Positions 1-64,000 of a DNA stretch of 64,000 bases are shown here, in pieces. The number at the start of each line of letters is the position of its first letter. Position 1 is the stretch's first letter. The notes beneath the pieces were generated by a model. It did no database searches. It was not told where the DNA came from and was given only the letters and a program-made list of their open reading frames with translations. The DNA is from Timema cristinae (taxonomy: Eukaryota; Arthropoda; Insecta; Phasmatodea; Timematidae), in the NCBI GenBank assembly GCA_039000515.1, contig JBCFYV010000001.1, forward strand, positions 52,570,410 to 52,634,409, given 5' to 3'. A program made the translations under genes and the position numbers.

Positions 1-3000
1 TTTTAGCACCGATCAGTTTTTACGCTTTTGTACTAATGACGCTAATGGTTTTAGGTATTAAGCAGGTTATATTAAGAGGAAGTATACTCGAATTTGCGTG
101 GAAAGAGTGGAAAACTATTTGGAAAAATTACCTTCAGTACACTCGACTATAAAAGTTCGTTAATTTGATTTTATATATTCATAGAGCAAGTCATGTAATA
201 TGCAGCTGTCACATTTGATAGAAAGTATTAATACTTATAAAATAACACTAATACTAAGTTAAATACTATCGATATTGCCCGTAAAACTATATGTTTTAAT
301 TATAAACTTTCCTCAGACCAGAAGCCTACTATAGTATATTGTCGATATGGTGCGAAGGTAAGCATATTAAAACAATTTTTATCCCGTTATATTTATAAAA
401 ATAAATATGTATTGTTCATTGGCATTGATATGATTGTTTAAAGGTTATAGCTGTGGTACATATGTTTTGAAATATTAATATACTGAAAGTAAGTTGACTT
501 TAATAACATTTTTAACTTTCGGATACCAATCTATACACCACGATTACAAGATGAAGGGGCGTCAAATGGATGTAAACAAAATATGGAGGGTTTGGAGTCC
601 ATTACATCACATGCTAGTAATATTTAGTTCATACGTGTTATTTGGAGGTTCTTAATACCAGACACACACTTCGGTGACCGCATGGCTTAAGGCGCTATTT
701 TTGCAATATACTGGACTACCGAAGACGGGAAGATCGGGACTCGATTCCAATCGGGTGTTTGAAGTTTTTTACTATATGGTTTTACAATCTCTCTCTCTCT
801 CAACGCAAATGTGTGTACACTTCCTCTAAAATTCCACCTTCTTAATCCCTAACACATTGGTGTAATTAGTACATTGGCGTACAGCACGAACAGTTCATAC
901 GACATGGTCCTAAAAAGAATGCTTTATATATTATTTCACAATAATATTGTTTATTAGTTATTATACATTTTAATATATAATTATATTTTCTTCTTACTCA
1001 AAACACTGTGAATTGATGCAGGCACCATGGTTCGTTCCTTAAACTGTATTATTTCATCTCACAATACCTACATTAACATTCGTAGTCTATACCGAACGTA
1101 TACCGTAATAATAATAATATAATAATATAATATAATAAATAATAATATATAATAATATTAATATATAATAATATATAATTATATTCTTTTCTGAGATAAG
1201 GTCAGATAATTAAAACACAGTGACATTTCATGAAGAAACTAACTAGGCATGTAGACTATGTTTCTAAAACTATGAAAAAAATGTTCCTTCAAAAATTCAG
1301 ACAAATTGTAACTTTTGTTAATCGGCACTTTTAAAGTTTCATGGATTTATGTAATTAATTAAAAAATCAAATTGAAAGCCAGCCTGAGTGTTTGAAAAAA
1401 TACACCGTAGTCAGTAAATATATTTGTATATAACATGTGTTTATATTAAATACATAGTCTATATTTCTTACAATTAGTAACACGTTTATTAGTAATAACC
1501 CTTTTAATAATATATTTATTTTAACAAAATAATAATAATAAATGTTTATAAATATTTTTCAAGATTGCTTTTAATAGAAAGCACAATTAACTAACACTGT
1601 GCACTGCCCCATATAACTTGATTTTCTTACGAATAAACAATTTGAGAAGCTTTTAGAAAATATAAACGTAATTTTTGAAGTCTACATTTATAACATTTTA
1701 TTATATTATCAGTATAATTTAATATATCAAAAGTGATAGCTGCTGATTACATATGCTTGACCTATGAATACATGAAAGAATATCAGGTAACTTTTTAGCT
1801 GTAGATGTGTCCTTTCGTATGAAAATTAGGGTATATTAAGTAAGATATCGCTAGGAAGTTACCCGAGCTCATCAACGAATTTATAGAAAGAATTTTCCAA
1901 TAAAAGTTAAATTTTTCATAAAAACTTTATTACATATATTTATAATATACCAAAGGTTTATAGATTTTTAAGTTTATAATATATAATAAATATAATTTAT
2001 TTATTATTTTTTATATGTTTTATGCATTACTTCCCTTTTATTTGGATATCCATAACACATTATTAACGATTTATTTTAACTTAGAAGAAATTGTTCAAAA
2101 TTTGAATTGAGAAAGGTTTGTAAAACAAGAGTAAAGTTTAAATGTGGGAAACCCCATTCACTAGATTTTCCCTCTCCGTCATTAGGGTACAAGTCGAAGA
2201 CGAGTTAACACCTTAAACAACTCTGTCACCACATTAGATTTATATGCTGTTAATAAAATTGTGGTATTAATTTAACATGTTTAAAATATTTAAATTAGCT
2301 TATAAGGGAAACACTGGAACTTTTGTTACTAACACAAATTAAAAAATGCAATCTTCTTCATCCCTCTAAAGAATGGGGTATTGATACAAAAATATTGATA
2401 GCAATAGGTATTTGTATCGATATTTCATTTAGGGAAACATGTTCTTTTTACTCTAAGAAATAAAAATCTACTTTTGCTTTAAATTTTCATATTTTATTAA
2501 ATCATAGAAATTTATGACTTTATGTTGGGAGGCATGATGGTGTCATATGATAAATAGTATGGAATAATTTACTATTCTGGTACCAGCTTTTACTAAAATT
2601 AATTTTTTCTATTTTTTTTATACTCTTCTGTTAACCTTGAAAGTTAGATAACCTGCCTTGCTAAGTTACAATCTGGCGAAGTTCTGAAGAAATAACAAAT
2701 ACAATTTTTATTTAAAATTAAAATTTAAAAAATATTTAAAATTACTTATAGATCCCAATACTCCTCAGGACTGTCATTGAGAATTAGAAGTATATCAATT
2801 ATTTTCTCCAAACTCCTGTTTTAACTAAAATATCTCCTGATTTAGAAAATAGACGTTCAGCAACTAAACGGCTTGTTTTTTCCCTTTTGATATCTGTGAG
2901 TACTCATACCAGTAAAAGTATTTATTAAGAAGGTACTAGCATCGAAATAATACCTTTTTTCCCCTAACATTCCTACCTCCGAGGTCAGCAGTGAGTTGAG

Positions 3001-3330
3001 AATATTATCTTACATCAGGTTAAAAGAGAGTATAAAATCCATTGCTTGTACAACCACGTTTACTGGCCACTGTTTTCTCTCTTTACCCTTACAAAACATG
3101 AATACATCCCCAAAGGCCTACACTGGTCAAAATTTGTGAATGAACATACAAACCGGTCTTTTGACTGTCCTTTTTTTTTACCACTCTTGTACATTTTAAT
3201 GTTAGAATTCAATTAAAGGATAATAAATAGAATAATGATTGGCATTAAAACAGCTTATACAAACCAAGTACAGCTAGTATTGCTTGCCTTGTTAAGACGT
3301 TAATACTTAGTGTGTTAATATTATGCTATG
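1..3330. other. AT-rich 3' flank of the receptor gene
   Basis: Very AT-rich, with (ata)n microsatellite at about 1105-1180 and one SINE at about 666-920. It includes the unmapped 3' UTR and polyadenylation site. No other gene seen. Confidence 0.6.
666..920 (+). mobile_element. SINE, family 2 (diverged)
   Basis: cttcggtgaccgcatggctt, a weak B box (gggactcgattccaatcggg), ttttactatatggttttaca, and a degraded tail ending gacatggtcctaaaa. Same architecture as the copy at 5779. Confidence 0.65.
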
Positions 3331-3462
3331 CTAAGTTGTGTTGTGGTAAATTATCGATCTTGAAACATAATCGTCTTCTTGTGGTTTCTCAACGGGCTTT
3401 GTAGTCTCGGTGAAATTGAGAGCAAACTTTAGTTCTGAAACCATTGCTTCCCATGGCGTAAT
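3331..3462 (-). CDS. Receptor last coding exon: C-terminal tail and stop
   Basis: Encodes 43 residues and a TAG stop: [20 protein letters not shown], then [13 protein letters not shown], ending YHNTT. The motif (I/V)(T/S)PWEA..SELKFAL after M4 is shared by arthropod kainate receptors. The acceptor is ttttatttcag, phase 0. The 3' UTR continues below 3331; candidate AATAAA signals on the minus strand occur in the AT-rich flank (for example near 2925), but I cannot choose one. Confidence 0.92.
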   Translation of the reverse strand: MTPWEAMVSELKFALNFTETTKPVEKPQEDDYVSRSIIYHNTT

Positions 3463-6400
3463 CTGAAATAAAAGTGTATTTAAAGTGTGTTTATCTGTAG
3501 GCTCTTCATCATATATCTATGTTATGAACGAAATTATCGCAAATACTCTCGTGCTAGGTTACTTTTAGACTGAGTGTCATAAGGTCTCGAGATATCGGCA
3601 GTCAAAATAAATTAAAAAAAACCCCATCAAACTATAAGTTACTTTTTTATATATAAACGTATACACCAATTAAAACAAATATAATTATGTTGTATTTGTT
3701 CTTACGAAGAAAATGACTGATTTATTTCCATATTTGTATTTACAAAATTGATATTTATATCATAAAAGCAGAAATACACTATAAAAAAGATTAGATTTTG
3801 TTAGATGGGCTAGAAAACTTAAATTCCCCAGGATGATGAAGGGACTGCCTTATATAACCAGAAAAGTATCAAAATGGGGGATTAGGAATTTTGGGGTATT
3901 AGCTATCTAAATATAGAAAAAGCCTATCAGGGTATTTATATAATTAAAATTTGGCGTGCAGGTAGAGGTATTACTAAACATAATCAAACAGGTTTTAAAA
4001 TTTGAGATTTCAAATTTGAGATTGGTGAAATGGGGTAAGAGGTTTTGAAACTTTCAAAACTATTAGAAAACTAAATTTACAAGTTTGATGTAAGAATCAA
4101 ACCCAACAGGAAGCTTGGCGAGATGGTAGAGGGATTTAATATATAACCAGAAAGTCTAAAAATGGAAAAATTTAAAATGGGGCACTGGTAAATTGAGGAC
4201 ATTGGGGGGTGGGGTAGGAGGGGTCCTAAATATAGAAAAGGTATATAATTGAAATCTGGTAGGCAGGTGGAGATATCATTCCAAATAATCAAACTGGTTT
4301 TAAAATTTAAGATTTCAAATTTGGAGTTGTTGAATGTATATATACTAGTATATATACATTCAACGTTGGAGTTGATGAAACTAAGCAGGGGTTTCGAAAT
4401 TTTCAAAACTAATAGAAACAACAATTACAGGGGTGGTATAAAACTTAGACGCGACAGGAAACTTGGCAAGATTGCCTCATAAAACCAGAAAAAACTAAAA
4501 TTTGGAAATTTCAAAATAGGGCACAGGGAATTTGTGAGTATCGGTAGGTTTAAATATAGAACTACAAAGCTACCGCGGAGAGGTGATGTGTTCTATTATT
4601 ACCTTCCTCTCGACAGCGATCTTGCGACAGTTCCAGAGGAACTCCAAGATGGCGACCAGAAAGGCCGCACAGCATCCGACGACAAGTACTACGAACATCC
4701 CTCCAACATTCGCCATGGTCAACTCATTGTTCGCGCCACCCTCAGCCTCCCCACTCTGAAGTCATGAAACAACGGTCACATCAAATTGTTGGAGGTTATA
4801 GAGAGAAACTAGTTACACTTCTACTCCACATTGACGTCAAACATAGTGTCAGTGGCTTAGTGTACGGCCAGACTGGGCGAGCGAGCTTGGTATGGACCAC
4901 TGAGAATCCGTTGAGAGACAGGGCGTACACACTAGTTTTTAATAATGTACTTTAAAACAGTAACAAAGTGAAATTAATACAAAATTTGCAGTTATAAAGC
5001 TGATTGAAATATCAGAATGTGGAGTTTAGAATAAACAGTTTGACATGTCATAAAACATTCTAGTCCATGTGATTGAGTTGGGGTTATATCTATTTTAACG
5101 CATCGTGAGTTCAGATAATATTTGCTTGAAGAGAGAGTTGGAAGGGAGAGTTGGAAGTTATTTAGAAAATAACCCTCCCCTTGTACACCCAGGCCAAAAT
5201 TTGAAACCCGACCTCCACGTCACCCAAAAACTAAAACAAACGAGCGCGAGAAGAAAACAATTGTCGTTAAATTTCAGAACACCCTTGAGAAATATTCAAC
5301 AATATGTTGGTATCACCCTGTGGACAAATATTTTATTGATTTTGACCATAAAAAAGTTTTGCTATTCAAACTGTAAAAACACAATTACCTTTTCTCAAGT
5401 CCCCTACCACCCCACCTTAAGAGCTCGTCTCATTCCACGGATAACACCCTACCGGTTAATTGGCATTGATATGATTGAAGGTATTCTTGCTAGTATATAT
5501 ACTCACCAGATCACATTTACCCCCACCGTTCTTCTTCCACCACTTATTCTTCAGCTCTCCAAGGACACCGTTTTCCGACAACTTCAGCACAGCCCCGCTC
5601 ACCAGGCTACGATATGGTGAGTCTGATACATAATATCAGATGCATCATCAATTACAGCTACTGTTTCTCACAGTTAATGCAATATACAGATAGAAATTAG
5701 AGGAATGGCACAAAATGTATTTAATTAAAATACATACTTGCAGATCTTCTTTGGAACATGTAGTCTCTGTAGTGAAACTACCCGCTTCAGTGGCCGAATG
5801 GTCTAAGGAGTCACTCTAGTATTATACTGGACTGCTGATGACGGAGATATCGGGGTTCGGATACCAGTTGAATCTACTGAGGGTGGATGGTCCTAAATGG
5901 TTTCCCACTATATCTACTCGCAAATGCGGTTATATTATCTCTAAAATTCTCCCTTCCTAATCCCTACCCTATTAGAGTAATAATTATAGTAATGTGTGCT
6001 TAGAACCTGAACGGGTAGTAAGACGTGGTGATAAAAAAAATAGTATCCATGTTTAACTGAAGATATATAATTTTAAAATGGGAAAAACTTAAAAGAATTT
6101 AAATAAATGTGTCAATATTCATAGAATGGCTACTTTTGGTGGGTTTTAAGATTAGCTCTCCATATGAAGTGTTGTTTTAGTACAACAACATTAAAAATAT
6201 TAGTTACGGTATAATTACGATATATATATAAACTGTGCAGTGTAACATTTTCCACAAATAGTTTTCCCAAGTTATATTAATTCATAATAAATTAACCAAA
6301 ATAATTTGTTCAGTTGCATGACTCGTAGTGTTTCCAGAGTAAACAGAGCTAGACTGTAGCTTATTAATTATTCTCAACACTCAGTAAGATCTGGTATCAA

Positions 6401-9400
6401 CGAAAATAAACTACCATATGGGTATGTAGAACAGAGTCTAGTGTGATTGGTCAATAGAACTAACTGATTGGGAAAGGCATAACACCGTATAGACATTTTA
6501 ACAAGTTCTGCTTACCAGGCAATACTCGAAACACACCAATGGATATTGTAGGTACTAGCATGTTTTTATTTCACGATCCTACTACCGTTTAGGTTACAAG
6601 TATCTGTACTAATTAGTAATGTTGTCGTATCCCAGATGTCAGTCGGAGATGGAACGTTGATTCCGAAACTCTAAATCTCTGATAGGATCTCTAATCTAGA
6701 GTATGAGATGAGCTGTATAAGTTTATATATTAACTATGCATCTGTGCTACAAGTGTTTCAAAAGGATTTAAGATCATGAATACTTGCACAATTAATATAT
6801 GTTAACTATTGTTTCGTGTACAAGTGGTTCAATCAAGGAATTAAGTATGGATGACTGCACGTAATATTATTGAAGTCTAATATCGTTCTGTTAAAGGATC
6901 TCACAGAATCTTAGAGTCATGAGATGAGCTTGTCACGAAGTATTATGATAGGTTAACTATTGCTTCTGGTGCACAATTGGTTTCAACAAGGAATCTTTAA
7001 AGAGTCATGATATGAGCTTGGGACGAAGTATTATGATAGGTTAACATTGTTCTGATGTCAAGTGGTTTCAACAAGGAATCTTAAAGTCATGAGATGAGCT
7101 TGCACGAAGTATTATGATAGGTTAACATTGCTTCTGATGTTCAAGTGGTTTCAACAAGGAATCTTAGAGTCATGAGATGAGCTTGACGAAGTATTATGAT
7201 AGGTTAACTATTGCTTCTGGTGCACAATGTGGTTTCAACAAGGAATCTTAAGATTCATGAGATGAGCTTGCACGAAGTATTATGATAGGTTAAACATTGC
7301 TTCTGGTGCACAAGTGGTTTCAACAAGGAATCTTAAGAGTCATGAGATGAGCTTGACAAAGTATTATGATAGGTTAACTATTGCTTCTGATGTCAAGTGG
7401 TTTCAACAAGGAATCTTAGAGTCTTGAGATGAGCTTGGACGAAGTATTATGATAGGTTAAATATTGCTTCTGATGTCAAGTGGTTTCAACAAGGAATCTT
7501 AGAGTCATGAGATGAGCTTGGACGAAGTATTATGATAGGTTAACTATTGTTTCTGGTGTACTAGTGGTTTCCAACAAGGAATCTTAGAGTCATGAAATGA
7601 GCTTGCACGAAGTATTTATGATAGGTTAACTATTGCTTCTGGTGCACAAGTGGTTTCAACAAGGAATCTTAAGAGTCATTGAGATGAGCTTGCACGAATA
7701 TTATGATAGGTTAACATTGCTTCTGATGTTCAGGTGGTTTCAACAAGGAATCTTAAGAGTCATGAGATGAGATTGGACGAAGTATTATGATAGGTTAACC
7801 ATTGTTCTGATGTTCAGGTGGTTTCAACAAGGAATCTTAAGAGTCATGAATGAGCTTGCACGAAGTATTATGATAGGTTAACTATTGCTTCTGGTGCACA
7901 AGTGGTTTCAACAAGGAATCTTAGAGTCATGAGATGAGCTTGTTGAAGTATTATGATAGGTTAACTATTGCTTCTGTGACAAGTGGTTTCAACAAGGAAT
8001 CTTAGAGTCATGAGATGAGATTGGACGAAGTATTATGATAGGTTAACTATTGCTTCTGTGCACAAGTGGTTTCAACAAGGAATCTTAAGAGTCATGAGAT
8101 GAGCTTGCACGAATATTATGATAGGTTAAATATTGCTTCTGATGATCAAGTGGTTTCAACAAGGAATCTTAAGAGTCATGAGATGAGCTTGCACGAAGTA
8201 TTATGATAGGTTAAATATTGCTTCTGTGTTCAAGTGGTTTCAACAAGGAATCTTAGAGTCGTGAGATGAGTTGGACGAAGTATTATTATAGGTTAACTAT
8301 TGCTTCTGGTGCACAAGTGGTTTCAACAAGGAATCTTAAGAGTCATGAGATGAGCTTGCACGAAATATTATGATAGGTTAAACCTATTGCTTCTGATGTT
8401 CAAGTGGTTTCAACAAGGAATCTTAAGAGTCATGAGATGAGCTTGCACGAAGTATTATGTAGGTTAAATATTGCTTCTGATGTTCAAGTGGTTTCAACAA
8501 GGAATCTTAAGAGTCGATGAGATGAGCTTGACGAAGTATTATATAGGTTAACCATTGCTTCTGGTGTTCAAGTGGTTTCAACAAGGAATTTAAGAGTCAT
8601 GAGATGAGCTTGGACGAAGTATTATGATAGGTTAACCATTGCTTCTGATGTCACAAGTGGTTTCAACAAGGAATCTTAAGAGTCATGAGATGAGCTTGCA
8701 CGAAATATTATGTAGGTTAAACATTGCTTCTGATGTTCAGTGGTTTCAACAAGGAATCTTAAGAGTCATGAGATGAGCTTGCACGAAATATTATGATAGG
8801 TTAACCATTGCTTCTGATGTTCAAGTGGTTTCAACAAGGAATCTTAAGAGTCATGAGATGAGCTTGCACGAAGTATTATGATAGGTTAAATATTGCTTCT
8901 GATGTTCAAGTGGTTTCAACAAGGAATCTTAAGAGTCTGAGATGAGCTTGGACGAAGTATTATATAGGTTAACTATTGCTTCTGTGCACAGTGGTTTCAA
9001 CAAGGAATATTAGAGTCATGAGATGAGCTTGCACGAAATATTATGATAGGTTAACCATTGCTTCTGATGTTCAAGTGGTTTCAACAAGGAATCTTAAGAG
9101 TCATGAGATGAGCTTGCACGAAGTATTATGTAGGTTAAATATTGTTTCTGATGTTCAAGTGGTTTCAACAAGGAATCTTAAGAGTCATGAGATGAGCTTG
9201 CACGAAGTATTATTGATAGGTTAACCATTGCTTCTGTGTCAAGTGGTTTCAACAAGGAATCATTAAGAGTCATGAGATGAGCTTGACGAAGTTTATGATA
9301 GGTTAACTATTGCTTCTGTGTCACAAGTGGTTTCAACAAGGAATCTTAAGAGTCATGAGATGAGCTTGCACGAAATATTATGATAGGTTAAACATTGCTT

Positions 9401-12400
9401 CTGATGCACAAGTGGTTTCAACAAGGAATCTTAAGAGTCATGAGATGAGCTTGCACGAAGTATTATGATAGGTTAAATATTGCTTCTGATGTTCAAGTGG
9501 TTTCAACAAGGAATCTTAAGAGTCATGAGATGAGCTTGCACGAAGTATTATGATAGGTTAACATTGCTTCTGGTGTACAAGTGGTTTCAACAAGGAATCT
9601 TAAGAGTCATGAGATGAGCTTGCACGAAGTTTTATGATAGGTTAACTATTGCTTCTGGTGCACAAGTGGTTTCAACAAGGAATCTTAAGAGTCATGAGAT
9701 GAGCTTGCACGAAATATTATGATAGGTTAACATTGCTTTCTGATGTTCAAGGGGTTTTCAACAAGGAATCTTAAGAGTCATGAGATGAGCTTGCACGAAG
9801 TATTATGATAGGTTAACTATTGCTTCTGGTGTACAAGTGGTTTCAACAAGGAATCTTAAGTCATGAGATGAGCTTGACGAAGTATTATGATAGGTTAACC
9901 ATTGCTTCTGTGTACAAGTGGTTTCAACAAGGAATCTTAGAGTCATGAGATGAGCTTGCACGAAGTATTATGATAGGTTAACTATTGCTTCTGGTGCACA
10001 AGTGGTTTCAACAAGGAATCTTAGAGTCATGAGATGAGCTTGGACGAAGTATTATGATAGGTTAACTATTGCTTCTGGTGCACAAGTGGTTTCAACAAGG
10101 AATCTTAAGAGTCATGAGATGAGCTTGCACGAATATTATGATAGGTTAACTATTGCTTCTGGATGCCAAGTGGTTTCAACAAGGAATCTTAAGAGTCATG
10201 AGATGAGCTTGGACCGAAGTTTTATGATAGGTTAAACTATTGCTTCTGGATGTTCAAGTGGTTTCAACAAGGAATCTTAGAGTCATGAGATGAGCTTGGA
10301 CGAAGTATTATGATAGGTTAAATATTGCTTCTGGTGTTCAATGGTTTCAACAAGGAATCTTAGAGTCATGAGATGAGCTTGGACGAAGATATTATGATAG
10401 GTTAACTATTGTTTCTGGTACTAGTGGTTCCAACAAGGAATCTTAGAGTCATGAATGAGCTTGCACGAAGTATTATGATAGGTTAACTATTGCTTCTGGT
10501 GCACAAGTGGTTTCAACAAGGAATCTTAAGAGTCATGAGATGAGCTTGCACAAATATTATGATAGGTTAACCATTGCTTCTGATGTTCAGTGGTTTCAAC
10601 AAGGAATCTTAAGAGTCATGAGATGAGCTTGCACGAAGTATTATGATAGGTTAACTATTGCTTCTGGTGCACAAGTGGTTTCAACAAGGAATCTTAGAGT
10701 CATGAGATGAGCTTGGTGGAAGTATTATGATAGGTTAACTATTGCTTCTGGTGCACAAGGGGTTTCAACAAGGAATCTTAGAGTCATGAGATGAGCTTGC
10801 ACGAAGTATTATGATAGGTTAACTATTGCTTCTGGTGCACAAGTGGTTTCAACAAGGAATCTTAGAGTTATGAGATGAGATTGACGAAGTATTATGATAG
10901 GTTAACTATTGCTTCTGGTGCACAAGTGGTTTCAACAAGGAATCTTAAGAGTCATGAGATGAGCTTGCACGAAGTATTATGATAGGTTAACTATTGCTTC
11001 TGGTGCACAAGTGGTTTCAACAAGGAATCTTAAGAGTCATGAGATGAGCTTGCACGAAATATTATGATAGGTTAACCATTGCTTCTGATGTTCAAGTGGT
11101 TTCAACAAGGAATCTTAGAGTCATAAGATGAGCTTGCACGAAGTATTATGATAGGTTAACTATTGTTTCTGGTGTACAAGTGGTTTCAACAAGGAATTTA
11201 AAAGTCATGAGATGAGCTTGCACAAAATATTATGATAGGTTAACTATTGTTTCTGGTGTACAAGTGGTTTCAACAAGGAATTTAAAAGTCATGAGATGAG
11301 CTTGCACAAAATATTATGATAGGTTAACTATTGTTTCTGGTGTACAAGTGGTTTCAACAAGGAATTTAAAAGTCATGAGATGAGCTTGCACGAAGTATTA
11401 TGATAGGTTAACTATTGTTTCTGGTGTACAAGTGGTTTCAACAAGGAATCTTAGAGTCATGAGATGAGCTTGGACGAAGTATTATGATAGGTTAACTATT
11501 GTTTCTGGTGTACAAGTGGTTTCAACAAGGAATCTTAAGAGTCATGAGATGAGCTTGCACGAAGTATTATGATAGGTTAAATATTGCTTCTGATGTTCAA
11601 GTGGTTTCAACAAGGAATCTTAGAGTCATGAGATGAGCTTGGACGAAGTATTATGATAGGTTAACTATTGATTCTGGTGCACAACTGGTTTCAACAAGGA
11701 ATCTTAAGAGTCATGAGATGAGCTTGCACGAAATATTATGATAGGTTAACCATTGCTTCTGATATTCAAGTGGTTTCAACAAGGAATCTTAAGAGTCATG
11801 AGATGAGCTTGCACGAAGTATTATGATAGGTTAAATATTGCTTCTGATGTTCAAGTGGTTTCAACAAGGAATCTTAGAGTCATGAGATGAGCTTGCACAA
11901 AATATTATGATAGGTTAACTATTGCTTCTGGTGTTCAAGTGGTTTCAACAAAGAATCTTAAGAGTCATGAGATGAGCTTGCACGAAGTATTATGATAGGT
12001 TAACTATTGCTTCTGGTGCACAAGTGGTTTCAACAAGGAATCTTAAGAGTCATAAGATGAGCTTGGACGAAGTATTATGATAGGTTAACTATTGCTTCTG
12101 GTGCACAAGTGGTTTCAACAAGGAATCTTAAGAGTCATGAGATGAGCTTGCACGAAGTATTATGATAGGTTAACTATTGCTTCTGGTGCACAAGTGGTTT
12201 CAACAAGGAATCTTAAGAGTCATAAGATGAGCTTGGACGAAGTATTATGATAGGTTAACTATTGCTTCTGGTGTTCAAGTGGTTTCAACAAGGAATCTTA
12301 AGAGTCATGAGATGAGCTTGCACGAAATATTATGATAGGTTAACCATTGCTTCTGATGTTCAAGTGGTTTCAACAAGGAATCCTTATCTGATTTCATACC

Positions 12401-15400
12401 TATACCCGATGATACCTTAGTCACACCTTCTTGAATTACAGTTACATGTCATTATTTTAATTACTACTAATTACATAGTCGCCTATTTTATTCAGATCAT
12501 ACTACCTTAGGTGTCAGCTATATGACGATGTGTTAGGGCTCAGTAAGATTGTATTTAGAGGAAATGTACCAACATTTGTGAGGAGAGAGAGCGAGAGTGA
12601 TGAACCGTTCAGGTATAACCCACTTTGAGTGAACCCGACCCGGATTTAAACCCGATCTTCCCATCATCGGTTTTCCTGTCTACTGAAATAGTGTCGCCAT
12701 TGACTATTTTAAACTCGAAGCTGGTGCACTGACATGTTTCAAAGTTTCACTATTCTCCAAGAGTGGTCAAAACCTTTGGAATCAACTCACTTATCGGAAG
12801 GGCTATTCCGTATCCCTTCTGATCCAAAAGGCCGTTGATCTGAGTGAGCTCGCATCTCCTCTCAATCTCGTACTCAATGGAGACGGATTCCATGAAGAAG
12901 GCGTAACGCCCTTTAGCCTTCTGCACCCTCTCGACGCCCTCTATGTTCGACTCGGCAAACACGTCTGGTTTGGCCTGCTGCATCATCGCCCACATGCGCT
13001 GGTACAGCGTGTGATTAGAGTTCTGTCAACAAACGGGAGTTAATGCTTTTTGGCGGAATGGGTTTGATCACAATTTCACTTTTGACTGCTTCAATTTTCA
13101 TAGAAAGTACCTCATATTACTACTAGAAAAGCAATAGCTAAATCTCCTTTCCTATATTCATAAGCCAGGTCATGTGACCTCCAGCTGTATGACTTTAATA
13201 TTACAAAGTTCCTATATAAGAACACAAAATAATAAAAATTATGGCCACCAATATATATTGTCTAAATGGTCCTTCAATAATTTGCTAGAATAGGGCAATC
13301 GCCCGTAAAATAAAATAAAATGAGTTCTTGACCTAATTTGACCTTATGAGGGTGATAGAGAATATGAGGGTGATAGTGAGTATGAAGGTGATAGTGAGTG
13401 TGAAAACTGATAGTGAGTACTATGGTTATGGTGAGTATGAAGGTGATAGTGAGTATGAAAGGTGATAGTGAGTATGAAAGGTGATAGTGAGTACTATGGT
13501 TATGGTGAGTATGAGGGTGATAGTGAGTATGAAAACTGATAGTGAGTATTATGGTTATGGTGAGTATGAAGGTGATAGTGAGTATGAAAGGTGATAGTGA
13601 GTACTATGGTTATGGTGAGTATGAGGGTGATAGTGAGCATGAAAACTGATAGTGAGTATTATGGTTATGGTGAGTATGAAGGTGATAGTGAGTATGAAAG
13701 GTTATAGTGAGTACTATGGTTATGGTGAGTTTGAGGGTGATGTTGAGTATGAGGGTGATCATAAGTATTATGGTGTGGAACCATTAGAAACACTTAAAAC
13801 CTAGCTTAAGCCTAACTAACCATACCCTGTTGACCGTAGGGGTAATTCAGGGAAATATACCTGAGGTACTAGCAGGGAATCAAACCTAAGACTCTTAATC
13901 TCGTAGCCAAGTACATTGATAGCCACACCATGGGGCCAGCTTCTAACAGTAGTAATAGTAGTAGTATGTTTATATATTTCCAATAAAACTATGAGTGCAT
14001 TAAGTCAGCACTGAAAGTCAAAAGACGAGTGGGCACACTCACAGAGAAGAAACTGGAGGTGGATCCCCCTCTCATGGGTCCGAACTTGATCTTGGTCTGT
14101 TCCGCGAGGTCCTCTGCGCTCTTGATGGTGCTCTCCATGCGAGTGATGGTGAGGAAGGCCGTCAGGTTGGCGGTGTACGACGAGATCATGATGAGGGTGA
14201 AGAACCACCACATGCCGGCCACCATCCTCGTAGACACCGCCCTGCCGACCATAGGGAGGGTGTAGCTCTAGTAGGGGAGCGACTACAAGCTCTAGTAGGG
14301 GAGAGATTATATACTCTAGTAGGGGAGAGACTACAGGCTCTAGTTAGGGAGAGATTATAGACTCTAGTAGGGGAGAGACTACAAGCTCTAGTTAGGGAGA
14401 GATTACATACTCTAATAGGGGAGAGACTGTAGACTAGGGGGAGAGACTACAGGCTCTAGTAGGGGAGAGATTATATACTCTAGTAGGGGAGAGACTACAG
14501 GCTCTAGTAGGGGAGAGATTATATACTCTAGTAGGGGAGAGACTACAAGCTCTAGTTAGGGAGAGATTATAGACTCTAGTAGGAGAGAGACTGTAGACTC
14601 TAGTAGGGGAGAGGCTATATACTCTAGTAGGGGAGAGACTATATACTCTAATAGGGGAGAGACTACAGGCTCTAGTAGAGGAGAGATTATAGACTCTAGT
14701 AGGGGAGAGACTGTATACTCTAGTAGGGGAGAGAACTATATACTCTAGTAGGGGAGAGACTATATACTCTAATAGGGGAGAGACTACAGGCTCTAGTAGG
14801 GGATAGACTATATACTCTAATAGGGGAGAGACTGTAGACTCTAGTAGGGGGAGAGACTACAGGCTCTAGTAGGGGAGAGATTATAGACTCTAGTAGGAGA
14901 GAGACTACAGGCTCTAGTAGGGGAGAGATTATATACTCTAGTAGGGGAGAGACTACAAGCTCTAGTTAGGGAGAGACTATATACTCTAGTAGGGGAGAGA
15001 CTGTATACTCTAGTAGGGGAGAGACTATATACTCTAGTAGGGGAGAGACTATATACTCTAATAGGGGAGAGACTACAGGCTCTAGAAGAGGAGAGATTAT
15101 AGACTCTAGTAGGGGAGAGACTGTATACTCTAGAAGGGGAGAGACTATATACTCTAGTAGGGAGAGACATATATACTCTAATAGGGGAGAGACTATATAC
15201 TCTAATAGGGAGAGACTGTAGACTCTATTAGGGGAGAGACTATATACTCTAGTAGGGGAGAGACTACAAGCTTAGTTAGGGAGAGATTATAGACTCTAGT
15301 AGGAGAGAGACTGTAGACTCTAGTAGGGGAGAGGCTATATACTCTAGTAGGGGAGAGATCTATACTCTAATAGGGGAGAGACTACAGGCTCTAGTAGGGG

Positions 15401-18400
15401 AGAGCGTAGACTCTAGTAGGGGAGGGACTATTACTCTAGTAGGGGAGAGACTATATTCTCTAGTAGGGGAGAGACTATATACTCTAATAGGGGAGAGACT
15501 ACAGGCTCTAGTAGAGGAGAGATCATAGACTCTAGTAGGGGAGAGACTGTATACTCTAGTAGGGGAGAGACTATATACTCTAGTAGGGGAGAGACTATAT
15601 ACTCTAGTAGGGGAGAGACTATATACTCTAATAGGGGAGAGACTACAGGCTCTAGAAGAGGAGAGATTATAGACTCTAGTAGGGGAGAGACTGTATACTC
15701 TAGTAGGGAGAGACTATATACTCTAGTAGGGAGAAACTATATACTCTAATAGGGGAGAGACTACAGGCTTTTAGTAGGGAGAGACTATTACTTAATAGGG
15801 GAGAGACTGTAGACTCTAGTAGGGGGAGAGACTACAGCTCTAGTAGGGGAGAGACTATATACTCTAGTAGGGGAGAGACTGTATACTCTAGTAGGGGAGA
15901 GACTATATCTCTAGTAGGGGGAGACTATATACTCTAATAGGGGAGAGACTGTAGACTCTAGTAGGGGGAGAGAGCTATAGACTCTAGTAGGAGAGAGACT
16001 ACAGGCTCTAGTAGGGGAGAGATTATAGACTCTAGTAGGGGAGAGACTGTATACTCTAGTAGGGGAGAGACTATATACTCTAGTAGGGGAGAGACTATAT
16101 ACTCTAATAGGGGAGAGACTATATACTCTAATAGGGGAGAGGCTGTAGACTCTAGTAGGGGGAGAGACTATATACTCTAGTAGGAGAGAGACTATATACT
16201 CTAGTAGGGGAGAGATTATATACTCTTGTAGGGGAGAGATTATATACTCTAGTAAGGGAGAGACTATATACTTTGTAGGGGAGAGACTATATACTCTAAT
16301 AGGGGAGAGACTGTAGACCCTAGTAGGGGGAGAGACTACAGGCTCTAGTAGGGGAGAGATTATATAGACTCTAGTAGGGGAGAGACTGTATACTCTAGTA
16401 GGGGAGAGACTATATACTCTAATAGGGGAGAGACTATATACTCTAATAGGGGAGAGACTGTAGACTCTAGTAGGTGGAGAGACTATATACTCTAGTAGGG
16501 GAGAGATATATACTCTAGTAGGGGAGAGATTATATACTCTAGTAGGGGAGAGACTATATACTCTAATAGGGGAGAGACTATATACTCTAGTAGGAGAGAG
16601 ACTATATACTCTAGTAGGGGAGAGATTATATACTCTAGTAGGGAGAGAGATTATATACTCTAGTAAGGGAGAGACTATATACTTTGTAGGGGAGAGACTA
16701 TATATTCTAATAGGGGAGAGACTGTAGACTCTAGTAGGGGGAGAGACTATAGACTCTAGTAGGGAGAGATTATATACTCTAGTAGGGGAGAGACTATATA
16801 CTCTAGTAGGGGAGAGACTATATACTCTAATAGGGGAGAGACTGTAGACTCTAGTAGGGGGAGAGACTATAGACTCTAATAGGAGAGAGACTATATACTC
16901 TAGTAGGGGAGATATTATATACTCTAGTAGGGGAGAGATTATATACTCTAGTAGGGGAGAGACTATATACTTTGTAGGGGAGAGACTATATACTCTAATA
17001 GGGGAAAGACTGTAGACACTAGTAGGGGAGAGATATATACTCTAGTAGGAGAGAGACTACAAGCTCTAGTAGGGGAGAGACTGTAGACTCTAGTAGGGGA
17101 GGGACTACAGGCTTTAGTAGGGGAGAGACTACAGGCTCTAGTAGGGGAGAGATTAGAGACTCTAGTAGAAGAGAGACTGTAGACTCTAGTAGGGGAGAGA
17201 CTATATACTCTAGTAGGGGAGAGACTGTAGACTCTAGTAGGGGAGAGGACTATATACTCTAGTAGGGAGGGACTACAGGCTCTAGTAGGGGAGAGATTAT
17301 AGACTCTATTAGGAGAGAGACTGTAGACTCTAGTAGGGGAGAGACTATATACTCTAGTAGGGGAGAGACTGTATACTCTAGTAGGGTTGAAATTATAGTT
17401 TGTAATAAGCTAGAAACTGGAGACGATACTTTTAAGTAACCATCTCACCCCACGTATGATAGTTGACCTAACTTAGGTAGGTCACACAGCTAAAACAAGG
17501 CGTCTCATCGTGTTATGGTGTCATGTACTCGTATTTATAAAACATTGGAAATTAGATCAGTGAAACAATTTTAATATAGTTAAAAAATACAATAGCATTA
17601 AAATACCAATTATAAATTTTTTTATTATACTGAATGCAATTTTTCTGCTGTAAAATGAAGAATGTAGAAAACCAAACTCCCATATTTTATCTGGTTTGAG
17701 CTAATCACGTGTCTAATTTCCCGTTCAAACGGTTAGGGTATAGGCTCTTAACGATTAAATTCAGCCAACTTAAGAGTCTATTATAGACGTTAGTATATTT
17801 GTTTACTCCCCAAATTATATGTTATCCCCACTAAGGAACTTGCGAACTAAACGCTAGACTCCTCTAGTTTGGTTTACCATTGATGGGAAGGTTCGGGGTT
17901 GAATTCTGGCTAGTTGAATTTCAAGTGGTTTTTCCTAAATGTTTTCCCTCCCTCCCTCCATACAAATTCAGGTGAACTTTGTTTAAATTTTACATTACTC
18001 AATCCTAATCCCACAAGCTTAATTAATCAAGGTTTTGTTATAACAGTGATAAGAGAAATTTAGCTGGGTTTTGGCTCACTGGTGTTTTGATTCATTTTCA
18101 AGACACATCAATACCAACTTATGTTTTATTTTTTCATATATATAACCTACAAATCTGTTTACACTTAATAAATCTATGTATTTAACTCATTTAGTTTATA
18201 TTAAGCACAATATAAACTATTTTGAGCATATACGTATTTAAAGAATTTCCTAGCCCAGAAAAAAACAAATCTAATTACTGTTCAATGGAAGTGGACGGTA
18301 CCTTTAATAACTAAGATGAGATATTTTAAAATAATTTATTGAGTTAAAAACTACTAGCTTACCTTGTGAAAAGTAGTCTATTGTAGAATTTGAATGTAAC

Positions 18401-21400
18401 GTATTAGTACTCACATATTTTTAAGACAAGTTTTACTAACACACCAGATTAACATACACATTTTAGTATGCACTTTTAAAACAAGCGAATTGATTTGTCC
18501 AAGCTTTTCAAATACAATTATTGCACAAAAGGATATTAAACGTGAAATATTTGTAACTTAACGTAGCTATAAAGCAGAAAGTGTCTTATAGAGATATAAG
18601 TTCAAGTTTTATAAGAGGGGCACGCTAAAGCATTAGTTTTTAAAACACAGATGACTGTAAGCCTTAAAAAGAACATCATTTACCAAGGCATCCTTTTTAC
18701 AAAGCTAATATCAGTGATTAAATATATATATTATAAATAATTTAAAATTTAAAAAAAGAATTTATAGAGCTTACATCATTAAAGCTTGAATTAAATATTA
18801 ATTCTAACAATATAAACTATTGTTAATTTACTTGTTCATATCAAGAGAAAGAATTGTAATCGTGATCATTTTTGAGCATGATATTATGATGAATATCTAC
18901 GTTTTATGTTGGTTCAAAGCTAAAAAAACTTACTTTACAAGTGCGTCTGTCTGTCTTTTAGTCTGTCTGTTAGTCTGTCTGTCCCTGGCCATAGATACGA
19001 AACGGTTTGATGGATTTTGATCAAACTTGATAGTCTATTTAAATTGTTTTAGGATAATAACTTGGGAAATTTTGTTTTTGTTTTGGGAATAGCCATCAAA
19101 TTAAGGGTATCTTATTGATGAGGTTTTTTTTTATGGTTACTAATTTTTCAAAAATTGCTTTATTGATTTTGTTTGGAAATGTATTTATATAGTGTCTAAC
19201 CTCTCCCTTTTTGGATAGTAGTTTGTCCAAGACTAGTTTAGTGCTGAGTGAAATTCTTAGTATTTCCAAAATGGCTCACAAGATTTTTAAAAAAATGTAT
19301 AGGGCCTACGTGGGGAGTTTTCGGCATGTCAAATTAAACTGTTTACTTTTTTTTTTAAGGGGAGTAGAAAATGAGGGGGTAGGAAATTTGATTGCTTAGG
19401 GGTATTTAACTGATGATTTTTTTTTGTTGCAAATTTGATTATTTTAAAAAATGGCTTTGGCAATGTGGCCCAAAACGGGTATCTGTTGAGCTTTTTACAT
19501 TATAATTAGTTATATTTATTTCTAAAAAATATATTTTTTGCAGAATTTGAATTTTAATATAAATTCTAACAATTTTATTCAAAATTGATATCGGAAGACT
19601 CTTTTACATATAAAATAATAATTTATGATTAATTTTAAATGATATCTGTAAATAAAGCCCCCTCTGCCTTATTTCTGACGCCCTAAATATATAATTAATT
19701 AATTAAATGGTGGTAAAGACCACTTATTAAGATCATGCATATCTTATTTTAATTACAGCTGAATATGGACGTTAAGACTACGAAGGGTGGAAATGGCCCA
19801 GGGTTTACTTTAATTCAAGCTTAAGAGGATAATGCACTGAGGTTATAAGGTCAGTAACACCTTCTTAAAAAAACTAAACTGCTCATTCCCCGAGAGCACC
19901 CAATCTTTATCCTGAGCAGTTATCCCGGAAGTACAGGAAGACTGAAGCTTCTTACTGCGGCGCAATGTCGGATCCCTGTTGCATGAGAGAACCAAGGTTG
20001 TGCCAGATACAGTTGTTCACGGTCAAGTTGTTTTCCAGCTCCTCCGGCTCTGGGTTGCAAGGATGAGGGTTGTTCCATTCGTAGGGGGTGATCCTGCAAT
20101 AATCGCCGGCTGTAAGTCAGAAACAAGCGCCCTTCTGGGGTATTCTGGCACTATTTTTATCATCTCCCAAAATAACTTTTTAAAACTATAAATATAATAT
20201 TCATAGTATTCCTAAGATTTAGTACCATGATCGGATCAGAAGTAGAATACATTAAAATAAATGAGAATATCATACAGGATCTAAGTATGAAAAATGGAAA
20301 GTTAATTAAAACGTAATTTATGCTTTCATTCAAATGATGATTAATTACCAGAGTTATACTAAACTGAGTTTCAGACTAAAAAAAAAGCTACACACTTAAG
20401 ATGTGCACCAAAACTTTAAATTTCAAAAATATTTAAGGATGGAAATCATTCGGAATTAATATTAAATGGGAATATTCTATACGTTTATTAATTTAATTTA
20501 AAATTCACACTTATAAAATCTAAAAACTACGTTTAATAGCTGTTATTGAAAAATTGATGCACAATTCAGCAACTGACCAGCTAATTGAGTCTATTATAAT
20601 ATTAATTCCTTATAAAATCACTGAAATAATTTTATGAAGGATTTTAAAAGTAATTATATTATTGGGGCTTATTATTATAAGGTTTAGGATTCTTATTTAT
20701 TTCAGACAAGTACAAACATATAATTCTTAATTTGAAAATATTACATTTCCCTATTTTATTATATTGTTTTATTGTTATTTTATTGGTGAAACCATTGGCT
20801 ACCTTAGAAAATAAGAGATACACCACAAAATGAAGTTTTGATATGAAAAGCAGATTTATATTTGAAAGCATACATTGTAAATTAGATTTGAAATAAAAAG
20901 GAAGACGAAGACTATATTAAACATAGAAATAATACAATCCAAAGTTAGTAAATTAGCAGTTTTCACATCAACAAATATAGGTATTAGAGTGTAATTATCA
21001 CACTCCTTTCTACGGAAATTTTTTTGCAATATCAAGTAGAGATCACATCCAGCTGAAAATGAAGGAAAGTTTTTATTAGAGACACGAAAACTTAAAGCAT
21101 AGAACTAGAATATAGAATAAACATTCAGAATGGATGATTCCCAAATGAAGAATGGCGGAAGACAACATTGCTGAAAAATACAAAACAGTTTGTCACATAA
21201 AAAGGCACATGCAAAGCTAACAGAATAACTTACCTCCATATAATGCAGGATGGCTTTAACTCTCGCTCAACAAGTAGTTATTATTAGTGTAGCAGTACTT
21301 ACGTATGTATTCATTTGAGCGCACAGGCGAACTATTCTGTTTGATTAAGGGTTTTCACGTTGACTACCAAGGGAATATGATGTTCAAATAAATATATATA

Positions 21401-24400
21401 TTGCCAAAATAATACCTTTCACACTGATGTAGTGTATAATTGTCATTCATACGACTACTGACTATCTGTATAGTTCTCCAGGGGAAGACGAGGATTGGCT
21501 TGTTTAGAATGGTTTCATTCTCTGTAGAAGAACAATAATTGTTTGAATAATGTGAGATATTTACGTAGTCTTTGAGTTTTTGCTTAAATGTTGAAGATTA
21601 TTTCGGCTGCAAAATTTCCACATAACAGAACCAAATATTTTACACAAATATAATATTTATGGCCCTTTTTAAAAATAGTTTGTAAGGCTCTAATGACCTC
21701 ATTGTGTCGATGAAACCATAGTTATAAAAGTTATAATAATATAATCATATTTAAAATCGTAACCGGCCCCGTAGTGTAATAGTCAGTGTACCTGGCTACT
21801 AAACTATGGTCCCAGGCTAGATTCCCAGATGGCACATTGGCTATTTTTCCCTAAAGGGGAACTACCCCAACTTTCACCAGGGTTTGGCCAGTTAGTCTTA
21901 AATTAGGTTTAAGTGATTCCACTTATTCCACACCCACATACTCACTATCACCCTCATTTCATCGGGACATTGAAAGAGCATCGGGCGTCCGTTGCACAAC
22001 TTTACAATTGTACTGGATAATATTTCCACTACTGGGCTACGAATGATGTAGCACAGACGCGCATTATTATTATATTTAAAAGCGTGACCATGAGTAGTTA
22101 AAACTTTTACTACAGTAATATATTTCTTAGGTTGAGGTTTTCAGCCTTGCAATTTCCATCAGTTGTTGACTTTTGACGATAATATATTCCATGATACAGC
22201 AGGGATAGTGATAAATTAATTAGTTACCAATTTATTTTATATTGAACACTTTATTATATGATGTTATTGGCTTACTTTTCAAGTTTATTAAGCTCACACA
22301 TTTATATTTGATGAAAAATTTGACAAAACGCAAAAATTTTAGCTTGCAAAATCTTAGACAATTCCTTAGTGAAAGGATGTTTTAAAAATAACTCTCGGAG
22401 ATTTTGAGATGTGAAACACAAACATTTCCCCTTGAATGGAACTAGGGTGGGGGACCTTAATTCTAGATGGCCTAGGGGGTGATTTAAAACCCAGGCCCCC
22501 TTACTTGGGAAGAATGTCACATCCTTGCGCCATGAGTGAGCCAATGGAGAACCATAGACATGTGAGCATGTTGAAGGAGTTCTCCAGCTCTTCTGGTCGC
22601 CGGTTGCAAGGGTGGGGGTTCCCCCACTCTCGTGGACTCGCCCTGCAAGAAACAATTAGTGCACGCGTCTCTAGCATTACTGGGGATCACCACGTTCACT
22701 GAAAAAAACCCAATTAAGAACAGGTACGTAATAAAGTGGCGATCTCTAAGTCAATCTCAATATTTCAGCGCGACACACTCTGCTCTAGTTCAACTAGTTT
22801 CATTTTGATCTGCTATGCTCGAGAACTTCTGCTTGGGAGATTTAATCACATTTCAAAACCAACTTATTCAACTTATTGCGTATGCGCGTACAAAGTGCGT
22901 GCACTGTGAAGCTAGAGACAATTGGACAGGAGTTTTAAAATATCTCGTTGAATGGAAAGAGTGTGCATGGGTGTAGTGAGCTGTGTCACGAAAGAGCACT
23001 ATAGATAAAACCATACATCGTGACAGTGACCTAAAAAAATAAAAACAAAATTAGGTTATATAGGCCCATCGACACAGTTAGGTCATTAGATCCTTTAAAA
23101 AACACTTCGATGGTTAATTGGTCTAGGGAGTCACGCTTAAAATAGACTGCCGATGTCAGGGAGATCAGGGTTTTAATCCCAGTCAGGTATACTGAAGGTA
23201 GTTTTTTCCTAAATTATTTTACAACCTCCCTCCACGCAAATCCTCTAAACTCAACATATCTCATTCCTAAAACGTTAGTGAAATTGATGCATATGCGTAT
23301 AAAGCGAGCGGGTAGTAAGATGCGGTGCTAAAATAACATAATCTAAATTGGTCAGAGGTCCAGGCTACAGATACAGAGGTCCCGGGTTCAATCCCTGGTG
23401 TTCTCTGTAATATAGTGGTTGGAGTTCCTGGCTACAGATACAGAGGTCCCGGGTTCAATCCCTGGTGTTCTCTGTAATAAAGTGGTCAGAGTTTCTGGCT
23501 ACAGATACAAAGGTCCCGGGTTCAATCCCTGGTGTGCTCTGTAATATAGTGGTCAGAGCTCCTGGCTACAGATATAGAAGTCCCGGGTTCAATCCCTGGT
23601 GTGCTCTGTAATATAGTGGTCAGAGTTCCTGGCTACTTATAGAGAGGTCCCTGGTTCAATCCCTGGTGTTCTCTGTAATATAGTGGTCAGAGCTCCTGGT
23701 TACAGAATAGAGGTATCGGGTTCAATCCCCGGTGTGCTCTAGTAATATAGTGGTCAGAGCTCCTGGCTACAGATACAGAGGTCTTGGGTTCAATCCCTGG
23801 TGTTCTCTGTAATATAGTGGTCAGAGCTCCTGGTTACAGAATAGAGGTCTCTGGTTCAATCCCCGGTGTGATCTAGTAATATAGTGGTCAGAGCTCCTGG
23901 CTACAGATACAGAGGTCCCGGGTTCAATCCCTGGTGTGCTCTGTAATATAGTAGTCAGAGCTCTTGGTTACAGAATAGAGATCTCGGGTTCAATCCCTGG
24001 TGTGTTCTGTAATATAGTGGTCAGAGTCCCTGGCTACAGATACAGAGGTCCTGGTTTCAATCCCAAGTGTTCTCTGTTATATAATGTTCAGAGTTCCTGG
24101 CTACAGATACAGAGGTCCTGGGTTCAATCCCCGGCGCTCTCTGTGCAGGCGGGGGTCTGGAACGGGGTCAACTCAGCCTCGTGAGGACAAATAAAGAGCT
24201 ACTTGAATAAAGAAGTAGCAGCTTAGCTTTAGAAAACTGAAATTAATGGCTGGAGGGTTTGTTGTTTTAACCATACGAAATACTCTATCCACAAATGTTG
24301 GCACTATATTCGACAACATGCCACGGCTGATAGGTCAGTATAGCTCGCGTTCGTGCTGATGCAATGGAGTTGTTTTTACGAGAAAGTAAAATATTTTGAT

Positions 24401-27400
24401 AATAATCTGTTTCTAGTCTCGTTGCAAAGCATTATGTGTTATAATAAATTAGTTTTCATGTGAATTGGTGTACCACTCAATCGTATTTAACTCTCTGTTT
24501 CCGAATAACGTGAAAATCAAGCTCTATTCACTAACCACACACCTGCCAGGAACACTGGGACTACGTACAGCTCCAACAACAACTGAAATGTTTCTCCAGT
24601 TCCAGAGAACACTAGGTGGACAAGCATACGATGAGTAGCACTGTGGTTTGCCTCATTTTAGAACAAGTCTGCCACCTTTCCCAAAATAAAACAAGAAACC
24701 TTTTCAGTGTTGATTGAAAGAAATGTCTACAACGTATCTTTGGATTACTCAAGAAGGTATTGGGATGTTGTGAATCATAGATAATTAGAGGGTGGAGAAG
24801 GAGGGGAGGTTCAAATAGAGTAATTTACATAAATTTGTCAAAACCATTTGACTAATCATTTAAGTGTTATAAACTTTCATATATTGATTTCCACGGCCGA
24901 CAGTTTCACTAAACAGATAAATGAGTACTTATGCCACAAATTGTAGAACGGACATTTGCTGATAAATATTCATTTAGAGGTGTTGGGAAAATACATGGTT
25001 TATTGCATCTCGTAGCCGTTTGTTAGAAACCGACATTAAGTACGCGACGGGTGGCACCCTTACACTAAATATGATACCTTTCATTACATCAATCAAGAAG
25101 TAAAATTGCACAGTAATTAACAAACACTAGTGTCAACATTTATTTATAGATATTTTACTAAAGTAAATAAATAAATAAATAAATAAATTTAAATACAGTT
25201 TTGATGAGACAAACATCTTGCCAATTACCATTTTTTATCCTAATGAATTTTATTAAAACAACATTATTATAGAATATTCGGTAGTTTATTGTTAATAATA
25301 GTGAACCATATTAATTTCAAGCGCAAACTTTTTAAATTCAGATTATTTTGAAATGGGCCACACTATTATTAATTAAATCCACCCACCTTTTAGAAAATTT
25401 CAATAACAACAATATTAATGGTTATTGCTATAGTAATTCTAAAGAAACGTTTCTTAAATATAAAATGTATATTTAGCTATTTTATAAAAATACTCTAAAA
25501 ATATAATTGTAGTGTTAGTGAAATTTGGACAAAGTTACAGTCCTAAAATTTTAAAATGTGTACACAATTTAAAATTATTTCGATATTTGGTCTACACAGG
25601 CCCTCACATTTAATAGGGATGCTTATTAATTTATAAAATACTTTTAGTAGTTATTAGAATGTTATACTATTAATTTGCGTCAATAAAGTACAAATAAAGG
25701 CTACATGGCTAATATAAACCCACAACTTTGCAAATCCAGTATTCGGTTACAATTTGTCTTTCATTTATTGATCAAACATTCCTCTTAGACTTACGAGTTG
25801 ATATTGAAACAGCAAAACCAACAATCAAATATTAATATTTACCTATGCAATCCCGAATAACTATTTTAGTATCAAATAAGGTAAATAGTTTGCAATATAT
25901 GAAGGATAAGTTGATCATTATTTTGATGTCAATTTCTTGAGATTTAAGCATAATTGTTCATTTATTTAATGTGTATGTTTGTGTTAGACAGTTTGACTCA
26001 CTAATGCCAAAAAATTGATTGTGAAATTTCCTATTGAAGGCAGTGCTTTGTGATTTATAATTAGATTACTGGCCCAACAAGGGTATTTATTCGTGGCCCA
26101 TACCAGCAATGACTACCATCAAATTGTTCGTTCGTTCCCAAAGTAGCTATTCAATTATTCCTTCTAGCTTGAAGACTTGTACAGGTATGCACTGGATAAA
26201 TTTTCTCAGAGATATCATTTTAATTTTTTTATTTCAATCACCGCGTTTTACTACATGTTCAGGTTGTACGCACACGAATTAATAATTTCCATAAATATTT
26301 TAAATGGTGCTTAATATAATGTACTTTGTGCTAATTTTTTGTATTTACATTTTTAAAAGTCCGAACATATATGAAGGTGAGCAATAAATGTTTATTGAAA
26401 GGTATAGTTATATGAAAATTCTTCTACATTTTAACTTGGCTGCTACATTTCTATAAAAACATTAACTAATTTACATACAGTAATTTACTTTAATACATCT
26501 TATTGAAATGTACCAGATTTTTTCATAGTGAAGTTGAGAACGAAACAATTTGATGAAATATATTATACTCCGTTTACCCTCATACCTTATCTTGCAAGTT
26601 GTACCATAGTAGAATAATACAAGGTAAGCTTGCTATGTCACAGGGTGGATTATGGTACATTTATTTATAGGTATTTCTTTAAAGCCGTTAAACTGTCTAA
26701 AATAATTTACCATTTTGACTTTATTTAAATAAAGGAAAGATATTGTCCCTTTTATTGGAAATAATTTTCACTAAACCCGCTTCGGTAGAGTGGTGGTCCA
26801 ACGCGCTACCCTCGCGGTAGACTTGACTGCCGGCGACGGGTAGATAGAAGTTCTAATTTCGGTCAGGCGTTTAATGAGAATTCCACCTGGCCAGCAGGAA
26901 CAATATCAGCGAGCACAATATAAGCTAATGAGTATTCCACCTGGCCAGCAGGAACAATATCAGCGAGCACAATATAAGATAATGAATATTCCACCTGGCC
27001 AGCAGGAACAATATCAGCGAGCTCAATATAAGGTAATGAATATTCCACCTGGCCAGCAGGAACAATATAAGCGAGCACAATATAAGCTAATGAATATTCC
27101 ACCTGGCCAGCAGGAACAATATCAGCGAGCACAATATAAGATAATGAATATTCCACCTGGCCAGCAGGAACAATATCAGCGAGCACAATATAAGGTAATG
27201 AATATTCCACCTGGCCAGCAGGATCAATATCAGCGAGCACAATATAAGTTAATGAATATTCCACCTGGCCAGCAGGAACAATATCAGCGAGCACAATATA
27301 AGGTAATGAATATTCCACCTGGCCAGCAGGAACAATATCAGCGAGCACAATATAAGATAATGAATATTCCACTTGGCCAGCAGGAACAATATCAGCGAGC

Positions 27401-30400
27401 ACAATATAAGGTAATGAATATTCCACCTGGCCAGCAGGAACAATATCAGCGAGCACAATATAAGTTAATGAGTATTCCACCTGGCCAGCAGGAACAATAT
27501 CAGCGATCAAAATATAAGTGAATGAGTATTCCACCTGGCCAGCAGGAACAATATCAACGAGCACAATATAAGGTAATGAATATTCCACCTGGCCAGCAGG
27601 AACAATATCAGCGAGCACAATATAAGGTAATGAATATTCCACCTGGCCAGCAGGAACAGGATCAACGAGACTCCCAAATAAGCGGTGGCCATGAAGATCC
27701 ACACGTCGAATGAGAAGGGTTTCAGGAAGGAGAACAGCTCAGTCTCCGGTTTTTTTGGTTTGGTGAACAGGATGCTGATGCCTGAAACACGCGTATCATC
27801 ACAAAATCCTACAGGATCTATGTTTTACATTGTATGGTGAATGTGTAACACTGTCTACACATGATCGATTAATGGAGTAAAATGAGTTAAATAGATTGTG
27901 GTTGTGAAACCACCAGCTTCTTAGACAAATTTAAATGTTATCAGCATTTTATTGTCACTTAATGGTGGCCGTTAAAGTATTTTATGTAATGTTCATGTGA
28001 CATAATGTGATTATATATTCTACCAATAAACTATTTAATATTAAATAAATATCACTTTAATTTGTCTGGATTGATTAATTAAAATACTGTCTGTCTTATC
28101 ATATTATAATAGTATATCTAAGCCATCTATTAACAGGTGAAGCACCTACCCATTTAACGGCGAGCATTTAAAATCACGATCTATATTCCTTTAGCCTTGA
28201 AATGTAGAAGTCTTACCTTGACCGATTTAAAAATGGCCCTGTTATATAAGGGGCACCATAGGTTAACATGTTGAAATAAGCTCATTACGTTTACAGTAGA
28301 GGGATTATATGCAGAATGCTTTTAACATATCTGCAATTTTTTTTTTCATTATTCGCATTTAACGCGCACCTTCAAAATCAACTTATTGCATAAACACACG
28401 ACTTATAAACTAACGTAAATATAAATCAGGCACAACACCAAACCTCTTATCGTTAAGTCATTACTGTCAAAGAGAAAACCCACGTTTCATCAATGATGAA
28501 TTTTTCGCCCAAGCTGGGAATCGAACTCGGGATTCTAGTAAAACTAGGAAAACTAGGAAAACACGCTACCAGCTAAGGCAAGGTATCGGGCACCTCTGTA
28601 TCCTATTTCTGGGTGATAATTCAGGTTTAGGACTTGTGTCTTTCTTAGTGGCAGATCTTTTTTGTAGATGTCTTACCATTCTTTCGTGCTAAACGCATAT
28701 ATATTAATTACACTAATTGCTAGGAATGAGGAAGGTTGAATTTAGATAAAGCGTACCCCATTTTCATTCAGATAGAGTGGAAAGCCATTTAGAAAAAAAC
28801 CTTCAATACACCTGACCGGTTGATCTAACCCCGATCTCAACATCAAAAACAGTCCACTATATTGTGAAAATGACACCTTAGAGAAATTCATCAAAAAGCA
28901 GATAGTGTCAGAATTAATCATCTGTCTAACTATTTGAATCGTCTCAAGTTAAATAACTTACCTGTATTGAGGAATGGCATCGTAAAATCACTGCTTTTCC
29001 TCGGTCGTATGTAATGGTGAAGTCACAGATACCAAGGTCAGCTTTCTAAAAAAACAAAAGTATATAAGCGGAATTAACTTTAGTACTAACATAAACGTGT
29101 GATGGTATTCCTGTTTAGATTTCCATGTCCATGTTCCATATTTAAAACAATTCAATTCAAACAATAGTCTTAGCTTGTGTTAGACTCTAGGACAATATTG
29201 AAGGGAAATATAGTCTTATGAATATACTTCTTCATAATAGGATTGTTGGATAAAGAATAAAGTTAGTACTCATCTCAATAGAGCTCTCTATAATAAGATC
29301 AGTAAACAAGTAATGAAGTTACGTGGTCTTTAAATTCTTAACTTTTATCCAGTAAGATAGTAATAAAACTATAGTGTCTCTAACTCTTTATGGTGAATCT
29401 ACTATATTTAAACCCTTTCACGATGCAACTAGTAAACTAGTAGTACATACACCTTGTCAATAATCTCGCTATTTATATAACTAATAGACTAGTGATATAA
29501 CTAATAGACTAGTGATATAACTAATAGACTAGGAATACTAATGATCTTATATGATAGTGATATAACTAATGACTAGTGATATAACTAATAGACTAGTGAT
29601 ATAACTAATAGACTAGTGATATAACTAATAGACTAGTGATATAACTAATAGACTAGTGATATAACTAATAGACTAGTGGATATAACTAATAGACTAGTGA
29701 TATAACTAATAGACTAGTGATATAACTAATAGACTAGTGATATAACTAATAGACTAGTGATATAACTAATAGACTAGTGATATAACTAATAGACTAGTGA
29801 TATAACTAATAGACTAGTGATATAACTTAATAGACTAGTTAATAATGACTAGTGATTCACTAATAGATCTAGTGATATAACTAATAGACTAGTGATATAA
29901 CTAATAGACTAGTGATATAACTAATAGACTAGTGATATAACTAATAGACTAGTGATAATAATACTAATATAACTAGTGATATATAACTAATAGACTAGTG
30001 ATATAACTAATAGACTAGTGATATAACTAATAGACTAGTGATATAACATAGAATGATCATACTAATGACTGGATCAACTTAGACAGTCAAGTGACTAGTG
30101 ATATAACTAATAGACTAGTGATATAACTAAGTAGACTAGTGGAGTAAGTGTCAGACTTCTATGTGCGCCGGGTTCAATCCCCGGTCCGGCACAGATTATC
30201 TGATTCAACTCTTACCTCTAACAGACTCTTGTGAATTGGAATGCAGGCCCCACGTGGTCGGGTTCCACGTTAAATGTAGTCTTCATTCTTCATAATCACC
30301 TACCTACACATTAGCGTAAGCGTTAACCGAACGGGAGTAAGACGGGTGCTAATAATAATAATAATAATAATATGACTAGTGATATAACTAATAGACTAGT

Positions 30401-33400
30401 GAATAACTAATAGACTAGTGACATAACTAATAGACTAGTGATATAACTAATAGAATAGTGCATACCCTGTCAATGATCTCCTTCATGATGCCGTCCCACT
30501 TGCCAGTCGCCGTGTCTAGTGATCCCTGCTTGTTGCCAGGGGCTATTTTGAACTCGTATCCCTTAAATTTGAGCAGCTTGGCGATCTCTTTCTATGAGAT
30601 CCTTTGCAAACCCATGGAAACGTTCATTACCCATTGCATTTGGGTCCTTCCAATCGAGATATGGCATACCCTGAAATAATGGGGAGTGTTGTCTCAAGTT
30701 TTCAAGTTTATTTTATCTAGCTTAACCCGTTTGTTTTGCAAATAAATTCAGACAACCTCATTATTATTGCTTGTAAATGCTAAAATTTATATTGATTGTG
30801 AAGATTCGAAACATAATTTTTATCACAACTCTATTAATTATATGACATAATATATATTAATCTACACAAAGATGTAAAACCTAGCTTTAGATGAACAAAA
30901 CTATAACTAAAAATTAAAACATTTACTAGAAGTGTACTAAAATATCTAAAACTCAGTTCTAATGTAGAAACTCAGTATTTCCGTTTGATGTTAAATTGTA
31001 GTTTGTTTATAGTTTGGTTTATTCTTTAATTATGAAAGTTGTTGTTTTTGAAGTAATGGAGGAGGGTTCATAGATTAATGTTAGAAATAACCTCAATTAT
31101 ATACATATGCGTTGAGGATATAATTGGTAGAAGTCCACCCATTATTTCAAAATCTATAAAGGATTAACACTCACATATTTGATAGATTAAAACAATTTAT
31201 TTCCCTTCTGATATCTGGTTGTTAATTGCTCAACCTATAAAACAAATTAAATTTAAAAAAGAGGGTGCATTACAAGTGATTGTACCAACATGGATGAGGA
31301 AATAAATAGAACATCACAATGTAAACAAAAAATGTACATACAGTTATCCGGAAATTTAAAGTCTTACATTGGCTGAATACATTAAGATGCTATATTACAG
31401 TCTACTTCAGTTTTTTTTTAAATATTCACCAGCTACGTACTCTTTTTGGTGTCTTGGACTAATTGACGTATCCGTTCCATATTTCCCTAAAAAAAAATAA
31501 TCTTACTATCTTGAACTGCACAAACGCTCGTTCCAAATTTTAATAAAGCTTCAGTGATAAGTTAAAAAAACTATTAAAGAGACGAACAGAAGATTTTAAA
31601 AGTCAAAGTCATAATATTAAAATTGCGTTAGTATGCTTATCAAAAACTACTACCACAAAAATAATTCAGTTACACGGTAGGTGGCTCCAGAAATCCTTCG
31701 TGTGCTCAAAGGGGTACGCACCAAATTGGGGCAAATACCGGTGTACACCATAGTGAAACCAAGCAATGTAAGTTTGACACCGTTCAGGACAAATGGAGGG
31801 TACATGTTGACACACTCTATGGTTGAGACTTACAGTCTTGGAGGAGACAATGAAGGTCTTGTTCTTGATGTTCCTCTGGATCTCGGTGAGTACCTCGCTA
31901 TAAGTTTGAGTGTGGTTGAGGCCGTCACCGAGTTCCAAGACCCCACGCGACGCACTGCTCCGTGTGACACATCCACCATGTCCAGAGTGAAGTCGTGGCG
32001 ACGCCCTCTATCGTCGAACGAGATGGAGCCTGTTAACCCTGAGTCTTCATCTGAGAAACATTCTAAATTATAATTGGGCTAGGATGTCGTGCAAAAAGAA
32101 CAGATAAACCAAATCACAATAAACTGAGTCTTCATCTTGTAAACGTTCAGGCCTCATTGATAATCTAGATTAGAAGTCAAAGACAATGCATTAAACTATT
32201 AGTAAATTATGACCTTGATCATGGGATGATTCCTGGATAACTTAGTGGTAAAGTATTGGTGACCTGAGCCAAGGGTTCTGGGCTCTATTCTCATATACAG
32301 GTATAATTTTTCAATTTATCAACATATAAGCTGTATTGGATATAGGAATAGTTTATCAACATGGTCCGTGGTGCAATGAGACAGAAATCACAGATATTGG
32401 AGTCAAATGGGGTGGTTCAACATATCAATTGCTCCAACTTAAGTTAACAATATCTGGTTCTCTGGCTAATTTTTCATGCTAGTGCAGTTTACAGTCCAAT
32501 TTTCATAGAAAGACTAGAAAAGCTACTAGGTCTAGTTTCACGTGTTAATATGTCCAGTCATGTTATCTGTAGCCGTCCAACTTGGAAATTTATATTAACC
32601 ATCAATATTTATAAAATAAATAATATGGTGACAAAAAAGCTTGTATTTTCTAAACACAAACACAAGCGGGTTAGCAAGTTAAGTTGATAGGCATAGATGT
32701 GGGATGGAGTATTTATGGTTGAAGGATTTACTGATAATGTTTTCCTAATATTTTCCCGTAAATTTCTTATTTAAAAAATCCAAATTTTTAAATACAACAA
32801 ATGCAATATAAATGTCTCCAAAGAACGTTAACACAGACACATTATCAATAACAGTAATTACAGATATTTTCTCCCAATCACGTATTGTTTATAGCGTTTG
32901 GTGGTTGTATGTGTTCCTAATTGGATCTTCTGTAGAATATATACTACTTCAATATTAGAATAAAAGCCTTAAAGAATACATTCTCTTTACTTTAGATTGT
33001 ATCAAATGCATATTTTACTGGAACATTTTAAAAATAAAACTGCCAATATATATTTGGATTTCATTTTTAGTATATCATCAATGATAAAATTTAACTAATT
33101 CTAGGTTTAGTTCAATTATTAGCCAACAACTTTTGCCCTCCCTACTTCCTCCCCATTGCCTTCCAAACACACTATTTGACGGATTACAGTGCCCTAGTGA
33201 TTAGTCTTTCTATTTACACAAGTGTAACTTACTTTATTGCAGTTATTTCTCTAAGATTTTACACTATTACGTGCGCGAACACAGATATTTATCACCATTC
33301 ATGGGCATTTGAAATACGAATCTAATTTTCTCACAAAGATGTTTCAAATAAAATTTTGTTTTTACTTTGCTAAAATCACACGTAAAAGGTACATATACAA

Positions 33401-36400
33401 TTAACATATTGGAACAATGTTTATTTCAAATGAGAATATGGGGGAAGGTTAAATAATATCAGAATATCCCCATCATTGGCAATCTACTCTATTGTGAGAA
33501 TAGTGCATTAGACTATGCAGCCACTGAAGTGAGTAGGTAGTCATAAGGCAGGATCTTACCAACTTCATGTAGTTCCTGAGGGAGAACCCAGCCTACAACT
33601 TACCAACTTCATGTAGTTCCTGAGGGAGAACCAAGCCTACAACTTACCAACTTCATGTAGTTCCTGAGGGAGAACCCAGCCTACAACTTACCAACTTCAT
33701 GTAGTTCCTGAGGGAGAACCCAGCCTACAACTTACCAACTTCATGTAGTTCCTGAGGGAGAACCCAGCCTACAACTTACCAACTTCATGTAGTTCCTGAG
33801 GGAGAACCCAGCCTACAACTTACCAACTTCATGTAGTTCCTGAGGGAGAACCCAGCCTACAACTTACCAACTTCATGTAGTTCCTGAGGGAGAACCCAGC
33901 CTACAACTTACCAACTTCATGTAGTTCCTGAGGGAGAACCCAGCCTACAACTTACCAACTTCATGTAGTTCCTGAGGGAGAACCCAGCCTACAACTTACC
34001 AACTTCATGTAGTTCCTGAGGGAGAACCCAGCCTACAACTTACCAACTTCATGTAGTTCCTGAGAGAGAAAACCCAGCCTACAACTTACCAACTTCATGT
34101 AGTTCCTGAGGGAGAACCCAGCCTACAACTTACCAACTTCATGTAGTTCCTGAGAGAAAACCCAGCCTACAACTTACCAACTTCATGTAGTTCCTGAGAG
34201 AGAACCCAGCCTACAACTTACCAACTTCATGTAGCTCCTGAGGGAGAACCCAGCCTACAACTTACCAACTTCATGTAGTTCCTGAGGGAGAACCAGCCTA
34301 CAACTTACCAACTTCATGTAGTTCCTGAGGGAGAACCCAGCCTACAACTTACCAACTTCATGTAGTTCCTGAGGGAGAACCCAGCCTACAACTTACCAAC
34401 TTCATGTAGTTCCTGAGGGAGAACCCAGCCTACAACTTACCAACTTCATGTAGTTCCTGAGAGAGAACCCAGCCTACAATACCAACTTCATGTAGTTCCT
34501 GAGAGAGAACCCAGCTACAAATTACCAACTTCATGTAGTTCCTGAGGGAGAACCCAGCCTACAATCCTTACCAACTTCATGTAGTTCCTGAGAGAGAACC
34601 CAGCCTACAACTTACCAACTTCATGTAGTTCCTGAGGGAGAACCAGCTACAACTTACCAACTTCATGTAGTTCCTGAGGGAGAACCCAGCCTACAACTTA
34701 CCAACTTCATGTAGTTCCTGAGGGAGAACCCAGCCTACAACTTACCAACTTCATGTAGTTCCTGAGAGAGAACCCAGCCTACAACTTTACCAACTTCATG
34801 TAGTTCCTGAGGGAGAACCCAGCCTACAACTTACCAACTTCATGTAGTTCCTGAGGGAGAACCCAGCCTACAAACTTACCAACTTCATGTAGTTCCTGAG
34901 GGAGAACCCAGCCTACAACTTACCAACTTCATGTAGTTCCTGAGGGAGAACCCAACTTACAAACTTACCAACTTCATGTAGTTCCTGAGAGAGAAACCCA
35001 GCCTACAACTTACCAAACTTCATGTAGTTCCTGAGGGAGAACCCAGCCTACAACTTACCAACTTCATGTAGTTCCTGAGAGAGAACCCAGCCTACAACTT
35101 ACCAACTTCATGTAGTTCCTGAGGGAGAACCCAGCCTACAACTTACCAACTTCATGTAGTTCCTGAGAGAGAACCCAGCCTACAACTTACCAACTTCATG
35201 TAGTTCCTCAGGGAGAAACCAGCCTACAACTTACCAACTTCATGTAGTTCCTAGAGGAGAACCCAGCCTACAACTTACCAAACCTAACTTACCAACTTCA
35301 TGTAGTTCCTGAGGGAGAAAACCCAGCCTACAAATTACCAACTTCATGTAGTTCCTGAGGGAGAACCCAGCCTACAACTTACAACTTCATGTAGTTCCTG
35401 AGAGGAACCCAAGCCTACAACTTACAACTTCATGTAGTTCCTGAGAGAGAACCAGCCTACAAACTTACCAATTCATGTAGTTCTGAGAGAGAAACCCAGC
35501 CTTACAACTTACCAACTTCATGTAGTTCCTGAGAGAGAACCCAGCCTACAACTTACCAATTCATGTAGTTCCTGAGGGAGAACCAAGCCTACAACTTACC
35601 AACTTCATGTAGTTCCTGAGGAGAAACCCAGCCTACAACTTACCAACTTCATGTAGTTCCTAGGGAGAAACCCAGCCTACAACTTACCAACTTCATGTAG
35701 TTCATCGAGGGAGAACCCAGCCTACAACTTACCAACTTCATGTAGTTCCTGAGAGAGAACCCAGCCTACAACTTACCAACTTCATGTAGTTCTGAGGGAG
35801 AACCCAGCCTACAACTTACCAAACTTCATGTAGTTCCTGAGAGAGAAACCCAGCCTACAACTTACCAACTTCATGTAGTTCCTGAGGAAAACCCAGCCTA
35901 CAACTTACCAACTTCATGTAGTTCCTGAGGAGAACCCAGCCTACAACTTACAACTTCATGTAGTTCCTGAGAGAGAACCCAGCCTACAACTTACCAAACT
36001 TCATGTAGTTCCTGAGAGAGAACCCAGCCTACAACTTACCAACTTCATGTAGTTCCTGAGGGAGAACCCAGCCTACAACTTACCAACTTCATGTAGTTCC
36101 TGAGAGAGAACCAGCCTACAACTTAACAACTTCATGTAGTTCTGAGAGAGAACCCAGCCTACAACTTACCAACTTCATGTAGTTCTGAGAGGAGAACCAG
36201 CCTACAACTTACCAACTTCATGTAGTTCCTGAGAGAGAACCCAAGCCTACAACTTACCAACTTCATGTAGTTCCTGAGGGAGAACCCAGCCTACAACTTA
36301 CCAACTTCATGTAGTCCTGAGGAGAACCCAGCCTACAACTTACCAACTTCATGTAGTTCCTGAGGAGAACCAGCCTACAACTTACCAACTTCATGTAGTT

Positions 36401-39400
36401 CCTGAGGAGAACCAGCCTACAACTTACCAACTTCATGTAGTTCCTGAGAGAGAACCCAGCCTACAACTTACAACTTCATGTAGTTCCTGAGGGAGAACCC
36501 AGCCTACAACTTACCAACTTCATGTAGTTCCTGAGGGAAACCCAGCCTACAACTTACAACTTCATGTAGTCCTGAGGGAGAACCCAGCCTACAACTTACC
36601 AACTTCATGTAGTTCCTGAGGAGAACCCAGCCTACAAACTTACCAACTTCATGTAGTTCCTGAGGAGAACCCAGCTACAACTTACCAACTTCATGTAGTT
36701 CCTGAGGGAGAAACCAGCCTACAACTTACCAAACTTCATGTATTCCTGAGGAGAACCCAGCCTACAACTTACAACTTCATGTAGTTCCTGAGGAGAACCA
36801 AACTACAACTTACCAACTTCATGTAGTTCTGAGAGAGAACCCAGCTACAACTTACAACTTCATGTAGTTCCTGATGGGAACCAGCTACAAACTTACCAAC
36901 TTCATGTAGTTCCTGAGGGAGAACCAGCCTACAACTTACCAACTTCATGTAGCTCCTGAGGGAGAACCAGCCTACAACTTACCAACTTCATGTAGTTCCT
37001 GAGGAGAACCCAGCCTACAACTTACCAACTTCATGTAGCTCCTGAGGGAGAACCAAGCCTACAACTTACCAACTTCATGTAGTTCCTGAGAGAGAACCCA
37101 GCCTACAACTTACCAACTTCATGTAGCTCCTGAGGGAGAACCCAGCCTACAACTTACCAACTTGATGTAGTTCCTGAGGGAGAACCCAGCCTACAACTTA
37201 CCAACTTCATGTAGTTCCTGAGGGAGAACCCAGCCTACAACTTACCAACTTCATGTAGTTCCTGAGAGAGAACCCAGCCTACAACTTACCAACTTCATGT
37301 AGTTCCTGAGGGAGAACCAAGCCTACAACTTACCAACTTCATGTAGTTCCTGAGGGAGAACCCATGCTGCCATGTGTTGGCGCTGTCACACTTTAGAGGC
37401 CTTGTATGGATGCTGTTGGTTTCGTCCAGTTGATGGAGCGCCTGAGCAAACAGATTCACGGCGTCATACAACAGCGCCGCCTCCAACTGAGAAGAAAGAA
37501 AATTAAAGATAACTTCACATAATCTAATACCTCTAATGGTCTTAGTATAATTAAGTCATTAGTACAAACGTATGTTCAACGTATCAGTTGATAAAATTAA
37601 GTGGTGACCTCGGAGCAGGCAAGACACTCTGGAAATGGAGTCAGGTATCAAAAATGCTTCCAGGCTTGTTTTTTTGTCATTGCATTCTTTGTTTACAAAA
37701 TCTTATTCTTATAAAATGGATAAAATAATTAAAGTATATAAAGAATATAGTCTATATTATAAGTCAAAATAAACTATAAATCATTATCAGGTCTACAGCA
37801 ACTACGAGTTCGAACAATTTCAATTTTAACCAATTTTAACAGTATATTCTTGTGAATACTAAAAAAGGATTTCTCTAATAGTTTTTTAACCATAATTATG
37901 TTGAAAGTAGATATTTATTTCATTAAAATAAATATGGAACAAAGAACCAAAGCTCAACAAATTCATGAATAATACAAATTACTACTCGTTAGGTTTACTT
38001 CAGTAGTGTTTTCAGAAATACGCTGAAACTGCACAAGTGCCAACCAGAAGCGCTTGATTGAGAATTTACTGTTTAAATCTTTAATTGATTGAAATATTTC
38101 ACGACAGTAGGAGGAAGATCTAATATTGTTTATTTAACCTCCATATTCTATAGATATGTATGCACCTCCTATTTCCTTCACTATCCTCTCACACAGCTTA
38201 GTACTTTAAATTCAAATTTAAGTTGACTACTAGGCTTTCGCGACTGCCAAGGGTTTGCAATAATAAAGCTCAATAAGCCGCTATCTAAATAAAAACATAA
38301 TTTGTACCAAAAAAGAAAAAGTTAAGATTACATACCATTTCAAGAATTAGGAAACTGTTATTTGCATCGATGATATTTGATGCTAGGCTTTAAAATTTGT
38401 GGTGACTTTACTTTTATCATTGATGAAAAATGAGTGTCCATAAGCCGTGGTCTTTTGAGTGTTTTTTTCCTTTTAAGATAAAACAACTTTTCACAAAATT
38501 TACACTTATGTTCTGGCAAGCATTGCACATATTTGTTGCACAAATACTAATTCTTAGAATTGATCTAAAGTGAGTAAAGAATAAACATTTGTTATTGTTA
38601 CGTTCAAGCCTTTCCCTGCCAAGAAATAACTATATTTGATATTAATTTTATTACTGCATTAGCGTTTTAAATCGGAACTCTCCTTGGGGTTGTTTAAACT
38701 ATACTGGATTTGTTATATAAATAAATCAAGCTATTAATTGTATTTATTATAAGTAAAACCAAATACACATCACTGTAAACTGGTTCATCTCTTGTCCGGG
38801 ACAACTGCTTCCCTCAACCGACACTCAAAATGTGGGGAGAGCTTTCTCGCTCCAAAAGTGATAACACGATTCCAAAGTAATACTCTCGAAGCTTGATACC
38901 GTCACTTACTAATTCTACACCAATCAAAGCCTTTGCTTGGCCCTTGGTGTGATGACCTAGTGGCTTAGGGTGGCCCGTCCGGTTTGTAATGGGGGAAGGG
39001 GGTAGCTGGTCTTTGCCGGTGACATATACTCCATTCACGGTAGGAATTACTGTCTGAAAGGTATTTTTTCCTACTAATATCCTACTATATAATAGATTTC
39101 TGGTAGGGAAAAAGGCGTTTCAGAAAACAATTCCTACGGTGAACGGACTTTAGAACGAAATATTTCCCACCATGACCAAGCTATCAACAAAGTTGTGCCG
39201 CTAATGGGCCCCCTTCCCTTTCTTGTGAGCCACACCCACATGCACCAAACATATTTACCTTATGTATATTATTTTCTATTAAATATTGATAACGATTAAT
39301 TTAAGTTAACAGTACAACAAACTAACTTGATGGATTCACACAAATAATGGTCAGTTTTCAAATGTCATAGACCTAACCGGTGTATTTCTACAGCGTTTAT

Positions 39401-42400
39401 AAATAAAATAATCAAGATGCATTCTATTGCGGTACATATACAATATCCACGGGACGCACAGAGTCATCAACCGGATCACGTGCAGCCTGTGGGCTACTAG
39501 TTTGACATGCTTACAGTAAGAGAGTAATGTGATAGGTAATCACCTACCTTGACAGTCTCTGGCGAGATGTCCAATTTCCTTTCATACCTCAGCTCTCCGT
39601 ACCTCCAGTCGTATATGGCGTTCTGTACCTCTAGCCTAGTGGGATCAACTAGCCTCAAGGTGGTGATATTAGTCTGAATGTACTGGAACTCTTTGAAATC
39701 CACGGTGTGAGCATCCTGTAAGTATTAATCATACACACGAAGAACAAGATAGCGTTTCAAAGATTGAGACAATTTTCTCATAGTTTTTTAATGCCGGATT
39801 GGAAATGTTTCACGCCACACTAGCCTAATGCCCAAATATAATAAAAATAAGAGCCTAATATGTTTTTAGTTTGAAGTATTTCAATTTGATCTGGCGGGTC
39901 ACGTGGATCGAGCTCGGGGGCTGCGGGCTGTACATTCTTGACTTAAGACGTAACTCTCGTGATAGACTGGAATGTCAATAAAGACGGAGATTGGGGTTTT
40001 AATATCAGTCAGGTGTACTCAGGGTAGAGTTTCTTGAATTATTTTCCCCTCTTCCTCCAAGAAAACACCGGTAAAATTCTACTAAATTCAATCTTACTCA
40101 TCTTTATCACATTATCGCACAACCCGAACGGCTAGTAAGATATGGTGCTAAAAGAAAAAAAATTACTTTATCTTTCGTAAACAAGGACAGACATGCAGCA
40201 GCAGCAGCTTAAAATACACGAGCACAGAGAGGAAGATGAAGCAGGAGAAGGTTATCGCCAACGAGCCTAAGGCCTGAGGCCTAGCAACTGGCATATGTAT
40301 CTATGACTTCTTGAATGCTGTATCCAAGAGTAAAGAGTTCAGAGGTTCTTCCTGTTTTTCATCAAGTGTTCCTTGAACGTCATTGCCTATTTAACTCTGT
40401 ATTGTTTCTTCTGATTTTGTAATAAAGGATGAATGGGAGGCTACCCATCGGGATAGTTTGTTCACCTTTCGGCTGTCCCTTGAGACCTCCCCTGCTGCAT
40501 CTAATTTTCCGCGTGGTTGAAAGGAGCTCGTGACTTATCTAAGAGCTTCTTACACTGTAATATTTTGCCAGGACCAATCATTATATATAAATATGTATAC
40601 TTGATAGTGTGTATACCTTAACATGCATGAAAATTAAAGTATTTGTATGACGCATGTTCTGTTTACATTTAAATTCGAGTGCTCAAATATTTTGGTGCCA
40701 ATAGATAATTGTCAGCCAGCTGAACGTGCACATTAGTAGTATTTGCATGTGTAAACCACGATTGTTGCGACAATTAAAAAATAGCTTTGCCTTCTAGCCA
40801 CGTTCATCTCCAACGTAACTGACCTGCAGGAAAATATTTGCACAGTATTTAAATTTTACTGTAAACCTTTATTTGCTCGACAGTTGGATTAGCATGGCTA
40901 TTGACGCAAGTAAAATATAATAATTGCTTAGCGCTTTAAGGACCGGCTAAACGGAGCCACACAGCACTACATTTTTCCGTTGGAATGTTATCCGGGTTTT
41001 TAAATGCAGGTGACTACATGAGTCCACACTGCACCACACCAGCGGGGACGAATCGTCGAGAGAGCATTGCTCGGTGTGGACCGTGTAGCCAACTACCACC
41101 GGAAATAAATATTCGGGAGCTTCCGAACTTTGTTTTCATGCTAACCAGTAAGTACTGTAGGGATGGACGAAACAGTGATTTTACGATAGTGGTGACCACA
41201 TTGACCTTGATTTTATAAGAGCAGTGATCTCTACCAGTGATTATTCACAGTGATTGGCAGTCACTGTGTCAGCACTTGTAAAACTAGACATTTCTTTCAA
41301 AGCCGTTGCACATGTGACGCTGTAGTCACTGTTCCCAACATTACATACAAGATAAACAATCTTATATACAACAGCTTATTGAACAACCAACATTCTTCTT
41401 CTTAATTATTAACTAACTTAAAAGTTTATTCCTCGTAATTAATAGCTAACTTAATTTTATGAAAATAGGCAAACACCTATGCAAATAAAAATACAAACTT
41501 ATTTTGTAATAGAACTCAGTATATAAATAATATAGAAATGGTTAGAAAATGCGGTGCGGCTCGTGTAGCCACTTGCTAGAAAATGCGGTGTGGGTTGGCT
41601 CCGTGTAACCGTATCTTTAGCCACTTCGTAAACTAGTTTTAATTATTAACTGTAACACACCAGAGAAGTAAGGAGGTAGCTCTCGTAGTCTCCCATCATG
41701 TTGACTTCCCTGGCTTGTCTCAGGATGCTCACGAGATGATCCGTATCGCAGTCTAGCACGATGTGTGTTTCCGAGGACTCGTGGATTTCCTTCAGCACCG
41801 TTCTAGAATGCCACCAGATGTTTTGAGAAACTTGCGTTTGAATTGTTCAATTCATTACTACCTTCTAAAACTATTTAGATTGAAAGGATGAAATATTTGT
41901 ATTTAGAGGAAACTATTTTAAAAATAACAAGAGATTAGTAGGTATGTTTTGTTCCTTGCTTCCGGTGTAAATCTTTGAACAGCCTTAGGAAGTCATATGG
42001 GATATATGTAACGATATAAGAATAGTTGATTTCTTGATAAAAAAAAACTGAAACAGCTAATGGTTTAATTGTTATTTTTAACTTGTTAATTTACTTTGAA
42101 GTTGTTTATCAAAATTATATTTATTGTCATAATCATAATCATCATTATAATTACGTCATCAATTTCGTAATTGATTTTCGGCTGTTCTACACTGTTGACT
42201 ACTCTTGGCCAAATTTGCTTACATCTTTGTACCTTTTTCCGCCAACATCGTCAACTATGTGATTCATGAACTCTAGTTTTGATCTCTTTATCCCTTACTT
42301 ATCTTTTAGATCATTCATTTTTATTTTAAAAATGTTAGAATTATATGTTTATAAATATTAAAAGCCTATTTGTGAGGTGAACCTGTAGTCGGTGCCTTCC

Positions 42401-45400
42401 CCCAACTGCCGGACAACGATGGGTGGGTCTGAAGGCTCCGAGCTTTCAGGATCTCCTGCAACCGTTTGAGGCCTTCATTGGACTCGTACACAATGGTGAA
42501 CGTCTTCCAGTTCAGAAACTTGATGACATCTACGTAGGCCTGAGGAAAAAGTAATACGGCCTTAAAAAGAAAACATATAATAATGGATCTATACATAAAA
42601 GTGAGTACTAAAGCACTAATTCCATTCAGAGCAAACACTAAGTTTCAGCACAGTTCAAGAGGAGTCCGCTCTGTTCTGCCGAGGGGCTTCAATAAAATGA
42701 GTTAATTACGGAAATTTCAGTTGCCGCCCACATACATTTTCTGTATTCTGAATTATAAAACTAAAACATATTTCTACCCATTTACAATTTTTCATCGATT
42801 GACCTTTATATTTAAGTCCAAAACTTAAAAGTAGATTCCTTGTGCAGTTGTTAGTGGTTCTGTATTGTGCATGTGTGAAAAAAAACTATACAGATCGCAA
42901 ATCACGATGAATCGATTTAAATTAGCTAAAAAATAATACCTGGACATAGGAATCGAGCCCGGGACTACAAATGGCAGTACAAAGCCGACTATCGAGTCGC
43001 TGGTTGCTCTGGTATTAATGACAGCTCAAAGTAGCCGCCCATCACATAATCTGCCTTAAACTGGGAATAAAGAATGTCCCTGAGAATGATACAAATTCTG
43101 TTTAGTTCTGTGGTATAAAGTCGACGTGTAAAACCAAGGGTTACGGTTTGATTACCGTGTCTAAGGAACCATTTTCAACTAATTGAAATTGTATCCGTTA
43201 CCTAAAGCTTAGTCCACATTGACAACAAACACAGCCCATATACATATGTCTGAAATAAATGTCCGCAATAAAATGCACCCGTGCTTGCGGAGACCACATA
43301 AAAAAGACCAAGGGAAATTGTATGCGGGCTGCAGTGTCCACTCTGGACAAACCCCGCGAGACTCATATCGACTCCTCTGTGCATTCAGACAAAGTCGAGC
43401 GTTGTTTGTCTTCATCTTGTTTGAGTTAAATTACTTCTAGCGTGGTGAGAAAGATGTCAGAATTCGCTGAATCAGTGTAGTAAAAAGTAGAGGTGTGCTT
43501 TGTGATGTGAAAAATAAAAAAACTACCATAAGCTATTGCTTAGAGAGTATAGATCATTCCCAGCTTTCTGAAAGTGTTGAAGTAACTTTTTTTTTTCAAA
43601 ATTATAATACATTATTTCTACATTAAAAAATGCGAATTTAAAACCTAATCAGATTTATGTTTATCAAAACAATGGAGGTGAATAGAAGAGCTGAAAACTA
43701 TCATCCCCTTTTAATTTTTTAATGAATGTTTTCTTATTCATATATCTATACTTATAAAATAACATGTCTTGACTGACTGACTGACTGATTCATCATCGCT
43801 GAGCGCAAACTATCAAGGCTACAAGCATGAAATTCGGACTGTATATTCATTTTGTTATGTAGGCACCCACTAAGAAAGGATTTTAGAAAATTTCACCCCA
43901 AAGGGGTCAAAATATGGGATGATAATATGTATGAAAGTCCGTCATTTTGAAAGTTACATAAACAAAATTTTGTATTTCGGTTATTGACGTAAAACAAATA
44001 AATACGTGTTTCAGGAATTTTGGAAATTTTATTTAATAAGGGATGAAAAAGGGGGTGAAAGTTTGTATCGGACTTGCATTATTTTTGATCTGAGGTCAAG
44101 TTATGGTCATCAACGTAACGTAATATTTTAAATTAATCTGTAAATACATATGTATATTTTCGTATTTGTATATAATCAACTTCCACGTGAGCAAAGCCGC
44201 GGGAAACAGCTATCTAGTATTGTATATAAAGAGGTACAATAAGTATTAACAAAAAATAAACAGTCATAAACCCCTGTGAATAACAACCTAAATAATTTTA
44301 CCCTCAGTTTCCGGATTTTACAATAGGTGGCGTGCGACTCATTTAAAAAAAAGAGTGAAAACGCGAACGAAGTTGTGGGCAACAGCTAGTCCTTCATATA
44401 AAAGGTCAGATTCAACGTGGCATCCTTTTCCAAGAATATTGTATTTGTTTGAGATCTTTTCATTAACTTTATGTAGTTTATTAACAGTTGACTGACCCGT
44501 TTCAGTGGCCGAACGATTTAAGGCATCACTATCATGTTAGATTGGCCTGCTAAAGACGATGGGTTCAAATTACGGTTGGTTCTACTGAGAGGGGTTTTTC
44601 CTAGATGGTTTTCCACTCTTCTCCCAAGAAAATGCGGGTAGATTTATTCTAAATTGCTTCCATCTTCATTCTCACCCTACAAAATAATTATTAGACATGC
44701 ATATAACCTGAACATGTAGCAAAACTCAGTAAAAAATAATAATATCGAGTTAATTTTTAATCAAAATAAATGTGAGTGAATCTCATATGCTGCAGTACCC
44801 CCTTAATAATCATGGCGGTAGGATATTTTGTAGGCCATGTATTTAGATGACCTTTCATTGAAGATTACCCGGCAAACTCCACCAAGTTAAACATTACTTT
44901 TGCCAGCACGTCAGGATCTGGATGCAAGTTTAGCTGACAGCGCGTGTCTGGTCTGGGGCAAGCGCGCCAGTTGGTCTGCAGGTTGGGGATCTCCAGCGTC
45001 TCGCAGATGGACCGCACGATCCCGCCAGACGTCGTTGACTGGGGACCGAAAATGGCGGCGATGCCGATCTCCGTCAAGTCACAAACTAAGAGCAAGAAGG
45101 TGCGCTGTTAGTTCGTATTGCTTTTTCGTAATAAGTTTGACAATAATATATTTTTTAACGCTTCTACCAAAAGAAGACACTATAGACTATTGCAAATAAT
45201 GAAGTAGTATCGAAAGAGGCAAAAGGGCAGTATATAAACATGTGCTAGTGCCAACATTGTTTCATGGATGTGAAGCGTGGGTTTGTCAGAAGAAACACAA
45301 GATCAAGGTGAAAGCGATTGGAATGAAATAGCTAAGAAATGTACGAGGAAAAACTGGTATGTACAGAGTCAGTGATGAATGGGGGCTGAAGGAGAGTGTT

Positions 45401-46569
45401 TTGAAGGTAACTCCAATAGGTCAATGGGAGAGCGGAGTCTTACGTTGATTTGGGCATGTTGAGAGGATGAGTATGGATCGAGTAACGAAGCATATATTGT
45501 ATGAAGGTAGAGTGTGTGGAACAAAAGGAAGAGCTAAGCCATGTAAGACTTGGTTAAGTGTTGTAGATAAATATGTGATAATGTAAACATTAAGAGTTTA
45601 AGAATAAAAGAGGATGAATGGGTCGGTGTATAGCTGTTGTTGAAGCAAAGTGTAAAAAAGTTAGTGAGGATGAGTTAAGTGCGAAGCTGTTTTTTTTTAT
45701 AGCTATATGCATAGTTTCTTTTCTACCCCGTAAAGGAACGGAGTAATTAAGTAAGTATGTTTGTATATATGTACATTCAATTAAGCAGTTACAACCAGCG
45801 CAACCCACAGAAAAAAAAAGTCAGCGACTGAAGCTACAAAATTGATAAGAGTGAATCACCGATGTCCACTTATAATTTCGATATTTAAGTGTGATAATAG
45901 TGATATTTAAGTATATGCTGTGCCAAATTAAATGAAATATGTTACCAGTAAAATTAAAAAAATCCCGTGGAACAAGCATGAGCTAAAAACAAACCGAATT
46001 AGATAAATTTACATTCTTCTTCTAATGATTAATATTTAAAATACTCAATACAAACAAAAACATATCAGGGTTATTCTGATCTAGGGGATGGCTTTAGGTA
46101 GGGTGGGAGTCGTGGTGGGGGTAAACGGGACAATCAGCCTTCATATTAATTGCATTGTGTTACTTCAGCAACAAATATTTACCAACATTTTTAAACTCTT
46201 TCAACTAAGACAAATATTTCTTAGCTATGGGAAAAAATAAAAAAATCTCAAATCTCACTGACTGCGTTTGTAATCACTAACAATCTCCTGTGGGCGGCCC
46301 TGGTTTCAACCCATATGTCTAAAGGTACTAGCTAAAAACAAAAAGTTTGAAATTTCCTTTATGTGTTCAAGCTAAAATATGAAGTGTTAGTTTAGTTCCT
46401 CTTTTATTACCTTTCCTACCCGTGTTGAAGCTGTCGTGCTTGGAAACATTGATGGAATGGGGCACAAGTCTTGTATCAGGGAGCAGATGTCTGTCCATGT
46501 TGATACGGTCCACGGCATACTGGAAGGCGATATACTGATGGTCTTTGCTCTCGGGATGGAACACTCCTC
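3331..46569 (-). CDS. Kainate-type ionotropic glutamate receptor gene (GRIK2-like), spliced, first exon missing
   Basis: A glutamate-gated cation channel subunit of the plasma membrane, expected at synapses or neuromuscular junctions. Seen: an LIVBP-like amino-terminal domain, split ligand-binding halves S1 and S2, M1, a re-entrant pore loop, M3 with [10 protein letters not shown]4 and a short cytoplasmic tail. In order the exons are 46569-46420, 45085-44898, 42539-42383, 41802-41661, 39715-39548, 37486-37334, 32050-31834, 30670-30466, 29045-28962, 27781-27643, then 22642-22505 or 20093-19956, then 14241-14043, 13022-12791, 5622-5507, 4755-4603 and 3462-3331. Phases agree at every junction except into 32050. 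With one pore exon and indels discounted, the total is 858 codons plus an unseen signal-peptide exon, matching the roughly 900-residue family. The binding Arg (TITYDRGK) and Glu (FMESVSIEY) are present. Four exons carry single-base indels, so a pseudogene cannot be fully excluded, but intact splice sites and the intact membrane half favour a working gene. Confidence 0.93.
3463..4602. repeat. Intron with a degenerate 300-330 bp tandem duplication and a palindrome
   Basis: From about 3835 to 4560 a block recurs two to three times: ataaccagaaaagtatcaaa at 3854, a similar ataaccagaaagtctaaaaa near 4142, and aaaaccagaaaaaactaaaa near 4477, with ggttttaaaatttgagattt-type text between. A perfect palindrome sits in the second copy at 4329-4364. 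The small open frames here are not coding. Confidence 0.75.
4329..4364. repeat. Perfect 36-bp palindrome with flanking 9-bp direct repeats
   Basis: gttgaatgtatatatac meets its exact reverse complement around a central ctag. The 9-mer ttggagttg stands at 4321-4329 and again at 4366-4374. The other copies of the host tandem duplication lack the palindrome, so it was gained locally. Confidence 0.9.
4603..4755 (-). CDS. Receptor exon: M4 transmembrane segment
   Basis: Encodes [19 protein letters not shown], then [20 protein letters not shown] and [17 protein letters not shown] followed by about 21 hydrophobic residues is M4, and EFLWN..K.AVE is typical of arthropod kainate receptors. The acceptor is tcatgacttcag before AGT and the donor is GTAATA after AAG, phase 0 at both ends, 51 codons. 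Intact; the opposite-strand reading frame here is a shadow. Confidence 0.96.
4756..5506. other. Intron with a SINE fragment
   Basis: Between the S2 end exon and M4. A minus-strand SINE fragment lies at about 5130-5245 (gttatttagaaaataaccct; tttgaaacccgacctcc). Otherwise unremarkable. Confidence 0.55.
5507..5622 (-). CDS. Receptor exon: end of S2
   Basis: Encodes (N)[18 protein letters not shown], then [25 protein letters not shown] is the conserved end of the ligand-binding domain. The acceptor is tatgtatcag before AC-TCA and the donor is GTGAGT after CTG. The length of 116 nt is two bases plus 38 codons. Intact. The plus-strand open frame over this region is a shadow. Confidence 0.95.
5779..6046 (+). 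mobile_element. SINE, family 2 (best copy)
   Basis: Head cccgcttcagtggccgaatg gtctaagg, degraded B box (ggggttcggatacc), body with ggtttcccactatatctac, and tail gaacgggtagtaagacgtgg. Related copies lie near 666, 23097, 39915, 44495 and 52293 (plus strand), with fragments on the minus strand. Confidence 0.82.
6047..6654. other. Intron, AT-rich, no feature
   Basis: AT-rich unique sequence between a SINE and the decayed edge of the 85-bp array. Nothing recognised. Confidence 0.55.
6655..12385. repeat. 85-bp satellite array, about 65 copies
   Basis: The unit runs gtattatgataggttaact, then attgcttctggtgcacaagt, ggtttcaacaaggaatctta and agagtcatgagatgagcttg with cacgaa. The left edge (6655-6900) is strongly decayed. 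Copies at 6.9-10.9 kb carry many one-base indels, while 10.9-12.4 kb is much cleaner. It lies in the intron between the two S2 exons. I see no match to flanking exons, so it differs from the splice-site arrays. Confidence 0.95.
12530..12725 (-). mobile_element. SINE remnant, family 2, minus strand
   Basis: Contains an inverted B-box-like gatttaaacccgatctt, and gttagggctcagtaagattg matches the inverted body and tail of family 2. It lies just 3' of the S2 exon in the gene's direction. Confidence 0.6.
12791..13022 (-). CDS. Receptor exon: S2 ligand-binding half
   Basis: Encodes [19 protein letters not shown], then [39 protein letters not shown] and [18 protein letters not shown] plus one base. 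The Glu in MESVSIEY is the conserved contact for the ligand amino group; GYGIALP precedes the S2 terminal helix. The acceptor is tttgttgacag and the donor is GTGAGT. The final A joins AC of the next exon to give Asn (PI-N-SPYR). The length of 232 nt is 77 codons plus one. Intact. Confidence 0.96.
13345..13945 (-). repeat. 18-bp array grown inside a family 3 SINE
   Basis: At 13345-13760 the plus strand repeats ggtgatagtgagtatgaa with a longer variant containing actatggttatggtgagta. At 13760-13945 lies a minus-strand family 3 SINE: head ggccccatggtgtggctatc, B-box-like gtttgattccc. The intact copy at 21765 has catactcactatcaccctc at the corresponding place, the reverse complement of the repeat unit, so the array arose from the SINE body. 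Confidence 0.85.
14043..14241 (-). CDS. Receptor exon: M3 gate helix and start of S2
   Basis: Encodes [20 protein letters not shown], then [17 protein letters not shown] and [19 protein letters not shown], ending STSSFFS. The M3 signature is SYTANLTAF, where nearly all family members have SYTANLAAF; Thr sits at the seventh position, which lines the gate. GGSTSSFF holds the S2 ligand-contact Ser/Thr. The acceptor is ggtcggcag before G-GCG and the donor is GTGAGT after TCT. The length of 199 nt is one base plus 66 codons. Intact. Confidence 0.96.
14266..17388 (-). repeat. 24-bp minisatellite (about 130 copies) just upstream of the M3 acceptor
   Basis: The plus-strand unit is ctctagtaggggagagactatata with variants (acaggc, tatata, gtaga). 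On the minus strand, the gene's sense, each unit reads TCTCTCCCCTACTAG followed by AG: a pyrimidine tract plus CTAG that resembles a 3' splice site. The array ends about 25 nt before the true acceptor at 14241. The period of 24 produces spurious [12 protein letters not shown] reading frames. Variants recur in blocks, indicating higher-order amplification. Confidence 0.95.
17391..19955. other. Intron with old repeats
   Basis: AT-rich intron. A decayed SINE-like stretch lies at about 17815-18060 (ggggttgaattctgg; ggtttttcctaaatgttttc). A dispersed element with (tgtc)n and gaaacggtttgatggatttt lies at about 18930-19500. No exon-like sequence apart from pore exon A at its end. Confidence 0.6.
18930..19500 (+). 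mobile_element. Unclassified dispersed repeat with (TGTC)n head
   Basis: gtctgtctgtct repeats, then acgaaacggtttgatggatt and ttgatcaaacttgatag. This is the style of short non-coding elements common in insect genomes. It resembles the element at 43750-44400. Class uncertain, possibly Helitron-like; no ORF. Confidence 0.45.
19956..20093 (-). CDS. Receptor pore-loop exon A (alternative): Gln at the Q/R site
   Basis: Encodes, after the shared Arg, [20 protein letters not shown], then [16 protein letters not shown] and MQQGSDIAP plus CA. The acceptor is gattattgcag before G-ATC and the donor is GTAAGA. CA joins G of the M3 exon to give Gln (APQ-AVSTRM). MQQGSD is the classic kainate pore with Gln at the Q/R site. 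It is 138 nt, matching exon B exactly. It contributes the S1-M1 side linker with NPHPCN, the re-entrant M2 helix and the selectivity filter. Confidence 0.95.
20094..22504. other. Intron between the two pore exons
   Basis: About 2.4 kb, AT-rich, with one SINE at 21765-22075. I see no third pore exon here. Confidence 0.65.
21765..22075 (+). mobile_element. SINE, family 3 (tRNA-derived)
   Basis: Head ggccccgtagtgtaatagtc with a degraded B box (ggctagattccc), a body with tttttccctaaaggggaac, the internal motif catactcactatcaccctc, and a (tta)n tail. The same internal motif is tandemly amplified in the minus-strand copy at 13345-13945. Confidence 0.8.
22505..22642 (-). CDS. Receptor pore-loop exon B (alternative): Ala at the Q/R site
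   Basis: Encodes, after the shared Arg, [20 protein letters not shown], then [16 protein letters not shown] and MAQGCDILP plus AA. The acceptor is tttcttgcag before G-GCG and the donor is GTAAGG. It is 138 nt, identical in length and phase to exon A at 19956-20093 and 26/45 identical in protein. In GluA2 the Q/R-site Gln586 is the first Q of MQQGCD; here that residue is Ala (codon GCG), while GCDI resembles AMPA-type pores. No frameshift or stop, and both splice sites are good. Most likely mutually exclusive with exon A. Alternatively it is an exon falling out of use, although its conserved structure argues against that. Confidence 0.92.
23097..23343 (+). mobile_element. SINE, family 2
   Basis: Degraded head (cttcgatggttaattggtct), B-box-like agggttttaatccc, body with ttttttcctaaattatttta, and a tail gagcgggtagtaagatgcgg followed by tgctaaaa. 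It abuts the tRNA-like array. Confidence 0.75.
23345..24185 (+). repeat. 67-bp tandem array of tRNA-like (SINE head) units, about 12 copies
   Basis: Each unit carries tagtggtcagagctcctggc (A-box-like) and GGGTTCAATCCC (a consensus B box), followed by tggtgtgctctgtaata. The last unit runs into gcaggcgggggtctggaac and a short SINE body ending gagctacttgaataaagaag. So it is a tRNA-derived SINE whose promoter head was tandemly amplified. It could recruit TFIIIC at up to a dozen sites, inside the intron between M1 and the first pore exon. Confidence 0.88.
24190..26765. other. Intron, AT-rich, no recognised feature
   Basis: About 2.6 kb of AT-rich intron between M1 and the pore exons. It contains an (aaat)n run near 25165-25190. 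I see no exon-like or transposon-coding sequence. Confidence 0.6.
26766..26876 (+). mobile_element. Truncated SINE (family 2 head) abutting the 54-bp array
   Basis: cccgcttcggtagagtggtgg to tcggtcaggcg resembles the tRNA-like head of family 2 copies (compare 5779). It is cut off exactly where the 54-bp array starts. Confidence 0.65.
26876..27660 (-). repeat. 54-bp minisatellite (about 15 copies), each with the M1 exon end and its splice donor
   Basis: The unit on the minus strand contains TTGTTCCTGCTGGCCAG followed by GTGGAATATTC, matching the last bases of the M1 exon and its donor. The period is 54 bp, a multiple of three, so long frames stay open on both strands (an 18-residue repeat such as [17 protein letters not shown] on plus); these are repeat artefacts. 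The variable base before aatga (c, a or g) cycles L, I, V over the first six units, suggesting a 162-bp higher-order repeat. CAG followed by GT makes each unit resemble a zero-length recursive splice site. Confidence 0.95.
27643..27781 (-). CDS. Receptor exon: M1 transmembrane segment
   Basis: Encodes [20 protein letters not shown], then [19 protein letters not shown] and LILFLLA plus AG. M1 is roughly [20 protein letters not shown]. The acceptor is gtgtttcag before GC-ATC. The donor is GTGGAA, a weak-looking site, and the AG joins the G of either pore exon to give Arg. The length of 139 nt fits the phases exactly. Its 3' end and donor are amplified in the adjoining 54-bp array, where the same frame stays open for about three further units before a stop. 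Confidence 0.95.
27782..28961. other. Intron with two degraded tRNA-like / SINE pieces
   Basis: AT-rich intron. A minus-strand tRNA-like piece lies at about 28495-28600 (tgggaatcgaactcggga, an inverted B box). A minus-strand family 2 SINE remnant lies at about 28720-28880. The rest shows nothing recognisable. Confidence 0.6.
28962..29045 (-). CDS. Receptor exon: S1 end, TITYDRGK, with 1-base deletion
   Basis: Encodes [19 protein letters not shown], then after a shift DFTMPFLNT plus one base. The family reading needs GTG-GAT where the sequence has GTGAT: one G lost, 84 nt observed against 85. The acceptor is gtttttttag before AAA and the donor is GTAAGT; the final G joins GC of the next exon to give Gly in GISILF. 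The Arg of TITYDR is the conserved contact for the glutamate alpha-carboxyl. Vertebrate kainate receptors have Pro where this has Asp (CDF). Confidence 0.88.
29462..30460 (-). repeat. 20-bp minisatellite abutting a splice donor, interrupted by a SINE
   Basis: Tandem units of ctaatagactagtgatataa (plus strand), about 35-40 copies, with a mixed block near 30045-30095. On the minus strand the array starts at the donor of the 30670-30466 exon: the intron start GTATGCACTATTCTATTAG itself aligns with the unit TATATCACTAGTCTATTAG. It is split by a SINE at about 30136-30372, and the same unit resumes on the far side. ACTAGT occurs in nearly every copy. Confidence 0.93.
30136..30372 (+). mobile_element. 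tRNA-derived SINE (family 1) inside the 20-bp array
   Basis: Starts near gtgtcagacttctatgtgcg, has the B box GGGTTCAATCCCC, and ends with a gaacggg-agtaagacg tail and (aat)n. The head is truncated compared with the copy at 49555. It sits inside the minisatellite, so it inserted after the array had formed. Confidence 0.85.
30466..30670 (-). CDS. Receptor exon: S1 ligand-binding half, with 1-base insertion
   Basis: Encodes [20 protein letters not shown], then FAKDLIE, and after a shift [19 protein letters not shown] and [20 protein letters not shown]. This is the S1 stretch around the family's NDRYEGFCVDLL and G.W.GM..EL. The length is 205 nt against an expected 204; GAAAGAG has one A more than the frame needs. 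The acceptor is ttatttcag and the donor is GTATGC, phase 0 at both ends. A 20-bp tandem array starts within a few bases of this donor. Confidence 0.88.
30671..31833. other. Intron, AT-rich, no feature
   Basis: About 1.2 kb of AT-rich intron between two S1 exons. I see no repeat family, tRNA-like box or coding motif. Confidence 0.6.
31834..32050 (-). CDS. Receptor exon: end of amino-terminal domain and S1 entry, with indels
   Basis: Encodes [20 protein letters not shown], then [16 protein letters not shown]. After a shift it continues [18 protein letters not shown] and [26 protein letters not shown] and NKTFIV are hallmark kainate receptor motifs. The acceptor is gtttctcag and the donor is GTAAGT. 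The length is 217 nt where a phase 0 to phase 0 exon of this content would be 219. One base is missing after TGG-AAC, and the junction with the previous exon is also out of phase by one near GGGTTAACA. Both are probably sequence errors; a different acceptor is possible. Confidence 0.82.
32051..33554. other. Intron, unique AT-rich part
   Basis: Between the S1 entry exon and the 44-bp array. It holds a degenerate tRNA-like stretch at about 32230-32320 (ctggataacttagtggtaaa, then a weak B box) and otherwise AT-rich sequence with no coding potential that I recognise. Confidence 0.6.
33555..37364 (-). repeat. 44-bp minisatellite (about 86 copies), each with an exon end and a GTAAGT splice donor
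   Basis: The unit on the minus strand runs TGGGTTCTCCCTCAG, then GAACTACATGAAGTTG, then GTAAGTTGTAGGC. The first two blocks are the final 31 nt of the exon at 37486-37334; the third is the intron start. Each unit thus carries a strong 5' splice site and, 16 nt before it, a pyrimidine tract with CAG that looks like a 3' splice site. The array spans about 3.8 kb and its last copy (33555) leads into unique intron as GTAAGATCC. Copies at 33.6-34.0 kb are almost identical, while those at 34.0-37.0 kb show scattered one-base indels. Confidence 0.95.
37334..37486 (-). CDS. Receptor exon: amino-terminal domain, LLYDAV segment; donor is amplified downstream
   Basis: Encodes 51 codons beginning [20 protein letters not shown] and ending [12 protein letters not shown]. 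The acceptor is tcttctcag and the donor is GTAAGT, phase 0 at both ends. The last 31 nt of this exon with the first 13 nt of the intron form the unit of the 44-bp minisatellite that follows immediately, so the intron begins with about 86 near-identical copies of this exon end. Reading through the donor gives [12 protein letters not shown] and then a stop, so only use of the first donor keeps the protein intact. Confidence 0.93.
37487..39547. other. Intron with a small fold-back element
   Basis: AT-rich intron; the only recognised feature is the fold-back at 39030-39150. Short open frames at 38358-38543 and 38814-39038 match no family I know. Confidence 0.6.
39030..39150. mobile_element. Small fold-back (MITE-like) element
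   Basis: Left arm ttcacggtaggaattactgt then ctgaaaggtattttttccta; right arm tagggaaaaaggcgtttcag then aaaacaattcctacggtgaa. The arms are imperfect reverse complements of about 45 bp around a short loop. Non-coding. Confidence 0.75.
39548..39715 (-). CDS. Receptor exon: amino-terminal domain, LRLVDP segment
   Basis: Encodes 56 codons: [20 protein letters not shown], then [21 protein letters not shown] and LDISPETVK. The stretch [10 protein letters not shown] is diagnostic of kainate-type receptors. The acceptor is tacttacag before GAT and the donor is GTAGGT after AAG, phase 0 at both ends. Intact. Confidence 0.93.
39915..40157 (+). mobile_element. SINE, family 2
   Basis: Body with ggagattggggttttaatat, tttcttgaattattttcccc, and tail cccgaacggctagtaagata tggtgctaaaa. 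The head is diverged. Confidence 0.65.
40158..41660. other. Intron with a possible TIR element
   Basis: 40158-40930: nothing recognised. About 40935-41630: possible non-autonomous DNA element. The left end acggagccacacagcactac and the right end (reverse complement) acggagccaacccacaccgc, both followed by atttt, look like imperfect terminal inverted repeats. A 77-codon plus-strand frame inside (40985-41218) matches no known protein. Confidence 0.45.
41661..41802 (-). CDS. Receptor exon: amino-terminal domain, HIVLDC segment
   Basis: Encodes [19 protein letters not shown], then [20 protein letters not shown] and LLTSL, the hinge region of the amino-terminal domain. The length of 142 nt is one base plus 47 codons. 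The acceptor is gcattctag and the donor is GTGTGT directly after CTG. Phase 0 leads into DAHTVDF of the next exon. Intact. Confidence 0.92.
41803..42382. other. Intron, no feature
   Basis: AT-rich intron of 580 bp; nothing recognised. Confidence 0.6.
42383..42539 (-). CDS. Receptor exon: amino-terminal domain, with 1-base deletion
   Basis: Encodes [19 protein letters not shown] and then [11 protein letters not shown]. After a one-base shift it continues [18 protein letters not shown] with AG left over. The family reading requires one extra base near AAAGCTC-GGAGCC: the observed length is 157 nt against an expected 158. The acceptor is tttcctcag and the donor is GTTCAC. The leftover AG joins A of the next exon to give Arg (DYR-TVLKE). 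The deletion is next to a GG pair, a typical place for a long-read error, but it would truncate the protein if real. Confidence 0.85.
43750..44400 (+). mobile_element. Dispersed non-coding element ending in AACAGCTAGT
   Basis: Begins near cttgactgactgactgactg and contains caaggctacaagcatgaaat. The phrase gggaaacagctatctagtat occurs at about 44200, and the element ends gtgggcaacagctagtcc. Such elements are widespread in insect genomes, and the CTAG-type terminus suggests a Helitron-like relative. No ORF; class uncertain. Confidence 0.5.
44495..44745 (+). mobile_element. SINE, family 2
   Basis: cccgtttcagtggccgaacg, a weak B box (gggttcaaattacgg), ggtttttcctagatggtttt, and tail cctgaacatgtagcaaaact with aataat. 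Confidence 0.75.
44898..45085 (-). CDS. Receptor exon: amino-terminal domain, IFGPQS segment
   Basis: Encodes (V)[16 protein letters not shown], then [15 protein letters not shown] and [10 protein letters not shown], the canonical kainate receptor segment following the first lobe. The acceptor is gctcttag before TT-TGT and the donor is GTAATG after GCA-AAA. The length of 188 nt equals two bases plus 62 codons, in phase with both neighbours. Without splicing the frame would run on only as [10 protein letters not shown] before a stop. No indel seen. Confidence 0.92.
45225..45590 (+). pseudogene. LINE fragment, region downstream of reverse transcriptase
   Basis: The plus-strand translation across frames shows [18 protein letters not shown], then [20 protein letters not shown] and [20 protein letters not shown]. 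These match the part following the RT domain in many arthropod LINE-derived proteins (compare FGHVERM). Broken by stops and shifts. It lies in a receptor intron, opposite in strand to the gene. Confidence 0.78.
45591..46419. other. Intron, no feature
   Basis: AT-rich remainder of the intron between the first two identified receptor exons; nothing recognised. Confidence 0.55.
46420..46569 (-). CDS. Receptor exon: start of amino-terminal domain
   Basis: The most 5' exon I can identify. It reads [20 protein letters not shown] and continues through LLPDTRLVP to HDSFNT, the first strand-helix unit of the kainate receptor amino-terminal domain. The acceptor is aaccag before GA-GGA (two bases complete a Gly codon begun upstream) and the donor is GTAGGA after ACG-G. 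The leftover G joins TT of the next exon to give Val in VCDL. The upstream phase requires a preceding exon ending in one base, normally the signal-peptide exon, which I could not find up to 64000. Confidence 0.9.
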
Positions 46570-46639
46570 CTGGTTAACATAACATGGCCTTCTTTTGTTG
46601 GCGAGCCTTTCACGAACGTTGTAAATATAATATCTATCA

Positions 46640-46720
46640 AGTACAACACCTTAGCTCAGTAGGTAGTAAGTCTTCTTACTAATATAGGGACCCAGGTTCG
46701 ATTCCTGAAATAGCTAAGAA
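46640..46720 (+). mobile_element. tRNA-like SINE fragment
   Basis: ccttagctcagtaggtagta (A-box-like) and ggttcgattcc (B box) at tRNA spacing. The arms do not fold into a convincing cloverleaf with a proper acceptor stem, so I treat it as a SINE relic rather than a tRNA gene. Confidence 0.5.
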
Positions 46721-47479
46721 AAGTATCATTCATGAAATGTGGCTTTCACCTTTCTCAGTGATGAATTAACGGCCTGGGGATGGATGTTGTGTCAGTTCTA
46801 GCTTTAGAGTAGTGTATAAGTCGTATGATGACACAATCAGTCAATTCAGAAAAGCTCCCTTAAGTACACCAATCAAAATAAATAAGATATATCTATCAAA
46901 TAAATGCACATGACTTGCTTGACGTATGAATACATGGAAGTGTATTTAGTAATTTTTATAAATTACAAGTAAAGCCCTGCTATTGATCTAATTAGTGCTA
47001 TCACGTTTAAACATGTGTGGTGGAAAATCTCACTAATTGATCAACATTACAGTTCCCTGATTTGGTGGAGGAGTGGTTATAGAGGTTGACGGTCAATCTA
47101 GGAGACTCTTCTTCGATTCAAACAGTGCATACAGTAATTTACAGGCGTAGTATACAATGCCAACAGCACAATTTAACAACGACATATTAAAAAAATGCTA
47201 TTCTGTATTTTTATTACAAAACATTAACACATTTTTCCATATTTGGTGTTGATATGTAGTCATTTAGATACATCGGGAATACATTGTGTTCAACAATAGC
47301 AGAACTAGCATAATATATGATCCTAATTACTGATAATATTTACTATTATTATTCTATTAATACAAAGTAATAACCGCATCGTTAAAGACACACAAGGGGT
47401 CAATTCCGTTCCCCTACCCGTGATCACCCATCAAGGAGTGGAGGATGTAATTAAACACTGCTCTTATTGAACGCAAGTG
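46721..47479. other. AT-rich, no recognised feature
   Basis: Upstream of the first identified receptor exon; could be intron 1. Nothing recognised. Confidence 0.5.
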
Positions 47480-49150
47480 AATAGTGATATTGTTTTATTC
47501 TATCAAAATGTCCGTGGTTTTCGTATCAAAGATAACGAATTGTTTACTAATGTTTGTTTGAATGAATACTCTATTATTAATTTGCTTTTGTGTTTAGTTA
47601 AAACTTAATTTTCCAGTTATTATGTAAATGAAAACTACTTTAACCATAATTTTAATGTGAATAGGTCTGATAAGTCTTATGTTGAAACTACTGTCTCAAG
47701 TAAAGGCGGGTAAAGCGGGGGGGAGGGGGAGGGGGGAAGGGGGGGTTAATTCACGTTACTATAATATTGACTCTATTTCTGGTGTGATGAGAAGAAATGA
47801 TATAGAGTAGTAGTATAACTAGCACCGCATCTTACTACCCGTCGGGTTATACGCACTTACGCTAATGTGTAATGGTAGGGTGATTGTGAGATGAAATGGA
47901 GAACCTACAGTTTAACGTGGAATCCGAACCACCTTGGAAGCCTGGCATTCCACACATTCACAAAATGACATAGAGAATAATATAGCTACCTTACGTCTCT
48001 TAAAAGTGTTTTGCCTCACTGCCCTTTTAGAATAATACTATCAATTTATTTAAACTTACTAGAATAATTCAAATCTCTTAGACCCAGTGTTTGCTCATTT
48101 TAACCACTATTTGGTAACTCTTAGCTCTAAATCACTAGTATAGATGGACATATCTTATCCTCCTTTACTTATTAAATTAAATGTATCAAGTGCCACACCC
48201 ACTGCTTTTTAACGATTACAAGAGTGGTAATTATTTAAATCTTTGCAACGATCTGACCATTGATGACTGTTCTTGAGTGTATTTAACTGCTGATGTTAAT
48301 TAAGCTACAGAGAGTTTCATCAAATTATTTCTCACTCAAATATATACTTGCATTCCTCAAATTACTACTATAAGCGCTTCCAAATTTCCTAATTGATTTT
48401 CCTATACACTTAAATACTATATCATGAAAAAGTATAAATTCTTGATTTTTTATAAAAAACAAATAATGAGTTTTATTTAACGTCTTCCTCACTTTAGCAA
48501 ATTAATCAAAACAGTATTATCAGTAAAGAGAGCAAATTAGACTTTAAAAATAGTGTCAAAAGAAAAGGATTTTTGGAAATGTGTCAAAAAATAATTGTGT
48601 GAATGAAATATCTCCGTATAAAATAGAAAAGAATTAATGGTAATATCACCACGGATTCTTTATTAATAGAAAATGATTTTGGGACCTACTTTCACTCCAT
48701 TTATAATAACTCCACCTTACCGGCTACGTCTTGTTCTGATAATGAAACTAGTCCTTCTTTATTGCCTCGCCACATTACACCACGGGTGGTGTATATTGCT
48801 ATTAAAATATCGAGTTCATCAAAATGTGCTGGCTCTGATGGAATTCCAAGCTTTATTATCAAAGACTGCTCCAAAATTCTCAGTCCTGTGTTAGCTTATT
48901 TAAATCATAGCCTATCAAGTGATACTTTCCTATTAGCATGGAAACAATCTGTTGTCATTCCTATTATAAAAAAGGGGGCAAAAATAAATGTTTGTATCTA
49001 TAAACCTATTTATCTCTTAAATACTTTTTTAAAGAAAAAAATATTATATTTGCATATTTTCCACCATTTAAAAAATGGACTGTAAGATAGTCAACATGGC
49101 TTTGTAAAGAATAGAGCTAATACCACTACCTTGGTAGAGATTCTGGGGCA
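47480..49150 (+). pseudogene. Degraded Jockey-like LINE with nested SINE
   Basis: Near 47495 the plus strand reads LFYQNVRGFRIKDNELF, the start of the endonuclease domain in Jockey-clade elements (compare YQNVRGLRTK). At 48800-49080 it reads SSKCAGSDGIPSFIIKDCSK, then LNHSLSSDTFLLAWKQSVV and IPIIKKGAKINVCIYKPI, matching the RT start (GPDGIP..., W..S.V.P..KKG, Y.PI). Between them lie linker-like stretches with many stops. A family 1 SINE interrupts it at 47807-47967, roughly duplicating atgacatagag-like text. Not functional. Confidence 0.82.
47807..47967 (-). mobile_element. SINE, family 1, truncated, minus strand
   Basis: agcaccgcatcttactaccc (inverted tail), acgcacttacgctaatgtgt, and cctacagtttaacgtggaat up to cattccacacattcac; the tRNA head is missing. 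Confidence 0.85.
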
Positions 49151-49169
49151 TGTTGCCCCTCAAGTCTCA

Positions 49170-49215
49170 AAGCAGGTTTAGCACCGATTCTTACTACCCG
49201 TTGAGTTTCCGCGTT
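49170..49215 (-). mobile_element. SINE tail fragment, minus strand
   Basis: agcaccgattcttactaccc gttgagtttccgc is the inverted tail shared by SINE families 1 and 2; the rest is lost. Confidence 0.55.
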
Positions 49216-49554
49216 CAAGTGCATTATTCTGTATTCCATATGTCACAACGTACCTAGCTGCCATTCACTGCCAATTTGATAAGTTAAAATTCATGATCCC
49301 AAAATAAACTAACCATGTTGCTAAACGTTTACATTAAGCTTTTCTTATGTCTTTATGAATATTAATAAACAACTTTTCCATATATCTACACCACGCTAGT
49401 TAGATGAAATATTATAACATTCTCGCGGATGTTACACACGGACCAAATTTGAACTAGAGCTTCCCATCATCGATAAACCAGATAAAACAAGTTTAACATT
49501 TAGACCGCATGTCCATAGGTGTAGGTATTTTCAATGGTAATCGCTTTAAAAGTT
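49216..49554. other. Spacer with a faint SINE relic
   Basis: Mostly unique AT-rich sequence; 49395-49500 resembles an inverted family 2 body (tttgaactagagcttcccat). Nothing else. Confidence 0.45.
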
Positions 49555-49820
49555 GGTGACCTGGTGGTCTAGGAGTAAGGTGTCAGACTTCTGTGCTGGC
49601 GGCCGGGGTTCAATCCTCGGTCCCGGCACAGATTTATCTGATTACACAAACCCTTCCTTCACCTCTGACAAGACGTGTTGTGAATGTAGGGAATGCCAGG
49701 CCTCCACCATGGTTCGGATCCCACGTTAAACTGTAGGTCCTTCATTTCATCTCACAATCACCCTACCATTACACATTAGCGTAAGTGCATATAACCCGAA
49801 CGGGTAGTAAGACGCGGTGC

Positions 49821-49893
<73 letters not shown>

Positions 49894-49895
49894 TT
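49555..49895 (+). mobile_element. SINE, family 1 (full length)
   Basis: tRNA-related head ggtgacctggtggtctagga gtaaggtgtcagactt, B box GGGTTCAATCC, body agacgtgttgtgaatgtagg and ccacgttaaactgtaggtcc, tail cccgaacgggtagtaagacg cggtgc, then an (ata)n run of about 70 bp. Other copies: 30136, 47807, 52806 and 62247. Confidence 0.92.
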
Positions 49896-50449
49896 AAAAT
49901 GTTTTCAGGTTTGTTTTAAATCAATCTTGTTGAATATTTCTAAGAAAGTAGGCCTATTTAAGATTGAGTTTATTACACCACTCATATATCAATATTACCG
50001 CCATTCTCTTTGGTTTTATTTATATATATGAATCTACTATATTACGAGGCCGAATCTCAAATAAGAAATAAAATCTTGAAAATAATGATGAGTATGTAAG
50101 GAAATAGAAATATAATAGGATAAAAAAATAATTGTAATAGTGGCTAACCCCGTTCGGGATATTCGCAAAATAGTAAATAATTTGTTGTTGTTGCTATATT
50201 GCTTTCATTATAACATTCACACATTAAGTTAAGTGTTAAATTTACGATCTGTGGTCTAGTTGCTAGGTTTGTCCTATAACTATGTTGGGGCTGAGCCACC
50301 AATAAGCAGTATTAAACCCTAAGACTAAATCCTATTCAAAACTAGGAGTTGTTTACTTAAAAAAAAGCTAAAATCCAATATTTTCTCGAATCGTCAAGTC
50401 TTGAATTTTCTTAAAACTTTAAAGGATTTGAGGGTTCGAGGATTATATA
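49896..50449. other. AT-rich spacer
   Basis: No repeat or coding motif recognised. Confidence 0.5.
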
Positions 50450-52155
50450 ATACCACCCCTGGTTTCTTTGGTTCTAAAACTAACACCACATGGTACCATC
50501 CCTGGTTTACTTGGTTCTACAGCTATCACCTCATGATATCATCTCTGGTTTACTTGGTTCTACAGCTATCACCTCATGATATCATCTCTGGTTTACTTGG
50601 TTTTATAGCTATCACCAATGATATCATCCTGGTTTCTTGGTTCTACAGCTATCACCACATTATACCATCTCTGGTTTACTTGGTTTAAGCTATCACCATA
50701 TGATATCATCCTGGTTTCTTGTTCTACAGCTATCACCACATATATCATCTCTGGTTTACTTGGTTTATAGCTATCACCATATGATATCATCCTGGTTTCT
50801 TGTTCTACAGCTATCACCACATATATCATCTCTGGTTTACTTGGTTTTATAGCTATCACCATATGATATCATCCATGGTTACTTGTTCTACAGCTATCAC
50901 CACATGATACATCTCTGGTTTACTTGGTTTTAAGCTATCACCATATGATATCATCCATGGTTACTTTGTTCTACAGCTATCACCACATTATCATCTCTGG
51001 TTTACTTGGTTCTACAGCTATCACCATATGATATCATCCATGGTTTCTTGGTTCTACAGCTATCACCATATGATATTATCTCTGGTTTACTTGGTTCTAC
51101 AGCTATCACCATATGATATCATCCTGGTTTACTTTGGTTCTACAGCTATCACCATATGATATCATCCCTGGTTAACTTGATTCTACAGCTATCACCACAT
51201 GATATCATCTCTGGTTTACTTGGTTCTACAGCTATCACCATATGATATCATCCCTGGTTTACTTGGATTTACAGCTATCACCACATGATATCATCTCTGG
51301 TTTACTTGGTTCTACAGCTATCACCATATGATATCATCCCTGGTTTCTTTGGTTATACAGCTATCACCACATGATATCATATCTGGTTTACTTGGTTCTA
51401 CAGCTATCACCATATGATATCATCCCTGGTTAACTTGATTCTACAGCTATCACCACATGATATCATCTCTGGTTTACTTGGTTCTACAGCTATCACCACA
51501 TGATATCATCTCTGGTTTACTTGGTTCTACAGCTATCACCATATGATATCATCCCTGGTTTCTTTGGTTATACAGCAATCACCACATCATATCATATCTG
51601 GTTTACTTGGTTCTACAGTTATCACCATATGATATCATCCCTGGTTTACTTGATTCTACAGCTATCACCACATGATATCATCTCTGGTTTACTTGGTTCT
51701 ACAGCTATCACCACATGATATCATATCTGGTTTACTTGGTTCTACAGCTATCACCATATGATATCATCCCTGGTTAACTTGATTCTACAGCTATCACCAC
51801 ATGATATCATCTCTGGTTTACTTGGTTCTACAGCTATCACCACATGATATCATCTCTGGTTTACTTGGTTCTACAGCTATCACCATATGATATCATCCCT
51901 GGTTTCTTTGGTTATACAGCTATCACCACATGATATCATATCTGGTTTACTTGGTTCTACAGTTATCACCATATGATATCATCCCTGGTTAACTTGATTC
52001 TACAGCTATCACCACATGATATCATCTCTGGTTTACTTGGTTCTACAGCTATCACCATATGATATCATCCCTGGTTTCGTTGGTTCTACAGCTATCACCA
52101 CATGATATCATCCCTGGTTTCTTTGTTTCTACAGCTATCATCACATGATACACTT
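50450..52155. repeat. 43-bp minisatellite, about 40 copies
   Basis: The unit runs tggtttacttggttctacag then ctatcaccatatgatatcat with ccc or ctc. Alternating ccatatgat and ccacatgat units suggest a two-unit higher-order repeat. 50600-51000 shows more indels than 51000-52150. On the minus strand each unit holds AAGTAAAC, weakly donor-like, but no exon is visible next to it. Confidence 0.93.
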
Positions 52156-52292
52156 GCTAGCTTCCGTGTTGGATTTTAGTTTTCCACCATTGTGGCAGTA
52201 TTCTCTTGACCTTGATGTAATAAATATTAGTGTTAATGTATCACTTCGTGTAGCCATCACATAAAGATTGTTACGTTCAAATTTAATAAACA

Positions 52293-52550
52293 TGTAACCT
52301 ACTTCAGTGGCCGAATGGTCTAAGCTTTATTTAAGGCGTAGCTCTCGTCTTAGTGTTAGACTAGCCTGTTAATGAGGATATCGGGGTTCGAATCCAGTTG
52401 GGTCACTGAGAGTGGTTTTTTTCCCTCCTTTTATGCAGGTAGATTACCTCTAAAATGCTTCCTTCCTCATCCCTACCCTATTAGAGTAATTATTATTTGT
52501 ACGTAAAACCTGAACGTGGTGATTAATATTAATTATAATAAATAAAAAAT
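52293..52550 (+). mobile_element. SINE, family 2
   Basis: cctacttcagtggccgaatg gtctaag, ggggttcgaatccagttggg, ttcctcatccctaccctatt, and tail acgtaaaacctgaacgtggt with AT-rich end. Confidence 0.82.
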
Positions 52551-52805
52551 CTACCTAAGTATTTTAAATTAACGAATTGTGCATTAAAAAATTAAATTAC
52601 TAACTGAATATTTAATAAACTTCCTTATATAAGTGAAATGTTCAAATTTTAAACCAAGAAAATTTTATTTTTCATGTACTTTTTCCTTGTTCTAATACCC
52701 ACCTGTAATATTAGCATTTAATTAGAATATTGAGTTGGGACGAAATAAAAAATATTCAATAAAAATGAGTCCGAATTTGCGTTTGCATTTGATAAATAAT
52801 ATAGT

Positions 52806-53086
52806 ATTATTATTATTATTAGCACCACGTCTTACTACCCGTTTGAGTTATACGCACTTACGCTAATGTGTAATGGTAGGGTGATTGTGAGATGAAATGA
52901 AGGACCTACAGTTTAACGTGGAATCCGAACCACAGTGAAGGCCTGGCATTCCCCACATTCACAAGATGTCTTGTCAGAGGTGTAGGAAGGGTTTGGCAAT
53001 CCGATAAATCTGTGCCTGGACCGAGGATCGAACCCTGGACCCTAGCACAGAAGTTCGACATCTTACTCCTAGACCACCAGGTCACC
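52806..53086 (-). mobile_element. SINE, family 1, minus strand
   Basis: tattattattattagcacca cgtcttactacccg (inverted tail), then gaatgccaggc-type body inverted, an inverted B box (gaggatcgaaccctgg), and the head ctcctagaccaccaggtcac. Essentially full length. Confidence 0.9.
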
Positions 53087-54610
53087 CCATATTTAGTAAG
53101 AATTTGCACTCACTATATATGGCTATAATTCATGGGAATCAAACATTACCTTGTTACAAACACACATAGTACCAACATACCTCTATGTTATCCATAGTTA
53201 GCGATAGTTAGAAAGTTGGACTAATCTTTGATGATCAAGCTCATCTTATTTCTGAATGAAAGAATCAAAACCAACAGTCTTTGGTTTTATCCAAATCACC
53301 TTCTTTTCTACTACGCCAAAACTAAGGCTTAAGAAATATTAAACTACATTTTTTAAAAATATTTTAAACACAGTAATATAGACCTTGTTTGGACTTTTTC
53401 ATTTTGAGATAACTTAAAAAATTGAGATTTGGGTGCTTCAACATCAACCTAAATTCAAAACCCCTTCCTAAAATTCTTACCAACGCCACTGTTATTAAAT
53501 TAGTTTTTTTACATCTATTACTGTTTATAGCCTATGATCTAGGCCAGTTTTTTATTCAAGCCATGTATTTTCCACTACCGGCTTGCTACGCCTGCCATAG
53601 CTTCATATGTCTTATAATACAAATTAAGACTAGGACAGCCACAACATTCAGTCCCCGGTTGTTAATTCATCTATGTAAAAGGGTAAAACCACATTTCACC
53701 AATTATAAATTTTCCGCCATGCTGAAAATTGAACCCGGGATCCTTGGTTCAGAAGACAAACACGCTACCGACTGAGCAAAGGTGACGGAATATATTAGGT
53801 TCAAATTTTCACCCCCACATCGGTGGGCATGATTTCAGGTTGGACACATAGATTAATACGTATGCCACTGGGATAAGGATGAGGAAGGTAAACATACAGA
53901 GGAACAGTAAGTGCACTTCCTGGAGGGAGATTGGGAAACAATTTAGCAAAAATACTTCCTCACTACACGCCACCAGGATTCAAACCCTGGTATCCCCGTC
54001 ATCTTTCTAATTAATTTTCCTCTTTTTTATACGCAAATGCAGGATTCCCCCCGGCTCTCCATAAATTCTACCTTTATTATACTGTAACAAAATGAGGATA
54101 GAACAAATGGATAGTATGATTATCTGAAAAAAAAACCCTACTACTACCCACGCCATGTAGGTGTCGTGTTGGCTGGTGATGAAAACCGTTTTAACAGCAC
54201 TAGTGGATGCTAGTGATGGAAGCGAGGATGGGTTCGAACTGGCGACACGCCAACTTGACTCCTTCAATCATTCACTTTTGTTGGAAGCCGACGAGGTCTG
54301 GACGGATTTCGAAACTCTTCCTTGCGCTTGTCAGTCAAAGAGCGGGGCTGTTGTGTTTGATGACGACACGTGAAGAACAAACTGTTTTATAGCTCCTATT
54401 GAGAGAGCTTTGAACATCATGTTTAGGTAGCAGCAGGTCTCCTATCTCATAAATGGACCCCTTTTGACTTCTGACACGAACACACAAGAAATAAGTTCTG
54501 TGAACAGGATACCTCAATCCTTCCCTCTTTAAAAAATGTTACTAAGTATATTTTGTCAAGCATTATGTAATATTCTTATCGTAACAACACACACAAACTT
54601 TATTTTTAAA
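53087..54610. other. SINE relics and unique sequence
   Basis: A minus-strand tRNA-like relic lies at about 53690-53790 (gaaaattgaacccgggatcc). A minus-strand family 2 relic lies at about 53865-54010 (ccaggattcaaaccctggta). Open frames at 53422-53775, 54007-54267 and 54161-54373 show no family resemblance. Confidence 0.5.
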
Positions 54611-54617
54611 TTTAAAG

Positions 54618-55000
54618 TTGATTTTCACTTTTTCTCGACACCTCGGGGAGAAAGTATTGTGATTGTAAAAAAAAATTAACTCAAAATTTTGATAAATGTT
54701 GACGTTTTTGACCATATATAACAAAAAAAGTTGTTTTTGAACTGCCGTATCTGTCCATACCTCGAGCTAGAGCAGACCATATTGTGTTAACATTTGGTAG
54801 TTCTATCAAGCTTTACACCAATCGGTAAAATAGTTTCTGCTCTAACCCGATCTACAGACATAAGGCATAAATAAAACCATTATTTTGGTTTCAGGGGGTC
54901 ACTAAACGCTGACATTTATCAAAATCTTGAGCCCGATTTTTTTGAGGATAGCAATATTCTCTCTCTCCAAGCTGTCGAGAGAAAGTAAAAAAGGCTTTTA
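54618..55000. mobile_element. Fold-back / MITE-like element of about 385 bp
   Basis: Outer arms tttcactttttctcgacacc and, reverse-complemented, ttttactttctctcgacagc. Inner arms ctcaaaattttgataaatgt tgacg and, reverse-complemented, ctcaagattttgataaatgt cagcg. The whole element can form a long imperfect hairpin. No ORF. Confidence 0.78.
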
Positions 55001-55792
55001 ACAAATTCTGGCTTTAGTATTTAGGTGGGGAAGTAGGGAACAAGAGAAAATGACAGTGTTTTGCAGTTCTTATGGCAAAACTTTTTTTTTTGGCAAAATA
55101 AATTAAATATCGCTCCTGTGTAGACACAGAGCTTAGTGTTCTTCACGTGGTGATATCAACATTTGTTAAATATCGGTCATAAGCACAGAGGCGTTAGATG
55201 AAACACGTTTTAAATGAAGAGAAAAGTTGTCATTAAATTCCAGGACACCCTTGACAGATACAGGGCCGTTGACAGGAATTCTAGGCCCCTATGCAAATAA
55301 GTCTTCAGGGCCCCATTCCCCAACATCCACCCACTCCCATTCATACAATGGTGAGGTATCTACCAAACAAAGTACTTTTCAAAACAGGTAGGGATGGATT
55401 ATGTCATATATATGTTTTACAGATAACCTTAAATTATAAAAACCTGATTCGCAGGGCTGTAAATGAAAAAAAATGAAATAAAATAAAATATGTTATTTGA
55501 CAACAGGTTGGTTGGTTAGTTGTCTAACATAAATCTTTCTAAAGTTACAAATTGGAATATTTCAGAATGATTTAAATATTGGAATTTTATATGAGAATTA
55601 TTTAAGTACTTGTATGAAACTTCAACGAATCCAATAAACGAACTCTTTAAAAAAAAATAGAAGAACTTACACTAAAATATCCAAACTAATGTATTAATTA
55701 ATATTAAAATAACTAAGACGAAAACTAAGAATTAAAGTGTAAAATTCTACATATTAAAATACAAATAATTGACTAAGGATTCAATTATAACA
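55001..55792. other. AT-rich spacer
   Basis: No recognised feature; poly-A runs and short frames only. Confidence 0.5.
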
Positions 55793-58713
55793 CTATTCGT
55801 CTAGCCTTCTTTGATGCAAAATTGTTAATAATGTCGTCGTAATTAATCTTTTTTTGGCAAGATCACACGCTATTGCTAAGAGACACAGTGCATTCATTCT
55901 TTCTTGCCCATAGTTGATCTGTGGATATTTTTAATTAAATTAGTTTCATTTTGCTGAAAGTTCTTTCAGCTTCAGCCGCAGTAACAGGAATAGTGCAGAG
56001 TACTCTTATTACTATACATACATTTGAAAATAAAATATCGAGTTTTAGTTCCTTAAGTTTGTTCAACATCTCAAGATGATTCGATTTCAAATACTTTAAT
56101 TCTTCACCCAATTCTAAATTTAAGTCACTAGACTAGTTCACTTGCAATTTCAATTTCCTGTTCACTTAGCTGCTGGTAGTTAGTTCCATAAGCATTTAAA
56201 TAGTTGTTCACCTTTCTTGCATTGTGAAATCTCTCGGTCAACCCATTAATCACAGCATCTATCAATTTGTAAAATAGGTTGACTCTAAAGTCACGCTCTT
56301 CTCGACTTTCATCAATGAGTTCAATTGTTGTTATTGTTTCACAATAAGTGAGTTTCCTTTTTTCCACTCTTTTATCTGGTAAACACGTTACACAAGGTAT
56401 ATCTAAAGAAATGTTGTCTGCCCCTAGCTTTGTTCCGATAATAGTTTATTCCACTGGTTTCTTATAGTCTTCAGTTCTTCTAGTAGGCTCTCGATATTTG
56501 CAACCTCAACATCAAGAGCTCCATCTCTTGCTTGTAGCACTTTATTTCTAAGGTCAATAGAAACTAAGATTTTTAACCATAGAGTAACCATAAGGACACA
56601 TTTTAATGTGGATGAATAGTGAATTATTCCCTGCAAATCCGTTGTAGCACTCAACATACCAGTTTAGAGTTTTGCTCTCGTTCAATTCATGTTTAATTAG
56701 TGGCAAATGTTTGGCGAATGCCTTCACACTGTCAACACGGGTATGAGGAACATACCATATGTTTTTCTAGTGTTTCCCACCACTGAGGGCTCCGGGCAAA
56801 GCACTTATAAGTCTTTTGGACCATTCCAAAAATGGTTACTACTTCTTCAGAGCATTCAGCTGCGTTAGCACCACAAAGATTCAAGCTGTGTGCACCACAA
56901 TTTGAAAACAATGCTAGTGTATTGATTTAACTAATAATTGCCTTAGCACCGTTGTATATGCCAGCCATATTGGTGCCGTTGTCGTACCCCTGGCCACGAC
57001 ATTCGCCTAAAAGGCTATTTCACACTGGAATCCATGGTGTTCGTGGAATACATGGTTGGACGTTTTGTAGAAATCGCTTCTAGGCTTATCAAATAAGGCA
57101 ATTCACACTGACGTCCACGGTGTCACAGAATGACCTAGGTGTCAGTGGTACGGATGTTTTCAGATCACTCTCCGAGCGATCGGCAGGGCGTCCGCGTAAA
57201 CGTTTTGGACTGAGCATGCGCAGTGGAGTTTTGAAGAGCACGTGGTTGCCTAAATTACACTGCAGTATAGCAACTCAAGTTTGTAGGCATCAAAAATGTA
57301 CACGGGCGTTTGGTTGCAGTGTGAATTGGCACGTCCATGGACATTTATTTCGTCCGCGGTTATCGTGGACACCGTGGATGCCAGGGTGAAATGGCCTTTA
57401 GGGTATTTAATTGTTTTTTGAGTTCCTCAATAATACGGTTGGTGATATCTGTCCCAGCTTTTTTGTAATTATCTACAAAACATACAAATCTATCAACCAT
57501 TCTGAATTCAGTTTCACTTTCAAGTACGTATCTCAATAAAAATGTGGTTTGTTTTGTGTGAGATGTGTCTGGCCTATCGTCAGCAAGGAGACCATAATAT
57601 TTGGATCTTTTACTTTATTCAAGTATTGCCTGTGTAACCTTAGCACTACAAGCCTCTATAAAGTCATTTTGAGACTCTGGTGACAGATAGTGAACCTGCA
57701 ATCTTTTTCCGTGGTCTTGCGATTGCTTCACTTTGACAACTTGTTCCCTCAGTAATGGGTCGTACTTAGAAAACAGCTCTAGGACTCCTAAAAAGTTACC
57801 ATTATTGGTGTCACCAATATTATTGGACGTTCCTCTGAATCCAAGTCCTCTCTCCGCTAGAAATAATACTACTGATAGTATTCACTGTATAAGGTCTTTC
57901 CAATACTGAATTTTTGTTGTAAGTTCAGCGTCCAATCGAGAGCTAATATCAGTAGACTACGTTTATTTAAATCTATTTCCATATTATGCCACATCATATA
58001 ACGTAATCTTTGATTCTACGATGTTTAGTGTTTTGGTGGTTTGTTGTATAAATTTCGCCATTAATACTCCTTTCTTTCAACCGTCGCCAGTTAGTAAGAC
58101 TGATTTGTGAGAATCTGGTGTATCAATACAACCAAATAGTCTAAACGGAAAACAATGTAATGACTGTGTAGTTTCACTCCACGAGAGCCAATTTTGAGGT
58201 ACAATTTCACCATTAGCTCGTTTCGAAACCAAGACAATCCATGGAAATGCTTTTTTCCCATCACATGGAAGTTATTTAGTGCCCATTTTAACAAGTGATG
58301 CAACATATTCTGTATTTATCGTGCTAAAGTTATGAAACTGCCCCATATCTGATGTTACTAGAGGCACTGCAGGTGTTTCAGATAAGTCTTCTTTGGATGA
58401 CTCATAAATGCTGGTGTAAGGAGAAGAACCACTAATTTTTTTAACATCAGAAGTAACTTTTAAGCCTTCTGACACAAATTCAGGGTCGACAGGATATGTA
58501 AAACCTTTATTCACATTCAGTGGCAGTGACTATGTCTCAGTAGATGGTCCAACAACAGGAATGTTGATCAGGTCAGCTTCACCAGTATTATCGATTTTGT
58601 TTTTCGGTTGTATTACAACTTCAAACAATGATCAACAACCTTTTTTTGGAAATATCTAGTTTCTTTTCCCTTTCTTTGCTATTCTGCGCACCTGACTTGT
58701 GTTTATAATCCAT
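55793..58713 (-). pseudogene. ZMYM1-like / hAT-type transposase pseudogene
   Basis: Starts MDYKHKSGAQNSKEREKK at 58713. Further on are FPWIVLVSKRANGEIVPQNW, NIGDTNNGNFLGVLELFSKY DP, LADDRPDTSHTKQTTFLLR, GQGYDNGTNMAGIYNGAKA and LFSNCGAHSLNLCGANAAEC. It ends with AEAERTFSKMKLI, the hAT C-terminal dimerisation signature, and NFASKKARRI with a stop at 55793. This is the order of a TTF/MYM-type hAT-derived protein: zinc finger, DUF4371-like RNase H core, hAT C-terminus. Several in-frame stops (for example after GAKAIIS) and frameshifts, plus a MITE insertion at 57005-57405, show that it is dead. The catalytic RNase H residues cannot be assigned with confidence. Confidence 0.88.
57005..57405. mobile_element. 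MITE inserted in the hAT pseudogene
   Basis: Left end taaaaggctatttcacactg then gaatccatggtgt; right end (reverse complement) taaaggccatttcaccctgg then catccacggtgt. These are imperfect TIRs of about 30 bp. Removing it rejoins the protein from the ELKKQLNTL side to ECRGQGYDNG. TA at the edges may be the target duplication. The 89-codon plus-strand frame inside is probably spurious. Confidence 0.85.
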
Positions 58714-59334
58714 TGTTGCAACCTCACCTGAAATTCATACAAACTGATTGGAGCGGATCCACACACATTATGGTTGTGGTTCATTGGGATAGTTGCAAAT
58801 GATTTTAAGAAATTTTAATTGTTTGTCCTAAATTTACAATCACAGCTTGTAATTTAGGACAAATACAGGAGTAGATCTGCAGAAACTGGTTCGGTGATAA
58901 CGTTGCTAGGTATCGCAGTCCTTAACAACCTATAAGATATTAAAAAAAAAAGTGTTATCGATTAAAATACAAAAATAAAGTAAGGTTCAGCGTAATGAGG
59001 GAGAAAAAATTATAAACAACAACACGACTAAAATTTAAAAAAAAATCCAGACTACTATAAAAGGTATTTAATTTAGCATGAATAAAAAGCAATAAAAGTC
59101 TAACACTGAAATACAGGAACTAGAGTTAAACGTCCGTGGCGGTGCGCCACCTACCGAACCGACAGTCGTTCATTCTATATATGAAAATATTTCAAGAATA
59201 CTTACTTATAAGTTATCAGTGAATTTTCCACTCAGGATTACACTCTTCATCAATGTTGAATCGTCGGGACTGAAAGAGATCACTTCTTCTACTCTTACCG
59301 TGCCATGCAGGCACTAGAGTTGACAATATGATAG
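58714..59334. other. AT-rich spacer
   Basis: Upstream flank of the hAT pseudogene. A short complementary pair around 58815-58865 (tttgtcctaaatttac and gtaatttaggacaaa) may be a small inverted repeat. Nothing else. Confidence 0.5.
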
Positions 59335-59705
59335 ACTGACAACATAAGCTAGTGATATTCTGAAAATTGAAAAATGTCACCTGGACACGGGAATCGAGCC
59401 TGGGACTTTTGGCTAAGTATGCCAATGCTCTAACCATTGAGCTATTCAGGAATCGTTTCGTGCCCAGGGTCATTCTTCACTCATTTTTTTTATTATTAAG
59501 ATCACGAGCTATCAGATAACGCATTAGTAGCCGATGATTACCACACGTCCATCATAGACTCTGCTTTAAAACATGAGTGAAGAATTACCCTGGGCACAGG
59601 ACGATTCCTGGATAGCTCAGTGGGTTAGAGCTTTGGCGTACTAAGTCAAAGGTCCCGGGTTCGATTCCCGTGTCTAGGTGTCATTTTTTCAATTTTCAGA
59701 ATAAG
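59335..59705. repeat. Inverted pair of tRNA-like SINE units
   Basis: The right arm (plus, 59560-59705) reads attcctggatagctcagtgg, then cccgggttcgattcccgtgt and cattttttcaattttcagaat. The left arm (59335-59510) is its near reverse complement: attctgaaaattgaaaaatg, cgggaatcgagcctgggact and gagctattcaggaatcg. The spacer is about 60 bp. A box (tagctcagtgg) and B box (ggttcgattcc) are well kept on both arms, so either could bind TFIIIC. Probably two head-to-head SINEs or a fold-back. Confidence 0.85.
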
Positions 59706-62246
59706 ATATCTTGATGTAGAACTCCTTAATAAAAAGCATAATTAATAGATTTGGCTATTTGATTCATAAGCCCCGGGCGACTTCAAATAAATAAAACAAG
59801 GGGGAGAAGGGTAGAGCCTACCTGCCTAGGTATGACTCACCGCTCACCACCCACGACCTCCGGGCCTCTCTCACATTGCCGTCTCATCCTCCTGACGGTG
59901 AAATATCATAGCTGACATACAATAAATTTGCTTTGCGTTTACATTAATATCAACTTGGTTTAACGTCTCGAACTCTTAATTAGTACGACCATTTTTGTCG
60001 TGTGTTTACGTAAAGATACTTTATTCCAATAAAAAAAACCTACCGGCATCAGGCCCCTTTTGGTCCCCGGCCCCTATGCATTTTCCCCCTCTGCCCCCCC
60101 CCCCCCCTGTCGACGACCCTGAACACGTAATAAACAACTGTTGATATCACCATGTAAATAAAATTAAACTCTATGTTTGTATTGAAGTGATATTTGATTT
60201 ATTTTACAAAATAGTTTTCTTATAAAAGCTACAAACAAATCACTGATATTTTCTCGCGTCCACTCTATCCTTACCTTAATTCGGCAATCCTCTTTCCACA
60301 TATTTGTTTATTTAGTTGTGCAAACTATCAAGTAATAAAGAGATGGTTGGGGGAGGGGGTGGGAGCACGCATATTTCCTCAGGAATCCTCGAGGTTTACC
60401 TGTGTAGCGTGTCCTATCAGTTGGTCCAATGCCAGACCACATGCTCTCAGCCAAGCACACGAGAGTTTACAAGAAACATGGTCGGTGTTACTGGTAGAGA
60501 ACACTGGAGCTTCATGCACTAAATTTAGTTCGCCTCGGAGAACAAGTTCCGATGGCGGCCAGTGATCGCCGAGTGAGTTATTGCAACTGTCCTAGTGGTT
60601 AGAGTGACGCACCATGGATTGACTAGGTCGTGATTCATTCCTATTTATTGATTCTGCGTCTTACTAGCCGTCCGGAATGTGCGCATTTATAGGGCACCCA
60701 CAGGAGGACTGGTGGTAACTGACAGCTAGCAGAAGGCTCCCTATGGCAAACATTGACTGACAGTCCCTAACGTCAACCTATTCGGGAATGATTATTATTT
60801 GCTTAGTAATATTATATTATCAATAAAAAATGTTATCAAGCGAGTCTTCCATAAAGATTAGTGTATAATTTCATACTGTTTTAACTGACAACCAAGATTT
60901 ATAAATGGGTTTGATAGCTTAGAAAGAAAGTCATACAAAATGTTTGTTTCAAAATAAAACGTTTTTATTTTGTAAGCAGCGCATGAACACAATTGACAGG
61001 AGAGTTTGTATGACGTCATCAACCGCTCTTGTTTCAGCCGGATCGCCATCTTGATTTCAAAAGAGCACGCAGAATTTTAGAAGAACCCGTTTTAATTTTT
61101 GTTCTAAGTTAACCACAAACCCCAAAAAAGAAACATCCAAACGGCTATTTTTATAAGTTTGTGTTAAATAATGTAAAAAGGTTAGTAATTAGATACAAAT
61201 TATTTGTTTGTGGGACGAAGTTAACCCGCATTTGTAAAGAAGTTGAGTGAAGAACCATACAGGCTAAACCACTTTCAATACACCTATATGACATTCGAAC
61301 CCTGACCTCCTCATTATCGGAAAATCAGATTAGATGAGCTTGATGTGTAGATAACTTTCTCACTTGCTGTTATTAGCTCAGTTGGTAGAGTGTTTGTCTA
61401 TTACTAAAATTGTCAAATATGCAGTTATGCAAAATTGACTCTTTTCCCTTGTCCTGAATGACAAATTAACGTAATGGTGATTGTTGTTGTGATATAATTA
61501 AATTAAAGAACGTCCTCAAAATTCAAATCCGCCTACTTACTCTATGGCATTAGGAACTCGAAAGTTCATTGCCGCACTTACAAAAGTAGGCCCTATCTTG
61601 AGCTAGCTCTGCGCCTGGGTCCTCCAAATGGTTGCTTTCCACGGGGTTTGCCAGGCAACACCCTGAACACGGTTCTAAGGTTCCCTCATTCGCGCGCTAT
61701 GTCCTGCCCATCGTAATCTACGAGACTTGATTATACTAACACTCTTGAGATTAGTACAGGACCTAATAAGACTACTGAAATAAGCTTGTAGTTAAATTGC
61801 AATTAATGTATTTTTAATTTGTAATGTAATTTTATATATTTTCTTTTAAAATGTAATATGTATGAGCCTCAGCAATAAGGAAGGTGCATGACAGTTCACC
61901 AGCCAATTTATCCAGCAACGCGGCGTTGGCACTACTGGGCATCTTAAACACAACACAAGTCAGGCCCCTTCTACCCCGCCCTCCGACTCGACTCCAAAGT
62001 ATGATACGAACGTAACAATTTAACACCCTGTTAAGACTTATAATTTATCCATCTTTTCTAAGTTAATGTTTTTAGCTTAAGCAGTTTGGGATGTACAGGA
62101 TTTAAAAACGCCTATTTTAGGAATCACTCCCCGATCATCAAAACTTATAAGATACTTATAGTCAACATAGAACCCTGAAAATTTGCATAGAGGTTATGGT
62201 ATAACCCAAGGGAAAATATGAAATAACATCTCTTCAACATGTTAGT
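59706..62246. other. Spacer with SINE relics, no gene
   Basis: A poly-C run lies near 60096. A SINE-like stretch lies at about 60590-60700 (ctagtggttagagtgacgca; inverted tail gcgtcttactagccgtccg). A minus-strand relic lies at about 61250-61340 (cattcgaaccctgacctcc) and a tRNA-like scrap near 61370 (tattagctcagttggtagag). Short frames at 60316-60565 and 61832-62026 match nothing known. Confidence 0.5.
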
Positions 62247-62547
62247 ATTATTATTATTATTACTATAAGTACCGCGTCTTACTACCTGTTCTGGTTGTAC
62301 GCACTTACGCTAATGCGTAATGGTAAGGTGTGTGCGAGATGAAATGGAAGACCTACAGTTTAACGTGGAATCCAAACCACGGTGGAGGCCTGGCATTCCC
62401 CACATTCACAAGTTGTGGTTAATACACGTCTTGTCAGAGGTGAAGGAAGGGTTTGGCAATCAAATAAATCTGTGCCGAGACCGAGGATTGAACCCCGGAC
62501 CACCAACACAGAAGTCTGACACCTTACCCCTAGACCACCAGGTCACC
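62247..62547 (-). mobile_element. SINE, family 1, minus strand
   Basis: tattattattattactataa, then the inverted tail gtaccgcgtcttactacctg, the inverted body tacagtttaacgtggaatcc, the inverted B box gaggattgaaccccgg, and the head cccctagaccaccaggtcac. Nearly full length. Confidence 0.9.
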
Positions 62548-64000
62548 TTCTCTTCAACATGGATCCCAAAAATGGGTGAGGGAAGTGGGTAGTAGACAGA
62601 ACGGACTTTCTCAACCAAGCAGTAACAACCATAAGTGCCTACTTAAATAAAAGTATTATTTTACTTAATCTTCACAAAAAGTATTGATATCCAACCAAAA
62701 ACATTTATGTAAAAAATTGCTAAGTTCTACAGCACAAAAATCCAAATTATTCAGCCTCTGAAAAGAGTGAGAACTCGAGTGCCGAGTTCAACTTGCAATG
62801 CATTTACAGATTACTTGTCACTTCTCTTCAGTCTTTCTAAATACTCAAATATCTTTTTAAGTTTCTACGAACCATTAGTTTTAGAGATAGAATCGAAATC
62901 ACAATTCGACTTCCAGATATGATCTCGTAAATATTAAGTCTGAACGAAATCGATCGAACCGTTTTGAACGTGATCGTAGGTACAGACAAAGACAGACAAC
63001 TGGGGAGAAACAGAATTGTAAGACCCACATGTTTAGACACATACACACATAAAACGTGCAGATTAATCAAAGTATGAAGGTAAAACATTTGAACCATGAA
63101 AAGTAAAAAAATGTGATCACGAAACATGACACTAAGTGGTTCGTTTTTATGTTCACTTGATTCTGAAAAAGTTTTTCTAGCCTGTCACCTGTCTGTATGT
63201 CAGATTAAAATATCACTAATTCTAATATATACGAAATTAAGCTTCATCTTTAAACACGTTGTTCAGAAAATGGTTATCCTCGGCTTTAGAGTAGCCATTT
63301 TGGACAGAGGCCCAATCACTATCAAGCCAAAGCCTCCAAGTTACGGGCGACCAATTTTATATTTTAATTTCTTATATTAGAATTCACCTTTGAGCCATAT
63401 CGAAAGATATGTGGACTAGAAGTCAAGCTCATCTATACTGGTTTGTATAGACTAAGATTAAGCTCATCTATACTGGTTTGTATAGACTAAGATTAAGCTC
63501 ATATATACTGGTTTGTATAGACTAAGATTAAGCTCATCTCTACTGGTTTGCCAGTGACTAGAACCCCAAACGAGTTCACTGAGGGTGTATTTCCATTAAC
63601 TATTTCCCACTCGCCCTTCAAGAAAATTTGGATACTCTTCCTGAACGTTCTAGTTTCCTCATCGCTACCCCAATACTGATTTTAAATGCAGTCAGCTATA
63701 AAAAATAGTAGGATGATGTGCCAAAACCTACCAAATACATATTTGCTTCTACGCCCACATCACCTCGATGTAATTTGAATTTGAAATTTACCCCATGGGT
63801 AGAAGGAGGGTTACATAATAGTGTACAGAAATATCCCCCCCTCCCCATGAAAGCCCATTAAACTCGTGTTTGCTTACGAGGTTCACAAAAAATGCGTTGC
63901 ACTTCACCGAATAGAATAATGAGCTCGTAAATATGTCCTCTGACTTTCAGCCAAAATCACATCCTGAGTGACACTAACTCTAGCTTTTGACATGTTCTAG
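62548..64000. other. Unique sequence with a short tandem repeat
   Basis: At 63420-63545 a 36-bp unit (aagctcatctatactggttt gtatagactaagatt) is repeated about 3.5 times. A family 2 SINE relic follows at about 63550-63720 (aaccccaaacgagttcactg; taactatttcccactcgccc). The remainder is unremarkable. Confidence 0.6.

Follow-up and report, generated by a model that had tools for sequence, protein, structure and literature searches.

No control point of calcium entry in AMPA and kainate receptors is better known than the Q/R site of the pore loop, and RNA editing, carried out by ADAR2 on the AMPA and kainate receptors of vertebrates, is regarded as the standard means of setting it. A matched pair of alternative exons is also familiar among ionotropic glutamate receptors (iGluRs), the flip/flop exons of AMPA receptors, which lie in the ligand-binding domain. 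For exons that exchange selectivity-filter residues within one channel gene, the closest described case is the invertebrate NALCN, with alternative variants of exon 15 and exon 31 that switch a four-domain channel between EEEE and EKEE/EEKE (Senatore et al. 2013, PMC3557258). The Q/R/N site of iGluRs has been described in PMC12226733, which mentions a placozoan receptor, GluE1, with Ala at the Q/R site, and a lower calcium permeation and polyamine block upon changing Q to Ser in GluA2. A literature search of open-access main texts, in which the slash of Q/R was unsearchable, turned up no account of alternative pore exons in iGluRs.

The locus analysed here is a window of 64,000 nucleotides, taken from a Timema stick insect and situated where its kainate-type genes form a tandem cluster. 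The gene in the window (gene 2 of the cluster) has exons for every part of a receptor of this class, from the amino-terminal domain through S1, M1, pore, M3 and S2 to M4, all on one strand and in order (Table 1). The Pfam model PF00060 (Lig_chan) recognizes its M3 exon, whereas exon A alone reaches 29.8 bits, just below the cut-off of 30.8, and the best named relatives with a solved structure are kainate receptors, of which GluK2 was aligned. At the gate motif, the window and T. monikensis have a common reading, and T. tahoe reads SYTANLAAF.

Table 1. Features of the kainate-type receptor gene in the window, in order of transcription.
Feature	Position	Strand	Remarks
Amino-terminal-domain exons	31923..46570	-	Edges approximate; mapped pieces 46570-46400, 45086-44880, 42551-42382 (frame break near 42435), 41804-41661, 39715-39548, 37489-37334, 32039-31923
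S1 exon (...IIDR)	30466..30670	-	One frame break near 30590
S1 end exon	28960..29045	-	One frame break near 28995
Common upstream exon with M1	27643..27781	-	Ends LILFLLA + AG; 3' border ..CTGGCCAG/GTGGAA
Pore exon A (first)	22505..22642	-	Ala at Q/R site, Asp at +4; A-type in exon tree; borders tttcttgcag/G...CCCAA/gtaagg
Pore exon B (second)	19956..20093	-	Gln at Q/R site, Asp at +4; T. tahoe P0007 counterpart; borders attattgcag/G...CCGCA/gtaaga
Common downstream exon with M3	14043..14241	-	Pfam Lig_chan 73.5 bits, above cut-off; 5' border ..cggcag/GGCGGTG
S2 exon (...GYGIALPI)	12789..13025	-	Edges approximate
S2 end, M4 and tail	3370..5623	-	Edges approximate; 5623-5507, 4755-4600 and 3465-3370, respectively

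The M1-M3 linker and the pore loop are encoded whole by exon A and, likewise, by exon B. Both exons have 138 nt and GT-AG borders and share the same phase, with one base before the codons and two after; as neighbouring homologues that agree in length and phase, they are what is looked for in a mutually exclusive pair. Re-reading of the sequence returned the same exon coordinates, lengths, phase, translations and splice sites as the initial annotation, and its figure of 26 identical residues out of 45 agreed with our count by eye from the translations. Each exon is matched by the peptide of the other with E = 1.6e-17 (tblastn, window), which excludes a chance similarity, and at E 0.01 the window yielded M1, M3, A and B as a single exon each. 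Exchanging the two exons alters the filter residue, Ala versus Gln at the Q/R site, whereas Asp at +4 is the same in either.

The most probable reading, to which we assign a probability of about 0.8, is that this gene encodes a kainate-type iGluR with two alternative pore-loop exons, in which M1 is spliced to one of the two, A or B, and this one to M3. Such a receptor would resemble NALCN in its use of exons, but it is tetrameric and ligand-gated, and the change, at the Q/R site, would be present in every A-form subunit. Its likeness to the flip/flop pair lies in the matched exons, placed here in the pore rather than in the ligand-binding domain.

Support comes in part from the neighbouring genes. 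By tblastn, genes 3 and 4 carry A followed by B, in the order of gene 2, and models of gene 4 from T. tahoe and T. bartmani (P0003, P0005) keep the pair in the same order, while T. tahoe P0007 has the exon B of the window with two substitutions, joined to the M3 exon. Gene 1 shows A only within the stretch covered; tblastn over the left block gave no remnant of B, nor was any motif seen between its A and M3 exons. Genes 5 and 6, of which 10 kb apiece were covered, have a single pore exon, and this, like the state of gene 1, counts against the reading, since it makes the pair dispensable. All seven pore exons of genes 1 to 4 measure 138 nt and have a gtaag donor. Comparison of gene 2 with gene 3 gave dN 0.15 and dS 1.07 for exon A, and dN 0.24 with a saturated dS for exon B, a dN well below dS in both cases that indicates purifying selection on either exon. 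Also to be set against the reading, the exon A of the window has diverged more than its paralogues (dN 0.23 and 0.15, versus 0.11 for the pair of genes 1 and 3). Alignment of the gene cassettes by blastn returned the exons and further short intronic matches.

The A/B pair recurs across insects and is present in crustaceans. Among the 168 relatives listed, Gln occupies the Q/R site in 104 of 105 B-type loops, whereas the A-type loops have Gln (80), Arg (10), Gly (10), Ala (8) or Cys (1), with all ten Arg cases in Hymenoptera; Ala, Gly or Arg is thus found in 28 of the 109 A-type loops listed. In an exon tree of 48 rows and 46 columns, the first exons of insects formed one clade across genes (95/88), and the B exons belonging to the window's gene formed another (98/98). 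On the favoured reading, the pair predates the split of the insect orders. In the KaiR1D-type gene of Hymenoptera, Arg (MRQGCD) is paired with Gln (MQQGSD), and in a related gene the pair is Ala/Gln in Timema and bugs and Gly/Gln in crickets and a louse. Annotated isoforms of insect KaiR1D or 'glutamate receptor ionotropic, kainate 2' show, as predictions, the same exon swap: the pairs from Schistocerca gregaria (P0053/P0100) and Cloeon (P0035/P0099) are of equal length and differ at 12 residues, and that from Macrosteles (P0073/P0090), again of equal length, at 13, all of them inside the pore exon. In these three compared pairs, unlike the window's gene, both exons keep Gln. CDS-sized contigs, presumably transcript assemblies, contain A alone (P0021, P0064, P0065) or B alone (P0131, P0137).

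The initial annotation had proposed that alternative exons diversify the Q/R site, and the conserved pair together with the single-use isoforms of Schistocerca, Cloeon and Macrosteles speaks in favour of this proposal. It had also called Ala an unusual occupant and knew of no described receptor of this kind. Ala is indeed encoded by exon A, although it is not unique, given the eight listed A-type loops and the placozoan GluE1 (PMC12226733); the literature search likewise met with no such description, but the same design exists across insects and in crustaceans, and in insects it has been annotated as predicted isoforms.

The exons could instead be used together, yielding a subunit in which the stretch from M1 to M3 enters the membrane as two re-entrant pore loops. 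Because 138 nt correspond to 46 codons, the frame stays intact with A alone, B alone, both joined or both skipped, and consequently it does not enforce exclusive use; moreover, 45 of the 168 listed models hold A then B, many with the junction expected of spliced exons; some from Anabrus, Vespa, Bombus, Halyomorpha and Rhodnius bear isoform names. Two-loop models, however, rank first as both loops score and are therefore over-represented among the matches listed, where A alone (64 of 168) and B alone (56 of 168) are also frequent, and the equal-length isoforms exchange the pore exon rather than add one. We know of no solved iGluR with two pore loops. Double inclusion may be real or an artefact of prediction, but as the explanation of this locus it seems improbable. 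Hardly more credible, and if anything less so, is the view that exon duplication left one of the pore exons as an unused relic: the failure to find B in gene 1 and the single exons of genes 5 and 6 would fit such a relic, against the conservation of both exon types across insects and the constraint on each. Tandem arrays of similar genes are also prone to assembly failure, and the initial annotation had named misassembled paralogues as a danger to its proposal. Nevertheless, the union of A and B by misassembly is ruled out by genes 3 and 4, by the gene 4 models of T. tahoe and T. bartmani and by other insects, all of which have the identical pair in the identical order, and by the single M1 and M3 of the window. 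Since genes 3 and 4 keep the same order and 45 of the 168 listed models contain A then B, the pair is old and conserved, not a misassembly and most probably not a relic.

A different doubt concerns the gene rather than the pair, which could be functional in relatives while the copy in the window decays in this lineage. Three small frame breaks interrupt its reading frame (Table 1) and its exon A is the faster-evolving copy. All breaks lie outside the pore cassette, though, and both pore exons, M1, M3, S2 and M4 are open; the M3-M4 part is retained in T. monikensis and T. tahoe proteins, and gene 1 has two similar breaks at places that are undisturbed in the T. monikensis protein. This last fact is a pointer, not a proof, that the breaks of the window's gene are probably assembly errors. 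Overall, we regard decay as unlikely.

A second kind of receptor gene, of the CG11155 type, has duplicated M1 plus pore exons that offer a genomic choice of Arg or Gln, also in the Timema genome. In its first exon, Arg is combined with Gly at +4 in 115 of 115 matched loops and in six further loops; in its second, Gln is combined with Asp at +4 in 104 of 106. The Q/R site and the +4 residue are both known to determine how far calcium permeates and polyamines block, and the exchange would switch them together. It is likely that arthropods have placed the Q/R-site choice in duplicated exons of two or more kinds of receptor gene, instead of the RNA editing of vertebrates.

With the exon anatomy, conservation, constraint and annotated single-exon isoforms of relatives established, we infer that in Timema the exons are used alternatively, and perhaps strictly exclusively, in transcripts running from M1 through A or B to M3. 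One receptor body would thus be fitted with an Ala or a Gln filter, B having retained Gln almost without exception while A has come to carry Ala, Gly or, among the Hymenoptera listed, Arg. If it behaves like the known mutants at the homologous Q/R/N site, the Timema A form should be less blocked by polyamines than the B form and have a relative permeability to calcium that is lower, and mixed tetramers would grade the effect. On the best reading of the sequences, the alternative pore exons would set permeation as an exon-based counterpart of Q/R editing: the position is the same, and the alternatives are equally Gln and Arg in the hymenopteran and CG11155-type pairs, but editing changes a single codon in the RNA, whereas here a whole exon, of 46 codons in this gene, would be swapped and the residue is genomic. 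Arthropods thus seem to leave to splicing the choice of a filter residue that in vertebrates is altered by RNA editing. If so, the same Q/R switch would have evolved by splicing, as a heritable exon pair that sets Gln against Arg, Ala or Gly, and its persistence across insects and presence in crustaceans raise the question of which neurons choose which filter.

On the minus strand of the window (positions 52570410-52634409 of contig C1, in a genome of 1.29 Gb), a kainate-type receptor gene extends between about 46570 and 3370 and has exons for every part; its best named solved relatives are kainate receptors. The two pore exons that the initial annotation had described in this gene, here A and B, were both recovered, their coordinates, lengths, equal phase and good splice sites all being seen in the sequence. 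Introns of 5000, 2411 and 5714 nt separate M1, A, B and M3 in this order, and the pore-exon peptide continues after joining into AVSTRMVAG. The gate motif in the M3 exon (14043-14241) is SYTANLTAF, as it is in T. monikensis, but genes 1, 3 and 4 of the same tandem cluster have SYTANLAAF, and so does T. tahoe. A 54-bp minisatellite of 14.8 copies (26872-27669) starts within the last part of the M1 exon, with a unit that copies this exon end together with the 5' splice site; the unit of a 44-bp one of 86.8 copies (33555-37364) copies the end of an amino-terminal-domain exon plus its gtaag donor; and a 61-bp one of 15.1 copies in gene 6 (L031, 6619-7539), whose unit copies the pore exon end and the following donor, is the third such minisatellite in the cluster. 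Moreover, a 24-bp array of 130.5 copies (14266-17386) lies about 25 bases ahead of the M3 exon.

Positions of pore-region exons in the window's gene, in its neighbours and in the CG11155-type gene
Feature	Location	Strand	Remarks
M1 exon	window 27781-27643	-	single copy; pore exons sit between it and M3
Pore exon A	window 22642-22505	-	138 nt, good GT-AG sites
Pore exon B	window 20093-19956	-	138 nt, phase as exon A, good GT-AG sites
M3 exon	window 14241-14043	-	single copy
Gene 1, pore exon	L011		A-type only
Gene 3, A-type pore exon	L019 5030-4893		LMAAGCDILP
Gene 3, B-type pore exon	L019 3103-2966		
Gene 4, A-type pore exon	L029 3028-3165		LMQQGCDFLP
Gene 4, B-type pore exon	L029 5172-5309		
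Genes 5 and 6, pore exon	L030, L031		LMQQGSEIAP, single in each within the stretch fetched
CG11155-type, first (Arg) M1+pore exon (L035)	C1001:18832108-18831833		open frame, end GTFLRQGSGLNPK then gtag, Gly at +4
CG11155-type, second (Gln) M1+pore exon (L034)	C1001:18820477-18819944		open frame, end GTLMQQGSDLNPK then gtac, Asp at +4
CG11155-type, M3 exon (L033)	C1001:18812009		downstream of both M1+pore exons

The two protein searches had 942 and 1146 matches; the best 120 of each were listed and comprised 175 distinct proteins, of which 7 were put aside as another receptor gene (CG11155-type) and the remaining 168 counted. As only the best-scoring matches were listed and two-loop models score twice, all these counts hold among the matches listed and are not frequencies. 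A single A-type loop occurs in 64 models and a single B-type loop in 56, whilst A followed by B, the pair to be looked for in related species according to the initial annotation, was found in 45; two B-like loops occur in 2 (Darwinula, Chionoecetes), and the one model lacking a loop (P0087, T. monikensis) begins within it. At the Q/R site, the apex of the filter, the 105 listed B-type loops have Gln in 104 cases and Cys in 1, and the 109 A-type loops have Gln (80), Arg (10), Gly (10), Ala (8) or Cys (1). All ten Arg loops are from Hymenoptera (Dufourea, Vespa, Mischocyttarus, Bombus, Apis, Polistes, Venturia, Aulacocentrum, Andrena and Osmia); Ala is found in Bemisia, Laodelphax, Lycorma, Halyomorpha, Rhodnius, Carausius, Timema poppense and one further contig, and Gly in termites, crickets, cockroaches, a louse and two further contigs. 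In 19 of the 109 A-type loops (P0061, P0073, P0116 and others, leafhoppers and a caddisfly among them) the motif is LMQQSCDFLP, where Ser replaces the filter Gly.

Most likely, the pore exons A and B of the window's gene are alternatives between which splicing chooses, and the apex residue would then be Gln with B or Ala with A. Isoforms X1 and X2 of Schistocerca gregaria (P0053, P0100), of 893 residues each, show 12 differences, all at 556-598, within the pore exon, and the X2/X1 pairs of Cloeon dipterum (P0035, P0099) and Macrosteles (P0073, P0090) show 12 and 13, all in the pore-exon region; the exon swap is already in public annotation, as unexplained isoforms. Some CDS-sized contigs have A alone (P0021, P0064, P0065) and others have B alone (P0131, P0137); to judge by how long they are, and by the name TRINITY that P0137 bears, they are probably transcript assemblies. 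Among Timema models, the window's gene appears with B alone (P0007), gene 3 with A alone (P0067) and gene 4 with both in series (P0003, P0005). Against a strictly exclusive choice stand the 45 of 168 cases with both loops joined, these being models and not reads; if real, they would mean a subunit with two pore loops. The splice sites of both exons are ordinary GT-AG, and the frame cannot enforce an exclusive choice, since 138 nt make 46 codons.

Nei-Gojobori counting between the window's gene (gene 2) and gene 3 gave dN 0.15 and dS 1.07 for exon A, dN 0.24 and a saturated dS for exon B, and dN 0.21 and dS 0.75 for the M3 exon; both pore exons are constrained. Exon A has diverged faster in the window's gene than in genes 1 and 3. 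Three frame breaks lie in conserved exons of the window's gene (near 42435, 30590 and 28995), all outside the pore cassette. Gene 1 has two similar breaks at sites that are intact in the T. monikensis protein P0087, and for this reason those of the window's gene are probably assembly errors, decay of this copy being the less likely reading. Pieces of gene 1, the left neighbour, are identical to P0087 over 46/46, 53/53, 48/48 and 42/42 residues, and the remaining ones agree with it at 82-100 per cent, the low values coming from pieces that overrun exon ends or a frame break. The source of the genome is thus a stick insect of the genus Timema, either T. monikensis itself or a close relative.

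Paralogues with the same layout came to light in a survey of the cluster that took in 200 kb adjoining the window, split into flanks of 70 kb and 130 kb, plus four additional stretches of 10 kb each. Since both pore exons of the KaiR1D-like gene 4 carry Gln at the Q/R site, Ala was probably a later arrival, in exon A of the group to which the window's gene belongs. In a tree of 48 pore exons over 46 columns, with 18 of 42 forks open, the first exons of insects share one branch of 21 rows (95/88) with first exons from an ostracod and a shrimp, and another branch, of 13 rows (98/98), holds the group of the window's gene for the second exon, ostracods included; the first exons of two crustaceans (Chionoecetes, Darwinula) fall outside the former. 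The exon pair is therefore older than the insect orders, and probably older than the insects themselves.

The gene put aside, called CG11155 in Drosophila busckii (P0269), has models with a duplicated M1+pore exon. Its matches were searched with the Arg exon as query and the best 120 of 934 listed, so the listed models are biased to those with both exons; they seem to include a close paralogue. In these best 120 of 934, a pattern count gave 115 Arg loops, every one with Gly at +4 (four residues beyond the apex), as have six more that the pattern missed, and 106 Gln loops, 104 of them with Asp. The Arg exon is joined directly to M3 in 8 of these best 120 proteins, one of which (P0177) has two Arg exons, and the order Arg/Gly then Gln/Asp recurs in many models from insects and in some from crustaceans. 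In the Timema gene on C1001 the genomic codon is AGG, and therefore this Arg is encoded in the DNA.

Our literature search found no paper describing such alternative pore exons in a receptor, and the exon swap goes unmentioned in the accessible portions of PMC5096308 (a transcriptome study in decapods), PMC6307864 (a phylogeny of metazoan receptors) and PMC11188076 (a study on Neto in Drosophila). In its proposed mode of action the exon choice resembles that between the selectivity-filter exons of NALCN (PMC3557258), and it falls at the residue altered by Q/R editing in vertebrates. According to the accessible part of PMC12226733, Ser for Gln in GluA2 and placozoan GluE1 lowers calcium permeation and polyamine block, Gly is expected to be Ser-like for polyamine block from GluR6 mutants, and Asp at +4 is required for this block. 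Since this Asp is kept in both exon A and exon B, the A form of the window's receptor should be weaker in polyamine block, though not freed from it.
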